Below, one piece after another: positions 1-64,000 of a stretch of 64,000 nt of DNA. Position 1 is the first letter of the stretch; each line of letters starts with the position of its first letter. The translations under genes and the position numbers were made by a program. Below the pieces are notes generated by a model, which saw only the letters and a list, made by a program, of their open reading frames with translations, was not told the DNA's origin and did no database searches. Source of the stretch: Psychromarinibacter sediminicola (GTDB taxonomy: Bacteria; Pseudomonadota; Alphaproteobacteria; Rhodobacterales; Rhodobacteraceae); contig NZ_JARGYC010000008.1 of the NCBI RefSeq assembly GCF_029168335.1, forward strand, positions 1-64,000. The letters are read 5' to 3'.

Positions 1-78
1 CCGCCGGGGCGCGGTCGAGCTTTGCGATGCCGGAGACATAAGCATGTATGTCGAACACTTGGCACCGTCCTCGCCAGT

Positions 79-107
79 AGCGCCGCCCCGGTGGGCGGGG
101 CGGCGCT
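79..107. terminator. GC-rich hairpin between the window edge and dusA
   Basis: Two 11-base arms (AGCGCCGCCCC and its complement) enclose a 7-base loop, so a very stable stem can form. No T-run follows on either strand, so an intrinsic terminator role is uncertain. It lies about 150 bases past the dusA stop on the dusA strand. The remaining bases of 1-259 show no convincing gene. Confidence 0.3.
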
Positions 108-259
108 GCACGGCGTTCCGCCGCGCGACGCAGGTGGAAATGTCCCACGGCTGATCCAATGTCCTATCGCGCGGACACCCGCGGCCCTGTTAGCGCTATC
201 CACATAAAAATCAGCGCCTTAGCCCCCTGCCCAACCTCGGACACCCTCGGACACCCGCC

Positions 260-1258
260 TCAGGAGGCCCGTTTCTCCCCCTCCGGCTCCACCTCCGCCA
301 GCGCCGCGTCCAGCAGCGCCACGCCGGCCCCCGGCCGGTGCGCCCCCTCGCTCAGCACCCGCCGCCAGCCCCGCGCCCCCGGCCGGCCGGCGAACAGCCC
401 CAGCATGTGCCGCGTCACCTGATGCAGCCGCCCGCCCTCGGCCAGATGCGCCGCGATATAGGGCTTCATCAGCTCGACGGCCTCCTCCGCCCGCGCCAGC
501 GGCGGCGGCTCGCCCCAGATCGCCCGGTCCGCCTCCAACAGGATGTCGGCCGGGCGATGATAGGCCGCCCGCCCGATCATCACCCCGTCCACCCCCTGCG
601 CCAGATGCGCCCGCGCCTCCTCCAGCGACCCGATCCCGCCATTGACCGAGACGTGAAGCTCCGGGAACTCGGCCTTCATCCGGTAGACGAGGTCATAGTC
701 CAGGGGCGGCACCTCGCGGTTCTCCTTCGGGCTCAGCCCCTGCAGCCACGCCTTGCGCGCATGGATCGTCACCCGCCGCACGCCCGCGTCGCGGATCGTC
801 TCCAGGAAGGCCGGCAGCACTTCCTCGGGGGCCTGCGCGTCCACCCCGATCCGGCATTTCACCGTGACCTCCACCGGTTGCGCCGCGACCATCGCCGCCA
901 CGCAGTCGGCCACCAGCGCCGGCTGCTCCATCAGAACGGCGCCGAAGCACCCCGACTGCACCCGGTCCGACGGGCAGCCGACATTCAGGTTGATCTCGTC
1001 ATAGCCCGCCTCCGCCGCCATCCGCGCCGCCGCCGCCAGTTCCCCGGGCTCCGCTCCGCCCAGCTGCACCGCCACCGGATGCTCGGCCGGATCGAACCGC
1101 AACAGATGCCGCGCCCCGCCCCGCACCAGCGCCGCCGCCGTCACCATCTCGGTGTAAAGCAGGGCATTCCGGCTGAGGAGCCGATGCAGGTACCGACAGT
1201 GGCGGTCGGTCCAGTCCATCATGGGCGCAACGGAAAGTCTGTTATTCGCTTCAGTCAT
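260..1258 (-). CDS. dusA: tRNA-dihydrouridine(20/20a) synthase DusA
   Basis: This flavoprotein reduces uridines 20/20a in the tRNA D-loop to dihydrouridine with NADPH and FMN. The 332-residue length is normal for DusA. The N-terminal APMMDWTDRHCR segment (residues 11-22), the NVGCPSDR motif (92-99) and the proton-donating cysteine in QSGCFGA (Cys104) are the family hallmarks. CRIGVD, VNGGI and GRAAYHRP follow in the expected order of the FMN-binding TIM barrel. The protein is cytoplasmic. It stands alone on the minus strand and is followed by the sulfatase island. DusB and DusC are less likely because the N-terminal segment and GCPSDRVQSG context are DusA-specific. Confidence 0.95.
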   Translation of the reverse strand: MTEANNRLSVAPMMDWTDRHCRYLHRLLSRNALLYTEMVTAAALVRGGARHLLRFDPAEHPVAVQLGGAEPGELAAAARMAAEAGYDEINLNVGCPSDRVQSGCFGAVLMEQPALVADCVAAMVAAQPVEVTVKCRIGVDAQAPEEVLPAFLETIRDAGVRRVTIHARKAWLQGLSPKENREVPPLDYDLVYRMKAEFPELHVSVNGGIGSLEEARAHLAQGVDGVMIGRAAYHRPADILLEADRAIWGEPPPLARAEEAVELMKPYIAAHLAEGGRLHQVTRHMLGLFAGRPGARGWRRVLSEGAHRPGAGVALLDAALAEVEPEGEKRAS

Positions 1259-1826
1259 CTAGACGCGCTTCTTAAGGCACAGGATGGGCGGGCGGGCGGA
1301 CGCTGCCGACAGGCCTGCGGCTCATGTCAGATCGTTTCTCAAGATGAAAGCTCCAACGTCACTCAAGACCACTCTTCCGCCTGCGATCCGGTTCAGGACA
1401 CACGCGCCCTTCATTGAGGGTTGCACGACCCGGGCGATCATATCCCCGCAACGCGCATATTCAAACGCGCCGGTTCCGGGCCAAAGGGAGCGCCTGGGGC
1501 AGCGGGATCCGTGACCCGGGTTGCCGTCATGAATTCGAAGAGCGGCCCGCGCCGTCCGTCGTGAAGGACCGGATCGTCCGAACGGCGCCTTCGAAGGCCT
1601 TGCCCTCGGCATCGGCAAGCGCCGCAGCGACAAGGCGCGGTTCACCCTGCGGCATCGCTCCGGGTCCCGACCAGCATCGTGGCCATGGTCCGGTGGCGCC
1701 GCGCGGACCTGTCGTTCCGCGACACGCCGGCCGGATCAACAGCCATGCGAGCGATGCCAGCGGAGGCGAGACTTGGATGCCCAGGAGCAAGCCCGTCAGG
1801 GCTGTCCAAACGGACGCCGCTGACCG
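1259..1826. other. 568-bp intergenic stretch, no recognisable gene
   Basis: No reading frame here matches a known family. A 42-codon minus-strand frame (about 1527-1655) has a fairly natural amino-acid mix with Glu, Asp, Lys and Ile, unlike the Arg/Pro-rich shadow frames around it. It has no clear ribosome-binding site and was not recognised. The dusA promoter should lie near the 1259 end. The stretch may hold decayed coding sequence at the edge of the sulfatase island. Confidence 0.4.
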
Positions 1827-3368
1827 CTATCGCGCGCTTCCCGGCCCGGCCAGAAGCGTTTCGCTGTCATGTTCGGGCACATCGCCGATCTCGGCCATCT
1901 TCGCGTCCAGCTTTTTCAGCATGGCGGCGAAGACCTCGGCATGGTCCGGATCGTCCGCGAGGTTGTGCTGCTCGTGCGGGTCGGTCTCGCAGTCGAACAG
2001 CTCCCATTCCGGCGCCTCGTCGCCCGGGTTGGCGCCGATCTGGCCGAGCGGATCGTTGTACCAGTGGATCAGCTTGTAGCGCGCATCGCGGAGTCCGTAA
2101 TGCGCGAACGCATTGTGGATCTCGTCCTTGTGCATCCAGTAGCGGTGATACGCCACGTCCTGCCAGTCGCCGCCCGCCGTCTCCTCGAACAGGGGCCGCA
2201 GGGACGTGCCCTGCATGTAGCTCGGCACGGCCTCGTCCGCGTAATCGAGGAAGGTCGGGGCAAAGTCGACATTGGTCGCGATCCCCTGCGAGACCGTGCC
2301 CGCCCGGATGCCCTTTGGATAGCGCACGAGAAACGGCATCTGGAGGCTTTCTTCATACATGAACCGCTTGTCGAACCAACCGTGCTCGCCCAGGAAGAAG
2401 CCCTGGTCGGAGGTGTAGACGACGATGGTGTCCTCGGCGAGACCCGCGCGGTCGAGATGGTCGAGAAGGCGCCCGACATTCTCGTCGATCCCCGCGATGG
2501 TGCGCAGATAGCGTTTGACGTAGCGCTGGTACTTGAACAGGTCGAGCTCGCGCTTCGTCTCGAACCGGAAAGGTTCGCCCGTGGCGCGATCTATCAGCAC
2601 CAGCCCCTCGGGATCGTCGGGCACCTTGCGCTGAAGCGATCCCGGCTTTTCCTGCATGCCGACCTCCGCGCCCCCTTCGGGCAGCACCAGCCCGAGATCC
2701 TCGTAGGTCATGTCGATCCGGACCCGCATCTTCGCCGCCGCGGCCGCGGCCGCGCGGTCGGAATAGTCGTCGTCATAGGTCTCCGGCACCGGCAGGTCGT
2801 CGACATAGAGATCGGCGTGCCGCGGATGCGGAACGAAGGGCCGGTGCGGCGCCTTGTGATGGCACATCATGAAGAACGGCCGGTCGGGATCGCGCCGGTC
2901 GATGAAGTCGATGCACTGGTCGGTGATGATGTCCGAGGCGTAGCCCGGCACCGCGCGTTCGCCCTCGGCGTCGATCATCACCGGATCGAAATAGTCGCCC
3001 TGCCCCGGCAGAACCGACCATTCGTCGAAGCCCGAGGGCTCGTGCGCCCTGCCCTCGCCCAGATGCCATTTCCCGAAGATCGCGGTCTGATAGCCGGCGC
3101 GGCGCATGTGCTTGGCGACGTTGGGCAACCGGTTGTCGAGATGGGTGTCCAGCGTGGTGACCAGGTTCACGTGGTTGTAGGTGCCGGTGAGGATCGAGGC
3201 CCGGCTCGGCGTGCAGATCGAGTTCGTGACGTAGCAATGATCGAGCCGCATCCCCTCCTGCGCCAGCCGGTCGATGTTCGGGGTGCGGTTCAGGCCGGAG
3301 CCATAGGCCGAGATGGCATTCGCGGCATGGTCGACGGACATGATGAACAGGATGTTGGGCGCGGTCAT
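1827..3368 (-). CDS. Type I sulfatase (cytoplasmic, CTPSR)
   Basis: The 513-residue protein is an alkaline-phosphatase-superfamily sulfatase that hydrolyses a sulfate monoester. The formylglycine motif is C52-T-P-S-R56, so Cys52 should be oxidised to formylglycine by the FGE encoded at 13377-14336. The N-terminal strand carries the metal-ligand region SVDHAANAISAYGSG. A later YTSDQGFFLGEHGW segment supplies the other metal ligands, as in choline-sulfatase and heparan-sulfatase relatives. There is no signal peptide, so it should act in the cytoplasm on an imported substrate. No obvious Shine-Dalgarno precedes the ATG, but the start overlaps the stop of an upstream minus-strand frame as ATGA. 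The natural substrate is unknown; the adjacent sugar-type ABC importer suggests a sulfated carbohydrate. Confidence 0.9.
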   Translation of the reverse strand: MTAPNILFIMSVDHAANAISAYGSGLNRTPNIDRLAQEGMRLDHCYVTNSICTPSRASILTGTYNHVNLVTTLDTHLDNRLPNVAKHMRRAGYQTAIFGKWHLGEGRAHEPSGFDEWSVLPGQGDYFDPVMIDAEGERAVPGYASDIITDQCIDFIDRRDPDRPFFMMCHHKAPHRPFVPHPRHADLYVDDLPVPETYDDDYSDRAAAAAAAKMRVRIDMTYEDLGLVLPEGGAEVGMQEKPGSLQRKVPDDPEGLVLIDRATGEPFRFETKRELDLFKYQRYVKRYLRTIAGIDENVGRLLDHLDRAGLAEDTIVVYTSDQGFFLGEHGWFDKRFMYEESLQMPFLVRYPKGIRAGTVSQGIATNVDFAPTFLDYADEAVPSYMQGTSLRPLFEETAGGDWQDVAYHRYWMHKDEIHNAFAHYGLRDARYKLIHWYNDPLGQIGANPGDEAPEWELFDCETDPHEQHNLADDPDHAEVFAAMLKKLDAKMAEIGDVPEHDSETLLAGPGSAR

Positions 3369-3652
3369 GGGCTTGGTCTCGACTGGTTCGGGTGGGGGCG
3401 TGTTGTCGAAGGCGACGCGGACGCCCGGGGTGCTGGCGGCCCTGTCTGGAGCGGGGTCGGAGCGGCGTCAGGTCGGCGCAGGTCCGGTCTGCAGGGCCGA
3501 CCAGAGGCGGGATGACCGGCGGCGCGGCATGGCCATCCGTGATCGTGTCGCCAACCGCCGGCGCGCTCGGGACCGACGTGAAGGCGCGTCCGCCGCGCGA
3601 CCCCGACCGGCGTCACCGCCGCCGCGGCCGCCAGGGCTGCCGTCCTCCGCAT
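3365..3652 (-). pseudogene. Possible remnant of a secreted-protein gene between two sulfatases
   Basis: A strong GGGAGGAGACC ribosome-binding site at about 3661-3671 is followed by an ATG and a classic signal-peptide-like start (MRRTAALAAAAAVTPVG). After about 20 codons the frame becomes Arg/Pro/Gly-rich and resembles no protein. It runs 95 codons, and its stop overlaps the start of the sulfatase at 1827-3368 (ATGA). The picture fits an operonic gene, perhaps a binding protein or other exported protein, that lost its body by deletion or frameshift. An unusual short secreted protein or a chance frame is possible. Confidence 0.25.
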
Positions 3653-3691
3653 GCTCGTCTGGTCTCCTCCCATTTCCGTGCCGCGACCGCC

Positions 3692-5252
3692 TCACATTCG
3701 GCTTCGGGCTGCCGGGGATGGCGGCGTCACCGGCTTTCCCTCCGGCGTGATCGCGTACCAGCCATAGGCCTCGTCCGGCGTGTCGAGGCCACGCAGGATG
3801 GCGCCCAGGGCCGTGTAGAGCCGGTCCTCCACCGCGGCGTCGCGGATCGGGGCTGTCTGGCCGGGATCGTGCCGGAGGTCGTACAGCGCAAAGCCCTGGT
3901 CCTCGAATGTCTGGCCGTCGTGGTTGGGCACGCGCATCGCGTCCGGCAACGCCTTGATCCGCATCAGCGGCATCTCCTTGCTGAAGTCGAATGGCGGTGC
4001 CATCTCGGCGGTCTTCAACTCGGCCGCGCTGAAGGGCGCGCGCATGCTGCGGGTTCAGCGTGTATTCGAAGAGCCCCTCGCCCAGCGTATCCGGAGGATA
4101 GTGGAACATCACGTATCGCCCGTCCGTCACCCCCAGCGGCCCGCCGAAGACTCCGAAGGCGACAACCCGTTCGTCCCGATCCGCCTCGCCGCGGAGATGC
4201 GGCATCAGCGACCGTGCCCGGACCTCGGCGGGGATATCGCAGCCGAAGATGTCGAGGATCGTCGGCATCAGGTCCGGCGTCTGGGTCACGGCATCACAGC
4301 GCTGGCCCGCCCGGTCCGGCAGATCGGGGTGATGAATGAACAGAGGGATGTGGGTCACTTCCTCGTAATAGGGCATTCGGCACTTGCCCCACCATTCGTG
4401 TTCCGACAGCAGGAATCCGTGGTCCGTCGACAGGATCAGCGCGGTGTCCTGCCACAGATCGTGCTCGTCGAAGTAGTCGAGGAGCCGCCCGAGATAGTCG
4501 TCGCACATTCGGACGAGCGCGGCATAGTTCGCCCGAATCTCGGCGATCTCGTCGGGCGTCTCGGTCACGCGCTTGTAGTCCGGCCAGTTCAGGACGGGGC
4601 CCTCATAGGCGCTGTCGCCTTCCTTGCGGAAGCGGTCGGGCGCGAAGAACGGCTCGTGCGGGTCGAAGAGCTCCAGCTGCAACAGCCAGTTGTCGCTGCC
4701 GCGGTTGGTGTCCAGGAACTCCCGCGCGGCGGCGAAGCATCGCGGCGTCGGCTGATCCGCCTCTGCGGCCATGTGCTCGACATTGACCAGGTGGTGCAGC
4801 CGCGCCGGCTTCTTCGCCGGATCGTAGTGGGGGGCCGCGTAGCGCCGGGCGAAATCGTCGAGCGGCGGCGCCACCATGGCCTTCCAGGGGTCGTATTCCT
4901 GTCCGCGCACGAAGTCCCAGGAGCTATAGCGGGTATGATAGCCGGCGCCGCCATCCTCGAAATAGTGGAAATGGTCGGTGACCAGATGGCTGTAGGTGCC
5001 GCCGGCCTTCAGGATCTGGGCGAAGGAATTGTCATAGGGTTCGAGCGGTCCCCAGCTGCGGTGCATGAAGCTGACGCGGCCGGTCTGCATGTCGCGGCGG
5101 GCGGGCATGCAGGGCATGCTGCCGACATAGTGGCGGTCGAAGGTCACCGAGCGATCCGCGAGGCGCTGGAAATTCGGAGTCTCGAGTCCCCCGCCGTAGC
5201 TCTGCAGAGCCAGGCGATTCAGCGAGTCGAACAGAACGAACACCAGTCTCAC
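3692..5252 (-). pseudogene. Type I sulfatase interrupted by a frameshift
   Basis: Reading from 5252, the protein is a sulfatase closely related to the one at 5531-7051. It has an LFDSLNR metal-ligand start, a C48-M-P-A-R52 formylglycine motif and a LSTDHGFLLSEHEWWGK metal-binding block. Near 4046 the frame fails just after EYTLNPQH. The expected C-terminal part (APPFDFSKEMPL onward) resumes in another frame from 4045 and ends with a TGA at 3692-3694. The paralogue reads through this region without a break. The shift equals loss of one AT from a CATATG. Without it the product would be about 520 residues. It is either a real pseudogene, a programmed or tolerated shift, or a sequencing error. 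Upstream it is divergent from the intact paralogue. Confidence 0.85.
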
Positions 5253-5530
5253 GGCGGCTCTCCTCCTTAGGCGGCCAACCTTCCGCCCAAGCTGGTATCA
5301 AGCTTCCGTTAACCTAACCAATTCCAAAACGACCCGTCGCGATAACCTGCATCTATGCGAAGTCTGCGCCATGACCGCCCGGGCGCGCCTCGCCTCCCGG
5401 GCGGCGTGCCGCGACGGCCGCGACCGGCGGGATCGACAGGATATCCCGAAGTTATCGCCTGGATGCATATCGGAATTACTCAATAAGGCGCATCCCGTGT
5501 ACGGCATACGAACGGAGGAGGAGGATATCC
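5253..5530. promoter_or_regulatory. Divergent promoter region of two sulfatases with two candidate LysR boxes
   Basis: This 278-bp gap must hold promoters for both divergent sulfatase genes. It contains two 15-bp boxes of the form ATAnCCYnnnnYTAT: ATAACCTGCATCTAT at 5342-5356 and ATATCCCGAAGTTAT at 5441-5455. Both fit the T-N11-A rule of LysR-type regulators. A third copy precedes the LysR gene at 12456. The forward sulfatase has a strong GGAGGAGGA ribosome-binding site just before 5531. Regulation by that LysR protein is inferred. Confidence 0.55.
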
Positions 5531-7051
5531 ATGCGAACCGTCCTGGTCTTGCTGGACAGTCTGAACCGGCTCGCCCTTGGAGCGTATGGCGGAACCGAGG
5601 TCGCGACCCCGAATATCGACCGGTTCGCCGCGCGGGCTCTGACCTTCGATTCCCACTATGTCGGTTCCCTGCCCTGCATGCCGGCGCGGCGCGATCTGCA
5701 CACCGGGCGGCTGAACTTCATGCACCGCTCGTGGGGGCCGCTCGAGCCGTTCGACAATTCGATGCCCAGGAGTCTCGGCCAGGCGGGCACCTACACGCAT
5801 CTGGTGACCGATCACTTCCATTATTTCGAGGACGGCGGCGCAAACTACCACACGCGCTACGCGACATGGGATCTGGTCCGGGGGCAGGAATACGACACCT
5901 GGAAGGCCAAGGTCGCCCCGGATCTCGAACGCTACGGGCGGGAGTTCTCCGACCGTCACTACAATGACGGCGCGCGGACCCGGCTGCAGCACCAGATCAA
6001 CCGGGACCATATCCGCGACGAGGCGGACCATCCCGGCCCGCAATGCTTCGACAAGGCGCTCGAATTCCTCGACGAGAACCGGGAGGCGCAGGACTGGCTG
6101 CTCCAGATCGAGTGCTTCGATCCGCACGAGCCGTTCTTCGTGCCCGAGGGATACAAGGCGGCCCTGCCCCCCTCGGGGTATGACGGTCCGGTCCTCGACT
6201 GGCCGCGCTACGGACCCTGCGACGACACGCCCGAGGAGATCGCCGAGATCCGCCGCAACTACCATGCGCTCGTCGCGATGTGCGACGCGCATTTCGGCCG
6301 GTTGCTCGACTATTTCGACCGCCACGATCTGTGGGACGACACCGCGCTGATCCTGACGACGGATCACGGCTTTCTCCTGGGCGAGCACGAGTGGTGGGGC
6401 AAGAACATCCCGCCCTATTTCGAGGAAATCAGCCATATCCCGTTGATCATGCACGTGCCCGGCCGCGGCGATCTTGCCGCGACGCGCACGGAGCAGACGA
6501 CGCAGACGACGGACCTGATGCCGACCCTGCTGGACCTGCACGGCGCCGACATGCCGCCAGAGGTGCGGGGCCGGTCGCTTCTGCGGCTGGTCGACGAGCC
6601 CGAGGACCGGATCGCCGTCTTCGGCCAGTTCGGCGGGCCCATCGGCGCCAGCGACGGGCGGCATGCGCTTTATCTCTATCCCGACCGGATGGAGGAGTCG
6701 GGGCTCCACGAATACACGCTGATGCCGTCGCATCTGAAACTGCCCTTCGGCACCGACGAACTGGCAGCGGCGACGCTCGTGCCACCGTTCGACTTCACCA
6801 AGGGCGTGCCCCTTCTGCGCGTGCCGGCCGCGCCGGGCCAGACGAAGCGTCCGCCCGGCGCCGCGCGGGAGCTGCTGGCGTCTTTCGGAACGATGCTCTT
6901 CGATCTCGTGGCCGATCCGCAGCAGATGACGCCGATCCATTGCGAGGCCGCCATGCACCGCCTGACGGCCGCCATCGTCGATACGCTCGACGCGCACGAT
7001 GCGCCGGCCGAGCTCTACGACCGCTTTGCTCTCAGGAGCCGAGCGACCTGA
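5531..7051 (+). CDS. Type I sulfatase (cytoplasmic, CMPAR), intact paralogue
   Basis: This 506-residue alkaline-phosphatase-superfamily enzyme should cleave a sulfate monoester. The formylglycine motif is C49-M-P-A-R53. LLDSLNR at the N-terminus and LTTDHGFLLGEHEWWGK in the middle supply metal and sulfate ligands. It aligns nearly end to end with the frameshifted sulfatase at 3692-5252, so the two arose by duplication with divergent placement. There is no signal peptide. It opens an operon running through the ABC importer genes to the DUF4432 gene, with about 30 bp to the binding-protein gene. This layout links substrate import to desulfation in the cytoplasm. The exact substrate is not readable from sequence. 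A phosphonate/phosphodiester hydrolase of the same fold is a less likely alternative. Confidence 0.92.
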   Translation: MRTVLVLLDSLNRLALGAYGGTEVATPNIDRFAARALTFDSHYVGSLPCMPARRDLHTGRLNFMHRSWGPLEPFDNSMPRSLGQAGTYTHLVTDHFHYFEDGGANYHTRYATWDLVRGQEYDTWKAKVAPDLERYGREFSDRHYNDGARTRLQHQINRDHIRDEADHPGPQCFDKALEFLDENREAQDWLLQIECFDPHEPFFVPEGYKAALPPSGYDGPVLDWPRYGPCDDTPEEIAEIRRNYHALVAMCDAHFGRLLDYFDRHDLWDDTALILTTDHGFLLGEHEWWGKNIPPYFEEISHIPLIMHVPGRGDLAATRTEQTTQTTDLMPTLLDLHGADMPPEVRGRSLLRLVDEPEDRIAVFGQFGGPIGASDGRHALYLYPDRMEESGLHEYTLMPSHLKLPFGTDELAAATLVPPFDFTKGVPLLRVPAAPGQTKRPPGAARELLASFGTMLFDLVADPQQMTPIHCEAAMHRLTAAIVDTLDAHDAPAELYDRFALRSRAT

Positions 7052-7082
7052 AGCGAAACTTCAATGGGAGGAGAAGACGACC

Positions 7083-8381
7083 ATGTCGACCCTCAAGACC
7101 ATTCTCGGAACCACCGCGCTGTCGGTGCTGGCGGGAACCTCGGCGCAGGCCGCGGAAATCGACATGCTCATCAACCAATCGCCCTGGCTCAACGGCTTCA
7201 TCGCGATGGTCGAGGAATACGAGGCGCAGAGCGACAACACGATCAACCTCGACGTGACGCCGTTCGGCGGAATGCTCGAAAAGACGCGCAACTCGGTGCG
7301 CGGGTCTGACGGGCGCTACGACCTCATCGCCCTGAACGCGGCCGGCATGGCCGAGTTCTACGCCGGCGGCTTCCTCGAACCGCTGACGAATATCGACGAC
7401 GGCTTCGCGCTCAACGAGAACATCCTGACCTTTGGCGGCTCGACCGGCTGGGACAGCGAGGCCGGCGGCTTCTCGGAGGATGGCGACCTTCTCGGCGTGC
7501 CGATCAACGGGAACGTCAACGTGCTCTACTACCGGACGGATCTCTACGAGGACGCCGGGCTCGACGTCCCCGAGACCTGGGACGCGCTTCTGTCGAACGC
7601 GAAGGCGCTGGCCTCGGATGATGTCTATGGCTTCGTTCCCCGGGCGGCGCGCGACTCGATCCTCTACAATTTCACGCCGTACATCTTCAGCCACGGCGGA
7701 TCGTTCTTCGCGGACCCGTCGGCGGGCGACTACAACGTGACCATCGCCTCGCCCGAAGCCCTCGCGGCGCTCGAAACCTATATCGAACTGGCGAACGAGG
7801 CCGGCCCGCCCAACTCGGGCGCCGTCGCGCAGGCCGAGCTGATCCAGCTGATGTCCACGGGGCGCGGCGCGCATGCGATCGCCGTGGTCGCGGCCTACCC
7901 GGTGCTGAACGATCCCAACAACTCGATCGTCGCCGGCAAGATCGGGACCGCGCTGATCCCCGCCGCCGAAGGGCATGAGCACGCCTCGGCGGCCGGTCAC
8001 TGGGTGGCGGCGGTCCCCAGGAACGTGTCGGACGAGGCGAAATCCGCCGCGCTCGACTTCCTCGACTGGTTCCAGGCGAAGGAGCAGCAGCTCTACTATG
8101 TCCAGTCGGGCGGCATCCCGGTGCGCGACGATCTTGCGGACTCGGCCGGCGACAACCCGTCCTTCGCCTTCCTGCCCGCCTTCTCCGGCAACGCGGCGGT
8201 GAGCCACATGAACATGCCGCTTCCCGAGGGCAGCCAGATCAAGGACGCGATTTCGCTGTTCCTCAATCAGGCGGTGATCGGCGAGATCACCCCGACCGAG
8301 GCGCTGAACCAGGCGGCCGACGAGATGTACCGCATCCTGACCGAAGCGGGCTACGACATCGACGAGCCATCGAAGCTGTAA
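7083..8381 (+). CDS. ABC transporter substrate-binding protein, sugar type (family 1)
   Basis: The 432-residue protein starts with a Sec signal peptide ending near AQA-AE and then the alternating alpha/beta segments of solute-binding proteins. I place the start at 7083 because a GGGAGGAG ribosome-binding site lies 10 bases upstream and the signal peptide begins there. In-frame codons back to 6999 overlap the sulfatase and have no such site. It should capture the substrate in the periplasm for the permeases at 8446-10187. Family 1 binding proteins mostly bind oligosaccharides or polyols. Placement behind a sulfatase makes a sulfated sugar or related ester the likely ligand. Confidence 0.9.
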   Translation: MSTLKTILGTTALSVLAGTSAQAAEIDMLINQSPWLNGFIAMVEEYEAQSDNTINLDVTPFGGMLEKTRNSVRGSDGRYDLIALNAAGMAEFYAGGFLEPLTNIDDGFALNENILTFGGSTGWDSEAGGFSEDGDLLGVPINGNVNVLYYRTDLYEDAGLDVPETWDALLSNAKALASDDVYGFVPRAARDSILYNFTPYIFSHGGSFFADPSAGDYNVTIASPEALAALETYIELANEAGPPNSGAVAQAELIQLMSTGRGAHAIAVVAAYPVLNDPNNSIVAGKIGTALIPAAEGHEHASAAGHWVAAVPRNVSDEAKSAALDFLDWFQAKEQQLYYVQSGGIPVRDDLADSAGDNPSFAFLPAFSGNAAVSHMNMPLPEGSQIKDAISLFLNQAVIGEITPTEALNQAADEMYRILTEAGYDIDEPSKL

Positions 8382-8445
8382 TACGGCGCGTCCGGTGCGC
8401 CGTGTCCGCGGCGCACCGGTCCAACTTCCGACGGAACCCCTTCCC

Positions 8446-9357
8446 ATGTCCGCAACGACCGCCCAGAGGCGCAACAGGATCTGGCGCTACGGCTCGCTTC
8501 TGCCGGCCGCCCTGCTGCTGATCGTCCTGACGATCTACCCGGTCTTCAACCTCGTCGGCCTCTCGCTGTCGGACGTCGAATGGATCGACGGCCGGGCCGA
8601 CACGAGCTTTACCGGCCTCGACAATTTCGAACAGCTCTTCCAGCACGAGCCGGTCTACTGGGCCGGTGTGCGCAACACGATCGTCTTCGCGGTCTGCGCC
8701 GTCACCGCGCAGATGATCTTTGGCTTCGCGATGGCGCTGGCGGCCCGGCGCGCGTCGGGCTTCGGGCGGGTCGCGCTGACGACGATCTTCCTCATGCCGA
8801 TCGTGATCCCGCCGATCGTCATCGGCGCCATGTGGCGGCTGCTGCTCGGGCGCGATTTCGGCGCGGTGAACACGCTTCTGGGCTATGTCGGGCTGGGGCC
8901 CGTCGATTTCCTCGGCAACCCCGACGTGGCGCTCGCCTCGGTCATCATGGTCGATATCTGGCACTGGACGCCCTTCGTCTTCCTGCTGATGCTGACCGGC
9001 CTGGAAAGCCTCGACGACGAGGTGTTCGAAGCGGCGCGGTTCGACGTGAAGACGAACTGGCAGGAACTGCGCTACGTCACGATCCCGCTGATGATCCCGA
9101 CCATCCTGATCACAGCGGGGCTTCGCATCGTGCTGACGTTCAAGGTCTTCGACGAGGTCTACCTCCTGACCGCGGGCGGCCCGGGCACGGCCACCGAGGT
9201 CATCAACTTCTCGATCTACCGGACCTTCTTCGCGCAGGACCGGGTCGGCGTCGGCTCGGCCATGTCGCTGCTGACGCTGGTGGCGGTCGCCGTTCTGATC
9301 GTTGCCGTGAACCTCGTGATCCGGGCACGACGCAAGGCGAAGGAGATCGCGGAATGA
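8446..9357 (+). CDS. ABC transporter permease, MalF/UgpA type
   Basis: The 303-residue integral membrane protein shows six hydrophobic segments. A cytoplasmic EAA-type loop (EAARFDVKTNW...YVTIPLM) near residue 200 contacts the ATPase. The start at 8446 is chosen over an upstream in-frame codon because it gives the usual short N-terminal tail before the first membrane helix. It is the first of two permeases in the importer and overlaps the next gene by four bases (ATGA), which implies translational coupling. Its role is to form half the translocation pore for the substrate delivered by the binding protein at 7083-8381. Confidence 0.92.
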   Translation: MSATTAQRRNRIWRYGSLLPAALLLIVLTIYPVFNLVGLSLSDVEWIDGRADTSFTGLDNFEQLFQHEPVYWAGVRNTIVFAVCAVTAQMIFGFAMALAARRASGFGRVALTTIFLMPIVIPPIVIGAMWRLLLGRDFGAVNTLLGYVGLGPVDFLGNPDVALASVIMVDIWHWTPFVFLLMLTGLESLDDEVFEAARFDVKTNWQELRYVTIPLMIPTILITAGLRIVLTFKVFDEVYLLTAGGPGTATEVINFSIYRTFFAQDRVGVGSAMSLLTLVAVAVLIVAVNLVIRARRKAKEIAE

Positions 9358-10187
9358 GCGGCAAGTCAGCGCGCAAGGGCTTTCTGGGCGGCCACCTCGT
9401 CGCCTGGGGCTATGCGCTCATCATCGTCGGGCCGATGTTCTGGATCCTGTCGAACTCGTTCAAGCGGCAGATCGACATCCTGATGGGCACCGGCTTCGCG
9501 ACGCCGATCCTCGACAACTACCGCACGCTGCTGTTCTCGCGGCAGTCGGACTTCCTGATGAACCTCTGGAACAGCGCGCTCGTGGGGGTCGTCTCGACGG
9601 TGATCGTGCTGGTCATCGCGACGCTGGCGGCCTTCACCGTCGTCCGGCTGGAGCCGCCGAAATGGGCGACATTCCTGCTCCTCGGCTGGGCGCTGGTGTT
9701 CCACATGCTGCCGACGCTGACCTTCGTGGGCTCGTGGTACGTCATGTTCTCGAACCTGGGGCTGCACGGCACCTATACCGCGGTGATCCTGACGCATATC
9801 GTCCACGCCCTGCCGCAGACCGTGTTCCTGATGGTCGGGTTCCTGCTGAACATCCCCAACGACCTGATCCAGGCGGCGCGGATGGACGGGTGCAGCTATG
9901 GGCAGGTCTTCCGCCGGATCGTCCTGCCGCTCTCGTTCGGCGGCATGGCGGCGGCGGGGGCGCTGGCCTTCATCCAGTCCTGGTCGGACTTCGCCATCGC
10001 CTTGAACCTGACCGACCAGGACACGATGACCGCACCGGTCGCGATCGCGACCTTCGCGCAGGAACACCAGATCCGTTACGGCGAAATGGCGTCCGCCTCG
10101 GTCCTGTCGATGGTCCCGGCGCTGATCCTGATCCTGTTCGGGCAACGATACGTCGTGCGCGGCCTGATGGCCGGCGCCGTGAAGTGA
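9354..10187 (+). CDS. ABC transporter permease, MalG/UgpE type
   Basis: The 277-residue inner-membrane protein has six predicted helices and the EAA-like loop QAARMDGCSYGQVFRRIVLP about 80 residues from the C-terminus. It starts with an ATG overlapping the TGA of the first permease and ends eight bases before the ATPase gene. It forms the second half of the import channel. The MalG-like C-terminal position of the EAA loop separates it from the MalF-like partner. No oddities are visible. Confidence 0.92.
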   Translation: MSGKSARKGFLGGHLVAWGYALIIVGPMFWILSNSFKRQIDILMGTGFATPILDNYRTLLFSRQSDFLMNLWNSALVGVVSTVIVLVIATLAAFTVVRLEPPKWATFLLLGWALVFHMLPTLTFVGSWYVMFSNLGLHGTYTAVILTHIVHALPQTVFLMVGFLLNIPNDLIQAARMDGCSYGQVFRRIVLPLSFGGMAAAGALAFIQSWSDFAIALNLTDQDTMTAPVAIATFAQEHQIRYGEMASASVLSMVPALILILFGQRYVVRGLMAGAVK

Positions 10188-10195
10188 GGCAAGAC

Positions 10196-11311
10196 ATGGC
10201 ATACCTGACGCTGGAAAAACTCCGCAAGGCCTACGGCAAGCACGTCGTCATTCCCGAGATCGACCTCGAACTCGAGGCCGGCGAGTTCGTCTGCCTCGTC
10301 GGTCCGTCGGGGTCGGGCAAATCCACCCTTCTGCGGATGATCGCCGGGCTCGAGTCCATCTCGGGCGGGCGGGTGACGGTCGCGGGCGCGGACATCACCG
10401 GCACCGATCCCTCGGACCGCGACATGGCGATGGTGTTCCAGAGCTATGCGCTTTATCCGCACATGACCGTGCGCGACAACATGAGCTTCGCGCTACGGAT
10501 GCGGAACGAGGACAAGGCGCTGATCCAGGAGCGCGTGGCCGAGGCGGTCGAGATGCTGGATCTCCACGGGCTCGAAGACCGCAAGCCGTCGGCGCTGTCG
10601 GGCGGACAGCGTCAGCGCGTCGCGATGGGGCGCTGCATCGTGCGCAAGCCCAAGCTGTTCCTCTTCGACGAGCCGCTGTCGAACCTGGATGCCAAGCTCA
10701 GGACGGCGACGCGCCACCAGATCCGGCGCCTCCACGACCAGCTCGGCGCGACCTCGATCTTCGTGACCCACGACCAGGTCGAAGCGATGACGATGGCCGA
10801 CCGGATCGCGCTGCTCGACCATGGCGAAGTCATGCAGATCGGCACGCCGCAGGAGCTTTACCTCAACCCGAAGAACCGCTTCACCGCGGGGTTCCTCGGA
10901 TCCCCCGAGATGAACTTCTTCTCCGGCACCGCCGAGATGGCCGAAAACGGCCTGCACGTCCGTGCGTCCGACAGCCTGTTCCTCCCGGCGTCGGACGCGC
11001 GCCTCAAGCGTCTCTCGGACCGCCTCGTGCCGGGCCAGACGGTCGAGGTGGGCGTCCGCCCCGAGCATTTCGTCATCGCCGACGCGCCCGGCCCCGACAC
11101 GCTGTCGCTGCCCGTCGAGGGGCAGGAATGGCTCGGTCACGAGGCGTTCGTTTTCGGGCGGATCGGCAAGCAGGAGGTCGGCGTTCGCGTCGCCAGCGGC
11201 GCGGCCGCGGACGACACGCTGCCCAGGACCGGAAGCGCGGTGCCTCTGACGGTTCTCGAGGATACGTGGCATGTGTTCGATCCCGAAACCGGCGAGACCC
11301 TGTCGCTCTGA
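10196..11311 (+). CDS. ABC transporter ATP-binding protein, MalK/UgpC type
   Basis: The 371-residue ATPase has Walker A GPSGSGKS (about residue 38), a Q-loop in MVFQSYALYPHM, signature LSGGQRQR, Walker B LFLFDEP, and a switch histidine in VTHDQ. A C-terminal TOBE regulatory region (about residues 240-371) places it in the MalK/UgpC group. It should energise the two permeases upstream. The ATG at 10196 is eight bases after the permease stop. Its own stop overlaps the next start (TGATG), so the DUF4432 gene is part of the same operon. Confidence 0.93.
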   Translation: MAYLTLEKLRKAYGKHVVIPEIDLELEAGEFVCLVGPSGSGKSTLLRMIAGLESISGGRVTVAGADITGTDPSDRDMAMVFQSYALYPHMTVRDNMSFALRMRNEDKALIQERVAEAVEMLDLHGLEDRKPSALSGGQRQRVAMGRCIVRKPKLFLFDEPLSNLDAKLRTATRHQIRRLHDQLGATSIFVTHDQVEAMTMADRIALLDHGEVMQIGTPQELYLNPKNRFTAGFLGSPEMNFFSGTAEMAENGLHVRASDSLFLPASDARLKRLSDRLVPGQTVEVGVRPEHFVIADAPGPDTLSLPVEGQEWLGHEAFVFGRIGKQEVGVRVASGAAADDTLPRTGSAVPLTVLEDTWHVFDPETGETLSL

Positions 11312-12246
11312 TGGTGCGGCTCTTCGGCGAGGACTGGACGCGGCAAGACCTGGAGCGCGCCCTGCCCGATCCCGGTGCGCTTTTCGGCATCGAGCATCTG
11401 CAGGTCGCGGACGGTCCGGCGCGCGGGCAGCGGGTCATGCGGATCGAGGCGGGGGCCGGCCTGCGGGTCGAGCTTCTGCCCGACCGCCTGTGCGATATCG
11501 GCGCCGTCTGGTGCGATGGCGTGCCGTATTTCTGGACCGGACCGAACGGCGCGCAGACCCGCCTGACCTCGGGAACGAACGGCACGCTCTACGGCCTTCT
11601 GCAGACCTGCGGATTCGACCATATCCGCGCCGCCGAGACCGTGGACGGCACCGCCTATCTGCAGCACGGCGGCATGATGCAGACCCCGGCGCGCATCCTG
11701 TCGGCGGCGGCGCGGTGGAGCGGCGACACATGCGTTTTCCGCATCGAGGCCGAAGCCCGCCAATTCGCGCTCGGCACCGGCACGCTGCGGCTGCGACGCG
11801 AGGTCGAGATCCCGCTCGGCGCGCGCGAGATCCGGATCGCGGACGCGCTGGACGTCATCGGCCAGCCGGTGCCGGTCATGGCGATGTACCACGTCAATCT
11901 CGGCCTGCCGCTCGCGCGCGGAACCAGCCGGCTGCATCTGAACGGCGCGGACCTGACCGAAAGCGCTCTCGGTACGGACGCGATCACCACGCGCCCGAGC
12001 CGGCCGGCATCGCAGGTCACCCTCGGCACGCCGGGCGGTCCGACCTTCCGTATCGACTACGACGGCGGCGCGTTCCCCGTTCTCCAGACGCTGCGGAACA
12101 TGTCGCCCGGCACCGGCCTGATCTGCATCGAGCCCGCGACCCACGAGCGCCGCCGGCGCGCCGACCTGATCGAGAGCGGCGCGCTTGTGCCCTCGCCGCC
12201 GGGCACGACGCACCGCTTTGGCGCGGTCCTGCGGTTCGAGCCCTGA
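11311..12246 (+). CDS. DUF4432 / aldose-1-epimerase-like protein
   Basis: The 311-residue protein belongs to the galactose-mutarotase-like beta-sandwich superfamily. It shows the conserved LLPDRLCDIG and VPYFWTGPNG segments and a YHVNLGLPL strand typical of DUF4432 proteins. It has no signal peptide. It is translationally coupled to the ATPase gene (TGATG). A sugar-anomer or isomer handling role for the desulfated product fits this placement but is inferred. No glycoside hydrolase or sugar kinase accompanies it in this window, so downstream catabolism must be encoded elsewhere. Confidence 0.75.
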   Translation: MVRLFGEDWTRQDLERALPDPGALFGIEHLQVADGPARGQRVMRIEAGAGLRVELLPDRLCDIGAVWCDGVPYFWTGPNGAQTRLTSGTNGTLYGLLQTCGFDHIRAAETVDGTAYLQHGGMMQTPARILSAAARWSGDTCVFRIEAEARQFALGTGTLRLRREVEIPLGAREIRIADALDVIGQPVPVMAMYHVNLGLPLARGTSRLHLNGADLTESALGTDAITTRPSRPASQVTLGTPGGPTFRIDYDGGAFPVLQTLRNMSPGTGLICIEPATHERRRRADLIESGALVPSPPGTTHRFGAVLRFEP

Positions 12247-12421
12247 CGCCGGACGACCGCGCCACGGGGGCGGATCGACCCGATCGGCATCGCTTTTCCC
12301 GAACTGACGCCGCCGCGCGTCGCGCCGAACCTCCCAGGCCAGCGCGCCGCTGCCTCGGACACGGCGGCACGCGCGTCGGTCCTCCGCCCGATCAGCACAA
12401 GTGCTTCCCGGCATCCCCGGA

Positions 12422-12436
12422 ATAGCCTAGGGTTAT
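12422..12436. promoter_or_regulatory. Candidate LysR box upstream of the LysR gene
   Basis: ATAGCCTAGGGTTAT fits the ATAnCCYnnnnYTAT pattern shared with the two boxes at 5342-5356 and 5441-5455. It is itself an imperfect inverted repeat centred on CTAG. It lies 20 bp before the LysR start codon, where binding would block transcription or translation start. Autoregulation is therefore plausible. Confidence 0.5.
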
Positions 12437-12455
12437 CCCGGGAGAGAGGCGAAAC

Positions 12456-13370
12456 ATGCGGGACATCTGGAGACTTCAGCACTTCCTCGGCGTGGTCGAG
12501 GCCTCGTCGATCCACGGCGCAGCGCGGAACCTGAACATCAGCCAGCCCGCGATGACGAAGTCCATCCGCCTTCTCGAGGAGGCGCTCGACACCGAACTGC
12601 TGGTCCGGCTGCCGCGCGGCGTGCGGCTGACCGAGGCGGGCGAGGCCCTCTATGCCCGCGCGCGCGAGATCGAGGCCTCGTGGAACGCCGCCATCGTGGA
12701 GATCGGCGCGCAGTCCAGCGGCATGGGCGGCGTCATGCGGCTCGGCGGCGGTCCGGTCTATTGCTCGATCCATTTTCCCGGCATGCTGGCCGACCTGCGC
12801 CGCCGGTTTCCGAACCTGCGCATCCAGGTCTCCACCGGCGTCGGCAACGAGCTTCTGCCCGAACTCGCCCGCGGCGACATCCGGGCCTATGCGGGCGGCA
12901 TGCCCGAAGAGGTTCACGAGCTCGGCTCGGACTTTCTGACCGAGGAGCTCTACCGTCAAAGGAACGCCGTCTTCGCCTCGCGCGACCATCCCTTGTTTCG
13001 CAACGAGACCGTGACGCTGGAGGACACGCTGACCTACCCGTGGCTATGCCTCTTCAGCGGGCAGCAGGCGAACCTGCGGATCCGGGACTATTTCCGCGCC
13101 CGCGGCCTGCCAGAGCCTCGGCTGGCGCTGGAAAGTCACTCGCTGCAGATCGCGTTCAAGATGATCGCCGAGCATCGGTTCCTTGCCTGCATGCCCACGC
13201 CGCTTGCCGGGTCCGACGCCGGGATCGACCTTGCCGAGGTCGAGATGGACGGCTTTTCCTGGAGCATTCCCACCGGCGTCACCATGCACCGCCGCTCCGC
13301 CGAGTTCGGTCCGATCCGCCAGATGATCCGGTCCCTGCGGAGCGCGACGGAAGCCCTGCGCACCGGCTAG
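12456..13370 (+). CDS. LysR-family transcriptional regulator of the sulfatase island
   Basis: The 304-residue protein has an N-terminal winged helix-turn-helix (residues about 5-65) with the LysR pattern of GAARNLNISQPAMTKSI, followed by a linker helix and a periplasmic-binding-protein-like effector domain. A GGGAGAGAGG ribosome-binding site precedes the ATG. It sits at the end of the ABC/sulfatase operon and is convergent with the FGE gene, 6 bp apart. It probably senses the sulfate ester or its product. The 15-bp boxes found only at this gene and the sulfatase promoters support local control. Confidence 0.92.
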   Translation: MRDIWRLQHFLGVVEASSIHGAARNLNISQPAMTKSIRLLEEALDTELLVRLPRGVRLTEAGEALYARAREIEASWNAAIVEIGAQSSGMGGVMRLGGGPVYCSIHFPGMLADLRRRFPNLRIQVSTGVGNELLPELARGDIRAYAGGMPEEVHELGSDFLTEELYRQRNAVFASRDHPLFRNETVTLEDTLTYPWLCLFSGQQANLRIRDYFRARGLPEPRLALESHSLQIAFKMIAEHRFLACMPTPLAGSDAGIDLAEVEMDGFSWSIPTGVTMHRRSAEFGPIRQMIRSLRSATEALRTG

Positions 13371-13376
13371 GGCGGC

Positions 13377-14336
13377 TCATGGCCCTTCGCAGGCGACGCG
13401 GAAGCCCGAGTTGCCGGTCGAGCTGTCAGGGTCGTTCCGGGTCCGCGAATGGACGTGGTACCGGTCGCAGTAGCTGACATGGCAGAGGTAGGAGCCGCCG
13501 CGCTGGACGCGGGCATAGCCGTCCGGTGCGCCGCCCGGATCGCGCAGCGGGAACGGGCCCTTCGGCGGATGCGGCGCGTAGCGGTCGCGCGCCCATTCCC
13601 AGACATTGCCGCAGGCGTTGTAGAGCCCGTAGCCGTTCGGCGCGAAGGCGGTCACCGGCGCCGTGCCGAGATAGCCGTCCTCTTCCGTGTTCTCGGTCGG
13701 AAAGCGCCCCTGCCACGTGTTCATCGCGGGCGTGCCGTCCGGCATCATCTCGTTGCCCCAGGGAAACTTCTTGCGGGCCAGCCCCCCGCGCGCAGCGAAT
13801 TCCCATTGCGCCTCGGTCGGCAGGGCCAGCCCGGCCCAGCTGCAATAGGCCAGCGCATCGAACCACGCGACATGGACCACCGGATGATCCGCGCGGCCCG
13901 CCACGTCGCTGCCCGGGCCCTCCGGCGCGAACCAGCACGCGCCCTTCACCTTGCGCCACCAGCGCAGGCCGGGAGGCGAGACGGGATGAGCGGCGGGGTC
14001 GTCGAGCAGCAGGTGAAAGACATAGGACCACCCCTCGCGTTCGGCGACGGTGCGATAGCCGGTCGCCTCCACGAAGCGGGCATAGTCGGCATTGGTGCAG
14101 GCGGTCGCCGAGATGCTAAAGGGCGAGAGCTTTACCTTGCGGCGGGGGGAGTCGTAATCCTCGGGGAACCGCGACTGGCGCGTGCCCATCTCGAAGAACC
14201 CGCCCCTCAGCGGGATCAGCCGGTCCTTCAGCTCCGCGCGCACGGCCTCGGGCGCGGGCGGCACGTCAAGCGCGGCCTCCATGTAGAGGTCGGGATCGGT
14301 CCCAGCGCCCTGCCCCGTGTCGCAACATCCAGACAT
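13377..14336 (-). CDS. Formylglycine-generating enzyme (sulfatase-activating)
   Basis: The 319-residue protein is a copper-dependent FGE that oxidises the Cys of CxPxR sulfatases to formylglycine. The catalytic pair is visible in RGGSYLCHVSYCDRYH, giving Cys285 and Cys290. The C-terminal NSGFRVA and the LPTEAQWEFAARGG block are family hallmarks. The start at 14336 is chosen because a GGGAGG ribosome-binding site lies just upstream; an in-frame extension to 14459 has none. It has no signal peptide, which matches three cytoplasmic sulfatases encoded nearby. It begins with an unusual MSGCCD sequence; the role of those two cysteines is unknown. Confidence 0.95.
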   Translation of the reverse strand: MSGCCDTGQGAGTDPDLYMEAALDVPPAPEAVRAELKDRLIPLRGGFFEMGTRQSRFPEDYDSPRRKVKLSPFSISATACTNADYARFVEATGYRTVAEREGWSYVFHLLLDDPAAHPVSPPGLRWWRKVKGACWFAPEGPGSDVAGRADHPVVHVAWFDALAYCSWAGLALPTEAQWEFAARGGLARKKFPWGNEMMPDGTPAMNTWQGRFPTENTEEDGYLGTAPVTAFAPNGYGLYNACGNVWEWARDRYAPHPPKGPFPLRDPGGAPDGYARVQRGGSYLCHVSYCDRYHVHSRTRNDPDSSTGNSGFRVACEGP

Positions 14337-14463
14337 CGTGCCTCCCAGGTCGGCGCGGCCCGCTCTTCGGACGCGGCCCGCGCATGTCGTCGAGATCCCG
14401 ACGATAGTCGCTCCGGCGCCGGCGTGCCACCAGGCGCCGGAGTCTTTCGAGAACCTCATTCAT
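14266..14463 (-). CDS. Possible small ORF overlapping the FGE start
   Basis: An ATG at 14463 is preceded by AAAGGGCAGT and opens a 65-codon frame that overlaps the first 71 bases of the FGE gene. The first 27 residues form a basic, helix-prone segment (MNEVLERLRRLVARRRR onward), reminiscent of short DUF1127-type proteins but not clearly assignable. The remainder reads like a shadow of the FGE gene. It may be a leader peptide or a decayed small gene. Confidence 0.2.
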   Translation of the reverse strand: MNEVLERLRRLVARRRRSDYRRDLDDMRGPRPKSGPRRPGRHDVWMLRHGAGRWDRSRPLHGGRA

Positions 14464-14522
14464 ACTGCCCTTTCGCGCCCGGCCGGGCCCCGCCCGGCCG
14501 TCGTGGGACGGCTCGTCTCCGA

Positions 14523-14761
14523 TCAATGAACGTATTTTTTCGTGGCGACGATCGACAGCGGCTTGCGCACCTCTTGTGCCACGTCCCCGGGCCTTTGCGT
14601 CCCGGCCAGCTCAAGCCTCAGCCGCCGCCCGGCCGCCGCACCCAGCTCTTCGTGGGCCTTCGCGTCCAGGGCCGTCTTGGACGTCCTCAGAGACCTGCCC
14701 GCCTTGCCGGCGACCCGAACAACCTCGACTACCGTCCCGGCGGCTTCGGCCGGGCCGTCAT
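14523..14761 (-). pseudogene. Small protein gene with an apparent frameshift at its start
   Basis: A frame of about 79 codons ends at a TGA at 14523-14525. It encodes a balanced Lys/Glu/Asp/Leu/Val-rich protein (for example KTALDAKAHEELGAAAG and RKPLSIVATKKYVH), quite unlike shadow frames in this GC-rich DNA. It has no ATG, GTG or TTG in a sensible position. An ATG that overlaps the DUF808 stop (ATGA, 14761-14758) lies in a neighbouring frame that stops after ten codons. A single missing base just after that ATG would join the two. It is below common length cutoffs. Function not recognised. Confidence 0.4.
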
Positions 14762-15735
14762 CCCGCCTTCGCGCCGGTACGCTTTCCGAGGACCGCCCGG
14801 GCCGGCGCTATGACGTATTTCACCAGCGGGATCAGGAGGGCCCCGAGCAACAGCCCGATCAGCCCGTCCAGCACGGCCGTCACGATCCATGCCACGGCGC
14901 CCGGCGCGGTCGTGACCGCCTGTGCCGCCGCGCCCGCGAGGTCGTGGATGACGTCGTAGGGCGCGTGCAGGCCCAACTCGTGCAGCCCGTGGACGATGAT
15001 CGAGCCCCCGACCCAGATCATCGCCGCCGTCCCGACGACCACCAGCAGCCACATCAGCCCGGGCATGCTGCGAACGATCCAGACCCCGAGCGTCCGCGTA
15101 GCAGCAAGCCGCCCGGCAGAGGCCATGTGCAGCCCCACGTCGTCGGCTTTCACGATCAGCGCGACCGCGCCGTAGACCACCAGGGTGATGATCATCCCTG
15201 CAACCGCGAGCGCCCCGGCCACGAACCAGATCGACAGATCCGCGGGCAGCGCCGCGAGCGTGATCGTCATGATCTCGGCCGACAGGATGAAGTCCGTCTT
15301 GATCGCTGCGGAAACCTTTTTCTCCTCCAGGTGGGCGTCCGCAAGTTTCTCGGCGTAGACCTTCTCGGCGTGGTGGTCGTGGGGGTTGAGCGCATGCCAG
15401 ACCTTTTCGGCCCCTTCGAAACACAGATAGGCGCCGCCCAGCATCAGCAGCGGGGTGATCGCCCACGGCGCGAAGAGCGACAGCAACAGCGCGAGCGGCA
15501 GCAGGATGACGAGCTTGTTGAAGAGCGAGCCGCGCGCGATCTTCCAGACGATCGGAAGCTCCCGCTCGGCCGAGAAGCCGTGGACGAATTTCGGCGTGAC
15601 CGCCGCGTCGTCGATCACCGCACCGGCTGCCTTTGAGGACGCCTTGACCGCCTGCCCGACGACATCGTCGACCGAGGCCGCCGCCACCTTGGCAATCGCC
15701 GCCACGTCGTCGAGAAGCGCCAGAAGTCCGCTCAT
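14758..15735 (-). CDS. DUF808 family inner-membrane protein (YedI-like)
   Basis: The 325-residue protein matches the DUF808/YedI family. It begins MSGLLALLDDVAAIAKVAA, continues with the conserved VDDVVGQA and VVGDDAAVTP-like region, and carries four or more hydrophobic segments (for example LVILLPLALLLSLFAPW). Family members are widespread multi-pass membrane proteins of unknown function. The gene's stop overlaps an ATG of the small downstream frame at 14523-14761. It is divergent from the dehydrogenase at 16007. Confidence 0.88.
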   Translation of the reverse strand: MSGLLALLDDVAAIAKVAAASVDDVVGQAVKASSKAAGAVIDDAAVTPKFVHGFSAERELPIVWKIARGSLFNKLVILLPLALLLSLFAPWAITPLLMLGGAYLCFEGAEKVWHALNPHDHHAEKVYAEKLADAHLEEKKVSAAIKTDFILSAEIMTITLAALPADLSIWFVAGALAVAGMIITLVVYGAVALIVKADDVGLHMASAGRLAATRTLGVWIVRSMPGLMWLLVVVGTAAMIWVGGSIIVHGLHELGLHAPYDVIHDLAGAAAQAVTTAPGAVAWIVTAVLDGLIGLLLGALLIPLVKYVIAPARAVLGKRTGAKAG

Positions 15736-16006
15736 GTCTCTTCCCCTACCTCAGGCGCGGAGTCCGGCCGCTGTTTTGCGTTCGCAAGGGACACCATGTC
15801 CCCGATTTGCTCAAGGCCCAACCTAGGCGCGTGCGCCAGCGCGTCCAACGTTGCGGACAACGCCCTGCCCGGCCCTCCGAAACCGGGCTTTCCCGCGCCG
15901 GCGGGTTTCAATAGTCTGGCCCGGCCGCGCCTCCGCACCCGGCGCAAGACGCGCGCGCGCCGTCGGAGGTCGCCGGACCAGACGCCCCCAGAACAAGGAG
16001 AGAGAG

Positions 16007-16897
16007 ATGGCACAGGAAAAGATCGGCTTCGTGGGAACCGGGTTCATGGGGCACGGGATGGCCAAGAACATTCTGGCCGCCGGCTATCCGCTGACGGTCA
16101 TCGCCCACCGCAACCGCGCGCCCGTCGAGGATCTGCTGTCGCGCGGCGCGAGCGAGGCCGCGACGCTGGAGGAGCTGGCGCGGGCCTCGTCCATCGTGTT
16201 CATCTGCGCGCCGGGATCGCCGCAGGTCGAGGCGATCGTCGAGGCGCTGTCGGACGGGCTCGACGCGGGCGATGTCGTCGTCGACTGCTCCACCGCCGAT
16301 CCGGTGTCGACGGCGCAGCTCGCCGAGACCCTCGCGGCGCGCGGCGTCCACATGGCCGACGCGCCGCTGGGCGGCACGCCGGTTCAGGCCGAGGAAGGAA
16401 CGCTCTCGGCGATGATCGGCGCCGATCCGGAGGTGTTCGACCGGATCCGCCCGGTGGTCGAGACATGGGCCGCCAACATCGTCCGCATCGGTGCCACCGG
16501 CGACGGCCACAAGATGAAGCTGCTCAACAACTTCCTGTCGCTCGGCTATGCCGCGCTGTATGCCGAGGCGCTGGCGCTGGGCGAGAAGGTCGGCCTCTCG
16601 CGCGAGACCTTCGACAGCGTGATCCGCGGAAGCCGGATGGATTGCGGCTTTTACCAGACCTTCATGGGCTACGTGATCGAGGGCAACCGCGAGGCGCACA
16701 AATTCACATTGTCCAATGCCTTCAAGGATCTGCGGTATCTGGAGAGCCTGGCCGACGATGCCGGGCTCGCCAATCCCGTCGGCAACGCGGCCAAGAACAG
16801 CTTTGCGATGGCCTGTGCCGACGGTGGCGACGGCCCCGAGGATTACGTCCCACACCTGGCGGATTTCGTCGCGCGCCGGAACGGGCTGGACCGCTAG
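16007..16897 (+). CDS. NAD(P)-dependent beta-hydroxyacid dehydrogenase (HIBADH family)
   Basis: The 296-residue protein has an N-terminal Rossmann fold with GFVGTGFMG (residues 6-14), a substrate-binding DAPLGGTPVQAEEG segment near residue 120, and the catalytic lysine in GHKMKLLNN near 170. These mark the 3-hydroxyisobutyrate / tartronate-semialdehyde / sulfolactaldehyde reductase family. The start at 16007 follows an AAGGAGAGAG ribosome-binding site. The substrate cannot be fixed. It stands 96 bp before the Tat-exported MBL-fold gene and may or may not be co-transcribed, since a SoxR-like site lies between them. Confidence 0.85.
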   Translation: MAQEKIGFVGTGFMGHGMAKNILAAGYPLTVIAHRNRAPVEDLLSRGASEAATLEELARASSIVFICAPGSPQVEAIVEALSDGLDAGDVVVDCSTADPVSTAQLAETLAARGVHMADAPLGGTPVQAEEGTLSAMIGADPEVFDRIRPVVETWAANIVRIGATGDGHKMKLLNNFLSLGYAALYAEALALGEKVGLSRETFDSVIRGSRMDCGFYQTFMGYVIEGNREAHKFTLSNAFKDLRYLESLADDAGLANPVGNAAKNSFAMACADGGDGPEDYVPHLADFVARRNGLDR

Positions 16898-16957
16898 CCG
16901 GCCGCCCGGCCGCCGCCGCCCGAAATTTCCGGTTGCATTCGCCTCCCGGCTCCCATC

Positions 16958-16977
16958 AAATTCAATTATCGAAATCT
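16958..16977. promoter_or_regulatory. Candidate SoxR-like operator before the MBL-fold gene
   Basis: AAATTCAATTATCGAAATCT resembles the operator AAATTCAACTAAGTGAATTT in the soxW-soxX gap. The left arm AAATTCA is identical and the right arm is weaker. It is a marked AT-rich island 17 bp before the MBL gene start. It is the weakest of three related sites, so membership in the SoxR regulon is inferred. Confidence 0.4.
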
Positions 16978-16993
16978 TTGGGAGGACAGTATC

Positions 16994-17899
16994 ATGCACA
17001 GGCGCGAGGTATTGGCGGGGCTGGCAGCGGCCGGCGCGGGCGCGCTGCTGCCGCGCTTCGCGGTGGCCGAGATACCGGCGGGGGCCGGAACGGTGCGCAC
17101 GGTGAGCGACGGCAACCTGGTCCTGCCCCGCAGCTTCGTCCTCGGCGGTCTGCCGGAGGAGGAGCTTGCGCCGATCCTGAAGGCGCACGGCGTCTCCGGC
17201 GACCAGCTGACCCCGCCCTGTAACGTCACGCTCTACCAGGACGACACGCGCACCGTGCTGTTCGACGTCGGCGCCGGCGCGACCTTCATGCCCTCGGCGG
17301 GCGAGCTGTTCGAGAGCCTGGACGCGGCGGGCGTCGCGCCCGAGGACGTGACGGAGGTGGTCTTCACCCATGCCCATCCCGACCACCTGTGGGGGCTGCT
17401 GGACGATTTCGGCGACCCCGCCTTCCCCAACGCGCGGCTGATGATGGGGCGTGCGGAATGGGACTACTGGACCGACCCCGAGACGGTAAACACCATCGGG
17501 GCGGAACGGCAGGCCTTCGCCGTCGGCGCGGCGCGGCGGCTGGAGATGGTCGCGGACCAGATGGAGTTCTTCGAGGACGACGACGAGGTGCTACCCGGCA
17601 TCGTCGCCGTGGGCACTTTCGGGCATACGCCCGGCCACATGTCCTTCGATGTGGGCGGCGGCGACGGCGTGTTCGTGATCGGGGATGCGGTGGCGAACGC
17701 CCATGTCGCCTTTGCCCGGCCCGGCTGGGCCACGGCCAACGATCAGGATCCGGAGACGGCGGCGGCGACACGCACCGCGCTGATGGGCCGGCTGGCCGAG
17801 GAGGCGCGGACGGTCATCGGCTTCCACCTGCCGCATGGCGGGACCGGGCGCGTCGTGGCGGAGGGGGACGGGTATCGGTTCGAGGCCGCGGACAGCTAG
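16994..17899 (+). CDS. Tat-exported metallo-beta-lactamase-fold hydrolase (SoxH-like)
   Basis: The 301-residue protein starts MHRREVLAGLAAAGAGALL, a twin-arginine-like signal, followed by an MBL domain. Zinc ligands are visible in THAHPDH, in GHTPGH and in the GDAV segment, with a terminal LPHGG. In Paracoccus-type sox loci, soxG and soxH encode MBL proteins beyond soxF. Here this gene lies beyond the YeeE-like gene but on the opposite strand, convergent with 20 bp between them. A SoxR-like site precedes it. I call it SoxH-like on context and fold. A quinoprotein-relay type MBL protein is an alternative. Confidence 0.7.
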   Translation: MHRREVLAGLAAAGAGALLPRFAVAEIPAGAGTVRTVSDGNLVLPRSFVLGGLPEEELAPILKAHGVSGDQLTPPCNVTLYQDDTRTVLFDVGAGATFMPSAGELFESLDAAGVAPEDVTEVVFTHAHPDHLWGLLDDFGDPAFPNARLMMGRAEWDYWTDPETVNTIGAERQAFAVGAARRLEMVADQMEFFEDDDEVLPGIVAVGTFGHTPGHMSFDVGGGDGVFVIGDAVANAHVAFARPGWATANDQDPETAAATRTALMGRLAEEARTVIGFHLPHGGTGRVVAEGDGYRFEAADS

Positions 17900-17919
17900 G
17901 AAGGACGCGCCGGGCAGGT

Positions 17920-18984
17920 CTACGGCGTCACCGCCACGGGCCCCCGGCGCGCTATCAGCAGCTGCATGATCAGCGCGCCGGCCCACATCGACGCCACCGC
18001 GACCCAGGCGGTCAGCGACAGGATCGCGCCGCCCGAGACCCCGGCGCCCACGGCGCAGCCCCCGGCCAGCATCGCGCCGAAGCCCATCAGGACGGCGCCC
18101 AGCATGTAGCGCTCCATCGGCGTATCCGGCCCGAAGCGCTCGATCTTCCATTCGCGCGCCAGAAGCGCCGTGGCGGCCGAGCCGACGAAGACGCCGGGGA
18201 CAAGTCCGATACCGAAGGACAGCACGACCGAGCGCTCCGCAACCAGCGCCATCAGGGTGTCGGTGGACGGCCCGGTGAAGGTGACCGACGAGATCGGGAT
18301 GACCTCGAAGGACACTGCCGCGATGGCGTAGGTGCCGATCCAGCCCAGGGCCACGGCCACGCCCACCAGCATCGCCGCGATCCAGCGCGTCGCCCCGATC
18401 CGGCGATGGAAGGCCAGCGCGAAGGCACCGGCCAGTCCGAAAAGCCCGAACACCAGCGGCACCCGCGGGCCGAGCCCGAGGATCTGGCCCAGGTCCCGCG
18501 CCGCGCCGCCCGGCACCGTCCAGAGCGTTGCCAGCGCCTCGCGCGCCGGCGCGAGAATGCCGGTATAGCTCGCCTGCGCCACCAGCGTGACGACGAGCCC
18601 CGTCACCAGGGCGCGCATGTTGCCCGTGCCCGACAGCACCAGAAGTCGGCTGGCGCAGCCGCGCGCCAGGATCATGCCCGCGCCGAACATCAGCCCGCCC
18701 AGGATCGCCCCGCTGAGCGAGCCGGTGGCCGCCAGCTGGCGCGACCCCGTGACGTCGAGGACGCCGCTGCGGATGGCCAGCTGCGTGACGCTCAGTGCGG
18801 AGAAAAACGCCAGAAGCCAAACGGCCATGCGCTCGCCCAGCCGGTGCTCGGACACCTCGATGGTCGCCGCCCGGAGGCAGAACCGCGAGTGCTGCGCCGC
18901 CGCGCCGAACAGAAGGCCGACAAGCACGCCCAGCCCGCCCAGCAGCGCTGGCTCGCCATAGCTGTCGATGAGGGTTTCAAGCAT
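17920..18984 (-). CDS. YeeE/YedE-family membrane transporter (SoxT/TsuA-like)
   Basis: The 354-residue integral membrane protein belongs to the YeeE/YedE (Sul_transp) family, whose members import thiosulfate or related sulfur species. Conserved cysteines sit in QHSRFCLRAA (near residue 36), in ARGCASRLL and in AGGCAVGAGVSGG. About nine hydrophobic segments are visible. It is the last minus-strand gene of the sox run, 114 bp after the DUF302 gene. A second member at 30493-31548 flanks the other end, so the locus is bracketed by two such transporters. Supplying or removing sulfur intermediates is the likely role. Confidence 0.85.
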   Translation of the reverse strand: MLETLIDSYGEPALLGGLGVLVGLLFGAAAQHSRFCLRAATIEVSEHRLGERMAVWLLAFFSALSVTQLAIRSGVLDVTGSRQLAATGSLSGAILGGLMFGAGMILARGCASRLLVLSGTGNMRALVTGLVVTLVAQASYTGILAPAREALATLWTVPGGAARDLGQILGLGPRVPLVFGLFGLAGAFALAFHRRIGATRWIAAMLVGVAVALGWIGTYAIAAVSFEVIPISSVTFTGPSTDTLMALVAERSVVLSFGIGLVPGVFVGSAATALLAREWKIERFGPDTPMERYMLGAVLMGFGAMLAGGCAVGAGVSGGAILSLTAWVAVASMWAGALIMQLLIARRGPVAVTP

Positions 18985-19098
18985 GAGACCGGTCCTTTCG
19001 GGACACCTACCAGCCGGAGGCCCCGCGCGGGATGATCTGGATCAATCCCGCCCGCCCCGGTGCGCCCCGGAACGGGCGATTGCCTGTGCGCGGCCGCG

Positions 19099-19530
19099 TC
19101 AGCCGGCCATCGCCTCTTCGATGATGCCTTCCAGCAGGTCCTCGACCGCGTCCATCGCGCCGTCGGGATAGTCGCGGTGGCCGATCATCACCTGCCCGTC
19201 CCGCTCGGCCACGAAGATGCCGTAGGGGCAGTGCTGCAGGTTCATCGGGTCGGCCTCCATCACCTCGCGGCTGACGACGGCCGAGCAGAAGATGTAGATG
19301 TCGGCGGCCTCGAACAGCGTCACGTCGCTGCCCACATCCTCGCCCGTGCGGTTCAGCATGTCGCCGACATGGCTGACATAGTCGATCACCAGCCCCCGGT
19401 TCACGATCGCCGTTTCCACGGCGAAGGAGGCGTCCTCGAAGCTGCCGTCGTAGTCGTGAACGATCGGGTCCTGGGCCAGCGCCGGGCCGGCGAGGGTCAG
19501 CGCGGCGGCGGCGGCGAGTAGTCTTTTCAT
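19099..19530 (-). CDS. Periplasmic DUF302 protein
   Basis: The 143-residue protein has a signal peptide ending PALA-QDP and a DUF302 domain with the typical FEDASFAVETAI and CPYGIFV segments. The start at 19530 follows GAGAGGACC. DUF302 proteins are small and often lie near sulfur-oxidation genes; their function is unknown. It follows soxF by 66 bp in the same orientation. Two cysteines (FCSAVV and QHCPYG) could act in sulfur chemistry, which is speculation. Confidence 0.8.
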   Translation of the reverse strand: MKRLLAAAAALTLAGPALAQDPIVHDYDGSFEDASFAVETAIVNRGLVIDYVSHVGDMLNRTGEDVGSDVTLFEAADIYIFCSAVVSREVMEADPMNLQHCPYGIFVAERDGQVMIGHRDYPDGAMDAVEDLLEGIIEEAMAG

Positions 19531-19596
19531 CACTTGGTCCTCTCTTGCATGGTCAGGCCCCCGGATCCCGCGCGTCCGGACCCGGGGACGCTGCAG

Positions 19597-20853
19597 TCAG
19601 CCGAACATGTCGGCGGTGATGCCGGCGTACCAGCCGACGGATTCCTCGTAGGTGGCCTTTCGCAGGTCGGCGTCCTCGCCGGTCTGGCTGATGAAGCCGT
19701 CGACCTTGGCGATCTTATCCGGCGTCGCCTCGTAGGTGGCGCCGACCTTCACGCCGTCGTTCTCGTCGATCAGCGACCAGCAGGTATTGGCGTATTTGGC
19801 CGGGAACACGCGGCTGCCGGTGAGCGCCCCGCGCACGGCGTTGGCGCAGACCTTCGCCTGGGAGTTGGCCGAGAAGCCGGATTTCGGCATGTCGCCCTGC
19901 GCGCTGGCGTCGCCCAGCACGTAGACATCCGGGTCCGCCTTGGTCGACATGTCAGAGGCATTGACGGGGGCCCAGTTGCCGTCGGTCACGCCGGCCAGCT
20001 CGGCGATGCGGCCCGCCTTCATCGCGGGGATCACGTTGCAGACATCGACCTTTTCGACCGCCCCGTCGATATCGACGGTCATCTCGTCCGGGTTCACGCT
20101 GACATTCGCGCCGCCGAAGTCCGGGCCGATGCGTTCGACCATGCCGCCATAGTGCTTCTGCCAGCCCTCCTCGAACAGCGCCTGCTTGGAAAACGACTGC
20201 TTGGGGTCGACGATCAGGATCTTGGCGCTGGGGTTGGTCTGTTTCAGGACATGCGCGACCATGCTGATCCGCTCGTAGGGCCCCGGCGGGCAGCGGTAGG
20301 GGTTCGGCGGCGCGACCATCGCGTAGAGCCCGCCTTCCGGCATCGCCTCGACCTGCGCCTTCAGCAGTTCCGACTGCGAGCCGGCCTTGTAGGCATGCGG
20401 CATCGCGTTCTGCGCGGTGATGTCCCAACCGGGCACCGCGCCGTCGACGAAATCGATGCCGGGCGACAGGATCAGCTTGTCGTAGGGCAGCGTGTCGCCG
20501 CCGGTCAGCGTCACCGTCATCGCGTCGCGATCCACGCCGACCGCCCAGTCATGGACGACGTTGATGCCGTAGTCCGAGGCGAGCGTGCCGTAGGTATGGC
20601 CGATCGAGGCCAGATCGCGGAAGCCGCCGATATAGAGGTTCGAGAAGAAGCAGGTGTAGTATTTCCGCGTGGGCTCGACCAGCGTCACGTCGATGGCGCC
20701 ATCGCTGTCCTTGGCGATGTAGCGCGCCGCCGTGGCGCCGCCCGCGCCGCCGCCGATCACCACAACCTTCGGCTTGCCCTGGGCCCGGACCATCGGAGCC
20801 GCCAGCGTCGCGACGGCGGCCGTGCCCAGGAATGTGCGTCTGTCCAAAGTCAT
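19597..20853 (-). CDS. soxF: SoxF, flavocytochrome c sulfide dehydrogenase-type flavoprotein
   Basis: The 418-residue Tat-exported (LDRRTFLGTAAV) flavoprotein has the FAD-binding VVVIGGGAGGATAARYI near residue 30 and the FCSD redox cysteines in YTCFFSNLYIGG and in PNPYRCPPGPYER. A C-terminal FCSD-type domain with YANTCWS follows. It oxidises sulfide in the periplasm or supports Sox activity, paired with the cytochrome SoxE encoded 27 bp upstream. A GGAGGAGAGA ribosome-binding site precedes the ATG. Full length is normal for the family. Confidence 0.92.
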   Translation of the reverse strand: MTLDRRTFLGTAAVATLAAPMVRAQGKPKVVVIGGGAGGATAARYIAKDSDGAIDVTLVEPTRKYYTCFFSNLYIGGFRDLASIGHTYGTLASDYGINVVHDWAVGVDRDAMTVTLTGGDTLPYDKLILSPGIDFVDGAVPGWDITAQNAMPHAYKAGSQSELLKAQVEAMPEGGLYAMVAPPNPYRCPPGPYERISMVAHVLKQTNPSAKILIVDPKQSFSKQALFEEGWQKHYGGMVERIGPDFGGANVSVNPDEMTVDIDGAVEKVDVCNVIPAMKAGRIAELAGVTDGNWAPVNASDMSTKADPDVYVLGDASAQGDMPKSGFSANSQAKVCANAVRGALTGSRVFPAKYANTCWSLIDENDGVKVGATYEATPDKIAKVDGFISQTGEDADLRKATYEESVGWYAGITADMFG

Positions 20854-20880
20854 TCTCTCCTCCTCCCTGTAATGCGCCCC

Positions 20881-21588
20881 CTAGTCCTCCGGGGCCGCGA
20901 AATATGCGGCGAGCGCCGCAATCTCCTCGTCGTTCAGGCGGCCGGCGATCATGTTCATCACCGGGTGCTCGCGCGCCTTCGACTTGTAGGCGTGCATCGC
21001 GACGACGAAATCCTCCTCGGGCCAGTAGACGATCGAGGGGATGCCCTCGTCCCCGCCCTCGGCCTGGTGGCAGGTGGTGCATTCCGAGGACAGGTAGGCG
21101 CCGTATTCGGCATCCCCGGGAATCGCCAGGATCTCGGGGTCGACATCGTGGTCGGTGGGCGGCGCCGTGGGGTCGGCCTCGGGGATGTCGCGGGGCGAGG
21201 CCGAGAAGGTCCGCAGGTAGGCGATCAGGTCGGCCCGCTCCTGCGGATCGGCGATGCCGCGAAAGCTCATCCGGCTGCGCGGGACGATGGCCTTGGGGTT
21301 TTCCAGAAAGGCCGACAGCGTGTCGATATGCCATTCCAGCCCCTTCGCGCCGGCGCGCTCGAAGGCGGTGGAATAGCGGAAGCCCTCGACAGAGGCGGCG
21401 GGCCGGCCGAACACGTTGTTCAACACCGGCCCGATCCGGTTCACCGCGTCCGGGCCGACCTGGTGGCAGCCCGAGCACTGTTCGAAAAGCGCCTCGCCCC
21501 GCTCGGCATCGCCGATCTCGGCAGCCGCCGCGGCCTGCCCGAAGCAGACGACGGCAGCCAGGGAGATACCGGGGCCGGTGCGGCGCAT
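20881..21588 (-). CDS. soxE: SoxE, diheme c-type cytochrome
   Basis: The 235-residue secreted cytochrome carries two heme sites, CSGCH (38-42) and CTTCH (170-174), after a signal peptide. It is the cytochrome partner of SoxF. The first domain resembles the C-terminal heme domain of SoxD (GPVLNNVFGRPA versus GPVLNGVVGRVA), so the two genes share ancestry. The ATG at 21588 shares its A with the TGA of soxD (TGATG), so translation is coupled. A GTG one codon earlier is the alternative start. Confidence 0.9.
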   Translation of the reverse strand: MRRTGPGISLAAVVCFGQAAAAAEIGDAERGEALFEQCSGCHQVGPDAVNRIGPVLNNVFGRPAASVEGFRYSTAFERAGAKGLEWHIDTLSAFLENPKAIVPRSRMSFRGIADPQERADLIAYLRTFSASPRDIPEADPTAPPTDHDVDPEILAIPGDAEYGAYLSSECTTCHQAEGGDEGIPSIVYWPEEDFVVAMHAYKSKAREHPVMNMIAGRLNDEEIAALAAYFAAPED

Positions 21589-22865
21589 CACTCGAAGGTC
21601 CGCAGATAGGCGATGACCGCCTCGATGTCCGCCTCGTCCCGGAAGCCGGCGAAGGACATCCTGTTGCCCTTGATATAGCCGCGCGGGTCTTCGAGGAAGG
21701 CGGCCAGATGCTCCTCGGTCCAGACGAAGTCTTCCTCGTTCAGGTCCTCAAGCGCGTTGGAGTAGCGGAAGTCCTCGATAGCCCCGGCCACCCGGCCGAC
21801 CACGCCGTTCAGCACCGGGCCGGTGCGGTTCTTCGCGCCGTCGCCCACCTGGTGGCAGGCCTTGCACTTGCGGAACGCGGCCTCGCCGGCGGCGACCAGT
21901 TCGGGGTCGATCTCCTCGTCCTCCTCGGGCTGGGCCATCTCGGCTGTCGCTTCGGCCGCCTCCTCCTCGGTGCTGTCCTCGGTGACCGGTTCCTCGACCA
22001 TCTGCTCGTCGTCGGCCGTTTCCTCGGCATTCTCCTCCTCGGGCGTTACGTCCAGCACGGTCGCGCGCATGGTGATCTCGACCGCGTCCTTGCAGTTCTC
22101 CATGCAGGGCTCGGTCCGCCAGTCGGGATATTCCGTCTCGGCCCGGTCGTCGACGATGAAGCCGTCGGCGTTGGGCATCTCGACATCCAGGAAGTTCTCG
22201 TCCGACAGGACGAAATCGTCCTCCACGAGGTAGTTGGAATAGAGGATGTAGGCGACGATGGCATAGGTCTCGTCCGCCGTCAGGCTCTGCGCGTCGCCGA
22301 AGGGCATCGAGCGGTGGACATAGTCAAAGGCGGTCGACAGGTAGGGCCAGTAGCTGCCCACCGTCTTCACCGGGTCCGCATCGGCCAGCGTGCCCTCTCC
22401 ACCGGCCAGGCTCGGCCAGTTGCCGACGCCTTCCGCGAAGTCGCCGTGACAGACGGCGCAGCGCTCGACGAACAGTGTCTCGCCGTCCAGCACCGAGCCG
22501 GAGCCTTCGGGCAGGCCCCTGCCGTCGGGCATTACGTTGACGTCCCAGGCGGCGATCTCCTCGTCGGTCGCCTCCCGGCCCAGCCCGAAGGTCGGTCCCG
22601 GCTCATAGGCGGCCTCGGTGGCCTCCGGGATCGCTACGGCCTCGGGTTCGGCCTCGGCCGTCTCCACGGCGGCCATGTCGCTGTCGGCTGCGGCGGTCTC
22701 CTCGGCGGCCGGTGCGTGGCTTTCGGCCTCGGCCGGCGTCACGAGCTCGCCGCGCGCCGGCGCCGGCATGTCCACGACGAACTGGTCGGCGAGGATATAG
22801 GCCCCGCCCAGAACGGCGGCGGCACCGCCCAGGGAGGGCGCGAACAGGTTAAGAAACTTCGACAT
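21588..22865 (-). CDS. soxD: SoxD, diheme cytochrome subunit of sulfane dehydrogenase
   Basis: The 425-residue protein pairs with SoxC to oxidise the sulfane sulfur bound to SoxY, passing six electrons to c-type cytochromes. An N-terminal membrane anchor or uncleaved signal (residues 10-30) precedes an Ala/Glu-rich linker, heme site CAVCH (136-140), an acidic linker (about 275-322) and heme site CKACH (334-338). The linkers are longer and more acidic than expected for a compact SoxD, which suggests adaptation to salt. It overlaps soxC by 17 bp and soxE by one base. Confidence 0.92.
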   Translation of the reverse strand: MSKFLNLFAPSLGGAAAVLGGAYILADQFVVDMPAPARGELVTPAEAESHAPAAEETAAADSDMAAVETAEAEPEAVAIPEATEAAYEPGPTFGLGREATDEEIAAWDVNVMPDGRGLPEGSGSVLDGETLFVERCAVCHGDFAEGVGNWPSLAGGEGTLADADPVKTVGSYWPYLSTAFDYVHRSMPFGDAQSLTADETYAIVAYILYSNYLVEDDFVLSDENFLDVEMPNADGFIVDDRAETEYPDWRTEPCMENCKDAVEITMRATVLDVTPEEENAEETADDEQMVEEPVTEDSTEEEAAEATAEMAQPEEDEEIDPELVAAGEAAFRKCKACHQVGDGAKNRTGPVLNGVVGRVAGAIEDFRYSNALEDLNEEDFVWTEEHLAAFLEDPRGYIKGNRMSFAGFRDEADIEAVIAYLRTFE

Positions 22866-24120
22866 TTTCCGCCTCGCCGTTTTCCTTGACCCACCAGGTC
22901 TGGATACAGTTGTTGTGATAGATCGAGTTCAGCCCGCGCACCTCGCGGAGCTGCGTCTTGGTGGGCTGCACGTAGCCGGTCTCGTCCATGGCGCGCGACT
23001 GCAGGAACATCTCGCTGCCGTCCCACTCTATATCGAGGTAGAAACGGGTCAGCGCCTTGCTGTCGCCCTGCGTGCCGAGCCGCGCGGTCTCCCACGTCTT
23101 GCCGCCGTCCTTGGAGACGTCGACGCGGGTGATCCTGCCATGGCCCGACCAGGCCATGCCGGTGATGACCATCGGGCCGGGACCGTGGGGGATCGGCATC
23201 TGCGGGCTGGGCGAGGTGATGACCGATTTCGCGTCCATCACCCAGGTCCACTTGCGCGCCGTGCCGTCGGCCAGCACGTCGGTGTATTTCGACGTCTCCT
23301 CGCGACTTTCCACCGGGGCGTCCGTCACCTCGATCCGGCGCAGCCACTTCACCCACATGTTGCCTTCCCAGCCCGGCACCACCAGCCGGACGGGATAGCC
23401 ATGCTCCATGCGAAGCGCCTCGCCGTTGGCCTTGAAGGCGACCAGCACGTCGTCGAGCGCCTTCTCCATCGGGATCGAGCGGCCGTTCGACGAGGCATCC
23501 GCGCCCTCGACGAAGACCCACTTGTCGGCAAGATCGCCCGCGGCGCCCAGCCCCGCCTCGTTCAGCAGGGTGCGCAGCGAGACGCCGGAATATTCCATGT
23601 TGTGGATCATCCCGTGCGTGAACTGCGCGCCGTTCAGCTGCGCGCCGGCCCATTCCATGCCGGTATTGGCGGCGCATTCGCAGAAATAGACGTGGTTCTC
23701 GCGCGGGAAGCGCTCCAGGTCGGCATAGGTGAAAACGAGCGGCCGGTCCACGAGCCCGTTGATCATCAGCCGGTAGTCTTCCTTCTTCAGCTCGATGGCG
23801 CCCGAATGGTGCCGCTCGAAGGCGCAGCCCTGCGGGGTGATCGTGCCGTCCAGCGCATGGATCGGCGTGAAGTTGATCGAGCTGATCGTGTCGGCCGTCA
23901 GCCACTCCACGTTGCGCCGGATCACGTCCGACTCGTACTCGATGGGCAGGCCGTAGGGCGTGGCGTCCACGCCCTCGCCCAGCCCCTGCGCCCAGGGCTG
24001 CACCTCGGTGATCAGCGGGTCGCCCTCGGCCTTCGCCGCACCCGCGGCCAGCGCCGCGCCGCCGGCGGCCGCGCCGGCCAGGACGCCCCGCCGCGTGACC
24101 TTGTTCTCGGGTTCACTCAT
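22849..24120 (-). CDS. soxC: SoxC, molybdenum sulfane dehydrogenase subunit
   Basis: The 423-residue protein is a sulfite-oxidase-family molybdopterin enzyme exported by Tat (KVTRRGVLAGAAAGG). The molybdenum-ligating cysteine is in ECAANTGMEW (Cys149). The C-terminal dimerisation domain ends with the typical YHNNCIQTWWVKE segment. With SoxD it converts SoxY-bound sulfane to sulfone, so thiosulfate should be oxidised fully to sulfate without sulfur globules. Spacing to soxB is 26 bp, and the end overlaps soxD. Confidence 0.95.
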   Translation of the reverse strand: MSEPENKVTRRGVLAGAAAGGAALAAGAAKAEGDPLITEVQPWAQGLGEGVDATPYGLPIEYESDVIRRNVEWLTADTISSINFTPIHALDGTITPQGCAFERHHSGAIELKKEDYRLMINGLVDRPLVFTYADLERFPRENHVYFCECAANTGMEWAGAQLNGAQFTHGMIHNMEYSGVSLRTLLNEAGLGAAGDLADKWVFVEGADASSNGRSIPMEKALDDVLVAFKANGEALRMEHGYPVRLVVPGWEGNMWVKWLRRIEVTDAPVESREETSKYTDVLADGTARKWTWVMDAKSVITSPSPQMPIPHGPGPMVITGMAWSGHGRITRVDVSKDGGKTWETARLGTQGDSKALTRFYLDIEWDGSEMFLQSRAMDETGYVQPTKTQLREVRGLNSIYHNNCIQTWWVKENGEAENVEVS

Positions 24121-24146
24121 GCCTCATCCTCCGTCTTGCAGGCCGC

Positions 24147-25844
24147 TCAGCCGCGCACCACCTGCACGTTGTCCCGCGGCTCGACCACGACGGTGCCGTG
24201 CCGCTTGATGTAGTTCTCCACCACGTCCCAGATCTGCGGGCCCTCGGTGCCCTCGTTCACGCTGGCCCAGCCGGCGACGACGTAGCTCTTGGCCGGGTCG
24301 ATGGATTCGCCCGTCTTCAGCAGGGTCAGGTCCGAGATCCGCTCGCCCTGCGGCTTGGTGATGTCGATGCGGTAGCTCATGCCGCCGATCCGCACCATGT
24401 CGCCGCCCTGCTGGTAGTAGGGGTCGGGGTTGAACAGGTTGTCGCCCACGTCCTCCAGCACGATCTTGATGAATTCGCCGGTCATTTCCGTGCGATAGGC
24501 CTTGCCGTAGGTCATCGAGGTGACGTTCCAGATGTCCTCGCGGGTGATCGGCTCGCCCGGCATCAGGCTGGGGCCCCAGCGCACGCCCGGCGACATGGCG
24601 ATGTCCGCCTCGCGCTCTTCGAGAAGCGCGTCGCAGATCAGGTCGTCCCAGGTGCCGTTGAAGTTGCCGCGCCGGTAGAGCAGCGAGTCGGTGGTGCCGA
24701 CCACCTCCTTCAGGTCCGCCTCGTAGGGCGCGCGCTGCTCGTCGATCAGCGCCGTCATGTCCGGATCGGGCGCGATCACGTCCGAGAAGATGGGGATCAG
24801 CTTGTGGCGGAAGCCCATCATCTGCCCGTCGCGCACGTCGAGGTCGACGCGGCTGACGAACTTGCCGTTCGAGCCCGACGCCACGATGATCGTGTCGCCC
24901 ACCAGCACCGGCTCGGGCAGCGCGTCGTGGGTGTGGCCCGACAGGATGACGTCGATGCCGCTGACGATGCCGGCCATCTTCTTGTCGACGTCGAAGCCGT
25001 TATGCGACAGGCAGACCACCAGCTCGGCGCCCTGCCCGCGCACCTCGTCGACCATCTCCTGCATGTTCTCGTCGCGGATGCCGAAGCTGTAGTCGGGGAA
25101 CATCCAGCCGGGGTTCGCGATCGGCATGTAGGGGAAGGCCTGGCCGATGACGGCGATCTTCACGCCGCCACGCTCGTAGAACTTGTAGGGCGCGAAATGC
25201 TCGGCCGGCTCGTCCCACATCGCGTCGAAGATGTTCTGGCCCAGCGCCGCGAAGGGTAGCCCCTCGACCAGCTCGCGTACCCGCTCCTGGCCCAGCGTGA
25301 ACTCCCAGTGGAAGGTCATCGCGTCGGGCTTCAGCGCGTTCATCGCGTTGACCATGTCCTGGCCTTCGGTGTGATAGCAGGTGTAGCTGCCGTGCCAGGT
25401 GTCGCCGCCGTCCAGGAGCAGCGCCTCGGGCCGGTCGGCGCGGATCGCGTTGACCACGGTCGCCACGCGGTCCAGCCCGCCCATCCGGCCATAGGTCTTC
25501 CCCAGCGCCACGAAGTCGTCGTAGGTCAGCGCGTAATGCGACGGGCTGCCGTCGGCGATGCCGTAGAGCTGGCGGAACGCGGCGCCGGTGATATGCGGTA
25601 CCTCGCCCTTGTTGGGGCCCACGCCGATGTTGATCTCGGGCTCGCGGAACCAGATCGGCTTCAGCTGCGCGTGGATGTCGGTGATGTGGATCAGCGACAC
25701 GTTGCCGAACGTGTCGAAGGACAGAAGATCGTCCTGGCTCAGCGCCTGCTGCGCGGCCAGCCGCGACCACTTGCCGAAGCCCGAGGCCCCGTAGAGGGCG
25801 GCCGAGGCCATCGCGGCCTGCAGGAAATCACGACGCGAGATCAT
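24147..25844 (-). CDS. soxB: SoxB, dimanganese sulfate thiohydrolase
   Basis: The 565-residue protein releases sulfate from SoxY-cysteine-S-sulfonate. It has a Tat-type start (ISRRDFLQAAMAS), the metallophosphoesterase-like motifs HITDIHAQ (53-60), LLDGGDTWHG, LSHNGFD and LSGHTHD, and a 5'-nucleotidase-type C-terminal domain. The start at 25844 has a GAGGAGCG ribosome-binding site. An in-frame extension as far as 26795 runs antisense-free through soxA in the wrong frame and is not coding. The 92-bp gap to soxA contains a strong hairpin, so expression may differ from the genes upstream. Confidence 0.96.
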   Translation of the reverse strand: MISRRDFLQAAMASAALYGASGFGKWSRLAAQQALSQDDLLSFDTFGNVSLIHITDIHAQLKPIWFREPEINIGVGPNKGEVPHITGAAFRQLYGIADGSPSHYALTYDDFVALGKTYGRMGGLDRVATVVNAIRADRPEALLLDGGDTWHGSYTCYHTEGQDMVNAMNALKPDAMTFHWEFTLGQERVRELVEGLPFAALGQNIFDAMWDEPAEHFAPYKFYERGGVKIAVIGQAFPYMPIANPGWMFPDYSFGIRDENMQEMVDEVRGQGAELVVCLSHNGFDVDKKMAGIVSGIDVILSGHTHDALPEPVLVGDTIIVASGSNGKFVSRVDLDVRDGQMMGFRHKLIPIFSDVIAPDPDMTALIDEQRAPYEADLKEVVGTTDSLLYRRGNFNGTWDDLICDALLEEREADIAMSPGVRWGPSLMPGEPITREDIWNVTSMTYGKAYRTEMTGEFIKIVLEDVGDNLFNPDPYYQQGGDMVRIGGMSYRIDITKPQGERISDLTLLKTGESIDPAKSYVVAGWASVNEGTEGPQIWDVVENYIKRHGTVVVEPRDNVQVVRG

Positions 25845-25898
25845 TCTGGGGGCGCTCCTCGCACAACACATGCGCGTTTTTGAATAAGTCAGGGAAGA

Positions 25899-25930
25899 AA
25901 GCGCCCGCACGATGACTCGCGCGGGCGCTT
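25899..25930 (-). terminator. Hairpin between soxA and soxB
   Basis: On the minus strand, AAGCGCCCGC and GCGGGCGCTT form a 10-bp stem with a 12-base loop, starting 6 bases after the soxA stop and followed by TCTTCCC. This resembles a partial intrinsic terminator or an RNA-stabilising stem. It could lower soxBCDEF expression relative to soxXYZA. Confidence 0.55.
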
Positions 25931-25936
25931 CCGGGT

Positions 25937-26791
25937 TCAGTTGCGGACGGCGGGCGTCTCGACGGACAGGCCGTTGCCGCGCGAGGCGACGTAGAGCTCC
26001 AGCGCGCGGAAGGCGTCGGAGCCCTCGGCGAAGGTCTCGGCCCGCGTGTCGCGGATGCAGCCGCGGAAGCGGTTGTGCCGCGAGATCAGCGTCGCCTGCT
26101 TCAGGCGATAGGTCGGGAAGCCGTTGATCTGGCCCTGCGACAGGTGGTCCGCGCGGATCATGTAGCCGTAATTGTCCTCGTGGCAGTTCGCGCAGGACAG
26201 CTCCAGCTGGCCGTAGCGGGTATAGTACATCTCCTTGCCCTGCTCCCAGAAGGGGGCGGCGGGGCCGTCGATGGCCACGTTCATCGGCATCCCGCGGGAC
26301 TGCACGCCGATCAGCGCGATCATCGACTGCATGTCGATGCCCGACCACTTCCAGGCGTCGGCTTCCATGCGCTCGGTCCGGCACTCGTTGATGAGATCCT
26401 CCATCACCACCAGCTCGCCGTCCTCGTCCACCTTCGGCATCGAGGCGGTCAGCCCCTCGAAGGTCGACACGTCGCCGTGGCACGAGGCACAGCTTTCGCC
26501 GGCGGCGCCCTCGACGGTGTTCCAGACGTCGGCGGCCTCGTCGACGAAGATCATCGCCGGGTTGTCGAAGTCGTCCATTTCCAGCGCCTGGGTCTCGTCG
26601 GCGCGGAACCGCCACCCGGAATAGATCGTGTCGAGGTATTCCATGTGGTCGGGCGCCTCGGTCTCGGTGACGATCTCGGTCTCGCCGTTGATGACCAGTT
26701 CGTCCTCGTCCGGCTGCGCCAGTGCGGGCGCGGCGGCCAGACCCAGAACCGCGGCCATCGCCGCGAGGCTTGGAGCGCAAGCTCTTAGCAT
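25937..26791 (-). CDS. soxA: SoxA, diheme subunit of the SoxAX cytochrome
   Basis: The 284-residue periplasmic cytochrome attaches thiosulfate to the SoxY cysteine together with SoxX. After a Sec signal (ending ALA-QPD) it has heme sites CASCH (101-105) and CANCH (200-204) and the active-site heme-ligating Cys245 in RFRGCIRDTR with nearby arginines. It is thus the two-heme SoxA type known from Paracoccus and Rhodovulum. A GGGAGGAAATTGA leader precedes the ATG. It follows soxZ by 58 bp. Confidence 0.95.
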   Translation of the reverse strand: MLRACAPSLAAMAAVLGLAAAPALAQPDEDELVINGETEIVTETEAPDHMEYLDTIYSGWRFRADETQALEMDDFDNPAMIFVDEAADVWNTVEGAAGESCASCHGDVSTFEGLTASMPKVDEDGELVVMEDLINECRTERMEADAWKWSGIDMQSMIALIGVQSRGMPMNVAIDGPAAPFWEQGKEMYYTRYGQLELSCANCHEDNYGYMIRADHLSQGQINGFPTYRLKQATLISRHNRFRGCIRDTRAETFAEGSDAFRALELYVASRGNGLSVETPAVRN

Positions 26792-26849
26792 TCAATTTCC
26801 TCCCTGAGTGTCGCCCGGCGACCGTGCGCCGCCGGGACAGAGGGCCCGA

Positions 26850-27179
26850 TCAGGCGACCTCGATGGATTTCGCTTCCTCGTAGACGCTGCCGTCGTCGTC
26901 GTACCAGGTGAACTGGAACTCGCCCGATTCCGGCACGGTCGCGTCGAACTCGAAGTACGGGTTCGTCGAGATCGCGGGCTCCAGCGTGACGTCGATGACC
27001 GTCTCGCCGTTGAACGCGCAGGTGAAGCGGTTGATGATCGACCGCGGGATGACGTTGCCGTCGCTGTCCTTGCGCTGGCCCGATTCCATCTTGTGGCTGA
27101 TCAGCGTCTTGATGGTGATCGCTTCGCCGGCGGAAGCGGATCTCGGCACCTTGACGCGGGGTCTAACACCTTCTGCCAT
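26850..27179 (-). CDS. soxZ: SoxZ, sulfur-carrier scaffold subunit
   Basis: The 109-residue protein is the all-beta partner of SoxY in the SoxYZ carrier. The conserved start VRPRVKVPRSASAGE, the LISHKMESGQRKD segment and the FTWYDDDGSVYEE end are diagnostic. It has no signal peptide, as usual, because it is exported bound to the Tat substrate SoxY. The gene is 21 bp after soxY. Confidence 0.96.
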   Translation of the reverse strand: MAEGVRPRVKVPRSASAGEAITIKTLISHKMESGQRKDSDGNVIPRSIINRFTCAFNGETVIDVTLEPAISTNPYFEFDATVPESGEFQFTWYDDDGSVYEEAKSIEVA

Positions 27180-27200
27180 GTCTTTATCCTTTCTGAGAAA

Positions 27201-27617
27201 TCAGCCGCCGCAGCCGCCGATCGTGACCTTCACTTCCTTCGACGCCTTGACGAAGCTGCCATCGGCCATCTTCGCCACGGCCACCACGTCCTGGGTGCCG
27301 GCAAGCCGGATCCGGGTGGCGGCGTATTGCGAGGCCGAGAGCGGGCCGAAGTTGAACTGGGCCACGCCCGGCTGCGGGTTGCCCGCGGCCAGAACCAGGA
27401 TCGCCTCGGCGCCCGGCGCGGACACCTCGATCGGAACCGTGTTGCCGTTCTCGGCGATTTCCGGGGCGGTCAGGGTCAGCCCTTCGCTGCCCGTCTCGGC
27501 CCCGCCGGTGAACTCGGCGATGGCGTCTTCCGTCGCCGCCACCACGCGGAACGGAAGGACCGTCGCCGCGGCCGCGCCCAGCCCGATCAGGAGCGTGTCG
27601 CGTCGTGTGATGCTCAT
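27201..27617 (-). CDS. soxY: SoxY, covalent sulfur-carrier subunit
   Basis: The 138-residue protein holds the sulfur intermediates on the cysteine of its C-terminal GGCGG swinging arm, which is intact here (VTIGGCGG). A Tat signal (SITRRDTLLIGLGAAAA) begins at the ATG at 27617, preceded by AAGGAAAC; an upstream in-frame codon at 27650 overlaps soxX and is not preferred. It forms the carrier with SoxZ and is acted on by SoxAX, SoxB and SoxCD. Confidence 0.96.
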   Translation of the reverse strand: MSITRRDTLLIGLGAAAATVLPFRVVAATEDAIAEFTGGAETGSEGLTLTAPEIAENGNTVPIEVSAPGAEAILVLAAGNPQPGVAQFNFGPLSASQYAATRIRLAGTQDVVAVAKMADGSFVKASKEVKVTIGGCGG

Positions 27618-27646
27618 GTCTCGTTTCCTTTCGTTGACCTGGACGG

Positions 27647-28120
27647 TCACTCTTCCTTCAGGGTCATCAGGAAGGCGACCACGTCCTCGATTTCCTGTGC
27701 CGTCAGCAGCGGCGGAAGCGGTTCTTCGGCCGCCTTGCCGGTATAGGCGTCGCCCGGTCGAATGTAGCCCGTCGACTTGTAGAACGACGGCATCATCGAT
27801 TCGGGGAACATCTTCTTAGCGTTGGTCACGATCCCGCGGATCTCGGCCTCGGACCAGCGGTCCGCCACGCCGTCCAGCATCGGGCCGATCTCGCCGTGGA
27901 ACGGCAGATCGGACAGCGCCGAGACCTCGTGACAGGCGATGCAGTTGCCCGAGCCCTTGTTCATCAACTCGCGGCCGTTGGCCACGTCGCCCGGAACGCC
28001 GGTCAGCGAGTCCATTACCGCGCCGTCCTCGAACATCACCTCGCCGGGCGCCGGCGGCTCAGCCCAGGCCGCGCCCGCCATCAGCAGGGTTGCGGCAAGG
28101 ATCGCAGATGTCTTTCTCAT
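27647..28120 (-). CDS. soxX: SoxX, monoheme subunit of the SoxAX cytochrome
   Basis: The 157-residue secreted cytochrome has one heme site, CIACH (60-64), and a downstream FPESMMPSFY segment with candidate methionine ligands. The Sec signal ends AWA-EPP. The ATG at 28120 follows GGGAGGACTC. It leads the soxXYZABCDEF run and lies downstream of a perfect operator palindrome at 28181-28200, so it should start a SoxR-controlled transcript. Confidence 0.95.
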   Translation of the reverse strand: MRKTSAILAATLLMAGAAWAEPPAPGEVMFEDGAVMDSLTGVPGDVANGRELMNKGSGNCIACHEVSALSDLPFHGEIGPMLDGVADRWSEAEIRGIVTNAKKMFPESMMPSFYKSTGYIRPGDAYTGKAAEEPLPPLLTAQEIEDVVAFLMTLKEE

Positions 28121-28180
28121 GAGTCCTCCCATCTCACTGTCGGCATACCGTAGCGCACCGGCCGCCCGACTCGCAACATT

Positions 28181-28200
28181 AAATTCAACTAAGTGAATTT
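28181..28200. promoter_or_regulatory. SoxR operator candidate in the soxW-soxX gap
   Basis: AAATTCAACTAAGTGAATTT has perfect 7-base arms around ACTAAG and sits 61 bp before the soxX start. It is AT-rich within GC-rich DNA. A near copy lies in the soxV-soxS gap. In Pseudaminobacter the ArsR-type SoxR is known to bind the same two intergenic regions, which supports the assignment. Confidence 0.75.
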
Positions 28201-28245
28201 GGCCATATGTCGCAGGCCGGGGCGGGCGCGGCGCCGGCATCGCCG

Positions 28246-28815
28246 TCAGCCTTTCTGTGCGTTGATCATGTCGGCGTGGTATTTCTGAAAGCTGGGCTGC
28301 TCGAGATAGATCTTGTCGCGCACCCAGGTCAGCAGGTTCTTGGTGGTGTTCGCGCTGAACGCCCCCGGCATCACGACCAGGGCGGCATCCTCGGCCGTCT
28401 GGTCCTCGGGCACCTCCTCGGGGAACAGCATGATCGTCGGCGTGAACTGCTGGCGCCAGCGCCGCACGGCCTCTTTCTCGCGCATCGCCTCGCCGTCGAA
28501 GTCGGTCACCTCGACATCGCCGAACATGTTGATCTGGATGACGAAGAAGTCCTCCTCCAGCATGGTGGCGATGTCGTCGCGCACGAAGACCTCCTCGTGC
28601 ATCTTGCGGCAATAGATGCAGCCGCGCTGTTCGATGATCAGCATCAGGCGCTTGCCCTCGGCGTTGGCCTCGGCCAGGTCGTCCTGCAGGTCCTTGAACG
28701 TGTCGCGCATCCAGGACGATTTGTGCAGCCCGTCGTCGCCGACGCCCAACTCCTCGCCCCAGGCGGCGCCTGCCATGAACAGAACCGCCGCAGCCATCGT
28801 CAGAATCCGTGTCAT
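28246..28815 (-). CDS. soxW: SoxW, periplasmic thioredoxin
   Basis: The 189-residue protein has a Sec signal (ending AWG-EEL) and a thioredoxin fold with the redox motif CIYC (66-69) and a cis-proline region FTPTIMLFP. It receives electrons from the membrane protein SoxV and keeps the SoxYZ cysteine reduced. The ATG at 28815 is preferred because GGGAGG lies at good spacing; an ATG two codons earlier abuts it. It is 17 bp after soxV. Confidence 0.9.
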   Translation of the reverse strand: MTRILTMAAAVLFMAGAAWGEELGVGDDGLHKSSWMRDTFKDLQDDLAEANAEGKRLMLIIEQRGCIYCRKMHEEVFVRDDIATMLEEDFFVIQINMFGDVEVTDFDGEAMREKEAVRRWRQQFTPTIMLFPEEVPEDQTAEDAALVVMPGAFSANTTKNLLTWVRDKIYLEQPSFQKYHADMINAQKG

Positions 28816-28832
28816 CTCCATCCTCCCTGTTG

Positions 28833-29564
28833 TCAGCCAATGTTGGGCCAGAACTGGACCATCCAGTTGGCGATGTAGTTGACGGTCTCGGTCGCGATCA
28901 GCACGCCGAACAGGACCAGAAGCGCGCCCATGACCTTCTCGATCGTGCCCAGGTGTTTCCGGAACCCGCGCATCCAGCGCAGGAACGGCCTGATGAACAG
29001 CGCGGCCAGCACGAAGGGCGCGGTCATTCCCACGGCATAGGTCAGAAGCAGCCCCATCCCCTGCCCCACCGTCTCCTGCCCGCCGGCCATGAACAGGATC
29101 GCGGCCAGCACCGGCCCCACGCAGGGCGTCCAGCCGAAGGCGAAGGCCAGCCCGATCACGAAGGCGCCCGCCACGGTGGTGCCGTCGGTGCTGCCCGCCT
29201 CGGAGCGGAACTGCCGGTAGAGAAACCCGATCCGGATCACGCCCAGGAAATGCAGCCCCATGACGATGATGATCGCCGCCGCGACCCAGCGCAGCACGTC
29301 GAACCAGTCGCGCACGAACTGCCCGAAGGCCGTCGCCGCCGCGCCCAGCCCCACGAAGATCGTGGCCACCCCGGCCGCGAAGGCCAGCGCCGAGAAGAAG
29401 GCCCGCCGCTGCACCCCCGGCGGCAGCGGCGCCCCGTCCTGCAGCGTCGCCACCCCCGACCCGGCCAGGTAGGACAGGTAGAACGGCACGATCGGCAGGA
29501 TGCAGGGCGACAGGAAGGACAGGAGCCCGGCCAGCAGCGCGCCCGCAAGCGTGACGTCGAACAT
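28833..29564 (-). CDS. soxV: SoxV, CcdA-like membrane thiol-electron transporter
   Basis: The 243-residue protein has six hydrophobic segments and the two transmembrane cysteines of the CcdA/DsbD family, in LSPCILPIVPFYLSYL near residue 20 and in WTPCVGPVLAA near 147. It shuttles electrons from cytoplasmic thioredoxin to periplasmic SoxW. It is divergent from soxS, with a 70-bp gap that contains the second SoxR-like operator. Confidence 0.92.
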   Translation of the reverse strand: MFDVTLAGALLAGLLSFLSPCILPIVPFYLSYLAGSGVATLQDGAPLPPGVQRRAFFSALAFAAGVATIFVGLGAAATAFGQFVRDWFDVLRWVAAAIIIVMGLHFLGVIRIGFLYRQFRSEAGSTDGTTVAGAFVIGLAFAFGWTPCVGPVLAAILFMAGGQETVGQGMGLLLTYAVGMTAPFVLAALFIRPFLRWMRGFRKHLGTIEKVMGALLVLFGVLIATETVNYIANWMVQFWPNIG

Positions 29565-29616
29565 CTCCTCCCCCCGTATCGCTTTCGGTCAAGTCGCTTG
29601 CCGAACCGGCATCAAC

Positions 29617-29636
29617 ACATTACATTAGTCGAATAT
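29617..29636. promoter_or_regulatory. SoxR operator candidate in the soxV-soxS gap
   Basis: On the minus strand the site reads ATATTCGACTAATGTAATGT and matches the soxW-soxX operator at most positions, including ATTC, ACTAA and AAT. It overlaps the apparent soxS start codon at 29635, so binding could block both soxVW and soxSR expression. Confidence 0.65.
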
Positions 29637-30030
29637 GGAGATCGTATTCAAGACTCGCAATGCGATTGCCCCGCTTTTCGCCACGGCATTCGCATTTCTG
29701 ACGGCCGCCGCCGCGCCCGCCGACACCTCGCTGGTGATGGCGGAGGAAGCCGGCTGCATGTGGTGTGCCCGCTGGAATGCCGAGGTCGCGCCGGAATACC
29801 CCAAGACCGCCGAGGGCCGCGCCGCGCCGCTGCGGCGGATCGACAAGACCGCGCCCGTGCCCGACGACCTGACGCTGGACGGACCCGTCCGGTTCACCCC
29901 CACCTTCATTCTGGTGCGGGACGGGCAAGAGATCGACCGGATCGAGGGTTACCCCGGCGAGGATTTTTTCTGGCCACTGCTGCAACGAATGCTTATGGAA
30001 TCGGGGATCGAGTACGATGCCGCGGGATGA
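29635..30030 (+). CDS. soxS: SoxS, periplasmic thioredoxin-like protein
   Basis: The 131-residue protein has a signal peptide (ending AAAAPA-DTS), the redox motif CMWC (41-44) and the RFTPTFILVRDG strand of the thioredoxin fold. In Paracoccus SoxS reactivates the Sox system. The ATG at 29635 lies inside the operator and has no Shine-Dalgarno, so the mRNA may be leaderless or the real start may be a non-canonical codon downstream. It overlaps soxR by 14 bases. Confidence 0.85.
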   Translation: MEIVFKTRNAIAPLFATAFAFLTAAAAPADTSLVMAEEAGCMWCARWNAEVAPEYPKTAEGRAAPLRRIDKTAPVPDDLTLDGPVRFTPTFILVRDGQEIDRIEGYPGEDFFWPLLQRMLMESGIEYDAAG

Positions 30031-30454
30031 GATGTTGGACCGGGATACCGGCAGAGACGACAGCGACTACGCGGAGAGCGGGACGCAGGACGGCGACACC
30101 CGCGAATCCAGCCTGCCCCGGTTCACCGGCGACACCTGCTCGGACGAGCTGGACGCGATGATGGCCAACGCGCAGCGGGCCTCGAACTTCCTCAAGGCGA
30201 TCAGCCACGAAGGCCGGCTGATGATCCTGTGCCACCTCGCCAGCGGCGAGAAGTCGGTGACGGAGCTGGAGGAACTGCTCTCGGCCCGGCAGGCCGCCGT
30301 TTCGCAGCAGCTGTCGCGCCTGCGGCTGGAGGGGCTGGTCAAGCCGCGCCGCGAGGGCAAGGCGATCTACTACAGCTTGACCGACGACCGATCCACGCGG
30401 ATCATGGAGGTCGTCTACGATCTGTTCTGCAGCAAGGACGCGCCGAAAAAATAG
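30017..30454 (+). CDS. soxR: SoxR, ArsR-family thiol-based repressor
   Basis: The 145-residue protein has a winged helix-turn-helix (ARQAAVSQQLSRLRLEGLV, about residues 90-108) and a beta wing. Cys72 (MILCHL) and Cys138 (DLFCSK) are spaced as the sensing pair of the BigR/SqrR/YgaV group, so persulfide or tetrasulfide formation likely relieves repression. A third cysteine, Cys41, lies in a longer than usual acidic N-terminal tail. An ATG five codons in is an alternative start. It should bind the sites at 28181 and 29617. Confidence 0.9.
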   Translation: MPRDEMLDRDTGRDDSDYAESGTQDGDTRESSLPRFTGDTCSDELDAMMANAQRASNFLKAISHEGRLMILCHLASGEKSVTELEELLSARQAAVSQQLSRLRLEGLVKPRREGKAIYYSLTDDRSTRIMEVVYDLFCSKDAPKK

Positions 30455-30492
30455 CCAAGGGCTGTCGGCGCGCGGGGGGGAGGAGACCGGCC

Positions 30493-31548
30493 ATGCTGGA
30501 CATGCTCGGCGAACCGCTTGTCGTCACGCTGATCGGGCTGGCCGGTGGCCTGTGCCTCGGTCTGGCGGCGCGGCTGGGGCGATTCTGTTCGATGGGCGCC
30601 ATCGAGGACGCCCTTTACGGCAACGACGGGCGAAGGCTGCGCATGTGGGGCGTCGCCATCGGCATCGCCGTCATCGGCAGCTTCCTGGCCATGGCGCTCG
30701 GCTGGTTCGACCCGGCGCAGACGCTCTACCTGTCGAACACCTGGTATCCGCTGGCCAGCATCGCCGGCGGGCTGGTCTTCGGCTACGGCATGGCGCTCGC
30801 CGGCAATTGCGGCTTCGGCGCGCTGGCCCGCGTCGGCGGCGGCGACTTCCGCTCCTTCGTGATCGTGTTGGTCATGGGCCTGTCGGCCTATATCGCCCTG
30901 TCGGGTCCGCTCGCCGCGTTGCGCGTCTGGGCTTTTCCCGTCGCCGCGCCCGAGGGCCAGCTGCCCGGCATCGCCCATGTTCTGGGCGGCATGACCGGCC
31001 TGCCCGTCACCGTGACCGGCATCGTGCTCGGCGCCGCGCTTCTGGTATTCTCGGGCGCGAACCGCCGCCTGCTGCAATCCCCGGGCATGGTCTTCTGGTC
31101 CGTCGTCGTCGGCCTCGCCATCGTCGGCGCCTGGGTCGGCACGTCCTGGGTCGCGGCCAAAGGGTTCGAGGCGCTGCCGGTCGTCTCGCACAGCTTCGCG
31201 CGGCCGCTGGGCGATTCGATGCTCTGGCTGATGATGTCCTCGGGCCTGTCGATCAACTTCGCCGTCGGCTCCGTCGCGGGCGTCCTGGTCGGCGCCTTCG
31301 CCGGCAGCCTGATCAAGGGCCATTTCCGCTGGGAAGCCTGCGAGGATCCGCGCGAGCTGCGCCGCCAGATCGGGGGCGCCGCGCTGATGGGCGTGGGCGC
31401 GGCCGTCGCCGTGGGCTGCACCGTGGGCCAGGGGCTTTCGGCCTTCTCCGTCCTGGCCTTCAGCGCACCCGTCACCGCCGCCGCCATCTTCGCCGGCGCC
31501 GCGCTCGGGCTGAAACAGCTGATCACCGGCTTCGTCCCGGCGGAGTAG
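30493..31548 (+). CDS. YeeE/YedE-family membrane transporter (SoxT-like)
   Basis: The 351-residue multi-pass protein belongs to the YeeE/YedE (Sul_transp) family. Conserved cysteines are in LGRFCSMGAI, ALAGNCGFGAL and VAVGCTVGQGLS. It follows soxR by 38 bp with an AGGAG ribosome-binding site and is probably co-transcribed with soxSR. Transport of thiosulfate or a sulfur signal into the cytoplasm, where SoxR senses it, fits the context but is inferred. It is convergent with the ABC-F gene. Confidence 0.87.
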   Translation: MLDMLGEPLVVTLIGLAGGLCLGLAARLGRFCSMGAIEDALYGNDGRRLRMWGVAIGIAVIGSFLAMALGWFDPAQTLYLSNTWYPLASIAGGLVFGYGMALAGNCGFGALARVGGGDFRSFVIVLVMGLSAYIALSGPLAALRVWAFPVAAPEGQLPGIAHVLGGMTGLPVTVTGIVLGAALLVFSGANRRLLQSPGMVFWSVVVGLAIVGAWVGTSWVAAKGFEALPVVSHSFARPLGDSMLWLMMSSGLSINFAVGSVAGVLVGAFAGSLIKGHFRWEACEDPRELRRQIGGAALMGVGAAVAVGCTVGQGLSAFSVLAFSAPVTAAAIFAGAALGLKQLITGFVPAE

Positions 31549-31587
31549 AACGTGTCGCGTGCCATCCGTTCGCGCGACACCCCATAG

Positions 31588-33411
31588 TCACCCCGCCGCT
31601 TCGGCCTTCTCTTCCAGGCGTAGCCACTCGGCCTCGGCCTTCTCCAGCGCGGCCTGCCGCTCGGTCAGCGCCTCGGTCGCCTTCTCGAACTTCACCGGCG
31701 CCTTGGTGAACAGCTCCGGATCGGCGAGGTAGTCGGACAGCTTGGCGATCTCCGCCTCCAGCCGCTCGATCTCCGCCGGCAGCGCCTCCAGCCGGTGCTT
31801 CTCGGTAAAGCTCAGCCCCGGCTCCGCGGCCTTTGGCGCGGGCTTCGCGCCCTTCAGGCCAGGTTTCTTCGCCGGTTTCGCCGGCGCCGGCGCCACCGCC
31901 GCCTCGCCCCGCTGCGCGCGGTAATCGCTCCAGCCCCCGGCATAGACGGTCGCCCGCCCGTCGCCCTCCATCGCCACGGTCGTCGTCGCCACCCGGTCCA
32001 GGAAATCCCGGTCGTGGCTGACCAGCAGCACCGTGCCGTCGTAATCGGCCAGGATCTCCTGCAAGAGGTCCAGCGTCTCGATATCCAGGTCGTTCGTCGG
32101 CTCGTCCAGCACCAGCAGGTTGGAATTGCGCGCCATGATCCGCGCCAGCAGAAGCCGCGCCTTCTCGCCGCCCGAGAGCGAACGTACGGGCGCCCGCGCC
32201 TGCGCGTCGTCGAACAGGAACTCCTTGAGATAGCCGACAACGTGCTTCGGCGTGCCGCGCACCATCACCTGGTCCGACTGCCCCGAGATCCGCATCTGCG
32301 GATCGTGCGTCAGGCTCTCCCACAACGTGGCGTCGGTGTCGAGCTGGGCGCGGTTCTGGTCGAACACCGCCATCTCGATGTTGGTGCCGAGCGTGACCGA
32401 GCCCTCGTCCGGCGCCAGCTCCCCGGTCAGCATCTGCAGAAGCGTGGTCTTCCCCGCCCCGTTCGGACCCACAAAGGCCACCCGGTCGCCGCGCAGCACG
32501 CGCAGGGAAAACGGCCGCAGGATCACACGCTCGCCGTAGCGCTTGGAGATCTCGCGCGCCTCGATCACCCGCTTGCCCGATTGCGGGCCCGAGTCCAGCG
32601 CCATATCCGCCGTGCCCTGCCGCCGGATCATCGCCCGGCGCTCCTCGCGCATCGCCTGCAGGTTCCGCACCCGCCCCTGGTTGCGCTTGCGCCGCGCGGA
32701 AATGCCCTCCACGGCCCAACGCGCCTCGGCCTTGATCTTGCGGTCCAGCTTGTGCCGCGCCTGGTCCTCCTCCTCCCAGACCTTGTCGCGCCAGCTTTCG
32801 AAATCCTCGAACCCCTTCTCCTGCCGCCGCACCACGCCGCGGTCGAGCCACAAAGTCGCCCGTGTCAGCGCGCGCAGGAACGCCCGGTCGTGCGAGATCA
32901 GCACGAAGGCCGTGCGCGTGCCCTTCAGCTGCTCCTCCAGCCAGGAGATCGCCTGGATATCCAGGTGGTTCGTCGGCTCGTCCAAGAGCATCAGCTCCGG
33001 CGCCTCGGCCCAGAGCTTGGCCAGCGCCGCGCGCCGCCGCTCGCCGCCCGAGGCCGCCGCGACCGTGGTGGCGGGGTCGAACTTCAGACCCTCGGCCGCC
33101 ATCTCCACCCGATACGCCTCGCCCGGCTCCAGCGCGCTCGCCGCGAAATCGCCCAGCGTGTCGTAGCCGCTCATGTCGGGATGCTGCTGCATGTAGCCCA
33201 CCGACATCCCCGGCGACAGCACCCGCGCGCCCCGGTCGGGCTCCACCAGCCCGGCCATCACCTTCATCAGCGTCGACTTGCCGGATCCGTTGCGCCCGAC
33301 CAGCGCGATCCGGTCGCCCGGCTGCACCACCAGGTCGACGCCGTCGAACAGCGGATCGCCCCCGAAGGTCAGCGCGATATCGGTCAGTTGAAGAAGAGGA
33401 GCCTTGGCCAT
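31588..33411 (-). CDS. ABC-F family ATPase (Uup-like)
   Basis: The 607-residue cytoplasmic protein has two ABC domains in tandem with no membrane segments. Walker A sequences are VGRNGSGKST (domain 1) and VGPNGAGKTT (domain 2), and signatures are ASGGERRRAAL and LSGGEKARLLL. A lysine/alanine-rich linker and a C-terminal coiled coil (about residues 530-607) follow, as in Uup. ABC-F proteins act on the ribosome or at branched DNA rather than in transport. A second ABC-F protein is encoded at 57251-59098. Confidence 0.92.
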   Translation of the reverse strand: MAKAPLLQLTDIALTFGGDPLFDGVDLVVQPGDRIALVGRNGSGKSTLMKVMAGLVEPDRGARVLSPGMSVGYMQQHPDMSGYDTLGDFAASALEPGEAYRVEMAAEGLKFDPATTVAAASGGERRRAALAKLWAEAPELMLLDEPTNHLDIQAISWLEEQLKGTRTAFVLISHDRAFLRALTRATLWLDRGVVRRQEKGFEDFESWRDKVWEEEDQARHKLDRKIKAEARWAVEGISARRKRNQGRVRNLQAMREERRAMIRRQGTADMALDSGPQSGKRVIEAREISKRYGERVILRPFSLRVLRGDRVAFVGPNGAGKTTLLQMLTGELAPDEGSVTLGTNIEMAVFDQNRAQLDTDATLWESLTHDPQMRISGQSDQVMVRGTPKHVVGYLKEFLFDDAQARAPVRSLSGGEKARLLLARIMARNSNLLVLDEPTNDLDIETLDLLQEILADYDGTVLLVSHDRDFLDRVATTTVAMEGDGRATVYAGGWSDYRAQRGEAAVAPAPAKPAKKPGLKGAKPAPKAAEPGLSFTEKHRLEALPAEIERLEAEIAKLSDYLADPELFTKAPVKFEKATEALTERQAALEKAEAEWLRLEEKAEAAG

Positions 33412-33460
33412 GCCGGCCAGCTAGTCGCACGCGGCGGAAAGGTCAATCCGCGCCCCCGCC

Positions 33461-33500
33461 CCGCTTCTTCTGGCCCGAAATACTCCCGCCGGAGGCAAGA
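33461..33500 (-). repeat. Intergenic element, copy A (downstream of olsB)
   Basis: On the minus strand the core GGGAGTATTTCGGGCCAGAA is followed by GAAGCGG and preceded by TTGCCTCCGGC. Related copies lie at 60563-60591 (plus) and 62891-62929 (minus). This copy starts 12 bases past the olsB stop on the same strand. A 3'-end processing or termination role is possible but unproven. Confidence 0.6.
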
Positions 33501-33512
33501 AGATTCTGGCGC

Positions 33513-34262
33513 CTACCCCGCCACCAGGCGCAGCGCCCGGGCCCGCCCCGGCGGCACCGCCTTGATCTCCAGCCCGGTGAAGACGTGCAGCGTGTTCATG
33601 TCGTCGTCGACGACCGCGTGGTCGCTCACCCAGCCGCCCATCATCAGGTAGGTGCGCAGCAGCGGCGGCATCGTCCGCATCGCGCGCTTGGCATCCGGTT
33701 TCCGCCGCAGCCGGCTGGCGAACCGGAACACCTTCGGCGCCTTCACCCGCGGCAGCCAGCGCTTCGGCGCCAGGTGCCGCTCCTTCAGCATCGCGAAGGC
33801 GTCGAGATAGGCGTCGGTCTCGGTCCCCTGGAAGGACGAGCAGCCGAACAGCATCTCGACCCCCTCCTCGTCGACGAAGCGGGTCATCGCCCCCCAGGCC
33901 ACCCGCAGGATATCCGGCTCGCGCGCGAAGTCCGGGTCGATGCAGAACCGCCCCATCTCGACCATCGGGCCCGAGAACCCTTCGAGCGCCTTCAGCTCGT
34001 AATACTGCGCCGAATAGCTCCGCCCGATCTCGGCGCCGTCCTTCAGCGGCAGCAGCCGGAAACAGCACACCAGCCGCCCGCCGCGCCCCTCTTCCACCAG
34101 CACGTGATGACAGCGCGCGTCGAACGGATCGGTGTCACGCCCGCCCGCGCGCGGGGCGGCGCCGGTTTCGGCGATGAAGGTGCGATAGCGCAGCGCCTGC
34201 GCCGCCGCGATGTCGTCCGGGCCCTCGGCCATCCGCGCCCGATACCTGCCCCGTCGCAACAT
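33513..34262 (-). CDS. olsB: OlsB-type ornithine N-acyltransferase (GNAT fold)
   Basis: The 249-residue protein matches the PlsC-independent OlsB family that makes lyso-ornithine lipid from ornithine and 3-hydroxyacyl-ACP. Conserved segments include AAAQALRYRTFIAE, DTDPFDARCHHVLV, EMGRFCIDPD and LRTYLMMGGWV. The start at 34262 follows GAGGTGGGC. OlsA, the second enzyme, is usually adjacent in related bacteria but is absent here, so it must be elsewhere or another acyltransferase is used. Confidence 0.85.
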   Translation of the reverse strand: MLRRGRYRARMAEGPDDIAAAQALRYRTFIAETGAAPRAGGRDTDPFDARCHHVLVEEGRGGRLVCCFRLLPLKDGAEIGRSYSAQYYELKALEGFSGPMVEMGRFCIDPDFAREPDILRVAWGAMTRFVDEEGVEMLFGCSSFQGTETDAYLDAFAMLKERHLAPKRWLPRVKAPKVFRFASRLRRKPDAKRAMRTMPPLLRTYLMMGGWVSDHAVVDDDMNTLHVFTGLEIKAVPPGRARALRLVAG

Positions 34263-34382
34263 GCCCACCTCACGATCATGCGGCCCGGCTTGGAATGCCC
34301 CGGCACCATCTTACCTATGATTCCGAAATCGCCTACAGACAACATGTGACAGCGATCTGACGAAACAAGCCGGAGACGCGCG

Positions 34383-34802
34383 ATGGACAAGCCCGCCCCC
34401 ACCGAGACCCGAGAAACGGTCGAGAAATCCGAGGCCGAGTGGCGCGACCAGCTCAGCGACCTGGCCTTCAAGGTCACCCGCAAGCACGGGACCGAGCGCG
34501 CCTTCACCCATGACGACTTCCCGAAAGAGCCGGGGACGTTCCACTGCATCTGCTGCGGCGCGACGCTCTTCGACCAGGCCCACAAGTTCGACAGCGGCAC
34601 CGGCTGGCCCTCGTTCTGGCAGCCGGCCGACCCCGAGATGGTCGGCGAGAGCGTCGACCGGTCGTGGTTCATGAAGCGCACCGAGGTCCACTGCACCCGC
34701 TGCGCCGCGCATCTGGGGCACGTCTTCCCCGACGGCCCCGAGCCGACGGGCCTGCGCTACTGCATCAACGGCGTCGCGCTGGATTTCCGCCCAGACGACT
34801 GA
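34383..34802 (+). CDS. msrB: Peptide-methionine (R)-S-oxide reductase MsrB
   Basis: The 139-residue enzyme repairs methionine-R-sulfoxide. Structural zinc is held by C55-x-x-C58 (CICCG) and C104-x-x-C107 (CTRC). The catalytic cysteine is Cys127 in RYCINGVALDF. GTGWPSFW and HLGHVFPDGP are family signatures. No signal peptide is present, so it acts in the cytoplasm. It is divergent from olsB. Confidence 0.96.
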   Translation: MDKPAPTETRETVEKSEAEWRDQLSDLAFKVTRKHGTERAFTHDDFPKEPGTFHCICCGATLFDQAHKFDSGTGWPSFWQPADPEMVGESVDRSWFMKRTEVHCTRCAAHLGHVFPDGPEPTGLRYCINGVALDFRPDD

Positions 34803-34913
34803 CGCCACGACCGCACGCCGGGGCCGGGTCAAGGATGGCCGGCAGGCCACCGCCGCAGGCGGCGCGCAGCGTCCTTGAGGCGGGCCCGGCGGGCCGCATC
34901 CTCGAATAGGCGT

Positions 34914-34939
34914 CTTGAGGGGCACACCTGCCCCTCAAG
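34914..34939. terminator. Hairpin in the msrB-bamE gap
   Basis: CTTGAGGGG (34914-34922) and CCCCTCAAG (34931-34939) form a perfect 9-bp stem around an 8-base loop between convergent msrB and bamE. No T-run follows. The rest of the 288-bp gap (34803-35090) is GC-rich with several short inverted repeats and no gene. Confidence 0.4.
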
Positions 34940-35090
34940 CGCGTCTCAGCAGACAATGCGGCGTCGCAACGGGCGCCACGTTCGGGATAGCGCCGCACCT
35001 TCTCACCCCGCACCGACCGCCCGGACGGCCGCGCAGCGGTCGGCCGGGGAAAAGAGCGCGCGGCCGAAGGCCGCTCCATTCGAGAACGGC

Positions 35091-35546
35091 TCAGTTGAGA
35101 AGCTGGTCGGCGGTGAAGTTGCCGAAGCTGCCGAACAGCTGGCGCAGGAACGAAATGCCCTTGATGTTGCTGTCGGTGACCCGGCGCGAGATGGTGATCA
35201 CGCGGCCGTCCTCCAGCCCGAAGCGCTCGATGTTCTCGACGACCCCGTCCCGGTCGAAGGAGATCGCGACGACCTCGCGGTCGATCTCCTGGCGCTGGCG
35301 GAAGCCGTAGGCGCGGAACTTGGACTTCACGTAATACCAGCCGCCCGCGTCCAGGATGCCGGAGGCCGACGGCCGGCCGACGACTTCGGCCACGGTCTCG
35401 CGCGTGTCGACGCCCACGACGATCTGGTTCAGCACGTCGTCGGGCGGCACGTAGCCGTGGTTGCGGTCGATGTTCGAACAGGCGGCGACGAGGGCCAGAA
35501 GCCCCGCGCAGAAGGCCAGCCGGATCGCGGCGGTGATGCTGCTCAT
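35091..35546 (-). CDS. bamE: BamE (SmpA/OmlA) outer-membrane assembly lipoprotein
   Basis: The 151-residue lipoprotein has a lipobox LVAAC (cysteine near residue 23) and the SmpA/OmlA domain with IVVGVDTRETVAEVVGRPS and GGWYYVKSKFRAYG. BamE supports the BAM complex that folds outer-membrane proteins. The ATG at 35546 is preferred; the open frame continues to 37022 only by chance through unrelated genes. It is divergent from the DUF177 gene, a conserved pairing in alphaproteobacteria. Confidence 0.92.
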   Translation of the reverse strand: MSSITAAIRLAFCAGLLALVAACSNIDRNHGYVPPDDVLNQIVVGVDTRETVAEVVGRPSASGILDAGGWYYVKSKFRAYGFRQRQEIDREVVAISFDRDGVVENIERFGLEDGRVITISRRVTDSNIKGISFLRQLFGSFGNFTADQLLN

Positions 35547-35618
35547 GTCGCCCCTCTTGCCATGGACTGGCCAAGCTTTTAGCTGCATTAGCAGATCGCA
35601 GCCCGAAGGTTCAAGCAA

Positions 35619-36185
35619 ATGGACGATCCGGCCCGCCCCGTCGCCACGGCCCCGAAACTCCGCCTGTCCAGCCTGCCCCGCCGGGCGGACCAGCCGTTCC
35701 GGCTGGAACCCGATGCCGACACCCGTGCGGCGCTCGCGCAGGAACTGGGCCTGTCGTCCCTGCGCAAGCTGCGGCTGGAGGGGCGGCTGAGCCCGGAGGA
35801 CCGCGACGACTGGCGGCTGGAGGCGATGCTGGGCGCGACGGTCGTGCAGCCCTGCGTGGCCACGCTCGCCCCGGTGACCACCCGGATCGACCTGCCGGTC
35901 GAACGGCTCTACACCGCCGACCCGCCGCCGCTGCCCGCGGGCGACGAGGTGGAGGTGCCCGAGGACGACCATGTCGAGGAACTGCCGGCGGTCCTGGACC
36001 TCGCGGCGCTGATGGCGGAGGAACTGGCGCTGGCGCTGCCGGCCTACCCGCGCGCCGAGGGCGCGGCGCCGGTGGAGGAGATATCCACCCCGCCCGGCGC
36101 CGCCCCGATCGAGGAGGAGGAGGAGACCAAGCCCTTCGCCGGGCTCGCCGCGCTGCGCGACAAGATCGCGAAGGACGACGAGTGA
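35619..36185 (+). CDS. DUF177 (YceD) family protein
   Basis: The 188-residue protein matches DUF177/YceD, with the cysteine-containing VVQPCVATLAPVTTRID segment and an acidic C-terminal half ending KPFAGLAALRDKI. The family is linked to 23S rRNA accumulation and to rpmF. It normally precedes rpmF and plsX. Here no rpmF follows; a DUF4833 gene starts 108 bp downstream, marking the boundary of the lipid cluster. Confidence 0.9.
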   Translation: MDDPARPVATAPKLRLSSLPRRADQPFRLEPDADTRAALAQELGLSSLRKLRLEGRLSPEDRDDWRLEAMLGATVVQPCVATLAPVTTRIDLPVERLYTADPPPLPAGDEVEVPEDDHVEELPAVLDLAALMAEELALALPAYPRAEGAAPVEEISTPPGAAPIEEEEETKPFAGLAALRDKIAKDDE

Positions 36186-36293
36186 TCCCGCGGGGCGCGC
36201 AGCCCCGGAGAACGGCGCCCGCGCCCTGCAATTCCCCGCCGATCCGATAAAAAGCCACCTCGCAAATACCGCAGCGCGGCATATATTCCGCGC

Positions 36294-36899
36294 ATGAACC
36301 GCAGACAGCTCCTCGCCTCCTCTGGCGCCGCCGCCCTCGCCCTGCCCTTCGGCTCCGCCGCCGACGCCGCGCAGCTCACCAGCGTCCGGGTCGAGCGCAA
36401 CGCCCGCCTGCCGCTCGTCCGCCCGGACTGGCCGGTGCCAGACGACCCGAACCAGAAATTCTTCATCCAGCGGTCGACCAACGCCAACACGCTGGTCTTC
36501 GCGGTGAACTACAACGGCGACGGCAGCGTGTCGCAGTCCGATCCGTCGCACATCTACTGGCGGCGCTACGCGAGCAACGGCGCGCGCAAGCCGCTGAAGC
36601 CGATCGAGCGGCTGATCGCCGGCGCCATCCAGGTCCGCAAACGCCCCGAGCCCGATGCCTGGGACATCATCGTGCGCCCGATGCAGCGGCTCAACATGGT
36701 GGTGATCCAGACCGGCCCGCACGAGACCCAGCTGATCGGGCATATCGGCGGCGTGCGGGCGCGGCCGATCTACTGCTATGCCGATGTGGACGAAAGCGGG
36801 CTGATCCCGCGGGTCACGGCGCTGTCGATGCACGGGCTGCTGCCCGGCGGCGGCGCCATCTCCGAGTATTACAGCGTCGCAGGCGGGCAGATCCGCTAA
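36294..36899 (+). CDS. Tat-exported DUF4833 protein
   Basis: The 201-residue protein starts with a twin-arginine-like signal (MNRRQLLASSGAAALAL) and a DUF4833 domain with FFIQRSTNANTLVFAVNY and PSHIYWRRY. Family function is unknown. It lies 70 bp before the inositol-3-phosphate synthase gene, so a periplasmic role in inositol-lipid handling is a reasonable guess. The domain is compact and beta-rich with one lone cysteine (PIYCYAD). Confidence 0.75.
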   Translation: MNRRQLLASSGAAALALPFGSAADAAQLTSVRVERNARLPLVRPDWPVPDDPNQKFFIQRSTNANTLVFAVNYNGDGSVSQSDPSHIYWRRYASNGARKPLKPIERLIAGAIQVRKRPEPDAWDIIVRPMQRLNMVVIQTGPHETQLIGHIGGVRARPIYCYADVDESGLIPRVTALSMHGLLPGGGAISEYYSVAGGQIR

Positions 36900-36969
36900 T
36901 AACCGCTGGCGCTTCGGTCCTTCATCTGCGAAAAGCCGCATCCAGAAAAACGACAAGATCGAGGGATAC

Positions 36970-38094
36970 ATGAGCACCCCCACCGGCGGCCGCATCCGTA
37001 CGGCCATCGTAGGCGTCGGCAACTGCGCCTCCTCGCTCGTTCAGGCCATCTCGTACTGTCGCGCCAAGGGGCCCGAGGCCATTGGCGTCAGCTTTCCCGT
37101 TCTCGGCGGCTACCGGCCCGAGGATATCGAGATCGTCGCCGCCTTCGACGTCGACCGCCGCAAGGTGAACCGCCCGGTGGGCGAGGCCGTGCTGGCCGAT
37201 CCGAACTGCACCGAGGTGTTCTGGGACAGCCTCGACGACCAGCCCGCCCCGGTCCGCCGCGGCCCCGACCTGGACGGCGTCTCGGCCTATATGCGCAACC
37301 AGCCGCCCGAGGTCAGCTTCGTCCCCTCCGATGACACGCCGCTCACGCAGGACGAGATCGTCGCGGTGCTGAAGGAGGCGCAGGCGGAGGTGCTGATCGT
37401 GTTCCTGCCCGTCGGCTCGGTCCAGGCGGTGGAATGCTACGCCCAATGCGCGCTGGATGCCGGCTGCGCGGTGGTCAACGGCATTCCGATCTTCCTGGCC
37501 TCCAACCCGACCTGGGCGAAGAAGTTCGAGGCGGCCGGCCTGCCGATCCTGGGCGACGACTTCAAGGCGCAGTTCGGCGCGACCATAGTACACCGCGCGC
37601 TGGCGCATCTGGCCGACCTGCGGGGGGTCAAGATCGACCGGACCTACCAGCTGAATGTCGGCGGCAATACCGACTTCATGAACATGATGGACATGGACCG
37701 GCTGGCGCTGAAGCGCGAGTCGAAGACGGAAGCCGTGCAATCGGCGATGGATGCACGGCTCGCCGACGGCGACATCCGGATCGGGCCGTCGGACTACGTG
37801 CCGTGGCTCGACGACCGCAAGGTGGCCTATGTCCGGCTGGAGGGTCGGCTGCTGGGCGGCGCGAAGACCTCGATGGAGGTGCGGCTGGAGGTCGAGGACA
37901 GCCCGAACGCCGCCGCCATGGCGATCAGCGCCATCCGCTGCGCCCGCATCGCGCGCGAGCGCGGGATCAAGGGCGCCGTCGCCGATGCCAGCGCCTTCCT
38001 GTTCAAGCATCCGCCGGTGCAGCTGGACGACAGCGAGGCGCATGACCTGCTGCTCGCCTTCACCGGCGACGCGCCGGAGGACGCCGGCGCGTGA
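36970..38094 (+). CDS. Inositol-3-phosphate synthase (MIPS), actinobacterial type
   Basis: The 374-residue enzyme converts glucose 6-phosphate to inositol 3-phosphate with bound NAD. The N-terminal IVGVGNCASSLVQAI (13-27) binds NAD. GDDFKAQFGATIVHR and NVGGNTDFMNMMD are the conserved active-site and tetramerisation segments. The short length and motifs match the mycobacterial/archaeal type, not the long eukaryotic one. It overlaps the SDR gene by four bases (GTGA). It provides inositol phosphate for the lipid headgroup made by the genes downstream. Confidence 0.93.
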   Translation: MSTPTGGRIRTAIVGVGNCASSLVQAISYCRAKGPEAIGVSFPVLGGYRPEDIEIVAAFDVDRRKVNRPVGEAVLADPNCTEVFWDSLDDQPAPVRRGPDLDGVSAYMRNQPPEVSFVPSDDTPLTQDEIVAVLKEAQAEVLIVFLPVGSVQAVECYAQCALDAGCAVVNGIPIFLASNPTWAKKFEAAGLPILGDDFKAQFGATIVHRALAHLADLRGVKIDRTYQLNVGGNTDFMNMMDMDRLALKRESKTEAVQSAMDARLADGDIRIGPSDYVPWLDDRKVAYVRLEGRLLGGAKTSMEVRLEVEDSPNAAAMAISAIRCARIARERGIKGAVADASAFLFKHPPVQLDDSEAHDLLLAFTGDAPEDAGA

Positions 38095-38876
38095 GCGGCG
38101 CGGCCACCCGGCCGGCCTTCATCACCGGCGGCTCCAGCGGCATCGGGCTGGAGCTCGCCCGCCAGCTTGCGGCGCGCGGCCACCCCGTAGCGGTCTTCGC
38201 GCGCGATCCCGGGCGGTTGCGCCGCGCGGTTGAAATCCTGCCCGAACTGAGCACCTACGAATGCGACGTGGGCGACGCACCGGCGGTCGAGGCCGCCGTC
38301 GGCCGCGCCATCGCCGAGCTGGGACCGCCCGGCTGGGCCATCGCCAATGCCGGCGTCGCGGAGCCGGGCCTGTTCCTGGAACAGCCCGCGGTGACGCACG
38401 AGACCCACATGCGCGTCAACTACATGGGCGCGCTGCACTTCGCCCGCGCCTGCGCGCCCGCAATGCCCGACGGCGCCAGGCTGGTCTTCGTGTCCTCCGG
38501 GGCGGCGTTCTTCGGCATCTACGGCTACGGCGCCTATGCGCCGTCGAAATTCGCCCTGCGCGGGCTGGCCGAGGTTCTGCGCGTGGAACTGGCGCCGCGC
38601 GGCATCTCGGTGACGCTGGCCTATCCGCCGGACACCGAAACGCCGATGCTGGCGGCGGAGGCGCGCACGAAATCCGAGGCGACGCGAAAAATCACCGCCG
38701 GCGGCGGGGTCTGGCAGCCGGCCGATGTCGCGCGCCTGATCCTGAAACGCGCCGAGCGCGGCCGGTTCGCGGTCGCGCCGGGGGCGCAGATGACGGCGCT
38801 TTTGTGGCTGCACTCGCTCCTCGCCCCCGCGCTCCGGCGCTGGCAGGCGGGTATCGTCCGGAGGTCCGGGCGATGA
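38091..38876 (+). CDS. SDR resembling 3-ketodihydrosphingosine reductase
   Basis: The 261-residue short-chain dehydrogenase has TGGSSGIG (12-19), NAG and the catalytic Ser136, Tyr149 and Lys153. The segment AYPPDTETPMLAAEARTKSE followed by TRKIT matches the eukaryotic KDSR/Tsc10 hallmark (AYPPDTDTP) very closely, which ordinary SDRs lack. It would reduce 3-ketosphinganine to sphinganine. The start is GTG at 38091. No serine palmitoyltransferase gene is in this window, so the long-chain base must be started elsewhere, or a related aminolipid is made. The gene is coupled to MIPS and to the CdsA-like gene. Confidence 0.8.
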   Translation: MSGAATRPAFITGGSSGIGLELARQLAARGHPVAVFARDPGRLRRAVEILPELSTYECDVGDAPAVEAAVGRAIAELGPPGWAIANAGVAEPGLFLEQPAVTHETHMRVNYMGALHFARACAPAMPDGARLVFVSSGAAFFGIYGYGAYAPSKFALRGLAEVLRVELAPRGISVTLAYPPDTETPMLAAEARTKSEATRKITAGGGVWQPADVARLILKRAERGRFAVAPGAQMTALLWLHSLLAPALRRWQAGIVRRSGR

Positions 38877-39784
38877 TGCTGGCGCCGGCGGGGGCGGCGG
38901 GCGTGGTTCAGATGCTGGCGCTGGCCTGCCTGGTGCTGCTGGCGATCGGCTATCTGGTGGTGCTGGCGCTGATGTTCGTGCCCGCCACGCGTCGCGCCGC
39001 ACGCGAGACCTTTCCGATCCTGCTGACCGAGACGCTGATCGTCGGCGTCGTGGCCGGGGCCTTTTTCCTCGGCGGCTGGGCCATCCTGGCGCTGGCGGTG
39101 CTGCTGACCCTGCGCACCGCCTACGAGGCCGCGCGCGTCACCCTGCCCCGCATCGGCATCCCCGGTCTGCTTCCGGCGCTGCTGGTGGCGGCGGGGACGC
39201 TGGTGCTGGCGCTTCTCGCCGCACCGCTGCACCCGGTGCTGCTGGCCTCCGGCGCGGGCGGCGCGACGATTCTCGCGATCTGGATCGCCCGCCACTTCGC
39301 CCGCGGCCGGCCCGTGCGCATCTTTGCCGAGCTCGCCGCCTTCCCCGTCCTGCCGCTCGTCGTCTTCACCGCCGCCGCCCTGCACGGCGGCGCGGCGACG
39401 CTGCTGATCGCCTTCCTGCTGGTCGAGACCTTCGACAGCTACGCGCTGCTGGGCGGCAAGCTGTTCGGCCGGCGCAAGGCGTTCCCGGTGCTCAGCCCGA
39501 AGAAGACGGTCGAGGGGCTCGTCACCGGCGCCGTGATGCTGATGCTGACCGCCGCCGCCGCCGGCGCACTGCTCTTCGGCTTCCCCGTCGGCGCCGCCGC
39601 GCTCGTCGCGCTGCTCACCGGGCTCTTGACCGTGGCCGGCGATCTCGCCGCCTCGCGGCTGAAGCGCGCCGCCGGGGTCAAGGACTTCCCGCGGATCCTG
39701 CCGCACCAGGGCGGCCTGCTGGACATCACCGACGCCTGGATCGCCGCCGGCGCCGGGCTGACCGTGCTCGCCGCGCTGTCGTGA
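38873..39784 (+). CDS. CdsA-like phosphatidate cytidylyltransferase
   Basis: The 303-residue membrane protein has about eight hydrophobic segments. It ends with the CDP-diglyceride synthetase signature, readable as SRLKRAAGVKDF plus LPHQGGLLDITD. CdsA makes CDP-diacylglycerol, the donor for PIP synthase. The start overlaps the SDR stop (ATGATG). A housekeeping cdsA normally sits next to uppS and dxr, so this is probably a dedicated paralogue for the inositol-lipid pathway, and its acceptor lipid may differ. Confidence 0.85.
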   Translation: MMLAPAGAAGVVQMLALACLVLLAIGYLVVLALMFVPATRRAARETFPILLTETLIVGVVAGAFFLGGWAILALAVLLTLRTAYEAARVTLPRIGIPGLLPALLVAAGTLVLALLAAPLHPVLLASGAGGATILAIWIARHFARGRPVRIFAELAAFPVLPLVVFTAAALHGGAATLLIAFLLVETFDSYALLGGKLFGRRKAFPVLSPKKTVEGLVTGAVMLMLTAAAAGALLFGFPVGAAALVALLTGLLTVAGDLAASRLKRAAGVKDFPRILPHQGGLLDITDAWIAAGAGLTVLAALS

Positions 39785-39867
39785 CGGCAGGCGCCGCGCG
39801 AGATGTTTGAACCCGCCCCGGACTCGCCGCATCATCGTCCCGACGACGCAGCGAAGGCCCCCCGCCG

Positions 39868-41091
39868 ATGATCCGCCACCGCAGCCCGATGATCCGGCTT
39901 CTCAGCCAGCGCGCCCTGCGGCTGATCCTGGGGCTGCTGGTGCTGATCGAGGCGATCTTCATCGCCGACACCTTCACCTCGACCCTGGAAGGCGTGATCC
40001 GGCTGGGCGGCACTGCCTTCGACCTGCTTCGCGTGCTGATCCTCGGCTCGCCCGAGGTCATCGCTTTCGCGCTACCCATCGTGCTGTTTCTCGGCCTCTA
40101 CTTCGCCGTCACCCAGGCGCGCGACGCCAACGAACTGGTGATCTGCGCCGCCGCGTCCGAGCCGTGGCAGCGCATCCCGCGGCTGGCGCTGACCCTGGGC
40201 ACGCTGGGCTTCGCGCTGTCGCTGCTGATCTCGGGGCTGATCACGCCGCTGTCGAACTACGCCCTGCGGCTGACCTATGGCGAGTTGCAGGCGCGGCTTC
40301 TGGTCGAGCAGCTGACCAGCCCGGCCAGGGAGGCCGTCCTGCGCGAATTCGACGGCCGCGCCGTCATCGCCACCCCGCCCTCGGACCCGGAGACCGCCCC
40401 GGAGGCCGCGCGCGGCGGATTGTTCGTGTTCCGCCCCGGCGGCGGCGGACGCTGGACCGCCTCGATCGCCGACAACTGGTCGGTCGAGGGGCCCGACGAC
40501 AACGGGGTCTTCCGCATCCGGCTGGAGGATTTCCGCGAGTATCGCGGGCGCGCGGGCGCGGCGCCCACCGCCGAGACCGGCCCGCGCATCAGCTCTCAAC
40601 TGCCCTCCGCGCTGCAGTTCGCGCAGATCAATGTCGAGAATTTCGAGATCGACTTCACCGTCGAGGACATCCTCGCCGCGCGCGACCAGGTCCGCGCCTT
40701 CGGCGAGCGCTATCTGTTCGACGAGGACGGGCCGCTGGCCGGCCCCGAGCGGGTGCTGAGCGACGGCCGGACCGTCGCCGCACCGACCCGCGCCTTCGGC
40801 GAGATGCTGGCCCGCGCCCTTCTGTGCCTGGTCGCGGCCTCGGTGGCGCTGGCGGCGGCGGTCTGGTCGGGCACCCGGCAGGGACGGTTCGCCGCGCTGC
40901 CCGCCGGGCTTATCGCCGTGCTGGCCTGCGACGTCGCGGCGCGCGCGATCCTCGGCGAGGCCGCGGCGCTGGGCTATCCGCGGTTCTGGCCGGCCGCGGC
41001 GGCCATCGCGGCGCTGGGGATGGCCCCGGCGCTCGGCTATGTCTGGACGCGCGGCGAGCTCATCGTGGCGCCGCCGCGCAGCACCCGATGA
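39868..41091 (+). CDS. LptF-like (YjgP/YjgQ) permease
   Basis: The 407-residue protein has the LptF/LptG layout: two N-terminal helices plus a third, a periplasmic beta-jellyroll domain (about residues 140-300), then three C-terminal helices. It overlaps the LptG-like gene (ATGA). LptF/G normally extract LPS for transport to the outer membrane. Here no lptA, lptB or lptC is nearby, and the pair follows lipid-synthesis genes, so it may move a different lipid. Sequence divergence from housekeeping LptF is inferred, not measured. Confidence 0.8.
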   Translation: MIRHRSPMIRLLSQRALRLILGLLVLIEAIFIADTFTSTLEGVIRLGGTAFDLLRVLILGSPEVIAFALPIVLFLGLYFAVTQARDANELVICAAASEPWQRIPRLALTLGTLGFALSLLISGLITPLSNYALRLTYGELQARLLVEQLTSPAREAVLREFDGRAVIATPPSDPETAPEAARGGLFVFRPGGGGRWTASIADNWSVEGPDDNGVFRIRLEDFREYRGRAGAAPTAETGPRISSQLPSALQFAQINVENFEIDFTVEDILAARDQVRAFGERYLFDEDGPLAGPERVLSDGRTVAAPTRAFGEMLARALLCLVAASVALAAAVWSGTRQGRFAALPAGLIAVLACDVAARAILGEAAALGYPRFWPAAAAIAALGMAPALGYVWTRGELIVAPPRSTR

Positions 41092-42194
41092 TCGACCGGC
41101 TGCGCATCCTGGTCCTCGGCATCGCCACGCGGCGGGCGCTGTCGGACTATCTGCTGGGCACCGGCCTGATCCTGTTCATCCTGGCGAGCATCGCCTACAC
41201 CATCGACCTGGCCCGGTGGTTCCCGCAGATCCGCACCGCCGCCGCCGAGCGCGACGTGTCGCTTCTGTCGCTGCTGCTGCCCTATCTCGGCCAGCGCGGC
41301 GTGGACATCGTGACGCGGATGCTGCCGGTCGCCGCCTTTTTCGGTCCGTTCATCGCCGAGATCGCCCGCCGCCTGCGGCTGGAGACCGTGATCCTCGCCA
41401 CCGCCGGCGTCTCGCCGCTCTACACCCGCGCCGCGCTGATGTGGCTGGCGCTGCTGCTGGGCCTGCTGAACTGGGGCCTGGAAGCCAGCTGGCGCCCCGC
41501 CGCCGTCTGGGCGCAGGTCGACAGCGGCTTTGGCGGTTACGCCGCGCGATTCCGCCGCGACTGGGTCGAGGGCAAGTGGTTCGTCCGCGGCGACATCGCG
41601 ATCCGCGGCGACGTGCTGCGCACCGATACACCCGAAATGCGCGACGTGCTGATCTTCGAGGGCGTCGGCGGCGGCGCGCTGCGCAGCATCCGGGGCGCCG
41701 AGCGGATCGTCTCCGTCGACGGCCGCTATCGCTGGCGCATGGAGGGCGTGACCGAGTGGCGCAGCGAGCCGGAGGCAGGCGGCGACAGGCCCCGCGAGGT
41801 CGAGCTGCCGCTCGTCCCCGAGCAGCTGACCTATTACGGCGTTCTGCCCTACATGCTGCCGACGCCGGCGCTGAACGCCGTGTCCGATCTGCGAGCGCGC
41901 GCGCCCGAGGCCCCGGCCTATGCCACCGCCTTGTGGCGGCGCTGGACCGCCGTCTTCCTGCCCGGCGCCATCGCCTATCTGGCCATCGCGCTGGCCAATC
42001 TGGGCTTCGAGGGGCGCCGCGCGCTGATCCCCCGGCTGATCGCCCTCGGGACGCTGGGCTACGCCTCGGTGGTGACGGTCAAGGTGTTCCGGTCGCTGGG
42101 GCAGTTCGACATCCTGCCGCCGGCCCTGTCGGTGCCGGGATCGCTGCTCTTGCTGGCGGTCGCCGCCGCCTTCGTCGCGCGCCGGGCCCCCTGA
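41088..42194 (+). CDS. LptG-like (YjgP/YjgQ) permease
   Basis: The 368-residue protein shares the LptG layout: helices at about 20-45, 60-80 and 95-125, a periplasmic domain (about 130-270) and three C-terminal helices. It is translationally coupled to the LptF-like gene. It ends 24 bp before the convergent nucleotidyltransferase gene. Together they should form the membrane half of an ABC-type lipid extractor that needs an LptB-like ATPase encoded elsewhere. Confidence 0.8.
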   Translation: MIDRLRILVLGIATRRALSDYLLGTGLILFILASIAYTIDLARWFPQIRTAAAERDVSLLSLLLPYLGQRGVDIVTRMLPVAAFFGPFIAEIARRLRLETVILATAGVSPLYTRAALMWLALLLGLLNWGLEASWRPAAVWAQVDSGFGGYAARFRRDWVEGKWFVRGDIAIRGDVLRTDTPEMRDVLIFEGVGGGALRSIRGAERIVSVDGRYRWRMEGVTEWRSEPEAGGDRPREVELPLVPEQLTYYGVLPYMLPTPALNAVSDLRARAPEAPAYATALWRRWTAVFLPGAIAYLAIALANLGFEGRRALIPRLIALGTLGYASVVTVKVFRSLGQFDILPPALSVPGSLLLLAVAAAFVARRAP

Positions 42195-42218
42195 CGCCCG
42201 CAGGCCGCAGGCGCCGGC

Positions 42219-42992
42219 TCAGCCCTGCCCGGCGGTGGCGGCGGCCGGCATCCGGGGATGCGCCGCCCGCGCCGCGGCGATCCGCGGAAAGACGACACGC
42301 TCGGCGCGGGCCAGCATCGCCTCGTCGTCCACCTCGGCCCAGGGCAGGTCGTCGAGCCGGATGCAGGGCACCGGCACGCGCCGGCCCAGCTCCACCAGCC
42401 CCGGCTCGTAATGCTCCGCCGGCACGTCGGCCAGTACGTCCTCGACGGCGCGGCGCATCTCGGGCACCGCCGCGGCCTCCAGCTTGGTGATGCCGACCAG
42501 CTCGCCCAGATGCGGCTCGGGCCGGGCATCGGCGATCTTGGAGATCTCCTGCAGGTGCCCCTCGTCCCCGGCCCAGACATAGACCTCGTCGCCGGCGCCG
42601 GTGGGTCCAGACGTCACCAGCCGGTTGCCCGGCGCCAGCGCCGCCTCCAGCGCCTCCGGCGCATAGACCAGATCGGATTCGAGAATCACGACATCGCCGT
42701 CCAGCCCGTCCAGCGCCGTGGCCAGGGTCTGCAGGCTACCGGTGCTGTCGTAGAGCGGGTTATGGATCAGCTCCACGTCCCGCTCGGCGCCGAAGGCCTC
42801 GCGGTACTGCTCCGCCAGGTGGCCGGTGACAATCCGCACCCGGCCGATGCCGAAGGCGCGCAGGGTGGCCAGCGACTGCGCCGCCATCGTCTCGCCCCCC
42901 ATCTCGATCAGCCCCTTGGGATAGAGCTTGCCGCGCGGGCCCATGCGGACGCCCAGACCGGCCGCGAGAATGATCGCCGTTGTGTCGTTCAT
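42219..42992 (-). CDS. Sugar/alcohol-phosphate nucleotidyltransferase (LicC/PntC-like)
   Basis: The 257-residue protein has the nucleotide-binding start IILAAGLGVRMGPRGKLYPK (about 8-27), the IVTGHLAEQY segment and the metal-binding ILESDLVY. These fit the cytidylyltransferases LicC and PntC and the inositol-1-phosphate cytidylyltransferases. It probably makes a CDP-activated headgroup, perhaps CDP-inositol from the MIPS product, or a CDP-alcohol for the transferase at 48046. The substrate is not fixed. It is on the minus strand between plus-strand cluster genes. Confidence 0.75.
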   Translation of the reverse strand: MNDTTAIILAAGLGVRMGPRGKLYPKGLIEMGGETMAAQSLATLRAFGIGRVRIVTGHLAEQYREAFGAERDVELIHNPLYDSTGSLQTLATALDGLDGDVVILESDLVYAPEALEAALAPGNRLVTSGPTGAGDEVYVWAGDEGHLQEISKIADARPEPHLGELVGITKLEAAAVPEMRRAVEDVLADVPAEHYEPGLVELGRRVPVPCIRLDDLPWAEVDDEAMLARAERVVFPRIAAARAAHPRMPAAATAGQG

Positions 42993-43155
42993 GCGGCCTC
43001 CAGCCTGCGGTCACCTGCCCCGTGTGTCGCGGGGGACGTTATGCTAGGGGGGGCGGAGCATCAAGGCGAGGAACCGGCGTGACCAGGCGGAATCGGCAGC
43101 TTTCGGGGCCCGGCCCGGCGGGGTCTTGCCGGCCGGCCGCAGTGCGGGCGCCGCG

Positions 43156-44274
43156 GTGAAGATCGTCCAGCTCTGCCCCTACGACATGGACCGCCCCGGC
43201 GGCGTCCAGCGCCATGTGCGCGACCTGGCCGCCTGGTGCCGCGCGCAGGGGCACGAGACCCGCATTCTGTGCCCGCCCGCCCCCGGCGGCGCCCCCGGCA
43301 CCGACGAAGCGGTCACCCGGCTCGGCCGGTCGCGGATGCTGCGGGTCCACGGCACCGGCTTCGAGATCGCCCGCGCCGGCCGGTCCGAGCTGCGCCGCAC
43401 GGCCGCGGCGCTGCAGGACTGGGGCGCCGACGTGGTGCATATGCACACGCCCTGGACGCCGATGCTGGTGGCGCAGCTCTGGCGCGCGCTGGGGCTGCCG
43501 ACGCTGGCGACGGTGCATGCCACCCTGCCCGCGCCCGACGCGAAGGGACCGGTCGACCGCTACATCCGCTGGTCGGCGCGCCGCATCCTGCCCCGCTGCG
43601 ACGCCGTCGCGGTGCCGTCCGAAGCGCCGCTTGAGATGCTGCGGCGGGTGATCCCCAACCTATCGGCCGAGCTGCGCGCCCCCGCCATCGACCTCTCGCC
43701 GTGGCGCATGGCCCGCGCCGCCGGGGCGGCGCGCCGTCCCGGCCTATCGCTCGTCTTCCTCGGGCGGCTGGAGCCGCGCAAGGGGCTCGACGTCCTGCTC
43801 GCCGCCTGGCCGCGAATCCGCGCGGCGATGCCCGGCGCGCATCTGACCATCGCGGGCGACGGCCCGCTGCGGGCCGAGGCCGAGGCGGCGCGGGGCGACG
43901 GCGTCCTGATCGTCAGCCGCCCCGACGACGCGGCCGCGCAGACGCTGCTCGCCGCGGCCGACCTGCTGATCGCGCCCGCCCCCTACGGCGAGAGCTTCGG
44001 CCTGATCCTGGCCGAGGCGATGGCGGCCGGCGCCCTGCCCGTCGCGGCGGCGAATCCCGGCTATGCCTCCGTCCTGACGGGCGACGGCGTCGATCTGCTG
44101 GTCCCGCCCGGCGACGCAGGCGCGCTGGCCGACAAGGTGATCGCGCTGGCCGAAGACCCCGAGCGGCGCGCGCGCCTCCGGGACTGGGCGACGGCCCGCG
44201 CCGCCACCTTCGACGTCGCGGCCCAGGGGCCCGCCTACCTGGAGATCTACCGCCGGATCGCAGGCGCCGCCTAG
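43156..44274 (+). CDS. GT4 glycosyltransferase resembling PimA
   Basis: The 372-residue GT-B enzyme begins KIVQLCPYDMDRPGGVQRHV, nearly the pattern of phosphatidylinositol mannosyltransferase PimA. It has HMHTPWTPM, the GRLEPRKGLDVLL donor-domain start and the ESFGLILAE (E-x7-E) motif. It likely adds a hexose, possibly mannose, to an inositol lipid. The GTG at 43156 is chosen because the alignment with PimA begins there; TTG at 43126 is an alternative. Neither has a clear ribosome-binding site. Its stop overlaps the convergent desaturase stop by four bases. Confidence 0.8.
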   Translation: MKIVQLCPYDMDRPGGVQRHVRDLAAWCRAQGHETRILCPPAPGGAPGTDEAVTRLGRSRMLRVHGTGFEIARAGRSELRRTAAALQDWGADVVHMHTPWTPMLVAQLWRALGLPTLATVHATLPAPDAKGPVDRYIRWSARRILPRCDAVAVPSEAPLEMLRRVIPNLSAELRAPAIDLSPWRMARAAGAARRPGLSLVFLGRLEPRKGLDVLLAAWPRIRAAMPGAHLTIAGDGPLRAEAEAARGDGVLIVSRPDDAAAQTLLAAADLLIAPAPYGESFGLILAEAMAAGALPVAAANPGYASVLTGDGVDLLVPPGDAGALADKVIALAEDPERRARLRDWATARAATFDVAAQGPAYLEIYRRIAGAA

Positions 44275-45365
44275 CCGGACCGCCCGGCGCAGCGCGCGCT
44301 GTTGTCCTGCCCGTGCAGCGGCGAGTTCCGGCTGGCGGTGAAATCGCCCTTCACATGCTCCAGCCAGTAACCGGCATAGGTCTTGTCGGCCTTCGCCGTG
44401 AACACCTCCGGCGCCGTGCGGGTCAAGAGCGGCAGCCGCGTCCAGGCCACGTTCGGGAAGGTGTGATGCTCGTTGTGATAGCCGGTGTTGAACAGCAGCC
44501 AGTTGATCGGCCCGTAGGTCGACCGCGAGGGCGCGTCGTCGTCGGTCCCCTCGTGCTCGCTGAGCGACTGGCCGAGGTTCCAGATGCCGAGCTTGCCCAG
44601 AAACAGCGACAGCGCCCAGATGTGATACAACAGCGCCCAGGGCCCGAGAAGCAGCAACAGCGTCAGGTTCGACAGGATCGACACGCCGATGAACAGCCGC
44701 ATCTGCCATTTCGGCGGCCTGCTCGCAGGCACGTGCCGCTCCGGGTCGCTTTGCGGCCGGCCGGTGATCCAGGCGTTGAGCTTGGGGAAGATCTCGTCGC
44801 CGATGATCGGGCCCAGCGGCAGCGCGTGGATGAACAGGGTCAGGCCGGTCAGCACGTGCTGCAGCCGCGGGTTGTCCGAGCGCAGCTGCATCCGGCTCTG
44901 GAAGGCGCAGATATCCTCGTGCTCGTAGTCCCGCTCGTAATCGCCGATATAGGGGTGGTGGCTGGTGATATGCTCATGCTGGTAGATGAGCTGTTTGCCG
45001 TAACTCCCCAGAATCCATTCCAGACCCAGATCGAAAGCCAGCTTCGCGCGGTCCCGCCGGAAGATCAGCCGATGCGCCGTCTCGTGGACCAGCCCGCCTG
45101 CGGAATGGATCAGCAGTTGCCCCGGCACGAAGGCGGCAAGGAAGATGACACACAGCGCGGCATCCGACACGGCCCAGGCGATCCCCCAATGCAGCGCCAG
45201 CAGCACCGGCAGCGCCAGCACGGTGCGCGGGTCGGCGCCCGACACGCCGCCCAGCTCGGGATGCGCGGCGATGGCGGCCTTGCGCATCTCGTTGTGCCGC
45301 CGCGCCTGCGGCGAGATGCCGGCCTTGCGGCCGTCCTTGGGAACCTGTGCGGGGGACTGATCCAT
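44271..45365 (-). CDS. Membrane fatty-acyl desaturase, dihydroceramide-desaturase-like
   Basis: The 364-residue membrane protein has three histidine boxes: HETAH (94-98), HITSHH (132-137) and HNEHH (297-301). The segment TYGPINWLLFNTGYHNEHHT followed by FPN strongly recalls the C-terminal block of DEGS sphingolipid delta-4 desaturases/C4-hydroxylases (YYGPLN...NVGYHNEHHDFP). With the KDSR-like SDR it supports a sphingoid lipid. A general fatty-acid desaturase is the alternative. It lies downstream of the Stealth gene on the same strand. Confidence 0.8.
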   Translation of the reverse strand: MDQSPAQVPKDGRKAGISPQARRHNEMRKAAIAAHPELGGVSGADPRTVLALPVLLALHWGIAWAVSDAALCVIFLAAFVPGQLLIHSAGGLVHETAHRLIFRRDRAKLAFDLGLEWILGSYGKQLIYQHEHITSHHPYIGDYERDYEHEDICAFQSRMQLRSDNPRLQHVLTGLTLFIHALPLGPIIGDEIFPKLNAWITGRPQSDPERHVPASRPPKWQMRLFIGVSILSNLTLLLLLGPWALLYHIWALSLFLGKLGIWNLGQSLSEHEGTDDDAPSRSTYGPINWLLFNTGYHNEHHTFPNVAWTRLPLLTRTAPEVFTAKADKTYAGYWLEHVKGDFTASRNSPLHGQDNSARCAGRSG

Positions 45366-45431
45366 CGTCGCGTTGCCTTCCGATGCCGGCCCGGCCGCGC
45401 CGCGCGCGGGGACCGGTCCCTGTCTAGGAAA

Positions 45432-46397
45432 TCACGCCGGCGCGCGCAATGGCGCCGGCTTCTCCCAGGGCGCGGGGTCGGGAAACCATAGCGCCAGCTG
45501 CCGCCGCACCATCGCCACCACGCGCGGGTTCGGGCGCTGGCCGAAACTGTCGTTCAGCGTCACCGTCAGCGGTTTGCGACGGGTCAGCTTCCACAGCTCC
45601 CACCGGGTGATCGGTGCGAAATTCTCAATCGAAACATAGCCTTCCACGGCATTGCTCAACCTGTCGGGCGCCACCACGGCATGCCCCGTCTCCACCGCGT
45701 AATGCTGCAACAGGAACTCCGGCGGCACGTTGTCGGGGGCGCGAAAGCGCGACCGGCGGGTCGTGGCGATCGCCTGCGCGAAATCGGCGCACATCGCCTT
45801 GGCCACCGGCACCTCCCAAAGCTGCGGCCCGTGGATCACGTGGCGCCGCCCGGTCCCGCCGCCGAACCGCGCCGCCAGCGCCCGGTCGGCGGTGGCCAGC
45901 GCCAGGTTCCACGGGCTCGCCTTGGCCGGATCGTGATCCTGCCGCACCCGGCGCTTCGACAGGTGCACCTGCATCCGCCCGTCCGCCGCGACCATCGCGT
46001 CGCGCCAGTCGGGCGACATCACCAGCATGTCGTCCTCGAGATAGGCGAACCGCTCCGTCACATCAGGAATGCGGTGCAGATGGCTGACAATGCAGAAGGA
46101 ATTATAGGTCGGCAGGTTGGCCGGCGCGATGATCCGGTCGTGATGGACGAGGTTGATCTTCGGGTGATCGACGTCCAGCCAGGGCGGCACCTGCGGCCGG
46201 CAGGTCACCAGGTGGATCCTCCGCAGCCAGGGGCAGTTCCGCGCCACCGACCGCATCGAGTAGCGGATCAGGTCCAGATTGTCGCGCGTCCGGTTCGGGT
46301 TCAGGTCGCGCGGATCGTCGGCATAGCGGTTCAGCTCTTCCAGGTAGCCCGGAAAGCTGTCGTCGACCCAGGTATAGACGATGTCCATCTGATCCAT
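45432..46397 (-). CDS. Stealth-family sugar-phosphate transferase
   Basis: The 321-residue cytoplasmic protein has the Stealth conserved regions in order: CR1 DIVYTWVDD near residue 5, CR2 with SVARNCPWLRRIHLVT through YLEDDM (about 55-135), CR3 around VIHGPQLW, and a CR4-like end. These enzymes transfer sugar-1-phosphate and include GlcNAc-phosphotransferase and capsule polymerases. The start at 46397 follows AAAGGGAC. It may decorate the lipid or make a phosphoglycan. It is divergent from the FGGY kinase gene. Confidence 0.85.
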   Translation of the reverse strand: MDQMDIVYTWVDDSFPGYLEELNRYADDPRDLNPNRTRDNLDLIRYSMRSVARNCPWLRRIHLVTCRPQVPPWLDVDHPKINLVHHDRIIAPANLPTYNSFCIVSHLHRIPDVTERFAYLEDDMLVMSPDWRDAMVAADGRMQVHLSKRRVRQDHDPAKASPWNLALATADRALAARFGGGTGRRHVIHGPQLWEVPVAKAMCADFAQAIATTRRSRFRAPDNVPPEFLLQHYAVETGHAVVAPDRLSNAVEGYVSIENFAPITRWELWKLTRRKPLTVTLNDSFGQRPNPRVVAMVRRQLALWFPDPAPWEKPAPLRAPA

Positions 46398-46504
46398 GCC
46401 GTCCCTTTCGGCAAGCGGCGCGGCGATTGCAAGCCCGGGTGTTGCCAAAGCCGTGCCCGCGTGGCACCTCCCGTCTCCATCCGACCCAGCAGGACCCTGC
46501 CCGC

Positions 46505-48049
46505 GTGACCACGCCAGACCTGATCCTTGCCGCCGATTTCGGCACGTCCGGCGTCAAGATCGGCGCGGTGGGGCCGGACCTTGCGCTGGTCGCGACGGTC
46601 ACCGAGACCTACCCGCTGCACCTGCCCGCCCCGGCACGGGCCGAGCAGATGCCCGAGGACTGGTGGGCCGCGCTGGCCCGCGGCATCGCGCGGCTCGGGG
46701 CGGAGGTTCCCCACCTCGCCGCCCGCACCGGCGCGCTGGTCTTCACCGCGCAGATGTGCGGCGTGATCTGCGCCGATGCCGAAGGCCACGCGCTGCGCCC
46801 GGCGCTCGTCTGGCTCGACAAGCGCTCCGCCCCGGTGATCCGGCGGAAGACGGGCGGGTTTCCCCGGATCGCGGGCTATGGCGCGGGCTTTCTCGCCCGC
46901 TCGATCCGGCTGGCCAACGGGGCGCCGTCGCATAACGGCATGGACCCGCCGGGCAAGATGCTGTGGATCATGGAGGAGGAACCGGAGGTCTTCGCCCGCA
47001 CCGCGCATTTCCTCGACGTGAAGGACTGGCTGATCCAGCGCGCCACCGGCGAAGCCACCACCACGGCCGACAGCGCCAACCTGACCTGGCTGATGGACAC
47101 GCGCCGGGGCCGCGAGGGCTGGTCGCCGGCGCTGGCGGCGCGCTACGGCCTCCCGCTCGACCGGCTGCCCGCCATCGTCGACGGCGCGGCCGAGGTCGGG
47201 CCGCTGACCCCGGCGGCGGCAAGCCAGCTGGAGCTGCGCCCCGGCACGCCGGTGCTGGGCGGCGGCGGCGATGTCAGCGCCACGGCCATCGGCTCGGGCG
47301 CGGTGGCCGACGGCGCGCTGCATGTGTGTCTGTCGACCTCGTCCTGGGTGGCGGGGTTCTTCGACCGCCGGGTGCTGAACGTCTTCGCCGCCTATGCCAC
47401 GATCACCGCCTCGATCGACCGCCGCCCGCTGCTGATCGCCACGCAGGAGGTCGCCGGCTCGGCGCTGTCCTGGCTCGCGGCCACCATGGGCGCGGGCGAC
47501 GACCTTGCCGCGTTCTACGCCGATGCGGGCCCGGCGCAAAAGACCGACCCGCTGTTCCTGCCCTGGCTGGCGGGCGAGCGTGTGCCGGTGGACGAGGAGC
47601 GCCTGCGCGGCGCCTTCTACGGGCTGAGCCTGCGCCACGACGCGGGCGCGCTGAAACGCGCCGCGATCGAGGGCGTCGCGCTCAACACCCGCTGGGTCTT
47701 CGAGAAGGTGCTGGCCGAGAAGGGCGCGACGGTCGACGGCCCGGTGCCCGTGGTCGGCGGCGCGGCGGCGAATCCGCATCTGGTGCAGGCGCTGGCCGAC
47801 GCGCTGAACCGTCCCGTGCGGGTGGGCGACGCGGCCTGTTCCGGGGTGCGGGGCGCCGCGGCGATGGCGGCGCCGGCGCTGGGCTGGGCGCCGGATGTCT
47901 GGACGGCGGCGCGATCCTTCGTGCAAGGATCGGCCCCGGTGGTGGACCCGGACCCGGCCCGCCGCGGCCTGGTCGAGGACCGCTACGGCGAGCTCAAGGC
48001 GGTGCGCAAGGCGCTGGTGAAACTCTACCGGCGAAGGACGGCGACATGA
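46505..48049 (+). CDS. FGGY-family carbohydrate kinase
   Basis: The 514-residue protein belongs to the FGGY family (xylulokinase, glycerol kinase and relatives). It has the N-terminal phosphate-1 motif LAADFGTSGVKIG, a GAPSHNGMDPPGK segment and the C-terminal VVGGAAANPHLVQALADAL adenosine-binding block. The start is GTG at 46505. Its sugar or polyol substrate is unknown. It overlaps the CDP-alcohol phosphatidyltransferase gene (ATGA), so it may phosphorylate a headgroup precursor. Confidence 0.85.
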   Translation: MTTPDLILAADFGTSGVKIGAVGPDLALVATVTETYPLHLPAPARAEQMPEDWWAALARGIARLGAEVPHLAARTGALVFTAQMCGVICADAEGHALRPALVWLDKRSAPVIRRKTGGFPRIAGYGAGFLARSIRLANGAPSHNGMDPPGKMLWIMEEEPEVFARTAHFLDVKDWLIQRATGEATTTADSANLTWLMDTRRGREGWSPALAARYGLPLDRLPAIVDGAAEVGPLTPAAASQLELRPGTPVLGGGGDVSATAIGSGAVADGALHVCLSTSSWVAGFFDRRVLNVFAAYATITASIDRRPLLIATQEVAGSALSWLAATMGAGDDLAAFYADAGPAQKTDPLFLPWLAGERVPVDEERLRGAFYGLSLRHDAGALKRAAIEGVALNTRWVFEKVLAEKGATVDGPVPVVGGAAANPHLVQALADALNRPVRVGDAACSGVRGAAAMAAPALGWAPDVWTAARSFVQGSAPVVDPDPARRGLVEDRYGELKAVRKALVKLYRRRTAT

Positions 48050-48663
48050 TCGACGGGCTGATGAAGGACGTGATCGACCCCGTGTGGGAGGCGATGGCCC
48101 GCCCGCTGGTCCGCGCCCGGCTGACCCCGAACCAGGTGACGGCGCTGGGGCTGGCGCTGATCGTCCTCGTCTCGACGCTCTATCTCTGGCACGGCTCGCA
48201 CTGGGTCTACGGGCTGACGCTGGCGGTCGCCTTCGTCTTCGACGCGCTCGACGGTGCGGTGGCGCGGCAGCGGGGGATGAGCAGCAGGCTCGGCGGCTAT
48301 TTCGACGCGATGGTCGACCGCTATCAGGAGCTGATCGTGCTGGCCGCCATCGCCTGGGTCACGGGCCTCTGGGCGCTGGCGCTGCTGGCCTTCTCGGGCG
48401 CGATGCTGACGAGCTATGCCAAGGCCCGCGCCGCCATCGAGACGCCGGTCTCCAACACCGACTGGCCCGACCTGTTCGAGCGGCTGGAGCGGATCGTCTA
48501 CCTCTGCGTCCTGCTGGTGCTGGCCGGGCTTGTGCCCTGGGCCTGGCTCCTGCCCGCGGGGCTCGCCGTCTACGCCGCGCTGTGCCACCTGACGGCACTG
48601 CAACGCGCCCGGCGCGCGGCGCGGATCCTGCGCGCGGCGGACCGGGACGGCCCGCGCCATTGA
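48046..48663 (+). CDS. CDP-alcohol phosphatidyltransferase, PIP-synthase-like
   Basis: The 205-residue membrane protein carries the complete family motif D66-x2-D69-G-x2-A-R-x8-G-x3-D87-x3-D91. The following SYAKARAAIE and FERLERIVYL segments resemble archaeal and mycobacterial phosphatidylinositol-phosphate synthases. With MIPS and a CdsA paralogue it would form PIP, or an inositol phosphoceramide-like lipid if the donor is a ceramide derivative. Start overlaps the kinase stop. Other headgroups remain possible. Confidence 0.82.
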   Translation: MIDGLMKDVIDPVWEAMARPLVRARLTPNQVTALGLALIVLVSTLYLWHGSHWVYGLTLAVAFVFDALDGAVARQRGMSSRLGGYFDAMVDRYQELIVLAAIAWVTGLWALALLAFSGAMLTSYAKARAAIETPVSNTDWPDLFERLERIVYLCVLLVLAGLVPWAWLLPAGLAVYAALCHLTALQRARRAARILRAADRDGPRH

Positions 48664-48713
48664 CGCCTTGGCCCGGATATGATTGCTGAGCGCCATTCCA
48701 GACAAGGGACCAG

Positions 48714-50396
48714 ATGAGGACTTCGGCTTTCGGGAAACTGCGCGACCTCGTGGGCTTCCTGGTCCGCGATGGCGAGATGCTGCGCAGTCCGATCCTGCTC
48801 TACGCCGTCGGCGCCTCGGGCGCGCGCACCGGCATGATCTATGCGGTCAACGAGACCGCCGAGCGCGGCGGCGCCACCTGGGGCCTGTTCGGCCTTCTGG
48901 CGGCGGCGGTGGTCGGGTCGCTGGTGCTGTCGCACCAGGCGCGGGTGCATGGCATCGTGATGGTGGAGAACCTCACGCTGAAGCTGCGCCGCCGGATATC
49001 CGACCACGTGCTGAGCGCCGATGTCGGCTTCTTCCAGTCGCGCGATCCGGGCGAGGTCTATTCCGCGCTGACCGGCCATGTCATGGCCCTCTCCGGCGCG
49101 TCGACCCGCCTGGTCGAGACGGTGCAGGCGGTGCTGCTGCTGCTGTTCTGCCTGGTCTACATGGCGCTGGAAAGCTGGCCGGCCGTCCCGGCCACCCTGG
49201 CGGCGCTGGCGCTGGGGCTGGCGGCCTTCGCGCTGGCCGAGCTTCCGGCGCGCAAGCTGCTGCGCCTGGCCAACGATAAGCGCGCCGAGTTCTACACCGC
49301 AATGAACGACATGCTGCGCGGCTACAAGGAGCTGCGCCTGCGCCAGGCGCGGCGGATCGACCTGGCCAAGCGCGTGGAACAGGTGGTCGAGGAGGCGCGC
49401 CTCCGCACGATCGCCGCGGAACGGATATTCTCGTTCAGCACGATGGCCGCGACCGCGGCGCTGGCCTTCCTGCTGGTCAGCATCGTGGTGCTGCTGCCGC
49501 CGCTCACCGGCGCGGGCAGCGTCGTGATCCTGCAGGTGCTGACCGTCGTGCTGTTCACCTTCGGACCGATCGAGCGCGTCGTCGGATCGCTGCCGGCCTA
49601 TGCGCGGGCCATCGTCGCATACGACCAGATGAACGAGGTGCTGGCGGACATGGCCCGCAACTCGGAATCCGAGGCGGTCCGGCGCGCGCCGGACAGCCGG
49701 CCCTCGTTCCGGCGGCTGGAGCTGCGCGGCGTGACCGCCATCCTGCGCCGGCCGACGCCGGCCGCGGGCAGCACGGTCGAGGACAGTTTCACCCTGGGGC
49801 CCATCGACCTGGTGCTGGAACCCGGCCAGTCGGTGTTCATCACCGGCGGAAACGGCATGGGAAAGTCCACGCTGCTGCAGATCCTCACCGGCCTGCGCCA
49901 CCCCGACGCGGGCGAGATCCTGGTCGACGGCGTTCCGGTCACCCGGGACACGGTGGGCGAGTATCGCGGCCTGTTCAGCGCCGTGTTCTCCGAGTTCCAC
50001 CTGTTCCGCCAGCTCTACGGCCTGAGCGCGGACGAGCGGCAGCGCCTGCAGACCCATATCGAGGAGCTGGGCCTGGCGCATGGCGTCTCCATCGCCGACG
50101 ACGCGTTTTCCTCGCTGGCCCTGTCGACCGGTCAGATGCGGCGGCTGGCGCTGTCCATCGCGCTGGCCGAGGAACGGCCGATCATCGTGCTGGACGAGTT
50201 CGCCGCCGACCAGGACCCGGTGCGCCGCGCCTTCTTCTACGACGTGCTGGTGCCGCGCCTGTCGCGTGCCGGGCAGCTGTTGATCGCGGTCACCCACGAC
50301 GAGCACTGCTTCGGGAAATCCGACCGGCTGATCCGGATGGAGGACGGCAGGATCGTCTCGGACAAGCTGAACCGCCCCGCCGAGGCCAGCGCCTGA
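48714..50396 (+). CDS. Fused ABC exporter, SyrD/PvdE-like
   Basis: The 560-residue protein has six N-terminal membrane helices and a C-terminal ATPase. The ATPase has Walker A GGNGMGKST, signature LSTGQMRRLAL (a SyrD-type variant of LSGGQ), Walker B IIVLDEFAADQDP and switch VTHDE. This layout and signature fit the cyclic-peptide/siderophore exporter group. It ends the plus-strand part of the lipid cluster, 50 bp after the phosphatidyltransferase gene, and may flip the lipid or a precursor. Substrate unknown. Confidence 0.85.
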   Translation: MRTSAFGKLRDLVGFLVRDGEMLRSPILLYAVGASGARTGMIYAVNETAERGGATWGLFGLLAAAVVGSLVLSHQARVHGIVMVENLTLKLRRRISDHVLSADVGFFQSRDPGEVYSALTGHVMALSGASTRLVETVQAVLLLLFCLVYMALESWPAVPATLAALALGLAAFALAELPARKLLRLANDKRAEFYTAMNDMLRGYKELRLRQARRIDLAKRVEQVVEEARLRTIAAERIFSFSTMAATAALAFLLVSIVVLLPPLTGAGSVVILQVLTVVLFTFGPIERVVGSLPAYARAIVAYDQMNEVLADMARNSESEAVRRAPDSRPSFRRLELRGVTAILRRPTPAAGSTVEDSFTLGPIDLVLEPGQSVFITGGNGMGKSTLLQILTGLRHPDAGEILVDGVPVTRDTVGEYRGLFSAVFSEFHLFRQLYGLSADERQRLQTHIEELGLAHGVSIADDAFSSLALSTGQMRRLALSIALAEERPIIVLDEFAADQDPVRRAFFYDVLVPRLSRAGQLLIAVTHDEHCFGKSDRLIRMEDGRIVSDKLNRPAEASA

Positions 50397-50416
50397 CGAC
50401 CCCGCCCGAAGCGGCG

Positions 50417-50460
50417 AAAATTCTTCGAAGAATTTTGCCAAAACTCTTTCAAGAGTTTTG
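50417..50460. terminator. Double AT-rich palindrome, bidirectional terminator
   Basis: Two palindromes lie in tandem between the convergent ABC exporter and BTAD genes. AAAATTCTTCGAAGAATTTT spans 50417-50436. CAAAACTCTT pairs with AAGAGTTTTG across 50439-50460. Both are AT-rich in GC-rich DNA and give T-runs on both strands. Similar pairs lie at 56120-56165 and 59112-59132. Confidence 0.75.
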
Positions 50461-50478
50461 TGCGCCCGGTCCTGCCGG

Positions 50479-52758
50479 TCAGTCCATCGACAGCCGCTGC
50501 TGCAACGCCCGCGCCGCCCGGATATCGGCCATCGGCGGCCCGCCGGTCTCCACCGCGGCGAGCCCCGCCTCCAGCCGGGCCGCCGCCTCCTTCGGCCGGC
50601 CCGCCCGCCGCAGATGCGCCGCGAAGCCCACCGCGGCGCGGAGTTCGAACAGCCCCGCGCCAATCCGCCGCGCCGCCTCGATCGCCGCCATGTAGGCGCC
50701 CTCGGCCTGCCCGTCGCCGCCATGGCCCTGCCGCACCAGCGCAAGCGCCTGCAACCGCAGGAGTTCGGGCTCCACCACCTGCACGCCGCTCGCGGTGCCA
50801 TGCGACAGCCCCTCGTCCGCCAGCACCAGCGCCTCGCCGGCGCGCCCCGCCTCCAGGCCCGCTTCGGCCATCCAGGCATGGAAGAACGGCACCATCAGCA
50901 CGCCGCCCGCCGCGCGATACGCCGCCAGCGCCTCGGACATCTGCGCCGCCCCGGCGGCGTTGCCCATCCGGTCGCGCGCCCGTCCCACCAGCCCCAGCGC
51001 CACCGCCTGCCACTGGGGCCGGCCCCGCGCGGCGCCGAAGGCCGCGCGCGCGGCGGCCTGCGCGCTGCGGGTCTCGCCGAGATCCTCCTGCATCGCCGCC
51101 GCGATCACCTGGCACAGCATCAGCGTGGCCGGCCGCTCCGCGCCCTCGCATTCGCTCAGCACCCGGCGCAGCGTCTCGCCCGCCGGCCCGGGGCGGCCGC
51201 GCAGCGCCTGGGTCCAGGCCAGGAGCGCCCGGCCGGTCAGCCCGGGGTCGTAGCCATGCCCGTCCGGCAGGCTGTGCAGCGTCTCGGCCGTCACAAGCGC
51301 CTCTTCGGCCGCCGCCAGCCGCCCGCGGACCAGGGCCAGCCCGCCGGTCATCACCGCCGCCAGCCCCGGCCCCGTGCCGGGCAGCGCCGCCGCCCGGTCC
51401 GCCGCCTGCCGCGCCGTGTCGAGCGCGCCCCGGGCCATCGCCCGGCGCCAAGCGCGCCACGGCTCCGCCCCGGGCGGTTCCGTCTCGGCCGGCGCTGACT
51501 CGGCCGGCGCCCCGCCGGTCTCCGCCGGGGCCGAGACGCGCAGCAGCCCGTCGGCAGGCCCCGGCGCAAGGTCGAAGGACTCCGCCAGGGCCCCGCCCAG
51601 GTCGGCGGCCGCCAGCACCTCCCCTGGCCCGGCCAGGGCGGCCGAGCGCGCCGCGGCGTGCAGCGCCACGCTGGCCAGGCCGGCGGTGCCGATCACGGCC
51701 AGCGCCCCCCGGGCCAGCCCGCCGGCGGGATACATCGCCGGCGCCCCGGCCAGCGGCACCGGCTCTGCCGTCACCATCAGCGCCGCAAGCGCCGCCGCCT
51801 CCGGTTCGGCGAACAGCGCCACGACGCGGTCGCCGGGGCCCGACAGGCTGCGCCCGCCCAGCTCCGCCACGGTCCGGCGCGCGAAGTCCGAGAACTGGGT
51901 CTGCGCCTCGTAGAGCGCCACCGGGTCGAACCCGGTGTCGAGAGCCGCCGCCTCCGGCAGGACCAGCACCAGCGCCGCCGCGGAGGTGCCCCCGTCGTCC
52001 GCCTCCGCCTCCGGCGGCAGGGGCGGCATGTCGGGCCGCGCCCGGATCTCTTCGGCGAGCGCGCGCGTCTCCGCCGACGGGTCCACATGCAGCTGCCGCT
52101 GCAGCACCGCGCGGCAGGTCTCGTACTGGCGCAGCGCCGCCGCCTTGCGCCCGGCCTCCGCCAGCGCCCGCATCAGCGCGCGATGCGCCGGCTCGCGCAG
52201 CGGGTCGACCGCCAGGACCGCCTCGGCCGCGCGGATCACCTGCGGCGGCGCACCGGCCTCGACACTGGCGCGCAGCTGTTCGTCCAGCGCGCCCAGGGCC
52301 AGCGCCTTCAGCCGCGCCCGCTCCGCCTCCAGCCAGTCGGTGAAGGGCTCGGAGCGCAGGCTCAGCCCGTCCAGGAAGTCGCCGCCGTAAAGCGCCGCCG
52401 CTTCGCGCAGATCGCCCTGGCTGCCGCCGGCGATCCGCCGCTCCATCTCGGTCACGTCGGCCAGGGACGTCCCCCCAGTGAAGCGCAACGTGGCCTTGCC
52501 GGTCTCGATCGGGTCCAGCCCGGCACCCCGGAGCGCCTTGCGCAGCACCGCCAGCTCCTGCCGCAGGCTGGCGCGGGCCTGCGGCGTGCCGCTGTCGGGC
52601 CAGAGCAGGTCGGCGACGTCGTCGCGCGACAGCGTGCGCCCGCCCGATTGCAGGAGATAGGCGAGAAGCGCCCAGCTCCGGCGCGAGGTAAGGCGGACGG
52701 GCGCGCCATCCACCGCCGTCAGGCTCGGCTGCCCAAGCACCCTGATCCGTACCGTCAT
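50479..52758 (-). CDS. Large BTAD-domain transcriptional regulator
   Basis: The 759-residue protein (start 52758, or 52782 eight codons earlier) has an N-terminal OmpR-type winged helix (SRRSWALLAYLLQSGGRTLS region), a BTAD tetratricopeptide domain (about residues 95-245) and a long Ala-rich C-terminal half with TPR-like helices. A middle segment around FSDFARRTVAELGGR resembles a degenerate class III cyclase domain. No Walker A motif is visible, unlike AfsR. It is next to the lipid cluster and may regulate it, but this is inference. Confidence 0.8.
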   Translation of the reverse strand: MTVRIRVLGQPSLTAVDGAPVRLTSRRSWALLAYLLQSGGRTLSRDDVADLLWPDSGTPQARASLRQELAVLRKALRGAGLDPIETGKATLRFTGGTSLADVTEMERRIAGGSQGDLREAAALYGGDFLDGLSLRSEPFTDWLEAERARLKALALGALDEQLRASVEAGAPPQVIRAAEAVLAVDPLREPAHRALMRALAEAGRKAAALRQYETCRAVLQRQLHVDPSAETRALAEEIRARPDMPPLPPEAEADDGGTSAAALVLVLPEAAALDTGFDPVALYEAQTQFSDFARRTVAELGGRSLSGPGDRVVALFAEPEAAALAALMVTAEPVPLAGAPAMYPAGGLARGALAVIGTAGLASVALHAAARSAALAGPGEVLAAADLGGALAESFDLAPGPADGLLRVSAPAETGGAPAESAPAETEPPGAEPWRAWRRAMARGALDTARQAADRAAALPGTGPGLAAVMTGGLALVRGRLAAAEEALVTAETLHSLPDGHGYDPGLTGRALLAWTQALRGRPGPAGETLRRVLSECEGAERPATLMLCQVIAAAMQEDLGETRSAQAAARAAFGAARGRPQWQAVALGLVGRARDRMGNAAGAAQMSEALAAYRAAGGVLMVPFFHAWMAEAGLEAGRAGEALVLADEGLSHGTASGVQVVEPELLRLQALALVRQGHGGDGQAEGAYMAAIEAARRIGAGLFELRAAVGFAAHLRRAGRPKEAAARLEAGLAAVETGGPPMADIRAARALQQRLSMD

Positions 52759-52905
52759 CCGCGCCCTTGCCGCCTTATCCATCGCCGCGCGCCGTCCCGA
52801 CGGTCCGCGAGTCGTCCGCCCGTTCCGACGGGGCGGAGCATGCGCGCCCGCGCGCCGGATTCACAGGGTCTTTTTGCGGAATTTTTGCGGCCGGCGCGTT
52901 CCGGC

Positions 52906-53646
52906 CTATCCGGCCCGCGGAACGGCGGCCGCGCGCGTCGGTTGCGCCAGCGCCACGAGGAGGCCGGCGAACAGGGCATGCCCCGCGGCGAAGACGATCG
53001 CGTAGGTCCACAGGGCGTCTCCGGCCAGTTCCGGCAACAGGACGCGGCCGAACAGGACATTCGCGCCGCCATGCACGGCCGCCACCAGCAGGATGTTCAT
53101 GCCGGCCACGCGCAGCGCCATGTAGGCCAGCGCCGCACCGGACGCCATCACGGCGGCGGGCAGCCCGTCGGGCAGATGAAACAGCGCCACGGCCATGGTC
53201 GAAATGCCGAAGGCGACCGGCAGCGCTCCCCCGAATATCTTCAGCACCGCCTCGCGAAAGAACAACTCCTGGGCGAGTGCAACGACGAGGATCTGCACGG
53301 CAAGCCCCCATCCGAGCGCGCTCCAATCGGGCACGTGGATGTAGTAACTTGTGAAGATCGCCCCGCAAGAGACTGTCACCAAAACAAGAATCGGAATTGC
53401 GAAACAAAGCGTCCCGGTTTTTTGCCAGGACCAGCCCAGGCGGTCGACGCCGTATTGGCGGCGGCCGGGCGCCCGAATCACATGGACGACATCGCGTCCC
53501 AGAACGATCAGCGCGGCCATGAGCGTGGCACAACCCACGAGCGAAAGCGCCACGAGCCGATCCGTTTCGACCCAGCCCTGCCGCAGGACCTCGGAGAGCC
53601 CGGCGACAAAAAACAAGAGAACAGCGAAGGTTAGCGGCATCCCCAT
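52906..53646 (-). CDS. CPBP-family intramembrane protease-like protein
   Basis: The 246-residue membrane protein fits the CPBP/Abi family. The three motifs are AQELFFREAVL (126-136), FHLPDG and HGGANVLFG. The first residue of the usual EExxxR is Gln126 instead of Glu, and Glu127 and Arg131 are kept. Glutamate at the first position is important in Rce1-type enzymes, so activity may be altered. Start at 53646 (ATG) is uncertain; TTG at 53673 is possible. No genes for a substrate are evident nearby. Confidence 0.78.
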   Translation of the reverse strand: MGMPLTFAVLLFFVAGLSEVLRQGWVETDRLVALSLVGCATLMAALIVLGRDVVHVIRAPGRRQYGVDRLGWSWQKTGTLCFAIPILVLVTVSCGAIFTSYYIHVPDWSALGWGLAVQILVVALAQELFFREAVLKIFGGALPVAFGISTMAVALFHLPDGLPAAVMASGAALAYMALRVAGMNILLVAAVHGGANVLFGRVLLPELAGDALWTYAIVFAAGHALFAGLLVALAQPTRAAAVPRAG

Positions 53647-53813
53647 CCCGCAGTTGCGTATTTGCCATAGCAACGCGAATTCTTGATTCCGTCAACCCGT
53701 TATCTGTTGGAATTTACCGATTCCAAGATCTCGCGCGCGCCACCGTCCAGCCGGGCGCTCACGGTCCCGCAACGACTCCAGAATTTCAACCGAAAGTTGT
53801 TACACCGGACCGG

Positions 53814-55001
53814 TCACTGCGCCTCCTCGGCCGCCTCGACCCGAAGCGCCGCGATCTGTGCCAGCGCCGTGTTCAGCTGCTCGCCGAGCGAGGCGATCTG
53901 CGACTGCGCATTGGCCAGCGCCTCCTCCCGCGCGTCGAGCTCGTCTTGCAGCGCCTGCGTCTCCGCGCGCAGGGCGTCGATCATGTCCGCCCGGGCCGCG
54001 GCCGTCTGCTCCGCCTCGGCCCCGGCGGCCAGGGCGACGGCCAGCTGCTCCTCCAGTTCCGCCTTTTCGCCGCGCAGCGCCTCGATGCGCCCGGCCGTGC
54101 CGGACAGCTCGGCCGACAGTTCCATCTCGCGCGCCGTCGCCGCCTCCATCTGCGCCTTGAGCGTCGCCAGCCGGTCCCCGGCCGCCGCGCCCGCGGCACG
54201 CGCCTCGGCCAGCGCCGCCTCGAGCTCCGCGATTCGCGCCTGCTGCGCCGCGCCGCGCCCGGCTTCCTCGATCGACAGCTGCAGCATCGTGTTCAGCATC
54301 CGCTCGGTCGGATTGCGCGGCTCCGACAGGCGCAACAGCCCCGCCGCCGCCGGCAGATGCGGCGCGCCATCCTGCTCCACCGCCATCCGGATCGCGGTGC
54401 GGTAGCTGCGCAGCGCCGCCGGCCGCTGGCCCTGCGCCTCGGATATCCGGCCGAGATTGTAGGCGAGCCGCGGCAGGTCCGGCTCGGCCGCGCGCGCCCG
54501 CGAACAGGTCCACAGCGCCGCGTCGGCGTCGATCTCGGGCACGGCCACGCCGCCGGCCCCGGCGCTCAGCCCCGGATCCTCCGGGTCGCCGGCCAGCCGG
54601 TCGCAGGCCGCCACCAGCCCCGCGCGCCGGTCGGCCTCCGCCTGCAGCTCCGCCAGCCGCCGCCGCGCCTCGGCCGCGAAGGCGCCGTCGGGATGGGCGT
54701 CGAGATAGCGGCGGAACCCCTCCTGCGTGTTGGCCGCGACAACCTCGTCCCACAGCACCTGCTCGGGGCCCGGCACGGAATCGGCGGTCGGCGCCGTGGG
54801 CGCGCCGCCGAAGGTGAAATCCTCCAGCGACGGCGCCGCCGCATCGGTCTCCTTCGGCGCGGGGTCGGGCTTGGTCGCCTCCGGCGGCGCCGGCTCGGCC
54901 GGCGCATCGAAGACGAACCCGCCGCCCTGCGCGAGCGCCGCTGCGGCAGAGGCCAGGACAAGGGGCGGGACGAGACGCAGGCGGGATACGGTCCGGCGCA
55001 T
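53814..55001 (-). CDS. Secreted coiled-coil protein with TPR-like part, unknown function
   Basis: The 395-residue protein has a signal peptide (ending AAALA-QGG), a Pro/Ala/Glu-rich region (to about 75), a helical TPR-like part (about 80-230, with LAYNLGRISEAQGQRPAAL) and a long coiled coil (about 245-395, dense in Glu, Ala and Leu). No family was recognised. It is probably periplasmic. The coiled coil could span or scaffold the envelope. It is divergent from the 50-codon gene at 55290 across a 288-bp gap that shows no gene. Confidence 0.75.
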   Translation of the reverse strand: MRRTVSRLRLVPPLVLASAAAALAQGGGFVFDAPAEPAPPEATKPDPAPKETDAAAPSLEDFTFGGAPTAPTADSVPGPEQVLWDEVVAANTQEGFRRYLDAHPDGAFAAEARRRLAELQAEADRRAGLVAACDRLAGDPEDPGLSAGAGGVAVPEIDADAALWTCSRARAAEPDLPRLAYNLGRISEAQGQRPAALRSYRTAIRMAVEQDGAPHLPAAAGLLRLSEPRNPTERMLNTMLQLSIEEAGRGAAQQARIAELEAALAEARAAGAAAGDRLATLKAQMEAATAREMELSAELSGTAGRIEALRGEKAELEEQLAVALAAGAEAEQTAAARADMIDALRAETQALQDELDAREEALANAQSQIASLGEQLNTALAQIAALRVEAAEEAQ

Positions 55002-55289
55002 GGGACACCTCTGGCAATCGGGTCAATCAACCCGGCAAGTATTGCCGGATTCCGACGCCCGATCAAATGTCCAGACTCGGCCGCCGCACCTGCCGCCGCC
55101 TGGCGTCGATGCGGCCGTTTGGCAACGATTGGCGCCGCATTGGAACCAAACACCACAATGGTGCCGCATTTTCGCCTGGCACCGGCCCAATCCCCGTGGT
55201 TCCCTGCGGCTTAAGGTCCCGATGGGGCTAGGCTTTCATCAGGGACCGGCGCGGCGCGCGAAGCGTCGCGATTCTGAGGAGAGCGACCC

Positions 55290-55442
55290 ATGGCAGAGAA
55301 ACCGAAGACGTCCGAGGACCAGCAGCCGGAGCCGACCGTCCGCGCCTGGCCGATGCCGTTCCACAACCAGCGCCGCCTGTACCGCCCGGAGGACACGCCG
55401 GAGGCCAAGCGCACCGTTTTCACGGACTGGGCCAGCATCTGA
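55290..55442 (+). CDS. 50-residue conserved-looking small protein
   Basis: An ATG preceded by GAGGAGAG opens a 50-codon frame encoding MAEKPKTSEDQQPEPTVRAW and ending VFTDWASI. Composition is polar, with charged residues and a tryptophan-containing core, unlike random GC-rich frames. It has no signal peptide. No family is recognised. It lies 118 bp before the DUF4112 gene. Confidence 0.6.
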   Translation: MAEKPKTSEDQQPEPTVRAWPMPFHNQRRLYRPEDTPEAKRTVFTDWASI

Positions 55443-55560
55443 TCCGCGGCCATCTGGTCTGCGTCCCTGCCGCGCCCCCGGGCGCCCGACGGCGCGGGAA
55501 CCGGCCGGCCGGCCGCCGCGTTGCCTTTGCGACCGTCCCGAGACGCAAAGGACAGCACCG

Positions 55561-55974
55561 ATGCAGGCCGACACCGCCCACGGAGTCCAGCGCCGCCCCG
55601 CCGCGCGGCCGCGCCCGCTGAGCGCCTATCGCCGGGACGAGCTGGCCCGGCTGGAGGATCTCGCCCACCGGATGGACACCATGTTCCGCATCCCGATGAC
55701 GGAAATCCGGGTGGGGCTCGACACGATCCTGGGCCTGATCCCCGGCATCGGCGACACTGCCACGGCCATACCCGCAGGCTATATCGTCTATCGCGGATAC
55801 AAGCTCGGGGCGCCGAAGTCGTTGCTGGTGCGCATGGGGGTGAATGCCGGCATCGACTGGCTGATCGGGAGCATCCCGCTCGTCGGCGACCTGTTCGATC
55901 TGGGCTTCAAGGCCAACCGCCGCAACGTGCGGCTTCTGCGCCGGCATTTCGAACGCACCGCCGCGCCGGCCTGA
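55561..55974 (+). CDS. DUF4112 family protein
   Basis: The 137-residue protein matches DUF4112. Conserved segments include [16 protein letters not shown] near residue 50, [20 protein letters not shown], and [20 protein letters not shown] near 110. The two glycine-rich hydrophobic stretches probably form membrane hairpins. Function unknown. It ends before the double palindrome at 56120. Confidence 0.88.
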
Positions 55975-56119
55975 CAGCGCTGTCCGTTACACCTTGCGTG
56001 GTGGCGGGCCGCCTGCACGGGCAATTGCAGCACAGAGATCGCCGCGGCTCCCCCCGCAGCCGAACGCGAAAGGCCCGGACCACCGCCGCGGCCCGGGCCT
56101 TTGCATCACCATCGCCGAC

Positions 56120-56165
56120 CGGACTTTTTCGAAAAGTCCGACCCGGATTATTCGCAATAATCCGG
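56120..56165. terminator. Double palindrome, bidirectional terminator before ndk
   Basis: CGGACTTTT pairs with AAAAGTCCG (56120-56140) and CCGGATTATT with AATAATCCGG (56143-56165). They lie between the convergent DUF4112 and ndk genes, ending 7 bp past the ndk stop. This is the same style as the palindrome pair at 50417-50460. Confidence 0.75.
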
Positions 56166-56172
56166 AAACGGG

Positions 56173-56595
56173 TCAGCCGACCAGTTCGATCCCGGCGAAG
56201 AAGTAGGAAATCTCGACCGCCGCGGTCTCCGGCGCGTCCGAGCCGTGGACCGAGTTCTCGCCCACCGATTCCGCGAATTCGGCCCGGATCGTCCCCGGCG
56301 CGGCCTCGGCGGGGTTGGTCGCGCCCATCACCTCGCGGTTCTTGGCGATGGCGCCCTCGCCTTCCAGCACCTGCACCACGACCGGGCCGGAGGCCATGAA
56401 GTCGCACAGCTCGTCGTAGAACGGCCGCTCCTTGTGGACCTCGTAGAAGGTGCCCGCCTGCGCCTTCGTCAGCTTGATCCGTTTCTGCGCGATGATGCGC
56501 AGGCCCGCTTCCTCGAACTTGGCGTTGATCTTGCCGGTCAGGTTACGGCTGGTGGCGTCCGGCTTGATGATCGACAGGGTGCGCTCGGTGGCCAT
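56173..56595 (-). CDS. ndk: Nucleoside-diphosphate kinase
   Basis: The 140-residue enzyme transfers the gamma phosphate between nucleoside tri- and diphosphates. The phosphorylated histidine is His117 in [18 protein letters not shown], the [10 protein letters not shown] helix and the terminal AAVEISYFF are family signatures. Length is standard. A GAGGAGAGAC ribosome-binding site precedes the ATG. Confidence 0.97.
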
Positions 56596-56720
56596 GGGGG
56601 TCTCTCCTCGAAAGAAAGGCCGGACGGGGACGGTCCGGCGCGTTGGGTCGGCAGCCCGTTAGCATGAGGGTCGGGGTTTGAAAAGTGGCCACCGCGCCGC
56701 CGCCCGGCCCCGCCCCGGCG

Positions 56721-57122
56721 TCAGAAGACCGACTGCGACTCGGGGCTCAGCGTGAAGCCGTGCGCCTCGGCGTTCATGCAGGTCATGCCGGTCTCTTCGG
56801 AAAAGCAGATCACCCCGCCGATCCCGTGGCTGTAGCCCGGCGGCATCTTCTGCACCTCGGGGTCGGCGACGGTGTCGCCGGCGCAGATCGGCCGCCCCGG
56901 CCCGCGCACGCCGAGCTCGAAGGCATGACCCCAGTCCAGGGCGCAGTCCTCCGGCGGGTCGGCAAAGCTCGCCTCGCCCCCGACGACGTCGCAGCGCACC
57001 CGATTGCGCGCGCCGCCGTGGAAGATCACGCAATGCACGCCGCCGTCCGGGGTCTGGAACGGCAGGGTCTCCTCGGCGGCGGCCGGGACGGCGAGACACA
57101 GGACAAGGGCGGCAAGACGCAT
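56721..57122 (-). CDS. Small secreted DUF6636-like cysteine-rich protein
   Basis: The 133-residue protein has a signal peptide (ending PAAA-EET) and six cysteines, including VHCVIF, VRCDV, DCALDWG, PICAGD, VICFSEE and MTCMNAE, consistent with three disulfides. The order and spacing resemble the DUF6636 family. A GGAGGTTCCGA site precedes the ATG at 57122. Function unknown; it stands alone on the minus strand after ndk. Confidence 0.75.
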   Translation of the reverse strand: MRLAALVLCLAVPAAAEETLPFQTPDGGVHCVIFHGGARNRVRCDVVGGEASFADPPEDCALDWGHAFELGVRGPGRPICAGDTVADPEVQKMPPGYSHGIGGVICFSEETGMTCMNAEAHGFTLSPESQSVF

Positions 57123-57250
57123 TCGGAACCTCCGGGCTTGGCGCCAGCCTAGCCCCGGCCGCCCCGCGACGGGAAGGGGGAACGCGCCGATCCCGCGCGC
57201 GGCGTCCCCCGCCATTGACATCCGCCCGCGCCCGCCGCATCCCCGCGCCC

Positions 57251-59098
57251 ATGCTGCGGATCGACGATATCCACTTCGCCATGGAGGGCCGGCCCCTGTT
57301 CGAGGGCGCCTCGGCGCAGATTCCCACCGGCCACAAGGTCGGGCTCGTGGGCCGCAACGGCGCGGGCAAGACCACGCTGTTCCGCCTGATCCGCGGCGAG
57401 CTGGCGCTGGAATCGGGCGCCATCGCCCTGCCGCCCCGCGCCCGCATCGGCGGTGTCGCACAGGAGGTGCCGGGATCGGAGGTCTCGCTGATCGACACCG
57501 TCCTGGCCGCCGATACCGAGCGCGCCGAGCTGATGGCGGAAGCCGAGAGCGCGACGGACGGCACCCGCATCGCCGAGGTGCAGACCCGGCTGGCCGACAT
57601 CGACGCCTGGTCGGCAGAGGCCCGCGCCGCCGCGATCCTCAAGGGCCTGGGCTTTTCCGACGCCGAACAGCAGATGCCCTGCTCCGCCTTCTCGGGCGGC
57701 TGGCGGATGCGCGTGGCGCTGGCCGCGGTGCTGTTTTCGGCGCCCGACCTGTTGCTGCTGGACGAGCCGACCAATTACCTCGACCTCGAAGGCGCGCTCT
57801 GGCTGGAGCAGTATCTCGCCCGCTACCCGCATACCGTGCTGATCATCTCGCACGACCGCGGGCTTCTGAACCGGGCCGTCGGCAACATCCTGCATCTCGA
57901 GGACCGCAAGCTCACCTATTACGCCGTCCCCTACGACCAGTTCGCCGAGCGCCGCGCCGAGCGGCTGGCGCAGGCCCAGGCCGAGAACGCCAAGGCCCAG
58001 GCCCGCATCGCGCATCTGCAAAGCTTCGTGGACCGTTTCCGCTACAAGGCGTCCAAGGCGGTGCAGGCGCAGTCGCGGCTGAAGATGATCGAGCGCATCC
58101 AGCTCGTCTCCACCCCGCAGGAAGCCGCGCTGAAGAAGTTCACCTTCCCCGAGCCGGAAGAGCTGTCGCCGCCGATCATCAACCTGGAGAACGCCGCCAC
58201 GGGCTATGGCGAACGCCGGGTGCTGTCGCGGATGACCCTGCGCATCGACCAGGACGACCGCATCGCGCTTCTGGGCCGGAACGGCCAGGGCAAGTCGACG
58301 CTGGCCAAGCTTCTGTCCGACCGCCTGTCGCTGCAGGACGGGACGATGACCAAGGCGCGCAAGCTGCGGATCGGCTATTTCGCGCAGCACCAGGTGGACG
58401 AGCTTCGGGTGAACGAGACGCCGCTGGAGCACCTGCGGCGGCTTTTGCCGGGCGAGCTGCCGGGCAAGCACCGCGCGCGCCTCGGGGGCTTCGGGCTGGC
58501 CGCCGCGCAGGCGGAGACCGAGGTCGGACGGCTGTCGGGCGGGCAGAAGGCGCGGCTGTCGCTGATGCTGGCGACGCTGGACGCGCCGCATCTTCTGATC
58601 CTCGACGAGCCGACCAACCACCTCGACATCGAAAGCCGCGAGGCGCTGGTCGAGGCGCTGACCGCCTATACCGGCGCCGTCATCCTCGTCAGCCACGACA
58701 TGCATCTGCTGAGCCTGGTGGCCGACCGGCTGTGGCTGGTGAAGGACGGGCGGGTGACGCCCTACGAGGAGGATCTCGAAGCCTATCGGCGGATGCTGCT
58801 GTCGGCGGACCGGCCGGCCGAGAAGCCGAAGCCGGAAAAGCCGAAGCCCGTCAGCCGCGAGAAGGTGCTGGAGCTGCGCGCCGAGGTCCGCAAATGCGAG
58901 GCGCGGCTGGAGAAGCTCAACGAGATGCGCGACAAGCTGGCCACCAAGCTGGCCGACCCGGCGCTCTACGAGCCCGAGAACCTGGGCCAGATGGAAGTCT
59001 GGCAGAAGAAATACGCCGAGGTGATGGACGGGCTCGACCGCGCCGAGGGGCTGTGGCTGACGGCGCAGGAAAAGCTGGAGGCGGCCGAGGCGCGCTGA
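57251..59098 (+). CDS. ABC-F family ATPase (YheS-like)
   Basis: The 615-residue protein has two ABC domains with Walker A GRNGAGKTT (about residue 38) and GRNGQGKST, signatures FSGGWRMRVAL and LSGGQKARLSL, and an ABC-F linker rich in basic residues (VDRFRYKASKAVQAQSR). A C-terminal coiled-coil tail follows. The order and the FSGGWRMR signature match YheS. The ATG at 57251 begins the ABC fold; an upstream in-frame codon at 57215 is less likely. It is a ribosome-associated ATPase, not a transporter. Confidence 0.92.
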   Translation: MLRIDDIHFAMEGRPLFEGASAQIPTGHKVGLVGRNGAGKTTLFRLIRGELALESGAIALPPRARIGGVAQEVPGSEVSLIDTVLAADTERAELMAEAESATDGTRIAEVQTRLADIDAWSAEARAAAILKGLGFSDAEQQMPCSAFSGGWRMRVALAAVLFSAPDLLLLDEPTNYLDLEGALWLEQYLARYPHTVLIISHDRGLLNRAVGNILHLEDRKLTYYAVPYDQFAERRAERLAQAQAENAKAQARIAHLQSFVDRFRYKASKAVQAQSRLKMIERIQLVSTPQEAALKKFTFPEPEELSPPIINLENAATGYGERRVLSRMTLRIDQDDRIALLGRNGQGKSTLAKLLSDRLSLQDGTMTKARKLRIGYFAQHQVDELRVNETPLEHLRRLLPGELPGKHRARLGGFGLAAAQAETEVGRLSGGQKARLSLMLATLDAPHLLILDEPTNHLDIESREALVEALTAYTGAVILVSHDMHLLSLVADRLWLVKDGRVTPYEEDLEAYRRMLLSADRPAEKPKPEKPKPVSREKVLELRAEVRKCEARLEKLNEMRDKLATKLADPALYEPENLGQMEVWQKKYAEVMDGLDRAEGLWLTAQEKLEAAEAR

Positions 59099-59100
59099 TC

Positions 59101-59143
59101 CCGGGCGCACACGAATTTTCGTCGAAAATTCGCACGCGCCCGG
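59101..59143 (+). terminator. Nested hairpin after the ABC-F gene
   Basis: An outer GC stem (CCGGGCGC, 59101-59108, with GCGCCCGG, 59136-59143) encloses an inner AT-rich palindrome (CGAATTTTCG, T, CGAAAATTCG at 59112-59132). It starts two bases past the stop codon. It fits the palindrome family at 50417 and 56120. Confidence 0.7.
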
Positions 59144-59195
59144 ACAGCCGGCCCCAAAGGCTTCCCTCGCGCAGCGCGGCGCGGTAGCAACGGCC

Positions 59196-59837
59196 ATGGA
59201 CCCGGCGCAGCTCGTTACCGCCTTCGTCACGCTCTTCGTGGTGATCGACCCCGTAGGCCTGTCGCCGCTCTTCGTGGCGCTGACCCGCGGGATGCTGCCG
59301 CCGCGCCGCCGGGCCGTGGCGCTGCGCGCGGCACTGACAGCCGTCGGCCTGCTGACCGTCTTCGGCCTGTTCGGCGAAGCGCTGCTGGCCTTCGTCGGTA
59401 TCTCAATGCCCGCCTTCCGCATCGCCGGCGGCATCCTTTTGTTCCTGACCGCGCTCGACATGCTGTTCGACCGCCGAGCCAAGCGGCGCGAGGGCCAGGC
59501 GCACGAGCAGGACGACGACCCGGGCGACGACCCCTCGGTGTTTCCGCTCGGCGTGCCGCTCACCGCCGGCCCCGGCGCCATGGCCGCGATGATCCTGCTG
59601 GTCGGCCAGCACGAGAACGACTGGACCTGGGTCGTCGCCATCCACCTGGTGATGGTCAGCGTGATCGCGCTGTGCCTGCTCTTGTGGCTCGCCGCCGGGC
59701 TGATGGAGCGGGCGCTCGGCCCCACCGGCATCAACGTCGTCACGCGGCTTCTGGGCATGCTGCTCGCCGCGCTGTCGGTGCAATTCGTGCTCGACGGGCT
59801 GCAGGGCGCCGGCGTGCCGCTGCTGACGGCTGCGTGA
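59196..59837 (+). CDS. MarC family integral membrane protein
   Basis: The 213-residue protein has six hydrophobic segments and the MarC pattern: the start region VTLFVVIDPVGLSPLF, the GEALLAFVGISMPAFRIAGG helix and the VFPLGVPLTAGPGAMA block. MarC proteins are of unclear function; early links to multidrug resistance were withdrawn. Expected inner-membrane location. A hydrophilic loop near residue 95-110 is Arg/Glu/Asp-rich. Confidence 0.92.
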   Translation: MDPAQLVTAFVTLFVVIDPVGLSPLFVALTRGMLPPRRRAVALRAALTAVGLLTVFGLFGEALLAFVGISMPAFRIAGGILLFLTALDMLFDRRAKRREGQAHEQDDDPGDDPSVFPLGVPLTAGPGAMAAMILLVGQHENDWTWVVAIHLVMVSVIALCLLLWLAAGLMERALGPTGINVVTRLLGMLLAALSVQFVLDGLQGAGVPLLTAA

Positions 59838-59892
59838 GGCTCCTGACAATCGCCCCCGCGCTGCCTATCTTGAGTCGGGAAAGGGTGGGTCC

Positions 59893-60474
59893 ATGGATTC
59901 GCAAAGCATCGGAAGCCTCGTCTACCTCGTCCTGCTGGGCTGCGTGGTGGGCAGCTATTTCCTGATCAGCCATCGCCGCAACATCGGCCAGATGGCGCGG
60001 CACGCGCTGCTGTGGGGGCTGATCTTCCTGGGCGTGATCGCCGGGGTCGGGCTGTGGTCCGACATCCGGCGCGACATCGCCCCGCAGCAGTCGGTCTTCG
60101 CCGAGGAGGGCCGGATCGAGGTGCCGCAGGCGCATGACGGGCATTTCTACATGACCGCGCAGGTCAACGGAAAACCGGTGATGTTCGTGGTCGACACCGG
60201 CGCGACGGACATCGTGCTGACCCGCCAGGACGCGCGCATGGTCGGGATCGACCCCGAGCGTCTGGTCTATTCCGGCCGCGCCGGCACCGCCAACGGCGTG
60301 GTGGACACGGCGCGCACCACGGTGGACGAGTTCGCCGTCGGTCCGCTCGTCGACCGCGACGTGGCGGTCTGGGTGAACCGGGGCGAGATGAACACCTCGC
60401 TTCTGGGCATGGCCTATCTGCGCCGGTTCGAGCGGATCGAGATCTCGGATGGCACGCTGGTCTTGGAGCGGTAG
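59893..60474 (+). CDS. TIGR02281-type retropepsin-like aspartic protease
   Basis: The 193-residue protein has two N-terminal membrane helices (about 8-25 and 38-55) and a C-terminal clan AA aspartic protease domain with catalytic D101-T-G in FVVDTGATDIVL. The family's terminal NTSLLGMAYLRRFERIEI is present. The domain is probably periplasmic. A single DTG implies a dimeric active site. It is 55 bp after marC and could be co-transcribed. Confidence 0.9.
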   Translation: MDSQSIGSLVYLVLLGCVVGSYFLISHRRNIGQMARHALLWGLIFLGVIAGVGLWSDIRRDIAPQQSVFAEEGRIEVPQAHDGHFYMTAQVNGKPVMFVVDTGATDIVLTRQDARMVGIDPERLVYSGRAGTANGVVDTARTTVDEFAVGPLVDRDVAVWVNRGEMNTSLLGMAYLRRFERIEISDGTLVLER

Positions 60475-60562
60475 GTCTCGCCGCGCCTCGCGCGCGCCGA
60501 TCCGCCCGGGGCTCCGCCCCGCCGCCCTTATCGCCCGGACCGCTTGTGCGACACGGCCGGCC

Positions 60563-60591
60563 CTTGGAGTATTTCGGCCATGATGAAGCGG
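60563..60591 (+). repeat. Intergenic element, copy B (downstream of the protease gene)
   Basis: The core TTGGAGTATTTCGGCCATGA followed by TGAAGCGG matches copies A (33461-33500) and C (62891-62929). It lies 88 bp past the protease stop on the same strand and 12 bp before the convergent DUF2189 stop. Confidence 0.6.
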
Positions 60592-60602
60592 AGAAGGCCG
60601 CC

Positions 60603-61376
60603 TCAGACCGGATCGTAGAGCGCCCGGCGATAGAGGTGCCAGGTCGCGTGCCCCAGCACCGGCAGCACCACGAACAGCCCCAGGAACCAGGGCAGCATCC
60701 CCAGGAACAGAAGCCCCGCGATCACCGCGGCCCAGACCAGCATCACGCCCAGATTGGCGAAGGTCGCCCGCAAGCTCAAGAGCATCGCCGTGATGAAATC
60801 CACCTCCCGCTCCAGCAGCAGCGGCAGGCTGACCACGGTCAGCGAGAACAGGACGAAGGCCGCCACGCCGCCCACCGCGATCTCCACCGCGACCATCGTC
60901 AGCCCGGTGGGCGTCAAGTACATCTCCCAGGAGGTCGAGGCGTTGGTCAGCGCCGAGGGGCCCATGAACAGCGCGAACAGCATATGCGCCAGGAACGACC
61001 AGAACAGGAAGTAGATCACGATGATCGCCCCCGCCCAGGGGATCTGCCGCTGGCGTTCGCGCAGCACCACGCCCAGCACCGCGCCCCAGTCCAGCGGTTC
61101 GCCGTCCTCCAGCCGGCGCGACACCTCGTAGAGCCCGACCGCCGCGAAGGGCGCCACCAGCGGGAAGCCGAGGCTCAGCATCAGCGTCCAGATCCAGCCG
61201 CTCGCCCCCAGCGCCGTTAGGACCAGCCCCACCACGGCATAGACCCCGCCGAAGAACAGCCCGAAGAGCGGCGCGCGGCGGAAATCCCGCCACCCCCGCT
61301 CCAGCGACACCATCACCTCGGCCAGCGTGACCCGCCCGATCTCGGGCAGCGGCGACGCCTCGGCAGTCTCGGCCAC
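60603..61376 (-). CDS. DUF2189 multi-pass membrane protein
   Basis: The 257-residue protein has about six hydrophobic segments and matches DUF2189. It starts with a short soluble tail, then GWRDFRRAPLFGLFFGGVYA, and ends with a LGHATWHLYRRALY segment typical of the family. Function unknown. It follows, on the same strand, the amidase gene by 67 bp. Confidence 0.87.
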   Translation of the reverse strand: MAETAEASPLPEIGRVTLAEVMVSLERGWRDFRRAPLFGLFFGGVYAVVGLVLTALGASGWIWTLMLSLGFPLVAPFAAVGLYEVSRRLEDGEPLDWGAVLGVVLRERQRQIPWAGAIIVIYFLFWSFLAHMLFALFMGPSALTNASTSWEMYLTPTGLTMVAVEIAVGGVAAFVLFSLTVVSLPLLLEREVDFITAMLLSLRATFANLGVMLVWAAVIAGLLFLGMLPWFLGLFVVLPVLGHATWHLYRRALYDPV

Positions 61377-61443
61377 GATCTCCTCCGTTCCGTCCGGCAG
61401 GCATCAGAGCATGAAGCGCGGCGGCGGCAAAGCCGAAAAAAGC

Positions 61444-62850
61444 TTAGATCGGGGGCGGCCGCGCCCCGGGCCAGTCGGTCGCGCCGTGATACGCCTCGGC
61501 CATCTGCAGAAGCGCCCGGTCGGCCCCGCGCGGCCCCGCCAGCTGAAGGCCGCCCGGCAGCCCCTGCGCCCCGAATCCCGCCGGCAGCGCGGTGCAGGGC
61601 AGGCCGATCAGGCTCACCGGCACGACGCATTCCATCCAGCGGTGATAGCTGTCCATCCCCTGCCCCGCGATCTCCTTCGGCCAGTCCCACTCGGCCGGGA
61701 ACGGCCAAAGCTGCGCCGTCGGCATCGCCACCGCGTCGTAGCTCTGAAACATCCGCGCCGCCGCGCGGTACCACTCCGACCGGAGCGCGCTGGCCGCGAG
61801 GATGTCGGCATTCGCCAGGGCCCGCCCCCGCTCGATCTCCCAGACCAGCTCGGGCTTCATCAGCGCCCGCGCCTCCGGATCGTCGTAGAGCGCCCCGTGC
61901 TTGCCGGCCACCGCCCAGTGCCGCAACGTCACCCAGGATTCCCACAAGGCGTCGGCCGAAAACGGCGGCGCCAGCGGCTCGACCGCGCAGCCCAGATCCG
62001 CGAACACCCGCAGCGCCCCCTCGCAGAGCTCCAGGATCCCCGGCTCCACCGGCCACGCGCCGCCCCAGTCGCCCAGCCAGCCAATCCGCCGCCCGCGCAG
62101 ATCGGCCGCCAGATCGCCGGCCTCGAACACCGCGCCCACGGGCTGCAGCGGGTCCGGCCCCGCCAGCACCTCCAAGAGCGCCGCGAGATCGCGCGGACAG
62201 CGCGCCATCGGCCCGTTCGTCGACAGGGGATGCAGGACCATCTCGCCCACCGGATCGCCCGGCACCAGCCCGTGCGTCGGCCGGTGCCCGTAGACGTTGT
62301 TCCAGCCCGCCGGGTTCCTCAGCGAGCCCATCATGTCCGAGCCGTCCGCCACGCTCACCATCCGCGTCGCCAGCGCCGCCGCCGCCCCGCCCGACGACCC
62401 GCCGGCCGAGCGCGACGGGTCGTAAGGGTTCCGCGTTACCCCGTGCACCGGGTTGTAGGAATGCGAGCCCAGCCCCATCTCCGGCACGTTCGTCTTGCCG
62501 ATCAGGATCGCGCCCGCGTCCTTCAGCCGCCGCGCCAGAAGGTCGTCCGCCGCCGGAACGAAATCTTCGAAGATCGCCGAGCCGTAGCTCGTCGCGATCC
62601 CCTCGGTCGCCACCAGGTCCTTCACCGCCACCGGAATCCCGTGCAGCCAGCCGCGCCGCGGACTGCGGTTCGCCACCATCGCCTCGGCCAGCAACGGGCT
62701 GCGATCGCGCAGCGACACGATCGCGTTCACCGCCGGGTTCACCGCCTCGATCCGGTCGAGCGTCAACCCCACCAGCTCCGGCACGCTCAACTCCCGGCGC
62801 TCCAGCATCCCGGACAACTCCAGCGCCGACAGGTCCAGAACATCTTCCAT
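61444..62850 (-). CDS. Amidase-signature family hydrolase
   Basis: The 468-residue protein shows the amidase signature. The catalytic lysine is in IPVAVKDLVA (near residue 77), the glycine/serine stretch is SAGGSSGGAAAALA, and the nucleophile region is GSDMMGSLRNPAG. These give the Ser-cisSer-Lys triad of amidases and GatA relatives. No GatB or GatC gene is adjacent, so it is a stand-alone amide hydrolase of unknown substrate. The ATG at 62850 matches the usual family N-terminus; TTG at 62886 is an alternative with a nearby GCAGGGGG. Confidence 0.88.
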   Translation of the reverse strand: MEDVLDLSALELSGMLERRELSVPELVGLTLDRIEAVNPAVNAIVSLRDRSPLLAEAMVANRSPRRGWLHGIPVAVKDLVATEGIATSYGSAIFEDFVPAADDLLARRLKDAGAILIGKTNVPEMGLGSHSYNPVHGVTRNPYDPSRSAGGSSGGAAAALATRMVSVADGSDMMGSLRNPAGWNNVYGHRPTHGLVPGDPVGEMVLHPLSTNGPMARCPRDLAALLEVLAGPDPLQPVGAVFEAGDLAADLRGRRIGWLGDWGGAWPVEPGILELCEGALRVFADLGCAVEPLAPPFSADALWESWVTLRHWAVAGKHGALYDDPEARALMKPELVWEIERGRALANADILAASALRSEWYRAAARMFQSYDAVAMPTAQLWPFPAEWDWPKEIAGQGMDSYHRWMECVVPVSLIGLPCTALPAGFGAQGLPGGLQLAGPRGADRALLQMAEAYHGATDWPGARPPPI

Positions 62851-62890
62851 GCCCGGAAAGGAACCCCGCCCCAAACCGAAGCGCAACCCC

Positions 62891-62929
62891 CTGCTTCTTT
62901 TCGTTAAAAATACGCCCGCCGGAGGCAGG
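62891..62929 (-). repeat. Intergenic element, copy C (between prfB and the amidase gene)
   Basis: On the minus strand the core GGCGTATTTTTAACGAAAAG with flanking CTGCCTCCGGC and AAGCAG is a variant of copies A and B. It lies downstream of prfB on the same strand, with the 53-bp tandem repeat in between. Confidence 0.5.
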
Positions 62930-63070
62930 CCGGACAGTCCAGCCCGAACCCCCGCCGATCAGGGGCGACACGTCGCCGATTTCAGGAAAGATCCTGCGCG
63001 GAAGCGCTCCTTTGGATTACCTCCGTCTCGCTTCGCGGCGGTGCGGTTCAAGGACCGGGCGCGCTCCGCG

Positions 63071-63176
63071 CGTTCGGCCCTCGGGCCGTCCACTGGACGC
63101 CCCGCCGCCTACGGCGGACCGGGCGTTCGGCCCTCGGGCCGTCCACTGGACGCCCCGCCGCCTACGGCGGACCGGG
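63071..63176. repeat. Perfect 53-bp tandem duplication next to prfB
   Basis: Bases 63071-63123 are repeated exactly at 63124-63176. Each unit holds three small palindromes: GGCCCTCGGGCC, GTCCACTGGAC and CCGCCGCCTACGGCGG. A related GACCGGGCG tract precedes the first unit. The repeat ends two bases before the prfB stop codon on the prfB downstream side, so it would form the start of the prfB 3' untranslated region. Confidence 0.9.
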
Positions 63177-63178
63177 CC

Positions 63179-64000
63179 TCACTCCTCCACCGCCGCCTCC
63201 GCCCGGCTCTTGCCCGAGACGTCCAGCGCCAGCGTCGCCGCCATGAAGGCGTCGAGGTCGCCGTCCAGCACCCCTTGCGTGTCCGAGGTCTCGTGCCCCG
63301 TCCGCAGGTCCTTCACCATCTGGTAGGGCTGCAGCACGTAAGACCGGATCTGGTTGCCCCAGCCGGCCGAGCCCTTGTTCTCGTGCGCCTCGTTGATCGC
63401 CGCGGTCCGCTTCTCCAGCTCCATCTGGTACAGCCGCGACTTCAGCGCCTTCATCGCGATCTCGCGGTTCTGGTGCTGCGACTTCTCCGACGAGGTCACC
63501 ACGATGCCGGTGGGCGCGTGGGTGATCCGCACCGCCGAGTCGGTGGTGTTGACGTGCTGGCCGCCCGCGCCGGACGCCCGGAAGGTATCCACCCGGATGT
63601 CGGCCGGGTTCACCTCGATCTCGATATTGTCGTCCACCACCGGATAGACCCAGACGCTCGCGAAGGAGGTCTCGCGCGTGCCCTTGCCGAAGGGCGAGAT
63701 CCGCACCAGCCGGTGCACGCCCGACTCCGATTTCAGCCAGCCATAGGCGTTCGGCCCGGAGATCTTGTAGGCGCAGGACTTGATCCCCGCATCGCCGCCC
63801 GGCTCTTCCGACTGCAGCTCCACCTTGAAGCCGCGCTTCTCGGCCCAGCGCACATACATCCGCTGCAGCATCTGCGCCCAGTCGCAGGCCTCGGTGCCGC
63901 CCGCGCCCGCGTTGATCTCCAGGAAGGTGTCGTTGCCGTCCGCCTCGCCGTTCAGAAGCGCCTCCAGCTCCTTCTGCGCCGCGGTTTCCTTCAGCGCCTT
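63179..64000 (-). CDS. prfB: Peptide chain release factor 2 (3' part)
   Basis: The frame is open to the window edge, so only the last 273 codons are present. [11 protein letters not shown] marks RF2 (not RF1), [18 protein letters not shown] carries the GGQ motif that triggers peptide release, and [20 protein letters not shown] follows as in the family. The stop is TGA at 63179-63181. The 5' end, where some bacteria have a programmed frameshift, is outside the window. Confidence 0.96.

Follow-up and report, generated by a model that had tools for sequence, protein, structure and literature searches.

A second, deeply diverged copy of the LptF and LptG permeases probably carries an inositol-containing lipid, the product of the gene cluster in which it lies, to the cell surface in some marine bacteria, as judged from sequence comparisons. 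The normal job of the LptFG membrane pump is the export of lipopolysaccharide (LPS). Within the 64,000 nucleotides of Psychromarinibacter sediminicola DNA analysed here (the window), the presence of an LptF-like and LptG-like pair at 39868–42194, referred to as LptF2 and LptG2, is confirmed; it is separate from the housekeeping pair of the same genome and is linked to the same cluster in all of the loci examined. In our view, LptF2 and LptG2 are the membrane part of an ABC extractor devoted to the lipid of their own cluster, which would be taken towards the outer membrane with the help of LptB; we give this reading a probability of roughly 0.6. The genes of the cluster are set out below, with the number of the 32 related loci in which each was found.

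36294–36899, + strand: DUF4833 protein (PF16117, Pfam 53.6 bits), candidate periplasmic partner; 32 of 32 loci
36970–38094, + strand: Ino1, inositol-3-phosphate synthase of mycobacterial type (PF01658, 112 bits); 32 of 32 loci
38091–38876, + strand: SDR reductase (adh_short, 132 bits); 31 of 32 loci
38873–39784, + strand: CdsA-like cytidylyltransferase (PF01148, 116 bits); 32 of 32 loci
39868–41091, + strand: LptF2, divergent LptF permease, 407 aa (PF03739, fold, tree, coupling-helix E89)
41088–42194, + strand: LptG2, divergent LptG permease, 368 aa (PF03739, tree, coupling-helix position 99)
42219–42992, − strand: PntC-like (CTP:2-aminoethylphosphonate cytidylyltransferase-like) nucleotidyltransferase (NTP_transf_3); 14 of 32 loci
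43126–44274, + strand: PimA-like GT4 glycosyltransferase (PDB match), start codon uncertain; 28 of 32 loci
44271–45365, − strand: fatty acid desaturase family, accessory (PF00487, 80 bits); 3 of 32 loci
45432–46448, − strand: Stealth-family protein, accessory (Stealth CR2 101.6 bits, CR3 33.4 bits); 10 of 32 loci
46502–48049, + strand: FGGY-family carbohydrate kinase (PF00370 and PF02782); 27 of 32 loci
48046–48663, + strand: CDP-alcohol phosphotransferase, (archae/phosphatidyl)inositol-phosphate-synthase-like (NF040950); 27 of 32 loci
48714–50396, + strand: ABC exporter of cyclic-peptide type (TIGR01194), candidate inner-membrane flippase; 22 of 32 loci

The original prediction described a coupled LptF/LptG pair that follows a set of lipid-synthesis genes, and this description holds. 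The two open reading frames share an ATGA overlap, and four genes on the same strand lead into them, encoding the DUF4833 protein, Ino1, the SDR and the CTP_transf_1/CdsA-like enzyme. Both proteins match PF03739 above its cut-off of 27.9 bits, LptF2 with 37.2 bits (E 2e-9) and LptG2 with 65.3 bits (E 7e-18). The window pair, the one pair scored in this way, stays far below the cut-offs of the LPS-export equivalogs TIGR04407 and TIGR04408, with 53 bits for a required 230 and 64 bits for a required 240. With phmmer, neither LptG2 nor LptF2 had a significant match among solved structures, but comparison of the LptF2 fold did find matches. A model of LptF2 was built from 26 of 33 sequences (the window and 25 of the 32 loci), with a mean pLDDT of 88. 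Among the 50 matches listed for this model, ranks 1–19 (Z 15.6–21.6) are all LptF or LptG chains; 17 of them have LptB2FG or LptB2FGC in their titles, and two with generic titles, 5x5y and 5l75, are presumably LptB2FG structures as well. At rank 20 of the same 50, the score falls to a weak Z of 5.4 for an LptA jelly-roll. With membrane helices that flank a periplasmic jelly-roll, the modelled LptF2 has the LptF fold.

An acidic residue is also kept in the coupling helix. Residue 89 of LptF2 is Glu in 26 of 26 sequences, while position 99 of LptG2 (window and 31 loci) has Glu in 24 of 32 sequences and Asp in the other eight. In housekeeping and sphingolipid-type sequences, the same position is Glu in 11 of 11 LptF and 11 of 11 LptG proteins. 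The acidic residue at this site contacts LptB in E. coli.

The window pair is not the only lptFG of its genome, so that the original prediction escapes the refutation it had set for itself. A PF03739 search of the whole genome gave four matches, two of which are the window pair and two a strong pair on another contig (C110; 206 and 226 bits). The latter lies where the original prediction had placed a housekeeping copy, with pepA (Peptidase_M17, opposite strand) on one side and lptD, surA, pdxA and ksgA on the other, all above Pfam cut-offs. Identity between the window proteins and their own housekeeping counterparts is 16.8% for LptF and 15.0% for LptG. Further components are encoded on contig C155, where lptA (PF03968, 81 bits) directly precedes lptB, and an lptC-like frame, read by eye and unnamed by Pfam, precedes both. 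Among the 152 ABC matches in the genome, with scores taken for 150 of 171 candidates, one was above the cut-off for LptB. LpxC is encoded in the genome, which indicates that LPS is probably made by this organism. The second LptFG pair is therefore found alongside a housekeeping Lpt set, with its lptC recognized by eye. No lptA, lptB or lptC was named among the 14 proteins scanned around the window pair (35619–50396), in line with the original description of the pair as standing without them, in a genome where the LptC model PF06835 is insensitive: it matches nothing in the genome, not even the lptC-like frame that precedes lptA and lptB.

Relationships between the different pairs were analysed in a single tree of 49 rows, comprising seven housekeeping LptF and seven housekeeping LptG proteins, four LptF and four LptG proteins of sphingolipid type (that is, from loci with an alpha-oxoamine synthase nearby), and 14 LptF and 13 LptG proteins from inositol clusters. 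The inositol-cluster rows come from the window together with 13 of the 32 loci for LptF and 12 of the 32 for LptG, the LptG of locus L079 having been dropped as too short. Comparison rows are 20 of 29 matches from seven genomes (three dropped as below the cut-off and six as inositol-cluster sequences), plus the two housekeeping proteins of the window's own genome. The tree splits the F side from the G side with support of 100/100, and inositol F, inositol G, housekeeping F and housekeeping G form four separate starred clades, so that the window pair falls outside the housekeeping LptF and LptG clades. The stems of the inositol clades are long, at approximately 2.2 changes per column. The inositol G clade is linked to three of the four sphingolipid-type G rows with weak support (83/71), and the F side has no resolved link of this kind; within these 49 rows, LptF2 and LptG2 show no clear grouping with the sphingolipid-linked pairs or with the housekeeping ones.

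No relative was picked up in genome contigs when a single LptG2 protein was the query, but an alignment of nine LptG2 sequences, used for a profile search of genome records, gave 32 loci. These are found in Maritimibacter, Pseudoruegeria, Shimia, Stappia, Salinihabitans, Oceanicola, Pseudopelagicola, Thiosulfatihalobacter and a Mesorhizobium MAG, with further loci in unclassified Rhodobacteraceae or Rhodobacterales. In all 32, genes for lptF2, DUF4833, ino1 and the CdsA-like enzyme are present near LptG2, within flanks of up to 10 kb. Some loci end at contig ends, and lptF2 of L077 and lptG2 of L079 are short or split in the open reading frame calls. Applying a 70-bit floor left the counts of cluster genes the same, except for the removal of one weak PntC-like match. 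The neighbourhood recurs in 32 of 32 loci, all picked by similarity to LptG2, and is not due to chance. The counts are not independent, as many loci come from close relatives (such as those of Shimia), and several belong to genomes of the set of 292 described next.

Across 292 genomes of the order, LptG2 was found in 11, which belong to three of 112 genera, and DUF4833 is present in exactly the same 11 genomes. Ino1 occurs in 13, including all 11 with LptG2, where it lies no more than 5 kb from LptG2. Ignoring kinship, the co-occurrence of LptG2 and Ino1 has a hypergeometric P of 3e-18. The Ino1 genes of the remaining two genomes, which score 412 and 417 bits against the window's Ino1, sit in other contexts with no cluster around them, and otherwise their stretches gave just a 67-bit match to the FGGY kinase and a 40-bit match to the SDR. 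In a sample taken across the class, at least nine of 385 genomes have a match at E ≤ 1e-10 (up to five candidates scored per genome), two of which are of the inositol type. The other seven matches (E 1.6e-14 to 2.8e-21) have an alpha-oxoamine synthase in the fetched stretch in six cases, and we take these seven loci as Caulobacter-like sphingolipid loci. At one of them, locus L090, genes for a DAGK-type kinase and an epimerase-family protein are above Pfam cut-offs, along with an exporter-like ABC gene that has a 62-bit match to the ABC exporter of the window.

The nature of the lipid can be approached through the enzymes encoded in the cluster. The best solved-structure match of Ino1 is chain 1gr0 (343 bits), which we take to be the Mycobacterium tuberculosis protein. 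The CDP-alcohol phosphotransferase reaches 120.5 bits against NF040950, under its cut-off of 180, and its best PDB match is 6h53, a CDP-diacylglycerol--inositol 3-phosphatidyltransferase (47 bits). For the GT4 glycosyltransferase, PimA is matched with 131 bits in the PDB, compared with 51.5 for the next unrelated match. Taken together, the matches of these three enzymes point to a glycosylated inositol-phosphate lipid. The matched structures also correspond to Ino1, PIP synthase and PimA in the PI/PIM pathway of mycobacteria, the organisms from which we assume they derive. We know of no Lpt export in that pathway, and the cluster described here is in Gram-negative marine Rhodobacteraceae and relatives. 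Next to the pair, the PntC-like protein has 6pd1 as its best PDB chain (122.8 bits, with 30.1 for the next); this entry is titled ‘Nucleotidyl transferase/aminotransferase, class V’ and is presumably PntC. A phosphonopyruvate decarboxylase was seen in six of the 32 loci, with just a 27-bit match in the window's genome, and provides a lead for decoration with 2-aminoethylphosphonate.

Other genes bear on the lipid anchor. An alpha-oxoamine synthase of some kind is tied to the cluster, with its gene located upstream in 30 of the 32 loci. In the window's genome this gene is unlinked, on contig C276, and its product is 87% identical to the copy in the Maritimibacter cluster; it is the one such synthase of the genome besides two ALAS-like genes. 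Its best PDB match is serine palmitoyltransferase (SPT; 229 bits), followed by KBL (214 bits), and its best NCBIfam match is BioF, below every cut-off. Identification as SPT with certainty was dropped, as the PDB favours SPT but NCBIfam favours BioF. In this genome the enzyme could even be BioF, with a role in biotin synthesis, a reading disfavoured by the placement of the gene within the cluster in 30 of the 32 other loci. SPT of the Caulobacter type was not found in any of the 11 genomes with LptFG2, where the best match to the query is 188–210 bits, and the window's genome is likewise without it, its alpha-oxoamine synthase not being of that type. The same query, drawn from a genome taken as Caulobacter type, gave 481–988 bits in six of six sphingolipid-type genomes, the top value being the query itself. 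The SDR scores 130 bits in its best NCBIfam match, against a cut-off of 276, and its best PDB match is a FabG-type reductase (80 bits); its motif is, we assume, 3-ketosphinganine-reductase-like. The combination of alpha-oxoamine synthase and SDR suggests a sphingoid-type base. Of the original prediction of a dedicated copy for an inositol lipid, the separate clades and the constant presence of the inositol-lipid cluster (32 of 32 loci) support a distinct pair tied to such a cluster; the lipid itself may be built on a sphingoid-type base.

A likely mechanism for lipid export by LptF2 and LptG2 can be put together from these predicted functions, in which we infer the cargo, its anchor, the ATPase partner, the bridge and the destination. 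Ino1 would provide inositol phosphate and the CdsA-like enzyme a CDP-activated lipid; the CDP-alcohol phosphotransferase could then couple the two into an inositol-phosphate lipid, onto which the PimA-like glycosyltransferase would place a sugar. The anchor may be a sphingoid-type base, and the cargo perhaps a glycosylated phosphosphingolipid. The ABC exporter, which scores 301.6 bits against TIGR01194 (cut-off 286.2) and 95.8 bits against the MsbA model, far under its cut-off, is a possible flippase for bringing the product to the other side of the inner membrane. LptF2 and LptG2 would then extract the lipid from the outer leaflet, with the genome's LptB as ATPase. The next station on the way to the outer membrane would be a periplasmic bridge, either LptA or a shared one, perhaps with DUF4833 taking part. 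Sharing of LptB is plausible because the genome has one LptB above the cut-off and the coupling helix keeps its acidic residue; as the cluster genes scanned also include no such ATPase, a common LptB is the simplest reading. The Asp at the coupling position of LptG2 in eight of 32 sequences means that its binding to LptB may differ.

DUF4833 might be a periplasmic partner, a guess prompted by its constant presence beside the pair and by an N-terminus that, by eye, resembles an export signal. A model of the protein, built from 26 of 33 sequences and with a pLDDT of 84, consists mainly of beta structure and shows no recognizable fold. Assignment as an LptC-like or lipid-transfer fold was dropped, as there was no Foldseek match at E ≤ 0.001 and the best Z was 4.0.

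Different routes and cargoes can be considered for the pair. LptF2 and LptG2 might rely on a different ATPase and on a periplasmic route of their own, such as a DUF4833 shuttle, in place of LptB and the LPS bridge, and the long stems in the tree, the Asp for Glu in some LptG2 proteins, and the strict association of DUF4833 with the pair, across both the 32 loci and the 292 genomes, are all consistent with this. We regard it as unlikely, since no separate LptB-type ATPase is seen among the cluster genes scanned, the adjoining ABC gene encodes a complete exporter that already includes a membrane domain, and the coupling Glu is invariant in LptF2. A role as extractor of variant LPS or LOS, for instance a modified LPS or some other surface glycan, with the position in the cluster reflecting co-regulation only, is hard to reconcile with the existence of a housekeeping Lpt set, with the preservation of the cluster in every locus and with the co-occurrence of its genes across the 292 genomes; even with the pair belonging to the LptF/LptG fold and family, and LPS probably being made in an organism that has lpxC, we find this improbable.

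That the pair moves lipid in the reverse direction, or is an inner-membrane flippase or a scaffold for the synthesis enzymes only, would explain why no dedicated bridge component is recognized in the cluster. This carries the least weight of all and is very improbable, given that the LptF2 model retains the periplasmic jelly-roll, which aligns (weakly) to LptA as well, and that a separate gene for an exporter-type ABC protein is found in 22 of 32 loci. Export towards the outer membrane with a shared LptB is therefore preferred, and the original interpretation is, overall, partly supported.

Several known systems resemble the one described here. The housekeeping LptB2FGC extractor of LPS has the same LptF fold and coupling-helix acidic residue, but the window pair has just 15–18% identity to seven LptF and seven LptG proteins of this kind, is in separate clades and falls below the equivalog cut-offs. 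In Caulobacter crescentus, CC_1168, CC_1156 and CC_1155 encode a second LptC, LptF and LptG in the region for the phosphosphingolipid CPG2, and the authors propose, as a proposal only, that LptF2/G2 carry phosphosphingolipids to the outer membrane (PMC11324152, 2024). As a concept, a dedicated LptF2/G2 for a non-LPS lipid has thus been published before (PMC11324152). As described there, this second pair is likewise beside lipid-synthesis genes, including those for a CDP-DAG-synthase-like enzyme, a CDP-alcohol transferase and nucleotidyltransferases. The head group differs, being phosphoglycerate in Caulobacter, whereas the window encodes Ino1 together with a PI-phosphate-synthase-like enzyme and a glycosyltransferase resembling PimA. 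An LptC2 and a flippase are named for Caulobacter (PMC11324152); no LptC2 or LptA2 was recognized among the cluster proteins scanned here, with an LptC model that is insensitive in this genome. Absence of the Caulobacter-type SPT from the genomes with LptFG2 is another difference, and the Caulobacter pair is compared here through its description in PMC11324152; pairs of the sphingolipid type are not clearly grouped with the window pair in the tree. What is new is a separate, deeply diverged LptFG clade together with a different, inositol lipid cluster. Terms for Lpt, transport and export are absent from the text of a 2025 paper on CpgD (PMC12275187).

Lipids other than LPS have also been linked to Lpt proteins, or to inositol, in more distant settings. 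For the Lpt system of Borrelia burgdorferi, a bacterium free of LPS, a glycolipid cargo has been proposed (PMC10353723); the proposed non-LPS cargo is shared, but here a second pair stands beside LPS export. The inositol phosphoceramide cluster of Bacteroides thetaiotaomicron, BT1522-1526, has a myo-inositol-phosphate synthase and a PI-synthase-like enzyme, as here, in another organism and another set of genes (PMC8791184, with no occurrence of the term LptF). Among the alphaproteobacteria, Novosphingobium acidiphilum has an inositol phosphosphingolipid, PI-DHC-like, identified from head-group fragmentation of inositol type, and is described by the authors as without homology to their inositol lipid clusters (PMC9246714, in which the terms LptF and transport do not occur). 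A sphingolipid with an inositol-type head group would be a point of likeness to this alphaproteobacterium. No title or abstract opening among the open-access matches listed pointed to an LptFG pair beside an inositol-lipid cluster of Rhodobacteraceae.

A more far-reaching picture, which we put forward tentatively and consider rather unlikely, is that the lipid of marine Rhodobacteraceae and their relatives is a glycosylated inositol-phospho-sphingolipid, perhaps decorated with 2-aminoethylphosphonate in some lineages, and that it is exported through a private LptF2G2 evolved to work on the LptB and bridge of LPS. One export machine would then handle both lipid cargoes by way of exchangeable permease pairs. 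Such a lipid, if it exists, would recall the glycosyl-inositol-phosphoceramides of eukaryotes. A second, deeply diverged LptFG clade with a different lipid cluster would point to the swapping of permeases on a common LptB as a general solution, and marine environmental strains that bear LptF2G2 offer a setting in which this can be examined.

As a separate observation, G456, one of the sphingolipid-type genomes, has a single LptFG pair, which is the sphingolipid-type one.

Several genes in or beside the putative inositol-lipid cluster, together with one of its members on a separate contig of the same genome, are of note:

window 42219-42992, minus strand, PntC-like cytidylyltransferase, adjoining lptG2
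window 45432-46448, minus strand, Stealth-family gene, within the cluster in 10 of the 32 loci
window 50479-52860, minus strand, large protein with a BTAD domain, adjoining the ABC exporter of the cluster
L134:118-1431 (contig C276), alpha-oxoamine synthase of the cluster

The position of the PntC-like gene beside lptG2, along with the presence upstream of a phosphonopyruvate decarboxylase and a PhnW-like transaminase in 6/32 of the loci recovered with the LptG2 profile (L050, L051, L057, L062, L066, and L079), hints that the lipid in some lineages is decorated with 2-aminoethylphosphonate. The BTAD domain is of the type usual in SARP-like regulators.

In the window's genome the alpha-oxoamine synthase is unlinked to the rest of the cluster and is encoded close to an end of its contig. 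Two 5-aminolevulinate-synthase-like genes were noted by eye within one genome, at loci L037 (16857-18113, minus strand) and L018, and both group as one clade.

A single LptFG pair was observed in G456, a genome of another family (f39) from the wider sample of the class, with a serine-palmitoyltransferase-like gene nearby (locus L094). This arrangement suggests that the lone pair may serve an outer membrane based on sphingolipid.
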